Program-made: the position numbers and the translations under genes | Shown here: positions 1 through 23,785 of the stretch, piece by piece | Position numbering within the stretch: the first letter of the stretch is position 1 | Layout of the letters: each line of letters begins with the position of its first letter | Notes under the pieces: model-generated | What the model was told of the DNA's origin: nothing | Database searches by the model: none | The model's input: only the letters and a program-made list of their open reading frames with translations | From: a virus | Reading direction: 5' to 3' (one strand) | IMG/VR virus record: IMGVR_UViG_3300029917_000019 | Span: 1 to 23,785 of that record | DNA length: 23,785 nt

Positions 1-464
1 AGCGCCACCAGTCCGAATGCGTCGATTCGGAATTTAATGGCGTCGATGCGCTCGGCTTCGATGCGCGCTTTCTCGGCTTTGATGGCCTCTTTACGCGCAT
101 CTTCGTCTTTGATGAGGGCGTCGAACTGGGCTTCGTACGGGGTGACTTCGGCTTCCAGCGCCTTATAGTGCGAGTCGATCAGCTTGCCGATTTCGAGGAT
201 AGGGGCTTTGCGCTGCTGGCGCGTGGCGTTGGCGCCGGTGCGAATACCCTTGAACGTCGCGCGATGGGTCGTCGCCAGTTTGTAGCCTGCCGGGGTGGCG
301 GCGTCGATCTCTGCCGGAATGGCAGCAATCGCCTGCGCCAGCGCCGTGTGATGGCCGGCATAGACGGCGGTGACGTAGGTTACCGGGTCGATGGTCAGTA
401 GATCGCGCGAGGCGATCTCGGCCGGCTCGACGGTGGCGAGGCCGGTTTGTTCGGGTTGTCCCAT
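1..464 (-). CDS. Coiled-coil protein of the recombination operon, DUF1351-like (C-terminus cut by window edge)
   Basis: The reading frame stays open to the left edge, so only the first 154 residues are present. I chose the ATG at 464 because GGAG lies 7 bases upstream; an in-frame ATG at 476 falls against the terminator hairpin and lacks a ribosome site. Residues ~20-90 are mixed; from about residue 95 the sequence is a charged Lys/Glu/Ala-rich helix ending in repeated KAEKARIEAERI-type heptads, a coiled coil. Small coiled-coil proteins of the DUF1351 type often sit next to RecT and YqaJ genes in phages; the assignment rests on that context plus general character, not on a catalytic motif. 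It lies last in the visible part of the leftward early operon, after a terminator that follows the nuclease gene. Biochemical role unknown. Confidence 0.6.
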   Translation of the reverse strand, partial: MGQPEQTGLATVEPAEIASRDLLTIDPVTYVTAVYAGHHTALAQAIAAIPAEIDAATPAGYKLATTHRATFKGIRTGANATRQQRKAPILEIGKLIDSHYKALEAEVTPYEAQFDALIKDEDARKEAIKAEKARIEAERIDAIKFRIDAFGLVA

Positions 465-477
465 GGGTTTCTCCATG

Positions 478-498
478 AAAAACCCCGCCGAAGCGGGG
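478..498 (-). terminator. Intrinsic terminator after the YqaJ nuclease gene
   Basis: On the minus strand CCCCGC, loop TTCG, GCGGGG forms a perfect 6-bp stem with a stable UUCG-type tetraloop, followed by five Ts. It sits 9 bases after the nuclease stop codon and just before the next gene's start, so it probably reduces rather than abolishes expression of that downstream gene. Confidence 0.8.
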
Positions 499-506
499 CC
501 GTTTGA

Positions 507-1148
507 TTAAGCAACTTTTCGTTTGATTAATTCGAGGTATGACTGAACGTCCTGCCAGAATTTCCAGAGACCGGATTCCAGCCGTTGGATATACAGCTCG
601 TCACGCTCAATGCGCTGGATGTACAGCCGATACGGCTCGTCCGTGCGCGGGTCATAGGAAACAAAATCCCACCACTTGCGCCCGGTGACAAACATGCAGC
701 CCTGCACCTGGCCGGCATGCTCTTCCGGCATACCTTCGGCCAGTGTCTTGATGTGGACGCCGGGGTCTTTCGGACATTTCATTTCAATGCCGCCATCAGC
801 CCCGACCAAGCCATCCGGCGAGCAGCCGATAAAATCGTGAACCGGATGCAGGATAAATTCGGCCTCGGTAACGACATGCCCCGTTTCGATTTCGTAGGCC
901 TGGCGCGCATAGGGCTCAGTATCCTTACCCCATTGCAGGCTGTAACTGTTGATTTCGGCCTTCGGTTCGCCGGACAGAATGGCCGCGACGATTTCTCGCA
1001 TATAGGTGCTACGGGTATCAGTAGGGACGAGGACCTTGTTCGGCTCTCGCCCGACCAGTTTCATGCTGATGGCGTCCTCGAAGCGGCTGGCGGTGATCTT
1101 GCCTGCGCGCTGACGGTGCCATTCCTCGGAGCGCTGTTCGATGGTCAT
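507..1148 (-). CDS. YqaJ-like viral recombinase / lambda Exo family exonuclease
   Basis: A 213-residue PD-(D/E)xK exonuclease of the YqaJ type, the partner of RecT-type annealing proteins. The N-terminal SEEWHRQRAGKITAS stretch (residues 7-21) is the family's conserved opening. The metal-binding core is visible as D112 in CSPDGLVG, then E122 and K124 in IEMKCP. Q147 in HAGQVQGCM matches the family's conserved helix after the active site. By family, it resects double-stranded ends 5' to 3' to leave 3' single strands for the annealase. Its start overlaps the RecT stop (ATGA, 1145-1148), so the two are translationally coupled, and a strong terminator follows. Length is normal for the family. Confidence 0.93.
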   Translation of the reverse strand: MTIEQRSEEWHRQRAGKITASRFEDAISMKLVGREPNKVLVPTDTRSTYMREIVAAILSGEPKAEINSYSLQWGKDTEPYARQAYEIETGHVVTEAEFILHPVHDFIGCSPDGLVGADGGIEMKCPKDPGVHIKTLAEGMPEEHAGQVQGCMFVTGRKWWDFVSYDPRTDEPYRLYIQRIERDELYIQRLESGLWKFWQDVQSYLELIKRKVA

Positions 1149-1996
1149 GCTGGCTGCTCCTCGGTGGACTCACCTTCGATGGGGGCATGCTGCTCGCAGA
1201 TGGCGCGGATACGCGCCCATTCATCAACCCCAACCGCCACGCGACCGGGCTTACCTATTGCGCCAAACTCTTGCGTCAATGCTTCCATGTTGCCGGTGTT
1301 GGCGATTGCCTCAAGCCGTGCGATAAAGCCAATGGCTTCCGGTGTCTGCTCTCCGGACGGCTTCGCCTTCTCTGCGTAGCCGGTGGCGGTCTTCGGTGTG
1401 ACGTCTCGCTCTCGTGGAGCGCTTTCAATCAACTCCTCCGGGGTGTAGACGCCCAATATCGCGCCGGGGCAGTAGAGGCGAGACCAGTTTTTTACCTGCA
1501 GGTAACCAAGCTGCTGTTTGGGGTTGGTTTTCCACAAAGGCGAATTTTTCGTGGTCACCGTCGCCGCGCTCAGCCATTCACCCCAGGTGACTTCCTTTTC
1601 ACCGCGAATCACGGCTCCGACACGGCACTGAACGGCCTGACCTTCACCCTGGTATTCATAGAAGAACCGCCCGTCAATGAAGCCGGACGACTGAATCACC
1701 GCATTAACCAGCTGGGCCTCGTACCCGAGGGCACCATTCACCACATGGGTTTTCTGCGCCACGGCAAACGGGTTCATCTTCCACTGCATGGCCTGCATGA
1801 TCACCGCCATGCAATCACCCGGATTGCTCCGGAGGTGCGTCGGGATGGTTGACTTGCCAGTGGACATCACCTCGGCTACGCGCATCATGCTGTTAAAGCT
1901 GTCTTCGTTCAGCACCAGTGCCGATGTTGATGTCTCCGGCCCGTTGTACTGCTGGAGGGCCGCACTTTCGGCCGCTTCCACGACTTGGGTTTCCAT
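1145..1996 (-). CDS. recT: RecT-family single-strand annealing protein
   Basis: A 283-residue protein. I placed the start at 1996 because AAAGG lies six bases upstream; a longer frame to 2047 would add 17 residues that overlap the preceding gene and lack a ribosome site. The core MNPFAVAQKTHVVNGALGYE followed by AQLVNAVIQSSGF is the hallmark of the RecT/Redbeta-like family, and WGEWLSAATV...SPLWKTNPKQQLGYLQVKNW is the second conserved block. RecT proteins anneal complementary single strands and promote strand invasion with the partner exonuclease encoded just downstream. The C-terminal third (from about residue 210) is variable and acidic, as in other members. It belongs to the leftward early operon driven from the promoter at 3128-3156. 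Confidence 0.93.
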   Translation of the reverse strand: METQVVEAAESAALQQYNGPETSTSALVLNEDSFNSMMRVAEVMSTGKSTIPTHLRSNPGDCMAVIMQAMQWKMNPFAVAQKTHVVNGALGYEAQLVNAVIQSSGFIDGRFFYEYQGEGQAVQCRVGAVIRGEKEVTWGEWLSAATVTTKNSPLWKTNPKQQLGYLQVKNWSRLYCPGAILGVYTPEELIESAPRERDVTPKTATGYAEKAKPSGEQTPEAIGFIARLEAIANTGNMEALTQEFGAIGKPGRVAVGVDEWARIRAICEQHAPIEGESTEEQPA

Positions 1997-2043
1997 CTCA
2001 AACCTTTCTGCCCGAGACTCTGCCGGGCATAAAAACGGCCGCA

Positions 2044-2214
2044 TCAAGCGGCCTTCTGAATCTCAAAAAGAATGTCTTCGATCACCGTGCGCTCGCGCTG
2101 CTTGTCGCGGGCTCGCTTGACATGAGGGATCGCTTCTCGACCGGTACCGCAGAGGACCGCCAGTTGCGCTTGCGCGGCGCCCTCGGCGTTGGCCTTGGTG
2201 TGTTGATAGGTCAT
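2044..2214 (-). CDS. Small hypothetical protein (56 aa)
   Basis: This 56-codon frame starts at an ATG whose first bases overlap the stop of the preceding gene (ATGA at 2211-2214) and ends 48 bases before the recT start. The product is soluble and mixed-charge, with a basic middle (HVKRARDKQRERT) and an amphipathic end (VIEDILFEIQKAA), and is probably all-helical. I do not recognise a family. The stop-start overlap on one side and the close spacing to recT on the other support it as a real operon member. Confidence 0.6.
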   Translation of the reverse strand: MTYQHTKANAEGAAQAQLAVLCGTGREAIPHVKRARDKQRERTVIEDILFEIQKAA

Positions 2215-2513
2215 GCCGCCAGCCCTGCCGCATCGTTCTTGGGGGTCATCGTTTCAGCGTAATCTTCCGCCGCAGCGTCCAGCATCGAGGACAGGTAAGA
2301 CCGGGCAAGCACATCGTTTTTCTGATGCAGCGCGCCGAGTGCCATGGCCGACAGCCGTCCGGTTTCACCGGTGCGGGACATGGCATCCTGCATATCCAGC
2401 TTGTTCAGGTAATCGAAAAAATGGAACGACTTCTGCGCTTCTTTGCGCTCAGCCTTACCGACCGCGACCAGATGGCGGGCGATGTCGGGCTCTACTGTGC
2501 ACGGGATGTTCAT
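2211..2513 (-). CDS. Hypothetical early protein (100 aa)
   Basis: The start at 2513 is chosen because GGAGG lies nine bases upstream and because its ATG overlaps the stop of the preceding gene; the frame is open six codons further but without a ribosome site. The 100-residue product is soluble and largely helical, with charged and Met-rich segments (HFFDYLNKLDMQDAMSRTG around 32-50, then LSSMLDAAAEDYAETM). No catalytic or metal motif is visible and I cannot name a family. It is coupled at both ends to neighbours by ATGA overlaps, so it is translated as part of the leftward early operon upstream of recT. Confidence 0.7.
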   Translation of the reverse strand: MNIPCTVEPDIARHLVAVGKAERKEAQKSFHFFDYLNKLDMQDAMSRTGETGRLSAMALGALHQKNDVLARSYLSSMLDAAAEDYAETMTPKNDAAGLAA

Positions 2514-2611
2514 TTCAGAAGACCTCCGCAAAGATTGGAAATAAACGCGAGCACGGCCAGCAGCGCCGCAAACCGCGCCAGGGCGATGATTTCAGGGCGG
2601 CGTAGAGTCAT
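2510..2611 (-). CDS. Single-TM micropeptide (33 aa)
   Basis: A 33-codon frame whose ATG overlaps the stop of the gene before it (2608-2611) and whose TGA overlaps the ATG of the gene after it (2510-2513). The basic N-terminus TLRRPE is followed by a hydrophobic stretch, IIALARFAALLAVLAFIS, long enough for one membrane pass with the N-terminus inside. The ribosome site of the following gene lies inside this frame. Size and stop-start coupling on both sides argue for translation; function is unknown. Confidence 0.55.
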   Translation of the reverse strand: MTLRRPEIIALARFAALLAVLAFISNLCGGLLK

Positions 2612-2739
2612 GGCCGCACTCCTTCGTGGATCGTCAGACCGGACTCGCGGTCCCATCCCTTGAACTTAACCAAGAAGCCGCACGCCTTGAGAAAGGCGAT
2701 CAGCCCGTCGGTCATGTCGCAAATCAGCGTGATTCGCAT
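2608..2739 (-). CDS. Small hypothetical protein (43 aa), first gene after the leader terminator
   Basis: The ATG at 2739 has GGGAGG five bases upstream, directly behind the T-run of the leader terminator. The 43-residue product (opening MRITLICDMTDGLIAFLKAC) is mildly hydrophobic in the middle and charged at the end (KGWDRESGLTIHEG). No family recognised. It is the first gene of the leftward operon to be read once polymerase passes the terminator, and its stop overlaps the next start. Confidence 0.55.
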   Translation of the reverse strand: MRITLICDMTDGLIAFLKACGFLVKFKGWDRESGLTIHEGVRP

Positions 2740-2749
2740 GCGACCTCCC

Positions 2750-2775
2750 AAAAAAAGAGCCCGCGCGCGGCGGGC
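2750..2775 (-). terminator. Intrinsic terminator in the leftward leader
   Basis: On the minus strand GCCCGC, a 5-base GC loop, GCGGGC, then TC and seven Ts. It lies about 345 bases downstream of the leftward promoter and 10 bases before the first operon start. This is the arrangement in which a lambdoid phage controls its early operon by antitermination or by attenuation. Confidence 0.8.
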
Positions 2776-3120
2776 AAACACTCACAGGATGAATTTGGCC
2801 GGACTTTCCCGGAGGTCAGCACTCTTTCCGCACCCTTGCCTATGCTCGGCCGTCGTCGCGCGGCTGTACTTACTGTGTTAAACCAGTCAGCTATCAACGT
2901 TCCGTGCAATAAGTTGTCTGGCCCCTTTCTCCGAGGGAGAAGCCCCACAACCGCGATTCCGGTTACGCCGTCCAGTCTGTAAAAGCCCTGTCCGCCTGGC
3001 TACTCTAGTTTTTCGAGTTGGTCGCTGTCCGGCCTGCTGCTGCCTTCCTGCTCCCTCGCGCCCCGTAAGTCGGGCGATTTCATCCTGGTAAAGATCGGTA
3101 GCTCGGTGTTGCTGAGCTGA
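2776..3120 (-). other. Leader of the leftward early transcript, no confident gene
   Basis: About 345 bases lie between the promoter and the terminator. The minus strand holds a perfect 6-bp hairpin, TTCTCC CTC GGAGAA (2927-2941), a possible boxB-like element, though I see no convincing boxA beside it. It also holds a short frame that could give a 27-aa peptide, with the ATG directly after CCAGG and no spacer. A further frame open across 2724-2948 reads through the terminator hairpin and into the first gene in another frame. None has a good ribosome site. I call it regulatory leader and describe the through-reading frame as a finding. Confidence 0.5.
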
Positions 3121-3127
3121 TGTGGTC

Positions 3128-3156
3128 AATATACGGAAACGTATTAAGATAGTCAA
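3128..3156 (-). promoter_or_regulatory. Leftward early promoter (pL-like)
   Basis: On the minus strand TTGACT (3151-3156), a 17-base spacer, then TATATT (3128-3133): five of six matches in each hexamer at the optimal spacing. One operator covers the -10 edge and spacer, and a second abuts the -35, so a repressor bound there would block polymerase. It drives the recombination operon below 2740. Confidence 0.85.
3131..3144. promoter_or_regulatory. Operator on the leftward promoter (OL, inner)
   Basis: ATACGGAAACGTAT: perfect inverted half-sites ATACG and CGTAT around four central bases. It overlaps the -10 and spacer of the leftward promoter. Same motif as four other sites in the switch region. 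Confidence 0.8.
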
Positions 3157-3169
3157 TACGTAATCGTAT
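3156..3169. promoter_or_regulatory. Operator on the leftward promoter (OL, outer)
   Basis: ATACGTAATCGTAT: perfect half-sites, centre 25 bases from the inner site. Its left end is the first base of the -35 box and its right end is the last base of the repressor's stop codon. Confidence 0.8.
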
Positions 3170-3594
3170 TATTTAATTTGTTTGTGTGATGTAAACGACA
3201 GAGGGTCTTTTTGATTGATGGCCCACTGGATGTTCCCGCAGCCAGCCGACAACTGCACATCGTATCGGTCAACCAGCACGTAACTTTCAGGGTCCAGCTC
3301 TTCCACTGTCTCGTAAGAGAGGATTGCCAAACCTTGTGGCACTACTGGCCTGACGACTGATGACCCAACCAACTTGGTTAAGTCTTCCGGCAATGGCTCA
3401 TCCCCGCGCATCTGTGCAACCGATAGGCCGAAGTAATCAGCCAAAGGCCTGAGAGTCCCCGACCGTGGGTCTTTGCTCTCGCCCTTGAGTATCCGAAAGA
3501 TAGTCGGCTGAGGCACTTTGGTGATGTCGGCCAGCTCATTTTGACCCACAGCCCGAGTCTCCATCAGCGCCCGCAAGATGTCTTTTAGTTCCAT
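3169..3594 (-). CDS. CI-like repressor, HTH domain with a truncated S24 domain
   Basis: I place the start at 3594 (141 residues): longer frames starting at 3648 or 3624 would run through the operator at 3604-3617 and have no ribosome site. Residues ~3-60 are an XRE-type helix-turn-helix (VGQNELADITKVPQPTIFRILKG), binding DNA as a repressor of the divergent early promoters. A linker follows, then YVLVDRYDVQLSAGCGN, which matches the start of the S24/LexA-like peptidase domain, including the Ala117-Gly118 bond normally cut in self-cleavage. The protein ends about 23 residues later, before the region that carries the catalytic Ser and Lys and most of the dimer interface; related repressors run to roughly 220-240 residues. 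Directly beyond the stop lie operators and pL, so the missing part is not present in another frame. The promoter next to the ATG suggests a leaderless transcript. Confidence 0.85.
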   Translation of the reverse strand: MELKDILRALMETRAVGQNELADITKVPQPTIFRILKGESKDPRSGTLRPLADYFGLSVAQMRGDEPLPEDLTKLVGSSVVRPVVPQGLAILSYETVEELDPESYVLVDRYDVQLSAGCGNIQWAINQKDPLSFTSHKQIK

Positions 3595-3600
3595 TCCGTG

Positions 3601-3629
3601 AATATACGGCAACGTATGGCTCATGAGAA
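3601..3629 (-). promoter_or_regulatory. Repressor maintenance promoter (pRM-like)
   Basis: On the minus strand TTCTCA (3624-3629), 17 bases, TATATT (3601-3606). The -10 is good but the -35 matches only three of six positions, as expected for a promoter that needs activation by repressor bound at the neighbouring operator. The -10 ends six bases before the repressor ATG, so the transcript probably begins at or next to the start codon. Confidence 0.55.
3604..3617. promoter_or_regulatory. Operator OR3-like
   Basis: ATACGGCAACGTAT, perfect half-sites. It overlaps the -10 and spacer of the repressor promoter, the position where binding would shut off repressor synthesis, as in lambda OR3. Confidence 0.8.
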
Positions 3630-3643
3630 ATTCGCTTTCGTAT
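3630..3643. promoter_or_regulatory. Operator OR2-like
   Basis: ATTCGCTTTCGTAT, one mismatch in the left half-site. Its centre is 26 bases from OR3 and 22 from OR1. It lies between the two divergent -35 elements, where bound repressor could touch polymerase at the maintenance promoter. Confidence 0.7.
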
Positions 3644-3671
3644 TGCATGTAATTCGTTTGCGTATTAAGAT
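3643..3671 (+). promoter_or_regulatory. Rightward early promoter (pR-like)
   Basis: TTGCAT (3643-3648), a 17-base spacer holding an operator, then TAAGAT (3666-3671). Neither hexamer is consensus, but spacing and position relative to the operators fit. The -10 ends six bases before the cro-like ATG. TGTAAT at 3648-3653 is an alternative -10 but lacks a -35. Confidence 0.5.
3652..3665. promoter_or_regulatory. Operator OR1-like
   Basis: ATTCGTTTGCGTAT, one mismatch in the left half-site, lying in the spacer of the rightward promoter, where binding would block transcription of the cro-like gene. Confidence 0.7.
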
Positions 3672-3677
3672 CGGCGC

Positions 3678-3932
3678 ATGAATACGATCAAATACATGCT
3701 TTGCGCCCTACATGACGCTGGTTTCACTGATGGCGAAATCTTTCGCCGGACAGGGATTCCTCAGCCGACCGTAACCAGACTGCGCAACGGGCAGCACTTC
3801 GATACCTCGTACATCTACGGGAAAAAAATCGAAGCGCTTTTTAACGAGCAGCGTGGTGAAAACAAGGCTGCCAAGAACGGCAGGCAGCAAAAAGCCCCGG
3901 TCATAGACCTTGCCGGGTCTCGCGGGGCTTAA
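3678..3932 (+). CDS. Cro-like helix-turn-helix regulator
   Basis: This 84-residue protein opens the rightward operon, divergent from the repressor. Residues ~8-40 form a helix-turn-helix (GFTDGEIFRRTGIPQPTVTRL), similar in layout to the repressor's own HTH (VPQPTIFRI), which fits two proteins reading the same operators. The C-terminal half is basic and probably flexible (GENKAAKNGRQQK). No convincing ribosome site precedes the ATG, only AAGA seven to eight bases upstream, and the predicted -10 is six bases away, so translation may be leaderless. By position and fold it should antagonise repressor synthesis and dampen early transcription. The gene is short, with no second domain. Confidence 0.75.
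   Translation: MNTIKYMLCALHDAGFTDGEIFRRTGIPQPTVTRLRNGQHFDTSYIYGKKIEALFNEQRGENKAAKNGRQQKAPVIDLAGSRGA
3889..3930 (-). terminator. Hairpin at the cro 3' end, terminator-like on the minus strand
   Basis: AAGCCCCG (3892-3899) pairs with CGGGGCTT (3923-3930), with an inner hairpin AGACC/GGTCT. Reading on the minus strand the stem runs into five Ts; on the plus strand it is followed by TTAAAACC, with no T-run. It may stop antisense transcription heading toward the switch, and could act only as a weak pause site for pR transcripts. Confidence 0.5.
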
Positions 3933-3949
3933 AACCTACTGAGGCAATT

Positions 3950-4639
3950 ATGCAAAACACATCATTGATAGTCAACAACAACCTAACGATGTCCAGTCGC
4001 GAAATCGCAGAGTTGTGCGAAGCGCGACACAACGATGTCGTTGCCACCATTGAGCGATTGTTCAATAAGGGGCTTTTACGATCAAGTCGTAAAACCCGCC
4101 AAGAGGCAACAGGCGGTCGCCCTGTTGATGTTTACGACCTTGCCGAGCGCGATTCATATCTTGTTGTTGCTGGCTATAGCGACGAAGTCCGCGCGCGAAT
4201 TATTGACCGCTGGCAGGAACTTGAGCGGCAAGTGTCCACCCCTGTCCACCTTGTCCCGCAAACTTTCTCACAAGCCCTGATGCTGGCTGCACAGCAAGCC
4301 GAGCAGATCGAGCATCAGCATGCCGTAATCGAACAGCAGCGGCCCGCTGTCGAGTTTGTCGACCACTACGTGTCTTGCTCTGGCGATAGGGGTTTCCGTG
4401 AAGTCTGCAAACTTCTAAACGCCAATGAATCTGAATTCCGCCTGTTCCTGATCGACAACGACATCATGTACCGCCTCGGGGGTGTTCTGACTCCGCACGC
4501 TCGCCATATGGATGCCGGTCGATTTGTTGTGAAGGCAGGGGCATCAGACGGCGGTCACGCATTCAACCAAGCCAAGTTCACACCCAAAGGTATCCAGTGG
4601 GTTGCCGGTCTCTGGATCGCAAGAAAGGCTGCAGCATGA
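3950..4639 (+). CDS. Rha-family phage regulator with C-terminal KilAC/antirepressor domain
   Basis: A 229-residue two-domain protein with GAGG five bases before the ATG. Residues ~10-95 match the Rha N-terminal domain (TMSSREIAELCEARHNDVV near the start; YSDEVRARIIDRWQELE at the end), a winged-helix-like regulator found in lambdoid early regions. Residues ~105-225 look like the phage antirepressor KilAC domain (VCKLLNANESEFRLFLIDN, then the HAFNQAKFTPKGIQW ending). Rha products are known to block growth in hosts lacking integration host factor, and KilAC proteins often act as antirepressors. I infer a role in the early decision or in overriding repression; the partner is unknown. Its stop overlaps the start of the initiator gene. 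Confidence 0.85.
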   Translation: MQNTSLIVNNNLTMSSREIAELCEARHNDVVATIERLFNKGLLRSSRKTRQEATGGRPVDVYDLAERDSYLVVAGYSDEVRARIIDRWQELERQVSTPVHLVPQTFSQALMLAAQQAEQIEHQHAVIEQQRPAVEFVDHYVSCSGDRGFREVCKLLNANESEFRLFLIDNDIMYRLGGVLTPHARHMDAGRFVVKAGASDGGHAFNQAKFTPKGIQWVAGLWIARKAAA

Positions 4640-5487
4640 GTATCAAGCTGATGTCCCGCGCTTGGGAATTGGATATTCCGACTGGTCAAAAAATGATTCT
4701 CTTGGCGCTTGCCGACCGCGCCAGTGACGAAGGGGAGTGCTGGCCTGGGAATGACGAACTGAAGCGCAAGGGCAGCATGTCCAGCCGCTCGGTAGTGAGT
4801 CATATCGACTGGCTTGAAGACCATGGCCTTGTGCGCATCGAGCGGCGCCAGAGGGGGAACATCCGACAGTCGAACCGCTACATCGTCACGCTTGATTCAT
4901 ATGTTGAGGTTGGTGGGCTGGTTAAATCGCAATGTGCAAATTCTGCACATGCAAATTCTGCACATGCAGAATCTGCACCCCCGAATGTGCAAAATTTTCC
5001 AGTTGAAAGTGCAAATTCTGCACATTCCTTTAATGAAGATCCGTCATTGAACCATCAGTTAGATCCATCACTGTTGCAGGTAGCTGCTGACGCAGCCCCT
5101 GATCCCCGCAAGGCTCGGTCGAAATCAGAGCCCAATCCACTGAACGTCGATACCTGGAAAGCCTACAAGGCTGCCTACGTGGCTCGCTATGGCGTGCCGC
5201 CTGTTCGAAATCAGAAAGTGAATGGTCAGCTTGCCAGCCTGGTTAAACGCTTGGGCGCCAATGCCCCGCAAGTCGCCGCGTTCTACGTCGAGAGCGGGAA
5301 CGGATACTACGTCAGTCGTGGCCATTCTGCTGACTGCCTGCTGGCTGACGCTGAGAAGCTGCACACCGAGTGGGCGACCGGTCGCCGGGTGACGCAAGCC
5401 ACTGCCCGCCAAGCTGACGCCACGCAGGCCAATCTTGAAACCCACACCGGGGCGCTGGAAATCTTGCGCCAGAAAGGCTTGGCATGA
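4636..5487 (+). CDS. O-like replication initiator with N-terminal winged helix-turn-helix
   Basis: A 283-residue protein starting at the ATG that overlaps the previous stop (4636-4639). Residues ~1-90 are a HTH_36-type winged helix (TGQKMILLALADRAS; GSMSSRSVVSHIDWLEDHGL; RIERRQRGN), the DNA-binding half of many phage initiators. Residues ~99-130 are a low-complexity linker made of repeated ANSAH units, encoded by iterons in the DNA. The C-terminal half (TWKAYKAAYVARYGVPPVRN, then FYVESGNGYYVSRGHS) is conserved in phage replication proteins and probably recruits the loader or helicase. The layout (binding domain, origin inside the gene, recruiting domain) is the same as lambda O. The next gene overlaps it by four bases. 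Confidence 0.85.
   Translation: MSIKLMSRAWELDIPTGQKMILLALADRASDEGECWPGNDELKRKGSMSSRSVVSHIDWLEDHGLVRIERRQRGNIRQSNRYIVTLDSYVEVGGLVKSQCANSAHANSAHAESAPPNVQNFPVESANSAHSFNEDPSLNHQLDPSLLQVAADAAPDPRKARSKSEPNPLNVDTWKAYKAAYVARYGVPPVRNQKVNGQLASLVKRLGANAPQVAAFYVESGNGYYVSRGHSADCLLADAEKLHTEWATGRRVTQATARQADATQANLETHTGALEILRQKGLA
4933..5024 (+). repeat. Iteron array inside the initiator gene, candidate replication origin
   Basis: Three tandem copies at exactly 15-base spacing begin at 4935, 4950 and 4965. The first two share TGCAAATTCTGCACA; the third is TGCAGAATCTGCACC. A degenerate half copy follows at ~4986, and another exact copy at 5010-5024. Each contains TGCA...TGCA dyad symmetry; the first copy is TGTGCA-AATTC-TGCACA. 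The period equals five codons, so the repeats stay in frame. Lambdoid origins lie inside the initiator gene with the same kind of array. Confidence 0.75.
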
Positions 5488-6146
5488 GCGCCGAGAAGAT
5501 TCTCGAGGCCATTACCGTGACTTCAGAGCTGACGGGAACCGTGATGTCGGAGACCGCCAAGGCGGTGATGACGGAAGACCTGCTGGCCTACCCGCTGCCG
5601 GCGGTGATGCACGCGCTGACGCGCTGCCGTAAGGAGCTGACTGGGCGGTTGTCTCTGGCTGCCGTTTTGGAGCGTCTGCAGTGCTGTGATGGGCGGCCAG
5701 GCGCTGAAGAGGCGTGGGGCATGATTGCCGCCGGCCTGGCTGATGAACGTGTCAGTGTGGTCTGGTCGGAGGAAATGGCTCTGGCGTCCGCCGCCGCCTC
5801 GCCGTTGATTCAGATTGGCGACAAGGTCGGTGCCCGCATGGCATTCCGCGAGACCTACGAGCGTGTCATGGCTGAGGCTCGGGAATCCGGGCTGGCGCCG
5901 AAGTGGACGTTATCCGCTGGCACGGACAGGGCGGGGCGAGAAAGCGCCATCAAAACGGCTGTACAAGCCGGGCGCCTGCCGGCGGCGCACGCCATCGCCT
6001 TACTGCCGAGCGAATCGACTGAGGTGCGCCATGAGCTGCTGACTGGTCATGCCCTGAGTATCGAGGATAAGCGCCGCGCCGCTGTTGCGCTCGGGAAGAT
6101 CCAGGGATTGCTGGCGGCGAAGATTTCGCAAGGGGAGCCGGCATGA
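5484..6146 (+). CDS. Protein in the helicase-loader position (220 aa)
   Basis: This gene directly follows the initiator with a 4-base overlap and ends in a 4-base overlap with the next gene. The 220-residue product is helical. Residues ~30-80 (LLAYPLPAVMHALTRCRKEL, LSLAAVLERLQ, GRPGAEEAWGMIAAG) resemble a block common in conserved proteins that follow HTH_36 initiators in proteobacterial phages. No Walker A motif is present, so it is neither a DnaB helicase nor a DnaC-type ATPase. By position it corresponds to lambda P, which delivers host DnaB to the origin; that function is inferred from gene order only. Confidence 0.55.
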   Translation: MSAEKILEAITVTSELTGTVMSETAKAVMTEDLLAYPLPAVMHALTRCRKELTGRLSLAAVLERLQCCDGRPGAEEAWGMIAAGLADERVSVVWSEEMALASAAASPLIQIGDKVGARMAFRETYERVMAEARESGLAPKWTLSAGTDRAGRESAIKTAVQAGRLPAAHAIALLPSESTEVRHELLTGHALSIEDKRRAAVALGKIQGLLAAKISQGEPA

Positions 6147-6754
6147 GTGACTGGACGAAAGATTACGCACGTCGCGCGGAAATTCTGCAAAAGGAGCTGG
6201 CCGGAACGTCACGCGATGACGTGGAGAACGCTACGGACTGGCGTGACCGCTTGAACGTCGTGCGTCGCATCTACCGCGCATATGGCGCCTTGGCGAGCGA
6301 AGGACTGCACGACTGGATGCGCGGAGACCCCTACGAAATTGCGGAATGGAATCGCGTGATGACGCCGATCGAAAAGGAAATGTGGTGTGAAATCCGCGCT
6401 TATGGTCTGCCGATGTGGCCGCAATTCCCCGTTGGAAAGTTTGTCGTCGATTTTGGGAATCCAATCCTGAGGATCGCGATCGAGTGCGACGGCAAGGAAT
6501 TTCATAACGTGGAGCGGGATTTCTGGCGAGATCAGGATCTGAAGCAGCTCGGATGGACGGTATTTCGCGCAGAGGGCTGGAAATGCAATAACCACGCCCT
6601 GGAGCCTGAGGAGTGCGATTTCGACGGCGAAGAAAGCTTCAGGCGCGCCATGGCGAGATATGAAGGCGAAACTCTCGCCGGGGTGGTGAATAAGGCTCGC
6701 AAAGCCCTTGATGAATACCGGGCGCGAAATGGGCGCGGGCAGGTGGCGGCATGA
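6143..6754 (+). CDS. DUF559 / Vsr-like endonuclease-fold protein
   Basis: A 203-residue protein. Residues ~70-150 carry the DUF559 signature: TPIEKEMWCEIRAYGL, then GKFVVDFGNPILRIAIECDG, then RDFWRDQDLKQLGWTVFRAEG. This is the PD-(D/E)xK fold of very-short-patch repair and related nucleases; the Asp of VVDF and Glu of IECDG are the expected metal ligands. Residues 1-65 and the acidic tail from ~155 are specific to this protein. It sits between replication and nin-type recombination genes, coupled by ATGA overlaps at both ends. Likely a phage nuclease acting on replication or recombination intermediates; the substrate cannot be read from sequence. DUF559 proteins also occur as host repair or restriction-associated nucleases. 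Confidence 0.75.
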   Translation: MSDWTKDYARRAEILQKELAGTSRDDVENATDWRDRLNVVRRIYRAYGALASEGLHDWMRGDPYEIAEWNRVMTPIEKEMWCEIRAYGLPMWPQFPVGKFVVDFGNPILRIAIECDGKEFHNVERDFWRDQDLKQLGWTVFRAEGWKCNNHALEPEECDFDGEESFRRAMARYEGETLAGVVNKARKALDEYRARNGRGQVAA

Positions 6755-7197
6755 GCGATACCGTCTACCGCGAGTTTGAGCTTAAAAGCGAAAGTGTCGC
6801 CGGCGCCCTGTGGCAGTTCCTGAAGCTCAATGCCAAGGCCCTGGCTGATTCTGGGAGTCCTCTCTGGTGCATCGTCACCAACGATGCCAAGAAGCGCAAC
6901 AACATGCAAAACGCTAGGTACTGGAAGGCCGTACTTAAACCCATTGCAGATCAAACGTGGGTGGCTGGGAAGCGCTTTGAGTCCAAGACGTGGCATATCC
7001 ACTACGCAGAAAAATTTCTTCCAATGATCGAAGTTACCATGCCCGATGGAAGCATACGGCTAGAACGCACGTCGACCACCGATCTGAAGGTACGTGAGTT
7101 TTCTGAGTACATGCAACAAGTCGAGGCCGATGCGGCGACTGAGTTGGGCGTCAGGTTTGACGTGGATCCGCGACAGGTTGAAAGGCGCGCCGCATGA
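6751..7197 (+). CDS. ninB: NinB-family recombination protein
   Basis: At 148 residues this matches the length of lambda NinB (Orf). Recognisable blocks are YREFELKSESVAGALWQFL at the N-terminus, TNDAKKRNNMQNARYWKAVL in the middle, and VEADAATELGVRFDVDP at the end. NinB binds single-stranded DNA and SSB and helps RecA-type or Red recombination load on gapped DNA. Here it lies with RusA and YbcO in a nin-like recombination block, opposite the RecT/YqaJ operon in the early region. Start and stop both overlap neighbours by four bases. Confidence 0.9.
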   Translation: MSDTVYREFELKSESVAGALWQFLKLNAKALADSGSPLWCIVTNDAKKRNNMQNARYWKAVLKPIADQTWVAGKRFESKTWHIHYAEKFLPMIEVTMPDGSIRLERTSTTDLKVREFSEYMQQVEADAATELGVRFDVDPRQVERRAA

Positions 7198-7307
7198 GTT
7201 TCCGAGAATTCACCGCGGTAGCGGTATTCGTGGTGGCGGTGGCCTACGTTTGCGCCATGTGGAATTTGTACCGCATGGAGCGTGATTTTTTCAGGGGAAA
7301 GAAATGA
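7194..7307 (+). CDS. Single-TM micropeptide (37 aa)
   Basis: The ATG overlaps the ninB stop and the TGA overlaps the rusA start. The peptide has one hydrophobic segment, FTAVAVFVVAVAYVCAMW (residues 6-23), then a basic tail YRMERDFFRGKK, so it should sit in the inner membrane with its C-terminus inside. It also carries the ribosome site region of rusA (AGGGGAAAGAA). Function unknown. Confidence 0.6.
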   Translation: MSFREFTAVAVFVVAVAYVCAMWNLYRMERDFFRGKK

Positions 7308-7747
7308 CGACCATCTCGTTCAACGTTCCTGGTGCGCCGGTCGGAAAAGGGCGGCCCAAGGTCAGCAGCCGCGGCGGCAAGTTCTCCCGCATGTACACGC
7401 CGGATAAAACCGCCAGCTATGAGGGCGTGGTGGCGCTGGCCGCGCAGCAGGCCATGGCTGGGCGCGACCTGATCGCCGGCCCGGTCGACGTCGACATGCT
7501 GATGGTGCTGGCGGTGCCGGCCAGCTGGTCGAAGAAGAAACAGGCCGCGGCCCTGGCCGGCGAGGTCTACCCGACGAAGAAGCCCGACGCGGACAACGTG
7601 ATCAAGGCCATCTTCGACGGTATCAACGGCGTGGTGTGGGTCGACGACGTGCAGGCCTGCGACATCCATGTGCGCAAGCGTTACGGCGCCGTGCCGTGCG
7701 TCCGCGTGGACGTGAAAGAGATTCAAGGCGCGCTGTTCGCGGCGTGA
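7304..7747 (+). CDS. rusA: RusA-family Holliday junction resolvase
   Basis: A 147-residue protein slightly longer than E. coli RusA. The N-terminus VPGAPVGKGRPKV and the core KPDADNVIKAIFDGINGVVW followed by VDD are diagnostic. D95, D97 and K101 and the D114-D115 pair correspond to the metal-binding and catalytic residues. RusA dimers cut four-way junctions symmetrically; phages use them to resolve recombination intermediates or clear branched DNA before packaging. The local base composition is more GC-rich than in neighbouring genes, suggesting separate acquisition. It forms part of the nin-like block with NinB and YbcO. Confidence 0.92.
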   Translation: MTTISFNVPGAPVGKGRPKVSSRGGKFSRMYTPDKTASYEGVVALAAQQAMAGRDLIAGPVDVDMLMVLAVPASWSKKKQAAALAGEVYPTKKPDADNVIKAIFDGINGVVWVDDVQACDIHVRKRYGAVPCVRVDVKEIQGALFAA

Positions 7748-7777
7748 GTGTGTGCAGGGCAGAAAAGGGGACATGGC

Positions 7778-8020
7778 ATGCAGTTTTCGACGGTACGGTC
7801 GTTGGCGGGGTGGGCGTTTCAGATGAGCGAAGCGATACCGGTGAAGGTGCAGAAGTTTGCCGAGCAGATCCCGGGCTGCGTCAGCGAGCTCACCCCGGCC
7901 GAGCAGAAGGACATGATCACCCTGATCGAAGCTTTTGGCAGTGAGTGCGGCGTCCGGTTCAGCTGTGATCCGCGCCAGTGCCAGCCATCGAATATGAAGG
8001 TAGGTTCGAATGAGTTCTAA
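7778..8020 (+). CDS. Hypothetical protein (80 aa)
   Basis: The ATG at 7778 has AGGGG six to seven bases upstream; the frame is open further back to a GTG at 7748 but that adds residues with no ribosome site. The product is soluble and mixed, with a helical middle (AIPVKVQKFAEQIPGCVSEL) and a cysteine-containing end (GVRFSCDPRQC). Four cysteines overall could bind a metal, but no standard finger spacing is visible. No family recognised. It overlaps the YbcO-like gene by 11 bases and so is coupled to it. Confidence 0.65.
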   Translation: MQFSTVRSLAGWAFQMSEAIPVKVQKFAEQIPGCVSELTPAEQKDMITLIEAFGSECGVRFSCDPRQCQPSNMKVGSNEF

Positions 8021-8405
8021 AACCACCAGGCCGTCCAAGATCGTGCCCCGCATGTCCGGCGACACCGGAGGCACCGGTAAGCGCCTGGGCACTGCGATCA
8101 AGTCGACCGCGATCCGCGACAGCGCTGCAGGTGAGCAATGCACATTCCAGATAGCTGGTGTCTGCAATGGGGGCTGGTCGACGACTGTGCTCTGTCATCT
8201 CCCTGACGAATCGCACGGCATTGCCCGCAAAGCCGATGACCTCTCGTCAGGCTATGGTTGCTCTGCATGCCATGACGTAATCGACGGTCGCGCGCCACAC
8301 CACTTCCAGCCGGGAGAAAAAGAGTGGTACATGCGGCGGGCCAACATCCGAACCCTACGGCGCATGCGAGAATTGGGGTTGTTGATTATCAAGGGGGTAA
8401 CTTGA
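8010..8405 (+). CDS. YbcO-like (DUF1364) nuclease-family protein
   Basis: A 131-residue member of the DUF1364/YbcO family found in the nin region of lambdoid phages. The pattern is clear: IRDSAAGEQCTFQIAGVCN, then TTVLCHLPDESHGIARKADD, then YGCSACHDVIDGRAPHHF and the EWYMRRANIRTLRRMRELGL end. Conserved Cys and His residues in the three blocks form the zinc/HNH-like centre. YbcO is regarded as a putative nuclease; the substrate is not established. The N-terminal ~30 residues are a basic, Gly/Thr-rich extension. It follows rusA and one small gene in the recombination block. Confidence 0.88.
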   Translation: MSSKTTRPSKIVPRMSGDTGGTGKRLGTAIKSTAIRDSAAGEQCTFQIAGVCNGGWSTTVLCHLPDESHGIARKADDLSSGYGCSACHDVIDGRAPHHFQPGEKEWYMRRANIRTLRRMRELGLLIIKGVT

Positions 8406-8503
8406 GGTGGATTCATGCAAGAAAAATCATCATTGAGGTAGCACTGGTCACGGCAATTTGTCTGTGCTTGACACTGATATGGGTAGCGATATGGCCCCAC
8501 TAA
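8402..8503 (+). CDS. Single-TM micropeptide with TTG start (33 aa)
   Basis: A TTG overlaps the stop of the YbcO-like gene (TTGA, 8402-8405), with AGGGGG about five bases upstream, an excellent ribosome site. The 33-residue product has a basic front (RWIHARK) and one strong hydrophobic segment (VALVTAICLCLTLIWVAIW), so it should be a membrane micropeptide. No ATG is available in this frame. It could be an inhibitor or accessory factor; function unknown. Confidence 0.55.
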   Translation: MRWIHARKIIIEVALVTAICLCLTLIWVAIWPH

Positions 8504-8592
8504 AATGGATGCGCAAGAGCGACACGTGCCTAGTGTGCGATGCAGGCAAGTTAGCGCCAGCCAATGCCAGGATTTATCCATATATAGATTAA
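8491..8592 (+). CDS. Possible micropeptide with one CxxC (33 aa)
   Basis: Starts at an ATG inside the end of the preceding gene in another frame and stops 12 bases before the next gene. The product MAPLKWMRKSDTCLVCDAGK plus 13 residues has a single CxxC, as in half of a zinc ribbon, and an aromatic tail. The upstream GGGTAG gives only a weak ribosome site. Real by context (no gap otherwise), but uncertain. Confidence 0.4.
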   Translation: MAPLKWMRKSDTCLVCDAGKLAPANARIYPYID

Positions 8593-8604
8593 GGAGAAAC
8601 AAAA

Positions 8605-8829
8605 ATGATCAAACGTGACGATATTCCAGTGGGATTCACTTATGATTCAAACGGTAATCAATTGGCCTTTAAGGATTCTGATGGGTATTGGAAAGAAAAG
8701 ACTTATGGTTCGAATGGTAATCTATTGACCTATAAGAATTCTGATGGTTTCTGGAAAGAATGGACTTATGATTCAAACGGTAAGCAATTGACCGTTAAGG
8801 ATTCTAATGGTGTCAATGAAATTTACTAA
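8605..8829 (+). CDS. Three-repeat protein, moron-like (74 aa)
   Basis: AAGGAG lies eight bases before the ATG. After MIKRDDIPVGF come three tandem 21-residue repeats that begin TYDSNGNQLAFKDSDGYWKE, TYGSNGNLLTYKNSDGFWKE and TYDSNGKQLTVKDSNG. The unit resembles short YD/RHS-like beta repeats seen in surface and toxin proteins, but the protein is far too short to form an RHS shell. No signal peptide or membrane segment. The gene is clearly richer in A+T than its neighbours, has its own strong ribosome site and sits at the end of the early operon next to a terminator. These are features of an acquired accessory gene. Function unknown. Confidence 0.75.
   Translation: MIKRDDIPVGFTYDSNGNQLAFKDSDGYWKEKTYGSNGNLLTYKNSDGFWKEWTYDSNGKQLTVKDSNGVNEIY
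8638..8826 (+). repeat. Three 63-bp coding repeats
   Basis: Units begin at 8638, 8701 and 8764, each opening ACTTATG(A/G)TTC(A/G)AA(C/T)GGTAA. The first two are the most similar; the third diverges in its last quarter. The period keeps the frame (21 codons). Confidence 0.85.
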
Positions 8830-8937
8830 ACATTTTAGGAGGTAAATTTTAATTGCCATTCTCGCCGGCCTGCTGTTCGGTGGCCTGGGTGCCTGGGTGC
8901 CTGGGAATGGCACCGCGATTCATGAGCACTTGATATG
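8830..8937 (+). other. Strong ribosome site followed by a broken or ATT-started membrane frame
   Basis: AGGAGGT at 8837-8843 is a perfect ribosome site, but no ATG or GTG follows at the right distance. Eight bases downstream an ATT (8852) opens 28 codons, IAILAGLLFGGLGAW then a polar end, stopping at 8936-8938; a TTG at 8853 opens a different frame. An 8-base unit GCCTGGGT is tandemly repeated nearly three times at 8883-8905, so slippage shifts this frame. It looks like the remnant of a small membrane gene, or a gene with a rare ATT start. Confidence 0.4.
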
Positions 8938-8963
8938 AAAAAACCGGGCCATGTGGCCCGGTT
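8938..8963. terminator. Bidirectional terminator between the converging operons
   Basis: AACCGGGCC, loop ATGT, GGCCCGGTT: a perfect 9-bp stem. On the minus strand it is followed by six Ts, a strong stop for the late operon. On the plus strand it is followed by CTGTT, a weaker stop for the early operon. Confidence 0.85.
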
Positions 8964-8966
8964 CTG

Positions 8967-9176
8967 TTACTGCGACACCACGTCGGTTAGAACAGGGACC
9001 GGCGGGGATACTGTGTAGCCCTCTGCAGTCAGTAGCGCCACGGCGTCGGCCACGGTTTGTTTCTTGTCAACGAATTCGACAAAGCGGGTCAGGATCTGAT
9101 GCACATCGCTATCTACGGCAACACCGAGTGCTGCGATATGTGATTCTACGTAATCTTTCAGGTCGGACAGGGTCAT
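8967..9176 (-). CDS. Hypothetical last gene of the late operon (69 aa)
   Basis: GAGG lies eight bases before the ATG. The 69-residue product is acidic and helical in its first 50 residues (TLSDLKDYVESHIAALGVAV; HQILTRFVEFVDKKQTVADA) and ends in a Pro/Val-rich strand. No family recognised. Its place directly after virion genes and before the terminator suggests a small tail or accessory protein expressed late. Confidence 0.65.
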   Translation of the reverse strand: MTLSDLKDYVESHIAALGVAVDSDVHQILTRFVEFVDKKQTVADAVALLTAEGYTVSPPVPVLTDVVSQ

Positions 9177-9179
9177 GAT

Positions 9180-9368
9180 TTAATCCTCGATTGAATACAA
9201 GTTACTGATATCTGCCGGTCCAGATGCATACGACGCGGCAACCTGGCAATTATATTGCAAAGCCAGCGCGTTGACACCCGTTTGCGCGGCGGCTACATCC
9301 GGCCACGATTGCACGCCCTGCTGCGAATATGAACCGTCCGGTTGCCGCAGGCTGATGGTAAATTCCAT
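9180..9368 (-). CDS. Hypothetical late protein (62 aa)
   Basis: The start lies one base after the stop of the large beta-rich gene and its stop is three bases before the next start, so it is tightly packed in the late operon. The product MEFTISLRQPDGSYSQQGVQ and onward shows strand-like, then helical segments (SWPDVAAAQTGVNALALQYN), with no signal or membrane part. No family recognised; small size and location suggest a virion-associated or chaperone-like partner of the upstream 450-residue protein. Confidence 0.6.
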   Translation of the reverse strand: MEFTISLRQPDGSYSQQGVQSWPDVAAAQTGVNALALQYNCQVAASYASGPADISNLYSIED

Positions 9369-9369
9369 G

Positions 9370-10722
9370 TCAGTTCGTCCCGAAAATGTTGACGTAAGTC
9401 AGGGTCTGCGCCGCGCCTACGACTGTCACAATGGCACGTGCGAATTTACCCTGCAAGCCCGTGGTACTGGTCACTGCTACGGTTGAATTTGCGACCGACA
9501 GTAGCGCGGTGCTGGCGTTGAGGAAATTCACGCCGTCAGGGCTGAACTGCAACTGAATCGTCGCGCCAGTCGTCGCCGCGCCTGAGCATAGGGCCATGGT
9601 GATGCTCTTGCACCCCTCGATATTGTAAACCGAGGTGGTGCTAGATAGCGTGGTCGGTACGACGTTTCGGTCGAAGAAATTCCTGCAAATCAGCGGAGTC
9701 CCTTCGCTTCGCATTGCAGTGATACTAGTTGTGAAACTGGGGGTTGTTCCGCCGACAGTCCAGTACCAGGCGCGGCGACCGCCGATGGCGATATTCGGAA
9801 CTGTAAATGTCCCCGTTCCGGTAAATCGAGCCGCGTGGTAAACGTCTTGAAATGTGGTCCCATTGTCGAATGATTCTTTCAGCACAAGGTCCATAGTCGG
9901 CGTGGTGCCGGACGCTGCAGTGACATTAATCAGCGCCGCCATTGATTGGCCAAAGTCATCAGAAATAATGCCGCTATTACCGGTCGATGTGATCGCAGCG
10001 CTGGCCTTATCGGCATTATTCGACGGTGCGCCAATCTGAACGCCAAGTTCAATTTTACCAGTCGGTCCTGCCATAGTCGCCGGGGTGCCGCCGTTAACCT
10101 GGCTCACGCTGGTTGGAACATAACCGGTGTTCACGGCTACGCCCCCGACCTCATTAATTGCTACGGAATTGTTCCCGAGCTGTGATGTTGCTGGCAAAGA
10201 TCCGTAATAAGTATTGATATTTAGCGTGGTGGTGGTGCTCGCGCCAGTATTTTTAAATACCAGTTGGAAATAGTTACCAGCCAGCGCGAATGCCCGATTA
10301 AAACCTACCCCCGCCGTAATCGTGAATACGACTGTCGATTCAAGGAATACGCCACCCGCGTCAATAAATTGATTTAGCGTCAGGGTACCAGCTTGATCTG
10401 ATGTCAAACCAACAGTGACGGCAGGCTGGAATACAACCGCCTCAATCGTGCCAGTAAACGTCGCATTACTGGCGAGCTGTGCCGTTGATGTGTTCCCGGT
10501 GCTGGTGACAAATTGCGTCGGGCCCGCGCCGGTAAGCAGCGCAAACCCAGTGCCGGTACCCAAAAGCGATGTAATTACATTTCCAGATGCATCGACGACT
10601 TGCGTTTTCTGTGTGCCATTCGTCTGATTCTCGGAAGTCGCGCCACCCTCGGACCCCCCCGCAATTACGTAAACGGGAATTGCGCCCGCAGGGTTGCCCT
10701 GGTCGTTTGGATATAAACTCAT
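9370..10722 (-). CDS. Large beta-rich virion protein, possibly a fibre or decoration protein
   Basis: The 450-residue protein starts at the ATG that overlaps the Rz stop (10719-10722). It opens MSLYPNDQGNPAGAIPVYVI and continues as repeated short strands rich in Thr, Gly, Ser, Val and Asn (TAQLASNATFTGTIEAVVFQ; TTTLNINTYYGSLPATSQLG). There is almost no charge clustering, no signal peptide, no membrane segment and a single Cys pair region (MALCSGAATTG; IEGCKS). That composition is typical of phage tail fibre, head decoration or baseplate-associated proteins. No enzymatic motif is visible. It lies downstream of the lysis genes, an unusual place for a structural gene, so it may have come with the lysis module. 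Confidence 0.6.
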   Translation of the reverse strand: MSLYPNDQGNPAGAIPVYVIAGGSEGGATSENQTNGTQKTQVVDASGNVITSLLGTGTGFALLTGAGPTQFVTSTGNTSTAQLASNATFTGTIEAVVFQPAVTVGLTSDQAGTLTLNQFIDAGGVFLESTVVFTITAGVGFNRAFALAGNYFQLVFKNTGASTTTTLNINTYYGSLPATSQLGNNSVAINEVGGVAVNTGYVPTSVSQVNGGTPATMAGPTGKIELGVQIGAPSNNADKASAAITSTGNSGIISDDFGQSMAALINVTAASGTTPTMDLVLKESFDNGTTFQDVYHAARFTGTGTFTVPNIAIGGRRAWYWTVGGTTPSFTTSITAMRSEGTPLICRNFFDRNVVPTTLSSTTSVYNIEGCKSITMALCSGAATTGATIQLQFSPDGVNFLNASTALLSVANSTVAVTSTTGLQGKFARAIVTVVGAAQTLTYVNIFGTN

Positions 10723-11234
10723 TGTGGTGCACTCCGGGTCAGTAGGTCATTTTGGCAGGTTGTGAGTCGTGCGCTGACGGTGTCGGCGTCGTCTGAATTG
10801 GCGTATTCGGCACGCCCAAACTGCGAAATAGCGTCGATAAATTGGATTCGCTGGCGTGCAGATAGTGAGCCGTAGAAGGAATCATCGCTTCCGGCGGCGG
10901 GGGCGGCAACTGCGGACAAATTCCCGGCGCCGGTGGCGGCGTTGTGGCGCAGGCGGTCAAGACGACTAGACAGAGCGGAGTTAGCCTCCGCAAGTTTTTG
11001 ATTATCATGTTGCACCTCACTGATGTATGCAGTTGTCGATACCGCGTCGCTCGCCGCAACCGCGTGCTCGACGCTGCGCGCGTGTTGAATTGCGTGAGTT
11101 TGCGCCTGGGACTCGCTGGCCTGATGTTCGGCAAGTGCAATACGTGGCGCGTAATACCCATGCGCAGACCACACTCCGACACCGGCCAGACCCAGAACCG
11201 CGATGATGATTCCGAGTAGTTTAAGATTTAGCAT
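10719..11234 (-). CDS. Rz: Rz-like inner-membrane spanin (i-spanin)
   Basis: The 171-residue protein has an N-terminal membrane helix (LLGIIIAVLGLAGVGVW, residues 6-22), then a long Ala/Gln/Glu-rich periplasmic helix (residues ~30-95: ALAEHQASESQAQTHAIQ; NQKLAEANSALSSRLDRLR), and ends in a soluble C-terminal domain. This is the i-spanin plan. A lipoprotein gene in another frame lies inside it, confirming the two-component spanin. Together they bridge the envelope and fuse inner and outer membranes in the last step of lysis, which implies a Gram-negative host. It overlaps the holin-like gene by 14 bases and the next gene by four. Confidence 0.88.
   Translation of the reverse strand: MLNLKLLGIIIAVLGLAGVGVWSAHGYYAPRIALAEHQASESQAQTHAIQHARSVEHAVAASDAVSTTAYISEVQHDNQKLAEANSALSSRLDRLRHNAATGAGNLSAVAAPAAGSDDSFYGSLSARQRIQFIDAISQFGRAEYANSDDADTVSARLTTCQNDLLTRSAPQ
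10739..11008 (-). CDS. Rz1: Rz1-like outer-membrane lipoprotein spanin (o-spanin), nested in Rz
   Basis: The start at 11008 has GAGG six bases upstream. The 89-residue product begins MIIKNLRRLTPLCLVVLTAC: a signal peptide ending in an LTAC lipobox with Cys20 as the lipid-bearing residue. The mature part is proline-rich (TTPPPAPG; PQLPPPPPEAM), typical of Rz1. It is encoded entirely inside Rz in a different frame, the classic fully embedded arrangement. It should be sorted to the outer membrane and pair with the Rz C-terminus. Longer upstream extension of the frame to 11182 is basic and has no signal, so I reject it. Confidence 0.88.
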   Translation of the reverse strand: MIIKNLRRLTPLCLVVLTACATTPPPAPGICPQLPPPPPEAMIPSTAHYLHASESNLSTLFRSLGVPNTPIQTTPTPSAHDSQPAKMTY

Positions 11235-11397
11235 CCGGCGTCACCAGTTTGAAAAAATTAGACACGGTTAGCCCGGTCGCAGTTGCCGTGGCAATGTCAG
11301 TGTGCAACCCGACGTAGCACGCGACGCTGACACCCAAGAATAATAGCGCCTCTCGGGTACGCTGTTCCTGCGCTCGCGTTTTCAACCATTCAAGCAT
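11221..11397 (-). CDS. Small membrane protein in the lysis cassette, holin or pinholin candidate (58 aa)
   Basis: GAGGAG lies five bases before the ATG, and both ends overlap neighbours (endolysin upstream, Rz downstream). The product opens MLEWLKTRAQEQRTREALLF, with an amphipathic charged front, then a hydrophobic segment ALLFLGVSVACYVGL (17-31). A second, weaker segment (TATATGLTVSNFFKLV) follows. One or two passes and the position between endolysin and spanins fit a holin or pinholin for the SAR endolysin, but no family signature is present. The 160-residue and 220-residue membrane proteins upstream are competing holin candidates. Confidence 0.6.
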   Translation of the reverse strand: MLEWLKTRAQEQRTREALLFLGVSVACYVGLHTDIATATATGLTVSNFFKLVTPDAKS

Positions 11398-11846
11398 GTT
11401 TTCTCCTCGTCCGCACGTCGGCGCACCAGCCCCGGCAGCTTGCGGCCTCCGGCGTACACGTAGCGCGTTAATTCATGACACGCCGCCTGGACATTCCCAG
11501 CGGCCTCGTATGTCGGAATACGAGATCGTTTTAATGTCGCAACACCTGCATTATAAGCAAAGTCTGTATATGCAACGCGCCGATTATCTGGCAGGCCAGG
11601 CATTAAATCATCAACTGGACCGAGATAATCTTTAATCCGACCGGCCAGCATCGCATTGCACTCGGCGGGCGTTTTGGTCTCACCGAAATACACCCCTTGC
11701 GTTTCCCCATAGCAGATCGTCGCCAAGGTGGCGCGCGCCGGGTCTTTATACGCATGGGTGCGTAGCCCCTCGTGAGCGCCAATCATGCTAACGCATAGGG
11801 CGACGATTCCCGCACCGCCTGCCACATGCCTAGTGGTTATTGCCAT
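11382..11846 (-). CDS. SAR endolysin, GH24 lysozyme family
   Basis: A 154-residue lysozyme. The N-terminus has a weak hydrophobic segment (residues 8-24, GGAGIVALCVSMIGA) rich in Gly/Ala with a Cys, a signal-anchor-release sequence that lets the enzyme sit in the membrane inactive until depolarisation. The GH24 core follows: E26 (HEGLRTHAY), D35 (YKDP), then TICYGET, and later RVAYTDFAYNAGVATL and GLVRRRADEEKTCLNG. The E-to-D distance is standard (eight between), but D35 to T43 is two residues longer than in T4 and P21 lysozymes. It cleaves the glycan strands of peptidoglycan. The C-terminal Cys could pair with others to regulate activity. Confidence 0.9.
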   Translation of the reverse strand: MAITTRHVAGGAGIVALCVSMIGAHEGLRTHAYKDPARATLATICYGETQGVYFGETKTPAECNAMLAGRIKDYLGPVDDLMPGLPDNRRVAYTDFAYNAGVATLKRSRIPTYEAAGNVQAACHELTRYVYAGGRKLPGLVRRRADEEKTCLNG

Positions 11847-12312
11847 TTTGCTGCAGTCCCTTCACGTGAGCGGCTTGAATTGCAATGACCCCGAAATCGG
11901 CAGCCGTCTCACTGTATATCGCCTCTCCGATCCAAGCTGCGATACTCAGCACCAGTCCCGCGATGACCACGGATCGCACTTGATTGCGAACTGGCTTGCG
12001 ATCCTCCGTGGCCATGCGCGATGCCCGGGCGTGCGCAAGATCTAGCTTGATCGCATCGGCGTCGTCAACATGTAAACCGAAGCGATTTAATTTGTCGTGC
12101 GTCAAGACGCTGTTCCGAAGGGCTATGATGTCCTGATTGGTTTTAGTCAATCCGCTTTCCAGCCGATCAACTTTGAGTACCGACTGTTGGATGTCGCCGG
12201 ATAGACGTGCTATCGTTTCGGTTTGCTGCTTTAGCGCCTCGTTCGTCGCCTGACTGGACCCAATTAGGATCCCGAGTTGCATGTGTAATTCATTGCTCGT
12301 TTCGTTGCCCAT
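11830..12312 (-). CDS. Coiled-coil protein with C-terminal TM helix, lysis-associated (160 aa)
   Basis: Residues ~20-70 form a coiled coil (ATNEALKQQTETIARLSGDI; VLKVDRLESGLTKTNQD), residues ~85-108 are highly charged, and VVIAGLVLSIAAWIGEAIYS (about 114-133) is one membrane helix with a short tail. The plan resembles haemolysin XhlA-type and other holin-accessory proteins, which tether to the membrane and assist lysis. It overlaps the endolysin start by 17 bases and the gene before it by 23, so it is expressed with them. It could itself be an atypical holin. No family assignment is certain. Confidence 0.6.
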   Translation of the reverse strand: MGNETSNELHMQLGILIGSSQATNEALKQQTETIARLSGDIQQSVLKVDRLESGLTKTNQDIIALRNSVLTHDKLNRFGLHVDDADAIKLDLAHARASRMATEDRKPVRNQVRSVVIAGLVLSIAAWIGEAIYSETAADFGVIAIQAAHVKGLQQNGNNH

Positions 12313-12952
12313 GCTCAGCCCAGAACCTGCGAAGAATTGTTAGACAGTTCGGGCCTAAGAATTTCCATGTGGCCCCCAGACTGGATTTTAACGTGTCGTC
12401 GTCGGTCGCGCTACCTCGGGTGACATGGTATGCAGGTAAATCGAGTTTAGACACGTCGATCGTCACCAGGCGTCCATGTCGAAACAGATACACAATTCGC
12501 TCGTGACATATTGCATACGCACCGTTCGGCCCGAAACATCCGAGTAGCGATATGGCAAAATCTTGTACGCGCACGGGCTTTTTCCGCAAGCAATACACGT
12601 TATCGTCGTTGATAGAATCGGATGGCTGATCGTAGGATCTCAGCCAATACGTCAGCCACATGGCAGCGAGCACTAGCAGTTGAATTCCAGCAGCCAGCCA
12701 GTATCCACGCCACCGCGTTGTGTACCAAATCGCGCCGATGATGCAATCCGATAGACAATATCCGGCGATGGCGGCGGCAATGCACTTTGATCTTAAGTTG
12801 CGATACGGAATTGAGCGGACAAGCCAAAACGCCAGCGCGGTGAGCGCTAGCGTATGGCTGTATTCTGTGATTATCCAGTTTAGCCCGTGACTAGGGAGCC
12901 GGAGGGCAATCAGGCGGGGGAGTACGAGGATCAACAGAATCATCGCGGGCAT
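12290..12952 (-). CDS. Multi-TM protein with a Cys-containing C-terminal domain (220 aa)
   Basis: The first ~105 residues contain three to four hydrophobic helices (AMILLILVLPRLIAL; LALTALAFWLV; CIAAAIAGYCLSDCIIGAIW; YWLAAGIQLLVLAAMWLTYW). Residues ~115-220 are soluble and contain GAYAICHERIVYLFRHG and, near the end, WKFLGPNCLTILRRFW. The GxNC pattern after an earlier His recalls circularly permuted NlpC/LRAT-like enzymes, but this is a weak likeness only. It lies between the DUF7338-like membrane protein and the lysis genes. A holin is possible on topology but the soluble domain is unusual. Function unknown. Confidence 0.55.
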   Translation of the reverse strand: MPAMILLILVLPRLIALRLPSHGLNWIITEYSHTLALTALAFWLVRSIPYRNLRSKCIAAAIAGYCLSDCIIGAIWYTTRWRGYWLAAGIQLLVLAAMWLTYWLRSYDQPSDSINDDNVYCLRKKPVRVQDFAISLLGCFGPNGAYAICHERIVYLFRHGRLVTIDVSKLDLPAYHVTRGSATDDDTLKSSLGATWKFLGPNCLTILRRFWAEHGQRNEQ

Positions 12953-12979
12953 TTTTCTTCCGTTTCATATAGCTTTGTT

Positions 12980-13510
12980 TCATTTTGGAGTGTACCCCAT
13001 AAAAGGATTAATTGAGAATACGAGTGGCAGGCGTCCGGTGAAATTTGAATCGTGAACTGCATCCATTAGTTTCCAGCCTAAATATGCGCGGAAACAATGT
13101 GAGCCGTAGGGAATGACGATGTAGACCATCCATGCTTGCGACGCCCAGGCTACACAAACACCACCTGAACCCCCCTGGTTACTAGTATCCGGATTGCCAC
13201 GCCATCGAATGCACTGATCGATTGTCGCGCCTGCAGGGCCGATATCGAAGCCCCCGCCGGGGTTGCGCCACATCCAGCAAACGCGCTTCCAGAACGGGGG
13301 CAATCGGCACATCCAAGGATGCACTGCTGGATCCTGCCACGGAGCGTCGCCGTCCAGCGTGTTATCCGATGTCTGTAACCAGGATAGCCATACCGGGACG
13401 TTACCCGACGCGTCAGCAAGGGACACCCACAGGGGGGCCCCAATCGCAGTGACAACGGTCAGCAGCAGCGACACCAGCACTAACACAGGCCATGCAAACC
13501 AGCGCCACAC
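12980..13510 (-). CDS. Membrane-anchored phage protein, DUF7338-like (176 aa)
   Basis: One N-terminal membrane segment (FAWPVLVLVSLLLTVVTAIG, residues 5-24) is followed by a Trp- and Pro-rich domain: VPVWLSWLQTSDNTLDGD, CRLPPFWKRVCWMWRNPGGG and a VFSINPFMGYTP end. This composition and order (LFWFQTxDN, then C-x-x-W-x-x-R-N-x-x-x-G, then a GWK strand) match a family of conserved phage proteins, DUF7338-like, commonly found near tail fibre and lysis genes. Function not established. It starts one base after the preceding stop and belongs to the incoming module discussed for 14 kb. Confidence 0.55.
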   Translation of the reverse strand: MWRWFAWPVLVLVSLLLTVVTAIGAPLWVSLADASGNVPVWLSWLQTSDNTLDGDAPWQDPAVHPWMCRLPPFWKRVCWMWRNPGGGFDIGPAGATIDQCIRWRGNPDTSNQGGSGGVCVAWASQAWMVYIVIPYGSHCFRAYLGWKLMDAVHDSNFTGRLPLVFSINPFMGYTPK

Positions 13511-13511
13511 G

Positions 13512-13895
13512 TCAGGCTCCCGGCAGCGTTAGCCACGCGGGCACAGTCGGCCACACGCAGGTTGTCGGGAACCCCGCTTGCTCCGGCACATTACGCAGCG
13601 CCTCCATCAGAGTAAGCAGATCGACGAATTGCGCCGATGTCAGCGTGGTCGCCATGCCCAGGTCGATCTGCGACTTGTGACGCACGTAGAGCGGCTGCAA
13701 TTGCTCAAGATAAGCATTGCGCTGGGCGCGCGCCGAAGCAGCCAGACTATCGATGCTAGGTGCTGGGTTTTGCAGCACTTGCGCCTGCTCGTCGGTCAGT
13801 AGCGTCATATTTTGCGGCCACGTCGGCAATGCCAGCGCAGCGCCATCCATGTCATCATGCAGAGTACCGTCTGCGGGGTTTTGCCAAATAGACAT
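13512..13895 (-). CDS. Tail-fibre-assembly-like protein (127 aa)
   Basis: AAGG lies nine bases before the ATG. The product opens MSIWQNPADGTLHDDMDGAA, has a helical middle (DSLAASARAQRNAYLEQLQP; TSAQFVDLLTLMEALRNVPE) and ends FPTTCVWPTVPAW. The pattern of a short N-terminal domain, a helix with RNxY, and a terminal P-x-x-P/W motif is typical of tail fibre chaperones that help the fibre C-terminus fold. It follows the stranded 3' end of a tail fibre, so fibre end and chaperone probably moved together. This is the second such gene in the window (see 14502-15044). Confidence 0.6.
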   Translation of the reverse strand: MSIWQNPADGTLHDDMDGAALALPTWPQNMTLLTDEQAQVLQNPAPSIDSLAASARAQRNAYLEQLQPLYVRHKSQIDLGMATTLTSAQFVDLLTLMEALRNVPEQAGFPTTCVWPTVPAWLTLPGA

Positions 13896-13909
13896 AATTT
13901 TTACCTTAT

Positions 13910-14095
13910 TTATCGGAGTTCATACCAAGTAGTAATAGTATTAGTACCTGAGTTATGAACCACACTATATGGTGCGCCGGGTGGAATAATTCCAGTAAGC
14001 ATGCCAATGCCTGTACTTGAACTACTTTGTTCGTAAAAAGTATATATGCTAAGTCCTTGAATATTTAGACTGGAATTAGAACCGGCAGTTGTGGC
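13910..14095 (-). pseudogene. 3' fragment of a tail fibre gene
   Basis: From about 14095 to 13910 the minus strand reads TTAGSNSSLNIQGLSIYTFY and onward to IPPGAPYSVVHNSG and a TITTWYELR end. The last block, IPPGA-Y-S with a final W-x-E-L-R, is the usual C-terminus of fibre proteins that end in a beta knob. The frame upstream of ~14095 is out-of-frame lysozyme sequence and gives no credible start (only a TTG at 14176 without a ribosome site). The stretch is visibly AT-rich against its neighbours. I call it the orphan end of a fibre gene left by recombination. Confidence 0.65.
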
Positions 14096-14192
14096 CGACG
14101 CCGACGGTCGGAATCCCCATCGTATCGGCGTAGATCGTGTAACGCACACCCTCGTCCCTGCGCAATTCAGCTTCAAGTAATGCCTGGTTCAT
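14076..14192 (-). pseudogene. 5' remnant of a GH24 (T4-type) lysozyme gene
   Basis: The ATG overlaps the stop of the preceding gene (ATGA, 14189-14192), with GGGAAGGG just upstream. The 38 residues begin MNQALLEAELRRDEGVRYTI and continue YADTMGIPTVGVGHN, then CRF and stop. E14, D23 and T29 have exactly the E-x8-D-x5-T spacing of T4 lysozyme, so the catalytic triad is intact. A complete enzyme needs about 145-165 residues; everything after the VGVGHN turn is missing, so it cannot fold as an active lysozyme. The break coincides with the start of foreign tail-fibre sequence. Confidence 0.8.
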
Positions 14193-14434
14193 TCCCTTCC
14201 CTTTCCCGTTGCGCGCTCAATTAATTCCGTGAGGTCGCGCTTAAATTCACTGAACATCTCCCGGATCTCATCCTTCTTCAAGAACTGGCCCGCCACCTCG
14301 ACACGCAATTCCTCGTGCGCTGCGCGCAACCTTTCGTGCTTGTCATGCAGGTTGACCAGCCACCAGCCAATGGCAGCCAGCAGGATCGACAGCAGCCCGC
14401 TCATGATGGACAGAAGCACCTCGGTGATTGTCAT
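14189..14434 (-). CDS. Small TM/coiled-coil protein, holin-accessory-like (81 aa)
   Basis: GAGG lies four bases before the ATG. The N-terminus is one membrane helix (LLSIMSGLLSILLAAIGWWLV, residues 7-27), followed by a long charged helix (HDKHERLRAAHEELRVEVAG; MFSEFKRDLTELIERATGKG). Such N-TM plus coiled-coil proteins commonly sit directly before lysozyme genes as holin accessories. Here the gene is indeed coupled to a lysozyme, now truncated. It may still be expressed but has lost its usual partner. A terminator precedes it. Confidence 0.65.
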   Translation of the reverse strand: MTITEVLLSIMSGLLSILLAAIGWWLVNLHDKHERLRAAHEELRVEVAGQFLKKDEIREMFSEFKRDLTELIERATGKGRE

Positions 14435-14453
14435 TTCGCCTCATTTCTGTCAT

Positions 14454-14475
14454 AAAAAATCCCGATCGCGGCGGG
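14454..14475 (-). terminator. Possible intrinsic terminator inside the late operon
   Basis: Minus strand: CCCG, 7-base loop, CGGG, A, then six Ts. The stem is only four GC pairs, so termination would be partial. It lies between the fibre-chaperone gene and the old lysis cassette, a natural boundary for modules. Confidence 0.45.
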
Positions 14476-14501
14476 TTATTGTTTGCTGCTGGGATGTCTG
14501 A

Positions 14502-15044
14502 TCAGAACGTCACGGACTGCACTGCCGCGACCGTGGTCGCAGCGTTCACTGCAGCCACTTTCGTCAGTAAATCCATGTATCCCGGCGTATCTGCAGCCTC
14601 CATTGCCGCTGCAAGGCCCTGCAAGTCCGCGTAAGTGAACGGCGTTACCGGCTGGCCGCTGGAATTGAGCCACAGATTGAGCGGCCACGCCTGCGATTTC
14701 GCGCTGGCGACCAAGGCGTTCTGCAAATTCTGCGTATTCGTCGCAGATTGTGTGAATGTCGCGGTCGCGCCGCCGACCGTCGTGTAGCTGACCGGGGCGG
14801 TGATCGCGGCTTCGTATGCCGATTGAAGGGCTGCGATTTGCGCTGCTTGGGCCTGCACGAGTGTCATCGCGAGCGCTGCCGGCGGAGAAAATACACCGCC
14901 AGCATACGTCCAGCCGATCGCAGCGGTATTCGATTGCACGGCGGTATAGCCTGCAGGCGGCGTCCAGTCCGGACTGCCATCCCACATCACTACGTTGTCG
15001 ACGCTGCCCGATGCGTCAACCAGGGCATATTGCTGAGCTGTCAT
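14502..15044 (-). CDS. DUF4376-like tail fibre chaperone or accessory protein (180 aa)
   Basis: The product opens MTAQQYALVDASGSVDNVVM, then WDGSPDWTPPAGYTAVQ, the usual N-terminal strand module of fibre assembly and DUF4376-type proteins. The C-terminal part (TYADLQGLAAAMEAADTPGY; VAAVNAATTVAAVQSV) is an alanine-rich helical domain. It lies directly downstream of the glycine-rich tail fibre gene (start overlaps region of that gene's stop by none, gap zero), the normal place of a fibre chaperone that helps trimerise the fibre or remains bound at its tip. Its stop is followed by a possible terminator. Confidence 0.7.
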   Translation of the reverse strand: MTAQQYALVDASGSVDNVVMWDGSPDWTPPAGYTAVQSNTAAIGWTYAGGVFSPPAALAMTLVQAQAAQIAALQSAYEAAITAPVSYTTVGGATATFTQSATNTQNLQNALVASAKSQAWPLNLWLNSSGQPVTPFTYADLQGLAAAMEAADTPGYMDLLTKVAAVNAATTVAAVQSVTF

Positions 15045-16328
15045 TTATGTGTACTCCCAAACCATAACCAAGCCGGCGTTTCCGGCACTGCCAGCCGTCG
15101 CGCTGCTGCTTGGAGCCAGGTAGACGCCCGAAGCCCCTTGTCCAGCACCCGCTCCAAATACCGAAGGAGTGGCATGCATGCCCGTTGCTACAATTAAGCC
15201 TGCTGCGAGCGCTTGCGCTCCCCCGAGGCCTTTTGCTGCAATGATATTTCCCCCCGTCGGAGCCGGGGATGACGACGTAGTGCCCGTGTTAAAAGGAAAT
15301 GACGATGACGTGATGCCGTTCGGCGCACCGTTGCCACCGGGCGATGACACCAAACCGCCGAATGATGATGTACCACCAGACGTACCCGATGTCGCACCCG
15401 CCGCACCACCACTACCTGCCGCACCCACTGCGACTGACACGCCGGAGAAGCCAGTGGTTAAACGGCTCTTTGCATACGCGCCAGCTCCGCCCGGAGGCGA
15501 AATACCGCACTGTGATGCAGATGTCGCGGCAACGCCGCCAGACCCGCCGCCGCCACCGATGCACTCCACGATTACACTGCTTGTCCCAGGCGTCGGAGTG
15601 TATGTCCCGCTGGCGCTAAAAATCTGGACGTTAATTAAATTGCCACCCCCAACGGCGCTCAATCTTTGCGCTACACTGCCGCCGGTCAGCTGCCACTCGC
15701 CCCCGATAAAATTGAAGCTCGCGGTTTCACCTCCGTAGAGCACCACAGATCCCGCGACGACCGCTTGCCCGACCCCGGTGATCATGGTCACGCCCGCCGG
15801 CGCGGCGATGGTCACGCCTGCCGAATTTGTGCAGTACATGTCGAATTGCGCACCAGCCGAGAGCCCGGCCGCACCGGGCAGCGTGACCTGATACGCTGAT
15901 GTACTATTCAGCGAAAATGCGGACCCCGCCTGGGCTGCCGTCAGCGTCGTCGTTCCGGTGATTGACGCCGAATTTGTCGAGGCGTTTCCGCTCATCGCCT
16001 GCATCTGCGGCGTCTGCACCATCAGATTCATCGAGCCCGCTGTCAGCAGGTTGGCCGCAATGTCGCCCGCATTCCACGCAAGCGCGGTTGTGCCCTCCTG
16101 CGCCCGGGTCATAGTGATGACATCGCCCGTGACGTTGGTCACATACACGATCTCGCGCAGCAAGCCGGTCGCTGCATCAACGAACGTCATCGGGAAATAC
16201 TGACCGGTCACGGGAGACGGGAACAGCACGCCGGAGCCGGGCGACAAATTCGCGGTGAGCGCCGTTGATGTAATCGCCCCCGCCAGAGTTGTTTGGTCAT
16301 TGTTTGCAAACAGTACGATATTTGCCAT
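15045..16328 (-). CDS. Tail fibre protein with glycine-rich receptor-binding end (427 aa)
   Basis: Residues 1-115 are a conserved fibre-attachment module (MANIVLFANNDQTTLAGAIT; PMTFVDAATGLLREIVYVTN; TRAQEGTTALAWNAGD), which joins the fibre to the baseplate. Residues ~120-240 are repeated beta strands. From about residue 250 the chain turns to Gly/Ser clusters (IECIGGGGGSGGVAATSA; GSGGAAGATSGTSGGTSSF) ending GLVMVWEYT, like polyglycine receptor-binding tips. The tip likely recognises the host surface. The gene's ATG overlaps the stop of the small gene before it. Fibre tips vary fast; this region is the probable host-range determinant. Confidence 0.85.
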   Translation of the reverse strand: MANIVLFANNDQTTLAGAITSTALTANLSPGSGVLFPSPVTGQYFPMTFVDAATGLLREIVYVTNVTGDVITMTRAQEGTTALAWNAGDIAANLLTAGSMNLMVQTPQMQAMSGNASTNSASITGTTTLTAAQAGSAFSLNSTSAYQVTLPGAAGLSAGAQFDMYCTNSAGVTIAAPAGVTMITGVGQAVVAGSVVLYGGETASFNFIGGEWQLTGGSVAQRLSAVGGGNLINVQIFSASGTYTPTPGTSSVIVECIGGGGGSGGVAATSASQCGISPPGGAGAYAKSRLTTGFSGVSVAVGAAGSGGAAGATSGTSGGTSSFGGLVSSPGGNGAPNGITSSSFPFNTGTTSSSPAPTGGNIIAAKGLGGAQALAAGLIVATGMHATPSVFGAGAGQGASGVYLAPSSSATAGSAGNAGLVMVWEYT

Positions 16329-16489
16329 TATTTTTTCTTCCTGTCCATATAGCGTGTCTTAGCTGGCGCGCTATCATGCGCGACCATTTCTTTGCCCACC
16401 GATTGCGGAATCCCTGTCTTCTCCGCAATCTTAGGCTCGTGAGCCACCGCTTCCATGAGCCGGTGCTGTTTTTCGGAGGTCGTTGGCAT
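16328..16489 (-). CDS. Small conserved phage protein (53 aa)
   Basis: The stop TAA overlaps the fibre ATG (TAATG). The product opens MPTTSEKQHRLMEAVAHEPK and continues IAEKTGIPQSVGKEMVAHD, ending in RKKK. The S-E-K-Q-x-R-L-M...G-I-P-x-x-V-x-K-E-F/M pattern is a very common small phage protein of unknown function, usually written in structural operons. The basic, helical make-up suggests a DNA- or capsid-binding peptide. Here it lies between tail genes. No ATG alternative. Confidence 0.7.
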   Translation of the reverse strand: MPTTSEKQHRLMEAVAHEPKIAEKTGIPQSVGKEMVAHDSAPAKTRYMDRKKK

Positions 16490-16500
16490 GAATTTTATCC

Positions 16501-17208
16501 CTATTCGATAACGACATTATAGGTAAATTGGAACGGTAACTGCACCGCGCCGGCATTTATCGCAGCTTGCAAAACGGGCGCCATAACCAACGGGGCATTG
16601 GCGGCGGTAAACGTACTTTGTATCGTATTCAGTGCCACGGTATTGAGGGTGAAAGCATTGAGTATCGCTCCTCCGGTCACGCGGCGCATACCGTTCAGAA
16701 TCGTGATATTGACCTGATTGCCCGATCCGAATGTGACGCTTACCTGATATGTCTGATTGATGCCGGGGTCAGTGCCGTTCACGCCCAGCAAGAAGCGCAT
16801 GATGCGCCGCTTCAGCCATTTGATTGTGAACGCCTGACCGTCGCCTTTGTAAAAAAACCATGTCAGGATGCGCTTATACACGTCATCGTTTGTTGCATAA
16901 TACGACGTCGGCCCGATTCGCTCGAGTGTATTTAACGCAACGGTGTTTAACGCCCAGGTATTCAGCGTGCCGACGCTCTGATTCGTTCCGCTCGGTAGCA
17001 CTGGCCTCGGCAATCCGTATAGCCCAGTCCCGACCCAATCCAGCAGCGCGCCCTGAATCGGAGCGCCGGTGTAAACTGGTAAGCCCACACTGTTGAGCCA
17101 GTCCACATACTCCTGGGCCTCACCGTTAAACGCCGACACGAACGCCTGCAACGAATCGTCGTCGTTATACTGCGTGTAGAGGTATGACGGGATGACTTGC
17201 GTTAGCAT
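16501..17208 (-). CDS. Tail/baseplate protein downstream of baseplate J (235 aa)
   Basis: This 235-residue protein follows the baseplate J gene by two bases, the position held by gpI-like or DUF2612-like proteins that join fibre and baseplate. It opens MLTQVIPSYLYTQYNDDDSL, then AFNGEAQEYVDWLNSVGLPV and IQGALLDWVGTGLYGLPRP, and later has repeated LNTVALNT motifs at residues ~85-95 and 188-196. Such openings (tail end position, DWV-G-x-G-LYG-x-x-RP) are typical of that class. It probably forms the platform to which the fibre attaches. No enzymatic motif. Confidence 0.7.
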   Translation of the reverse strand: MLTQVIPSYLYTQYNDDDSLQAFVSAFNGEAQEYVDWLNSVGLPVYTGAPIQGALLDWVGTGLYGLPRPVLPSGTNQSVGTLNTWALNTVALNTLERIGPTSYYATNDDVYKRILTWFFYKGDGQAFTIKWLKRRIMRFLLGVNGTDPGINQTYQVSVTFGSGNQVNITILNGMRRVTGGAILNAFTLNTVALNTIQSTFTAANAPLVMAPVLQAAINAGAVQLPFQFTYNVVIE

Positions 17209-17210
17209 GG

Positions 17211-18623
17211 TTACCTCTGATTGACGACGATGTTGTTCGACAGCGCGAAAAAGTACGACTCTGGATCGCCAGAAATCACGCCTGTTCCGGTGGCAGGCGC
17301 GGTGGATATCCCATTAATTGACACCGAAAAAATAAGTCGCGTCAGCAAATTAGTCGGCACGATTGACGACACCGCTTGCTGAAACACTTCCTGCATCTGA
17401 AACAGATTCATGGGCTGGCCCGCTGAAATCGAATTCACGTAGCTGGTCAAAGCTGGCTGTGCAAGCTGCGCAACGGCGGTGCTTGAAATGAAATTCGTCG
17501 CGCTGGTGTTCCACGTCACAGTCATTGCCACGGTTTGCTGCGGCGGGTTGACGAATGGAATCAGGTACGTATCCGGGTAATCGTTAATGCTCACGGAAAT
17601 GTTGCGCAGATTCGGTGTGACGACACCGCCTGACACATACGCGCCGTAACCCGATGTGTTGACTCCGATGCTGAATGTAGTCTGCGTCAACACGGTGATG
17701 GTGAGCGGCGTGTTGTTCACCGCGGTCATGCCGACGACGCCCGCGATATTAATGACCTGGCCGGTCGTGAACCCATGGTTTAAATTCGTGGTTACGACGC
17801 CGGGGTTTGCCTGGGTGATTCCGGTCACGGCCAGAGTTGAGCCGGTCAAATCCAGAATATCAAATAGACTGGTGTAAATCGCATTGGCGACTTGATACGG
17901 GTCTCCACCCCCGCAAATCACCTCCCATGACGCGCCCGCCTGACGCACCGACACAAGGCGCGGCTGCACACCCGGCAGATTGGCGAGGTTGGTCTTGAGC
18001 ATGTTGGGCATACCCTGCGCACCCACTAGACCGGCTTGCAGCACCAGCGACCTATAGGTGTCGATGCTTTCCGCTGCGCCACCTGGCGTGCCTGCGGTCG
18101 GGTTAGTCACGCTAAGCGCGATCGTGCTGGGGACTGAGGTCACGAGCTGCGTCACCGTGCCCGCAGGGACGGCCCACGTGCCGCTCGCGGTTGCCAGGCA
18201 ATACATGGAGAGACTCTGGCCGTTTGAACCAATGATACCCCCTTCCTGCACCGTGTACTGATAGGTCCCATCCGACACGGTGACTCCTGGACTGATTGCG
18301 AAGCCCACTGAGCCAGAGAAAACCACATACACGCTGGTGTTACTGGTCGTACCCTGCTGGACCCCGTAAATATTCCCGAGCTGAATCAGCAATTGCTCGT
18401 TGGCGGCATACGGCGACAGCGAGTTGACCAGGTCGACGCGAGCCTGGTCACATACGACCAGCGCCCCCACATCAGTGCTGGCGATATCCTCAATCAGTGA
18501 TCCCGGTAGATTCGCGGTGTAACCGGGGTTCTGCGCAGCAACCGACGCAATCAGATTAGCGCGCAACGTCGCGGGTGATTGCGGTTGCAGTCCGGCAGCG
18601 GTAATAACAGTCGGCAGGGTCAT
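17211..18623 (-). CDS. Baseplate J-like protein (470 aa)
   Basis: The N-terminal SPATLRANLIASVAAQNPGY with the following LPGSLIEDIASTDVGALVVC matches the Baseplate_J family, as does the strand block TYRSLVLQAGLVGAQGMPN with ANLPGVQPRLVSVRQ. Baseplate J/gp6-like proteins form the wedge ring of contractile tails and trigger sheath contraction. Residues ~270-320 contain a small inserted beta domain (GFTTGQVINIAGVVGMTAVN). Presence of this family implies a contractile (myovirus-type) tail; the sheath gene must lie upstream, outside the window. Starts overlap the preceding gene by four bases. Confidence 0.9.
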   Translation of the reverse strand: MTLPTVITAAGLQPQSPATLRANLIASVAAQNPGYTANLPGSLIEDIASTDVGALVVCDQARVDLVNSLSPYAANEQLLIQLGNIYGVQQGTTSNTSVYVVFSGSVGFAISPGVTVSDGTYQYTVQEGGIIGSNGQSLSMYCLATASGTWAVPAGTVTQLVTSVPSTIALSVTNPTAGTPGGAAESIDTYRSLVLQAGLVGAQGMPNMLKTNLANLPGVQPRLVSVRQAGASWEVICGGGDPYQVANAIYTSLFDILDLTGSTLAVTGITQANPGVVTTNLNHGFTTGQVINIAGVVGMTAVNNTPLTITVLTQTTFSIGVNTSGYGAYVSGGVVTPNLRNISVSINDYPDTYLIPFVNPPQQTVAMTVTWNTSATNFISSTAVAQLAQPALTSYVNSISAGQPMNLFQMQEVFQQAVSSIVPTNLLTRLIFSVSINGISTAPATGTGVISGDPESYFFALSNNIVVNQR

Positions 18624-18949
18624 GTGGCCACCTGGGTAATAATTCGTGAGCCGCTATTGGTCAGAATGTTGATATTGTATGTCGGGTTGACGTCTGTCGT
18701 CTTGGCAATCTGCAGGCTCGCAAAATAACCGGAGAATTGCGATTGAGTGCGAGCCACATAAAACGACGGTAAAATTTGCTGAATCACCGACATCTGAGCC
18801 GGGATGCCGTACTGCGCGTAAAACGGCGATTCGCCAGGCGCAAGCGCCAGGCATTGCGCCAGCGTGGTTAGCCACACGGGGTCATTGTACCCGTTTGCGT
18901 CGGTGTCAACCTCGACCCACACGCCGTTGATTCGTCCATATGTGCGCAT
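18620..18949 (-). CDS. Baseplate wedge-like protein (109 aa)
   Basis: A 109-residue protein between the spike and baseplate J genes, the slot of gp25/W-type wedge proteins in contractile phages. The visible parts are VWVEVDTDANGYNDPVWLTT, LAPGESPFYAQYGIPAQMSV and YNINILTNSGSRIIT. The L-x-L-x-P-G-E-S/N-P-F...Y-G-I/T-x pattern and the strand-rich end fit the gp25-like fold, though the acidic EPR motif of T4 gp25 is not evident. It coordinates the baseplate wedge and the start of the sheath. Overlap with both neighbours supports co-translation. Confidence 0.65.
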   Translation of the reverse strand: MRTYGRINGVWVEVDTDANGYNDPVWLTTLAQCLALAPGESPFYAQYGIPAQMSVIQQILPSFYVARTQSQFSGYFASLQIAKTTDVNPTYNINILTNSGSRIITQVAT

Positions 18950-19665
18950 TATACCGGACCCCCCGTGTTGCCGCTGCCCGTGGTAACGCCACCGTGGTGG
19001 TGAGTGCCAAGCGACTTGCCCTCGGCAACAACGTCGTTTGTCACGGTGATTGGTCCGAGCATAGTCGCAGTGCCGCCGCCAGAGCCTGTGCCTTGTGACA
19101 GTGGCCCGTTTAATACCGTGGCCCCATTAACCGTAAACGTCGGCGTGGTGAGTGTTGTTGCGCCAGCGGTGATGTTAAACACGCTTGCACCCACCTGGCA
19201 ATTAATTCCGGTCGGAGTCAGCGTGATTACCGCCCCTGAACCGGTGTCGCGCAGCACCACCCCGTTAGGGCCGTATAGCGTCACGGCATTAGGGTCCACC
19301 GATACCCAAGCAGTATTTGCTATGGGCAGGAACACGAGCGCTGAGAGGTTGGCGGGTTGCGTCAGACCGGCCACGCCACCGCCCAATCCACTCATGCCGC
19401 CTAGGTGCGCGTCGAATGGGATGACAACCCCCTTGTCGCCAGCCTTAATCGGGTAGCGCGCATACTCGGGTCCGAACAGCGGGATAGTGACTTGCGGCAA
19501 CGTGTAATCAGACGCAATCTCGAATTTAACAGTGACGATCGCCCCCGAGACCGACACGACGGACGCGGGCAAACCCTTACCGAGCAATTGATATGCGTCG
19601 ATGATTTTGGTCTGCGCAAACGCGGTGAGCGTCTGCGCCAGTGGGGTTTTTTGTGCGTCGCTCAT
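18949..19665 (-). CDS. Baseplate spike protein, gp138/gpV-like (238 aa)
   Basis: Residues ~25-130 form an OB-like N-terminal domain (LPASVVSVSGAIVTVKFEI; YPIKAGDKGVVIPFDAHLGG) as in gp138-type spikes. Residues ~135-215 are short strands that would form the beta helix (TLYGPNGVVLRDTGSGAVI; PTFTVNGATVLNGPLSQG). The tail end GTHHHGGVTTGSGNTGGPV carries His222-224, the metal-binding histidines that hold iron at the spike tip in P2 gpV-type proteins. The trimer punctures the outer membrane when the sheath contracts. No lysozyme domain is fused. Confidence 0.85.
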   Translation of the reverse strand: MSDAQKTPLAQTLTAFAQTKIIDAYQLLGKGLPASVVSVSGAIVTVKFEIASDYTLPQVTIPLFGPEYARYPIKAGDKGVVIPFDAHLGGMSGLGGGVAGLTQPANLSALVFLPIANTAWVSVDPNAVTLYGPNGVVLRDTGSGAVITLTPTGINCQVGASVFNITAGATTLTTPTFTVNGATVLNGPLSQGTGSGGGTATMLGPITVTNDVVAEGKSLGTHHHGGVTTGSGNTGGPV

Positions 19666-20609
19666 GCCGGTATCACCGCGTCGATTGAAGTCACCCAGGA
19701 ATTTGCGTCAGCCTGGCGAGAATTGCCAATGTGGCGAACGACAGTCACTTGAAACACGCCCTGCTGAGCTGACCGATCTCGCGCTTGTGGTTGTGACGCC
19801 TGCGTCGTGATTGTAACAGACCCCTGCGGCAACTCAATATAGTCACCCACGCTGATGTCACCGCGCAGCACACAGCGGACGTTTATTGTTTGTGGGGCAA
19901 TCCACGTCGGCTGGCCGATCATGTCAACAAAATTTAATTGCTTCGGCGTCGCAGTCGTGGTGCCGTCGTACACAATAATCTGATTATTTTTGACCAGCAT
20001 CGATACGCCCGAATACGTACCGCCGACGATAGCCTGGCTCACTTGTTTAACGTACTGGGCAAACTGCACCAGCGTGCCGTAAAAGCCGGGTTCGTCATGC
20101 GATAGGACCAGATTCTGGCTGATATTCACGGTGGATTTATATTGGGGAAACGCCGTCGTTAGAGTGTTGGTAATCGCGGTGCCGAGTTGCATGCCCGCTT
20201 TCCAGTTCAACACTAGATTCGCGGTATCGTTGATTGTGCCCGAGTACGGGTAGCACACAATGTCGAGGCTTTGATTTTCACCCTGCCAATTACCGTACGC
20301 CTGGAAAATCGTGCCTTCAAGAATCAGCCCCGCCTGCGCCGGGTTTGCAAGCGGCAAGCCCTTTGACATGCCCGCCGACACCTGAATGTTTTTCCCGTTG
20401 AGGTTGGATCCCTGCGAAATGTCAGCCAGCCCAATGCCCCACACCTTGATGTATGCGGCACCCATTGGCGACGCCATCGCATATAGCGGGATATCAATTT
20501 CAACAGTCAGCGCGCCGGGATTGTTTTGCCCGTTGGCCTGCAACGACGAATAAGTTTTAACGGGACTCCCGGTCGTCGGGTCGCTGATGACGATGTTGTA
20601 ATAGCGCAT
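19662..20609 (-). CDS. Baseplate hub protein (315 aa)
   Basis: A 315-residue strand-rich protein located just before the spike gene, the place of gp27/gpD-like hubs. Blocks include ALTVEIDIPLYAMASPMGAA, VWGIGLADISQGSNLNGKNI (a typical hub-domain strand pattern), SLDIVCYPYSGTI and DVVRHIGNSRQADANSW-like ends (here VVRHIGNSRQADANSW). The hub connects the tail tube to the spike as a pseudo-hexamer. Family membership is inferred from location and beta pattern rather than a strict motif. Stop and start overlap the spike gene by four bases, and the start shares one base with the plug gene. Confidence 0.7.
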   Translation of the reverse strand: MRYYNIVISDPTTGSPVKTYSSLQANGQNNPGALTVEIDIPLYAMASPMGAAYIKVWGIGLADISQGSNLNGKNIQVSAGMSKGLPLANPAQAGLILEGTIFQAYGNWQGENQSLDIVCYPYSGTINDTANLVLNWKAGMQLGTAITNTLTTAFPQYKSTVNISQNLVLSHDEPGFYGTLVQFAQYVKQVSQAIVGGTYSGVSMLVKNNQIIVYDGTTTATPKQLNFVDMIGQPTWIAPQTINVRCVLRGDISVGDYIELPQGSVTITTQASQPQARDRSAQQGVFQVTVVRHIGNSRQADANSWVTSIDAVIPA

Positions 20610-20878
20610 TACGGCGAAACCTCTATTTGCGCGTTATCAATCCGATACACCAGGGTGCTAGTGAAATATCCGGCGGTCAGTGAAATATCGTACCCGAGCG
20701 GCGAACCGATAAACGGCATGCACAAAATCAGCGTGCCGCCGAGGTCATAGATGTTGATGTAATACCGCTGGCCGAAAATGTTCCACGTGATGATGACGTT
20801 GTACGTCGTCCCGTCCAGCGTCGGCTGAAACTGGAACGGCGTGGTGGCGGTTGGCGTGAAATCGTAAACGGTGGTCAT
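20609..20878 (-). CDS. Baseplate plug-like small protein (89 aa)
   Basis: The 89-residue protein is nearly all strands: FQFQPTLDGTTYNVIITWN, GQRYYINIYDLGGTLILCMP and IGSPLGYDISLTAGYFTSTL. The L-D-G-x-x-Y...W-N...R/Y-Y-x-x-I/L-Y-D...G-x-x-L/I pattern matches the small baseplate plug (Pam3 gp18-type) found between Dit-like and hub genes in simple contractile phages. It would close the central channel of the baseplate. Both ends overlap neighbours. Confidence 0.65.
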   Translation of the reverse strand: MTTVYDFTPTATTPFQFQPTLDGTTYNVIITWNIFGQRYYINIYDLGGTLILCMPFIGSPLGYDISLTAGYFTSTLVYRIDNAQIEVSP

Positions 20879-21591
20879 AGGTCAGCCAGCAGCGCAGAGG
20901 CTGTCCCGGTCAAGCTTGATGCTCCATTGATTGAAGTCGCACCGGCAAGCGTGGAACCGGTGGCTACCGCAGCACCAGACCACGACGGGGTGGCGATTGG
21001 CAATCCACCATCAATTTTATTCATCAGATTGCCTAGTACCTGATCCGCTTGATTTAAAGTGAGTAGTGGCCGCTCAAAATCCCATTGCCATTGGGTCTGA
21101 ACCTGACGCGTGTCGCCGCCGCTGATGTCGCGCAGTCCTTTGAGAATTAGACTCTCGTAAATAAAAGCCGGGGTGGCTACAATGTAAGTCCCACCTGAAT
21201 TGTTATGCACGTCAAGCGCCGCTTTGAGCGCGCTAATCGTCACGAATTTTGTCACGTAGCTGGATGAACCTTTTACCGGGCAACTCATTTTCAGCGAAAT
21301 GTGAAGCGGTTGCGCGATAATTGCATTTGCCGCGACGGTCTGATTCGCGAATGGATAGGAGCCGATGCTGTTTTCAACCAGGGTTGACCCCGGCAGCGGC
21401 TCAAAGTGGCACAGATATTGATCCAAATCCAGATCAAAAGATCCTGACAGCAAGCCCGATGTGAAATTGGCAGCCTCGGTGATGGCAACAATGGGCAACA
21501 TTTGGCCGGGAATATTTTGTGCAAGCCCCCCCACCAGGATGATCGGCGAGATTTCATTTCCGAGCTGAAACAACGAGCGCGCGATTGTCAT
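20875..21591 (-). CDS. Dit-like distal tail/baseplate protein (238 aa)
   Basis: It follows the tape-measure gene by one base, where Dit-like proteins of simple contractile phages are encoded. Visible blocks are FQLGNEISPIILVGGLAQNI, an amphipathic AIIAQPLHISLKMSCPVKG, KFVTISALKAALDVHNNSGG, then ATPAFIYESLILKGLRDISG and a WQWDFERPLLT strand. The pattern 'treated as a strain/quantity to be aligned, then Y-x-x-L/M-x-L-x-x-L-x-D, then a W/F-x-F-E/D-x-x strand' is typical of the Dit-like family that caps the tube. The C-terminal ~40 residues are Ala/Ser/Gly-rich and flexible. Confidence 0.6.
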   Translation of the reverse strand: MTIARSLFQLGNEISPIILVGGLAQNIPGQMLPIVAITEAANFTSGLLSGSFDLDLDQYLCHFEPLPGSTLVENSIGSYPFANQTVAANAIIAQPLHISLKMSCPVKGSSSYVTKFVTISALKAALDVHNNSGGTYIVATPAFIYESLILKGLRDISGGDTRQVQTQWQWDFERPLLTLNQADQVLGNLMNKIDGGLPIATPSWSGAAVATGSTLAGATSINGASSLTGTASALLADL

Positions 21592-21592
21592 A

Positions 21593-23494
21593 TCAGTGAG
21601 CCAGTTGGTTTGCTGTGGCGTACGTGTTACCGCCAGTATTATTCATGATAGTGATGACGCTTGACGGTGTGAAGTGCGCTTTGCCGCCCTCGTGCTTAGT
21701 CATGGCAGCAATCAAATTGGCCAGCGTTTTCGGGTCGTTCATATTCAGGCGAGCCTCGGGCCCATAGCCGGTCTGACGCACCACCTCCCGGATATACGCG
21801 CCGGTGTCGTTATTGGCCCCCGGCGGTGCATATCGACTGACGATCGAATCGACGGTATTCACCCCCCGTGTGCCGTAGCGGCGCAACTGGGCCGCCATGG
21901 CACGAATCCCGGTAGCGTCATCCGGAAATACCGCGAATCCGCCCACGCTTGGATATCCAGGTGCGGCACGCAGATTGCCGGGGTTGTGGCGAGGACTGCT
22001 GTTCCACATGCCGGTCGCCAGCACCCGTTGTTGCGCGGCGGGCGCTGTCTGTTGCGGCACCCGTTGTTGCGCGGCGGGCGCTGTCTGTTGCGGCACCCGT
22101 TGTTGCGCGGCGGGTGCTGTCTGTTGCGGCACCCGTTGTTGCGCGGCGGGCGCTGTCTGTTGCGGCGCCGTAGTTGGATCAAGCAGCCCGAAGCGCCGCA
22201 GAATGGATTGCTGGGTCGCGGCGATTTGCGCCCCACCTCGAATTGACAAGCCCGGATGCAATTCCACCCACCGTTGTGCCACCGCGCTATCGTATTTTTG
22301 GCGGCTTGGATTCTCCATAAAATTCCGAAGCGCAGATGATAGCGCAGGGTCAGTACGCGCAATCTCCCGCAATTTGTGATACTGGCTGCCCTTCAGCGTA
22401 ACCTCACCCGTGCCAAACAGTTTACCAACGCGCTCGGCAAAATTGTAAATCGCCCCTGCCGCGTCATCCAGCGAATCCATGAAATTCGACACGTCAGATC
22501 TAAACCCGTCGGATGTCAGATACCCGGCTAACGTCTTAATGCCAGCCGCCAGATTATTAATCCAGACCGCCATGTCTTTTGACTTCATCACGTCGCCCAC
22601 AGCTTGCGTAAACGCGGCGCTGAGTTGGGTCAACGGTCCGGTGAGCGGCAACAGGCCCTTGATAAACGTGTTGCCGATCTGGGTTTCTGCACGGTCGAGT
22701 TGAATTTTCAAATCCTGCCACGAGCGCGATGCCGAGTCCGATAGCGCCAGCGCTTTTTTATCGGCGTCGGCCCGTTTAATCATGGCGTCGATCTCGGCGG
22801 TGCTCATCGATTTGAAGCGCACCAGGTCGTCCATGCTGAAAAACTGAGTCAGCCCGTGAGCCTCGGCTCCTTGCTGGGTGCTGCCTGCCGCGATAAACGA
22901 TGCTCGCGCCGCTTTAATCATTGGTCCGAGTAACTGACCCGCATCCTTGCCCGCCGGATTAACGCCCATGGCACTGAACGCCCATCGCTTGCTCAGGTCA
23001 TACTGAGCGTCGCGGATTGCGCCAAGCGTGGATGCCGGATCGCCGACGGCGCGCGAGTAATTCACGTTCGCGGAATTTAATTCGGCGGTGCTAATGCCCA
23101 GGCCCATCGCCCGAAAGCGCGAATTGCTGGCGCTGGCTGCGAGCCGGTCAATACCGAATAGGCCACCCGCACCAATCAGGCCCGAGATGGTGGCGACAAT
23201 GCCGGACCACTTCAGTAGGGACTCCGTGGCCGACTTGATGTCGCCGACCATGGTCTTTGTGTGCTTAGCCATGCGAACCATGCTCGATTCGCTCGACTTT
23301 GCGTGCTTATTAAACTTCTCTTGCTGGTCGGCGAGTGAGCGCGTTGCCGCAGCGGCGGGCGCGGTGGCTTTGCCTACTTTCGCCCACGCGGCTGGCGATT
23401 CGTTTAACGCCTTTTGATATTTGTCGAACGCGACTTTGAAATCATTAAAGGGTCCGTCGTCAACTTCGATCTCGATTATGGATTTGACCGCCAT
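21593..23494 (-). CDS. Tail tape measure protein with C-terminal peptidoglycan-hydrolase-like domain (633 aa)
   Basis: N-terminal third is helical and Ala/Lys/Ser-rich (residues ~20-95), then a hydrophobic stretch, LLKWSGIVATISGLIGAGGL (~92-112), as in tape measures. Residues ~200-430 are helical. A four-fold 12-residue repeat (QQTAPAAQQRVP) at ~444-491 links to a C-terminal domain (NPGNLRAAPGYPSVGGFAVF, then DDATGIRAMAAQLRRYGTRG, VDSIVSRYAPPGANNDTGAY). This domain is the N-P-G-N-x-R/F-x-x-F-x-x...G-x-x-A...L-x-x-Y...YAPP-x-x-N-D-T hallmark of virion-associated peptidoglycan hydrolases. The protein sets tail length (about 95 nm if 0.15 nm per residue) and likely helps to breach the wall. Confidence 0.85.
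   Translation of the reverse strand: MAVKSIIEIEVDDGPFNDFKVAFDKYQKALNESPAAWAKVGKATAPAAAATRSLADQQEKFNKHAKSSESSMVRMAKHTKTMVGDIKSATESLLKWSGIVATISGLIGAGGLFGIDRLAASASNSRFRAMGLGISTAELNSANVNYSRAVGDPASTLGAIRDAQYDLSKRWAFSAMGVNPAGKDAGQLLGPMIKAARASFIAAGSTQQGAEAHGLTQFFSMDDLVRFKSMSTAEIDAMIKRADADKKALALSDSASRSWQDLKIQLDRAETQIGNTFIKGLLPLTGPLTQLSAAFTQAVGDVMKSKDMAVWINNLAAGIKTLAGYLTSDGFRSDVSNFMDSLDDAAGAIYNFAERVGKLFGTGEVTLKGSQYHKLREIARTDPALSSALRNFMENPSRQKYDSAVAQRWVELHPGLSIRGGAQIAATQQSILRRFGLLDPTTAPQQTAPAAQQRVPQQTAPAAQQRVPQQTAPAAQQRVPQQTAPAAQQRVLATGMWNSSPRHNPGNLRAAPGYPSVGGFAVFPDDATGIRAMAAQLRRYGTRGVNTVDSIVSRYAPPGANNDTGAYIREVVRQTGYGPEARLNMNDPKTLANLIAAMTKHEGGKAHFTPSSVITIMNNTGGNTYATANQLAH
22022..22165 (-). repeat. Four tandem 36-bp repeats in the tape-measure gene
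   Basis: Four copies of a 36-base unit beginning CACCCGTTGTTGCGCGGCGG on the plus strand start at 22022, 22058, 22094 and 22130. They are identical except for one C-to-T in the third. They encode a 12-residue Gln/Ala/Pro linker in frame. The near-identity shows recent expansion. Confidence 0.9.
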
Positions 23495-23785
23495 CAGACG
23501 CGACCCCCTAATTTAATTGCCCGTAAAATGTGCCGCTGCCGAAACTCATGTGCCGTTTGATATTCTATATCATATCGCCCGAAAAAGTCAGAGAAGCCCT
23601 CGTTGCACAGCCAGTCTAAACAGGAATGACAGAGGGTGTTGCCGTCTCGCCAGAACTCGCGGTCTCGGTCAATGTCTGCAAATAGCTGGCGTATTCCGTA
23701 CAATTCGACAATGTGGTCCCCGACCCCCACAGCCCACACATCTCGGTCAGAATCGAAGCCACCAGACTGCGCTTGTGCATGGCCG
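23494..23785 (-). CDS. Hypothetical protein upstream of the tape measure (5' end cut by window edge)
   Basis: The frame is open to the right edge, so the true start is outside; a GTG at 23739 is only an internal candidate. The visible 96 residues include HAQAQSGGFDSDRDVWAVGV, RQLFADIDRDREFWRDGNTL, then CHSCLDWLCNEGFSDFFG and a basic end RQRHILRAIKLGGR. The CHSC plus nearby Cys could bind a metal. Its TGA overlaps the tape-measure ATG (TGATG-type), so the two are coupled. Tail assembly chaperones occupy this slot in many phages, but no family match is visible and any frameshift site would lie outside the window. Confidence 0.6.
   Translation of the reverse strand, partial: GHAQAQSGGFDSDRDVWAVGVGDHIVELYGIRQLFADIDRDREFWRDGNTLCHSCLDWLCNEGFSDFFGRYDIEYQTAHEFRQRHILRAIKLGGRV

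Follow-up and report, generated by a model that had tools for sequence, protein, structure and literature searches.

Phage recombinases of the Rad52/RecT-like type promote the formation of mosaics between sequences whose homology is short and diverged (PMC3945230). In the Alteromonas phages A5 and V22, a tail fibre and its cognate chaperone move together between phage backbones (PMC10579305). The locus described here lies in a 23,785-base contig from an uncultivated virus (the whole stretch analysed, hereafter the window) and resembles both systems in part. As in A5 and V22, fibre and chaperone would have moved jointly, but the block in the window would also have brought in a holin-like gene and the start of a lysozyme gene, with the break falling inside the lysozyme and debris being left behind. 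Likeness to the Rad52/RecT-like mosaics lies in the exonuclease/RecT pair encoded by the window phage and in exchanged pieces that are often gene fragments, whereas the two sides of the lysozyme-fibre joint share a few bases at most, which makes homologous exchange at that end only possible. The truncated gene resembles GH24 T4-type phage lysozymes (PF00959) in its first 37 residues, which include the E/D/T triad, but about 110 C-terminal residues are absent. We read this stub and its joint as the scar of a tail-fibre module exchange, an ordinary case of phage mosaicism, with a probability of about 0.9.

Gene layout of the window

The window phage is of temperate type. Its left side carries an exonuclease, a RecT-like protein, a repressor, an anti-repressor, a replication O-like protein and RusA, as identified by PHROG search, and the lysis and tail genes follow on the right side in minus direction (Table 1). 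There, baseplate genes are followed by the active fibre, the DUF4376 chaperone, the holin-like gene and the 38-codon lysozyme start, and then by the orphan fibre end, a second chaperone, small genes, the complete endolysin and a spanin. Among isolate phage records a single distant DNA match was returned, between the second endolysin and Iodobacter phage PhiPLPE, and plasmid records gave no DNA match to the window. Two repeat regions were also observed: a QTAPAAQQRVP unit repeat in the tape-measure protein (22021-22176), which differs in the otherwise identical contig L002, and a 74-aa ORF (8605-8829, plus strand) of DSNGxxLxxKDSDGxWKE-type repeats that is YD/RHS-like in appearance.

Table 1. 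Positions of the features discussed, in window coordinates.
Feature	Position	Strand	Basis
Truncated GH24 endolysin ORF, 38 codons	14076..14192	-	codons 1-37 native; codon 38 and stop from joined sequence
Recombination joint	14082..14088		alignments to L026, L024; fibre homologues L012-L017
Orphan tail-fibre 3' end, 58 codons and stop	13910..14086	-	PHROG 26525 tail fibre, E=1.6e-4
Resident tail-fibre assembly chaperone (Phage_tail_APC), 127 aa	13512..13895	-	Pfam PF16778, E=3.4e-10; PHROG 8716/188
Putative imported holin-like membrane protein, 81 aa	14189..14434	-	100% aa in L023/L024; PHROG 1350 holin weak, E=0.054
Putative imported fibre chaperone (DUF4376), 180 aa	14502..15044	-	Pfam PF14301, E=1.3e-6
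Active tail fibre (predicted), 427 aa	15045..16328	-	PHROG 863, E=5.9e-29
Complete second endolysin, R21-like GH24, 154 aa	11382..11846	-	Pfam PF00959, E=2.3e-28; PHROG 7, E=6e-43
Rz-like spanin, after complete endolysin	10719..11234	-	PHROG 2466, E=5e-4
Exonuclease and RecT-like annealing protein	507..2047	-	PHROG 149, E=8e-41; PHROG 561, E=1e-90

The lysozyme stub

The stub translates as MNQALLEAELRRDEGVRYTIYADTMGIPTVGVGHNCRF followed by a stop. Its catalytic residues, E14-x8-D23-x5-T29, lie in the N-terminal lobe and are those of GH24 enzymes. Against Pfam PF00959 (Phage_lysozyme) it scores E=2.4e-4 and 21.9 bits, just below the cut-off of 22.3, and covers 24 of the 125 profile positions (3-26), thus falling short of a complete domain. 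PHROG 7 endolysin (E=5.6e-6) and phage lysozymes in the PDB (E from 2.5e-6) are matched as well, and these three sources agree with an earlier note that had recognized the beginning of a T4-type GH24 lysozyme here. On these sequence matches, the likeness to lysozyme is not due to chance. The first 37 residues align with the N-terminus of intact GH24 (T4-type) endolysins, with 86% identity to L026/L027 and best identities of up to 86-88% (L026, L027, L033). The start codon, ribosome site and coupling to the upstream gene are intact, as also claimed before: the stub's ATG and the stop of the holin-like gene share the sequence ATGA, with a purine-rich ribosome site upstream.

As the stub is very short, the collection was scanned for its relatives with the intact L024 lysozyme as query, and some 20 homologues were found to be full length, with ORFs of 151-255 codons. 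The stub itself combines two alleles. Codons 1-20 are L024-like, with one mismatch in 62 nt, and codons 21-37 are L026-like, the switch falling near codon 20 (window 14083-14131). Since codons 21-37 resemble L026 and not L024, the imported lysozyme appears to have been an allele mosaic already before import, through an older recombination inside the lysozyme gene. A different arrangement is seen in L029 (3300046471_000091, 5245-6012), where an HNH-endonuclease-like ORF (5338-5955) separates the first 18 or so codons of a lysozyme gene from a complete lysozyme gene downstream; the lysozyme start is thus duplicated, and the insertion looks like that of a homing endonuclease.

The joint between lysozyme and fibre

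Past codon 37 lies tail-fibre DNA in another frame, made up of the final 58 codons of such a gene, and a fibre chaperone comes next; the match to PHROG 26525 agrees with the fibre end that had been proposed. At the corresponding place the L026/L027 lysozymes read VGVGHNCRSKPLP, so that in the stub codon C36 and the start of codon R37 are native. Aligned to L026, native lysozyme DNA extends through TGCCG into R37 (to about 14083), and the fibre frame (AGSNSS...) then starts at GCCGGTTCT, at about 14086. The motif VGVGHN after which lysozyme homology had been said to end does contain the GHN, but the homology runs on past it. For the same reason the sharp junction stands while its place shifts from 14085-14095 to about 14082-14088, two codons later. 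The short homology that the earlier note had suggested looking for amounts, by alignment, to between 0 and about 6 bases common to both sides, and microhomology is possible. No unusual fold (z=-1.0) was found at the joint, and no RNA family was matched. A joint-spanning 19-mer also occurs in L003, within an unrelated gene, and was dismissed as chance.

Two gene fragments are joined out of frame, while the lysozyme is intact in L023/L024/L026/L027, as an intact copy in relatives had been expected. Fibre ends related to the orphan end are likewise intact in L012-L017, where the terminal pattern IPPG..Y....TWYELR, also present in the orphan end (which finishes ...TNTITTWYELR), stands just upstream of the same chaperone family. 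A search for the exact parent fibre returned the same strain only, and the intact counterparts sought for both fragments were in this respect found in part.

Imported block and resident genes

L023 and L024 encode the same holin-like protein (100% aa), followed by an intact 154-aa lysozyme, and share window 14131-14819 at 97.5% DNA identity; the C-terminal part of the DUF4376 chaperone (from 14819) lies inside this block. The order chaperone-holin-lysozyme is intact in these two, and fibre-chaperone-holin-lysozyme is intact in L006/L007. No contig was found with the whole donor block together with the fibre tip of the window, and the holin-like gene, used as a query against genome contigs, gave no relative. 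As its PHROG 1350 match is weak, the label 'holin' for this protein derives mainly from its position. The active fibre combines a resident N-terminal adaptor (residues 1-111, 15997-16328), 96% identical in amino acids to the sister phage L005, with a different, glycine-rich tip; homology to L005 stops at 15997.

L005 matches the window at 90% DNA identity over 15997-21579 (baseplate genes) and at 79% over 13508-13911. Between these homologous flanks it lacks the block and the stub; its fibre tip differs, and a 337-aa gene is present in addition. Because both flanks are homologous and the content between them differs, the interval from about fibre codon 111 to the fibre stop behaves as an exchange interval in the window lineage. 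The second chaperone is 80% and the complete R21-like endolysin 60% identical in amino acids to their counterparts in L005. The fibre end had been described as the foreign part, but comparison with L005 favours the reverse. The chaperone downstream and the lysis and baseplate genes are shared with that phage, the holin and lysozyme start are not, and the fibre end is therefore more likely the older resident and the holin-lysozyme part the newcomer.

Among 74 loci with the shared baseplate J protein, the stub is confined to the window's own strain, with many contigs ending earlier, and conservation of the short gene as such, which would have spoken against the earlier note, was not seen among the fetched relatives. 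The fibre locus is highly variable in this family and tandem fibre genes are common, with two or three fibre N-termini (L049, L052-L055 and others); in L052, L053, L058 and others, up to three tandem fibre genes carry the same N-terminal adaptor. The baseplate J search of genome contigs returned one contig only (L046, 60%), binned as Candidatus Saccharibacteria, which is probably a misbinned phage contig and otherwise a possible host clue.

Discussion

The ancestor would have had its own fibre gene with the matching chaperone as residents, together with a complete lysis cassette of R21-like type, and would have acquired foreign DNA comprising, in this order, a fibre tip, the DUF4376 chaperone, the holin-like gene and the GH24 lysozyme. 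One joint, between new tip and resident adaptor, would be at about 15997 (near fibre codon 111), and the other within the imported lysozyme after codon 37, where the final 58 codons of the old fibre now follow. A single exchange could have done this, or else the block may first have been inserted and the stretch between lysozyme and old fibre then deleted, a route about as likely because many relatives have two or three tandem fibre genes. The exonuclease/RecT-like pair is a plausible machinery for such mosaic exchange. Such are the direction and order of events that we infer. Afterwards, the new fibre and chaperone would be used, the stub and old fibre end would remain as non-functional debris, and lysis would proceed via the second endolysin.

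Joining of two phage populations through a common short word during metagenome assembly, a concern for any contig from an uncultivated virus, would leave much the same picture, the more so as the two sides have at most a few bases in common. Such an overlap is, though, too short for an assembler to join, and the identical joint occurs in contig 3300031261_000134, which comes from another metagenome record and has different ends, although the samples may not be fully independent. A chimera is very unlikely because 100% identity between the two contigs spans the joint over 11.47 kb (10422 to 21895); their only differences are in the tape-measure repeat beyond 21895. This answers the doubt about assembly raised in the earlier note.

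A small functional gene, for example a 38-residue lysis regulator or decoy, could be argued from the intact start, ribosome site and ATGA coupling, and from the holin-like gene differing from L024 at three sites, all synonymous, which are too few to prove selection. T4-type lysozymes require the C-terminal helical lobe for their fold, and with about 110 C-terminal residues missing the stub should not be an enzyme. Unrelated DNA supplies its final codon and stop; among the baseplate relatives fetched, many of them on contigs that end early, it occurs in its own strain only, and the homologues are full length. We thus find retention for a function highly improbable, and still more so that the stub, translationally coupled to the imported holin-like gene, lost its enzyme activity but survived as a peptide that times lysis. 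Nor should the stub be needed for lysis, because a complete R21-like endolysin, likely the working lysis enzyme, is present with a spanin. The earlier suggestion of a meaning of its own for the intact triad or the peptide finds no support: any break after codon 29 keeps the triad, which is accordingly no sign of selection, and the 38-residue peptide is perhaps still translated. The variability of the fibre locus might also suggest that the orphan 58 codons are a reserve fibre-end cassette, serving as a switchable or recombining alternative tip. Yet no long repeats, direct or inverted, were found between the orphan end and the active fibre and no invertase was seen among the window proteins scanned (part of the ORFs), and the chance of such a role is very small.

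Fibre module exchange, supported by the intact lysozymes elsewhere and by the second contig, is thus preferred as the origin of the truncated lysozyme and the fibre end behind it. Complete and presumably in use, the new fibre tip and chaperone are probably the benefit of the event. For annotators, the stub should not be labelled a lysozyme. For phage biology, the locus would offer a clean example of a phage that swaps its fibre tip and chaperone, with flanking genes caught as debris.
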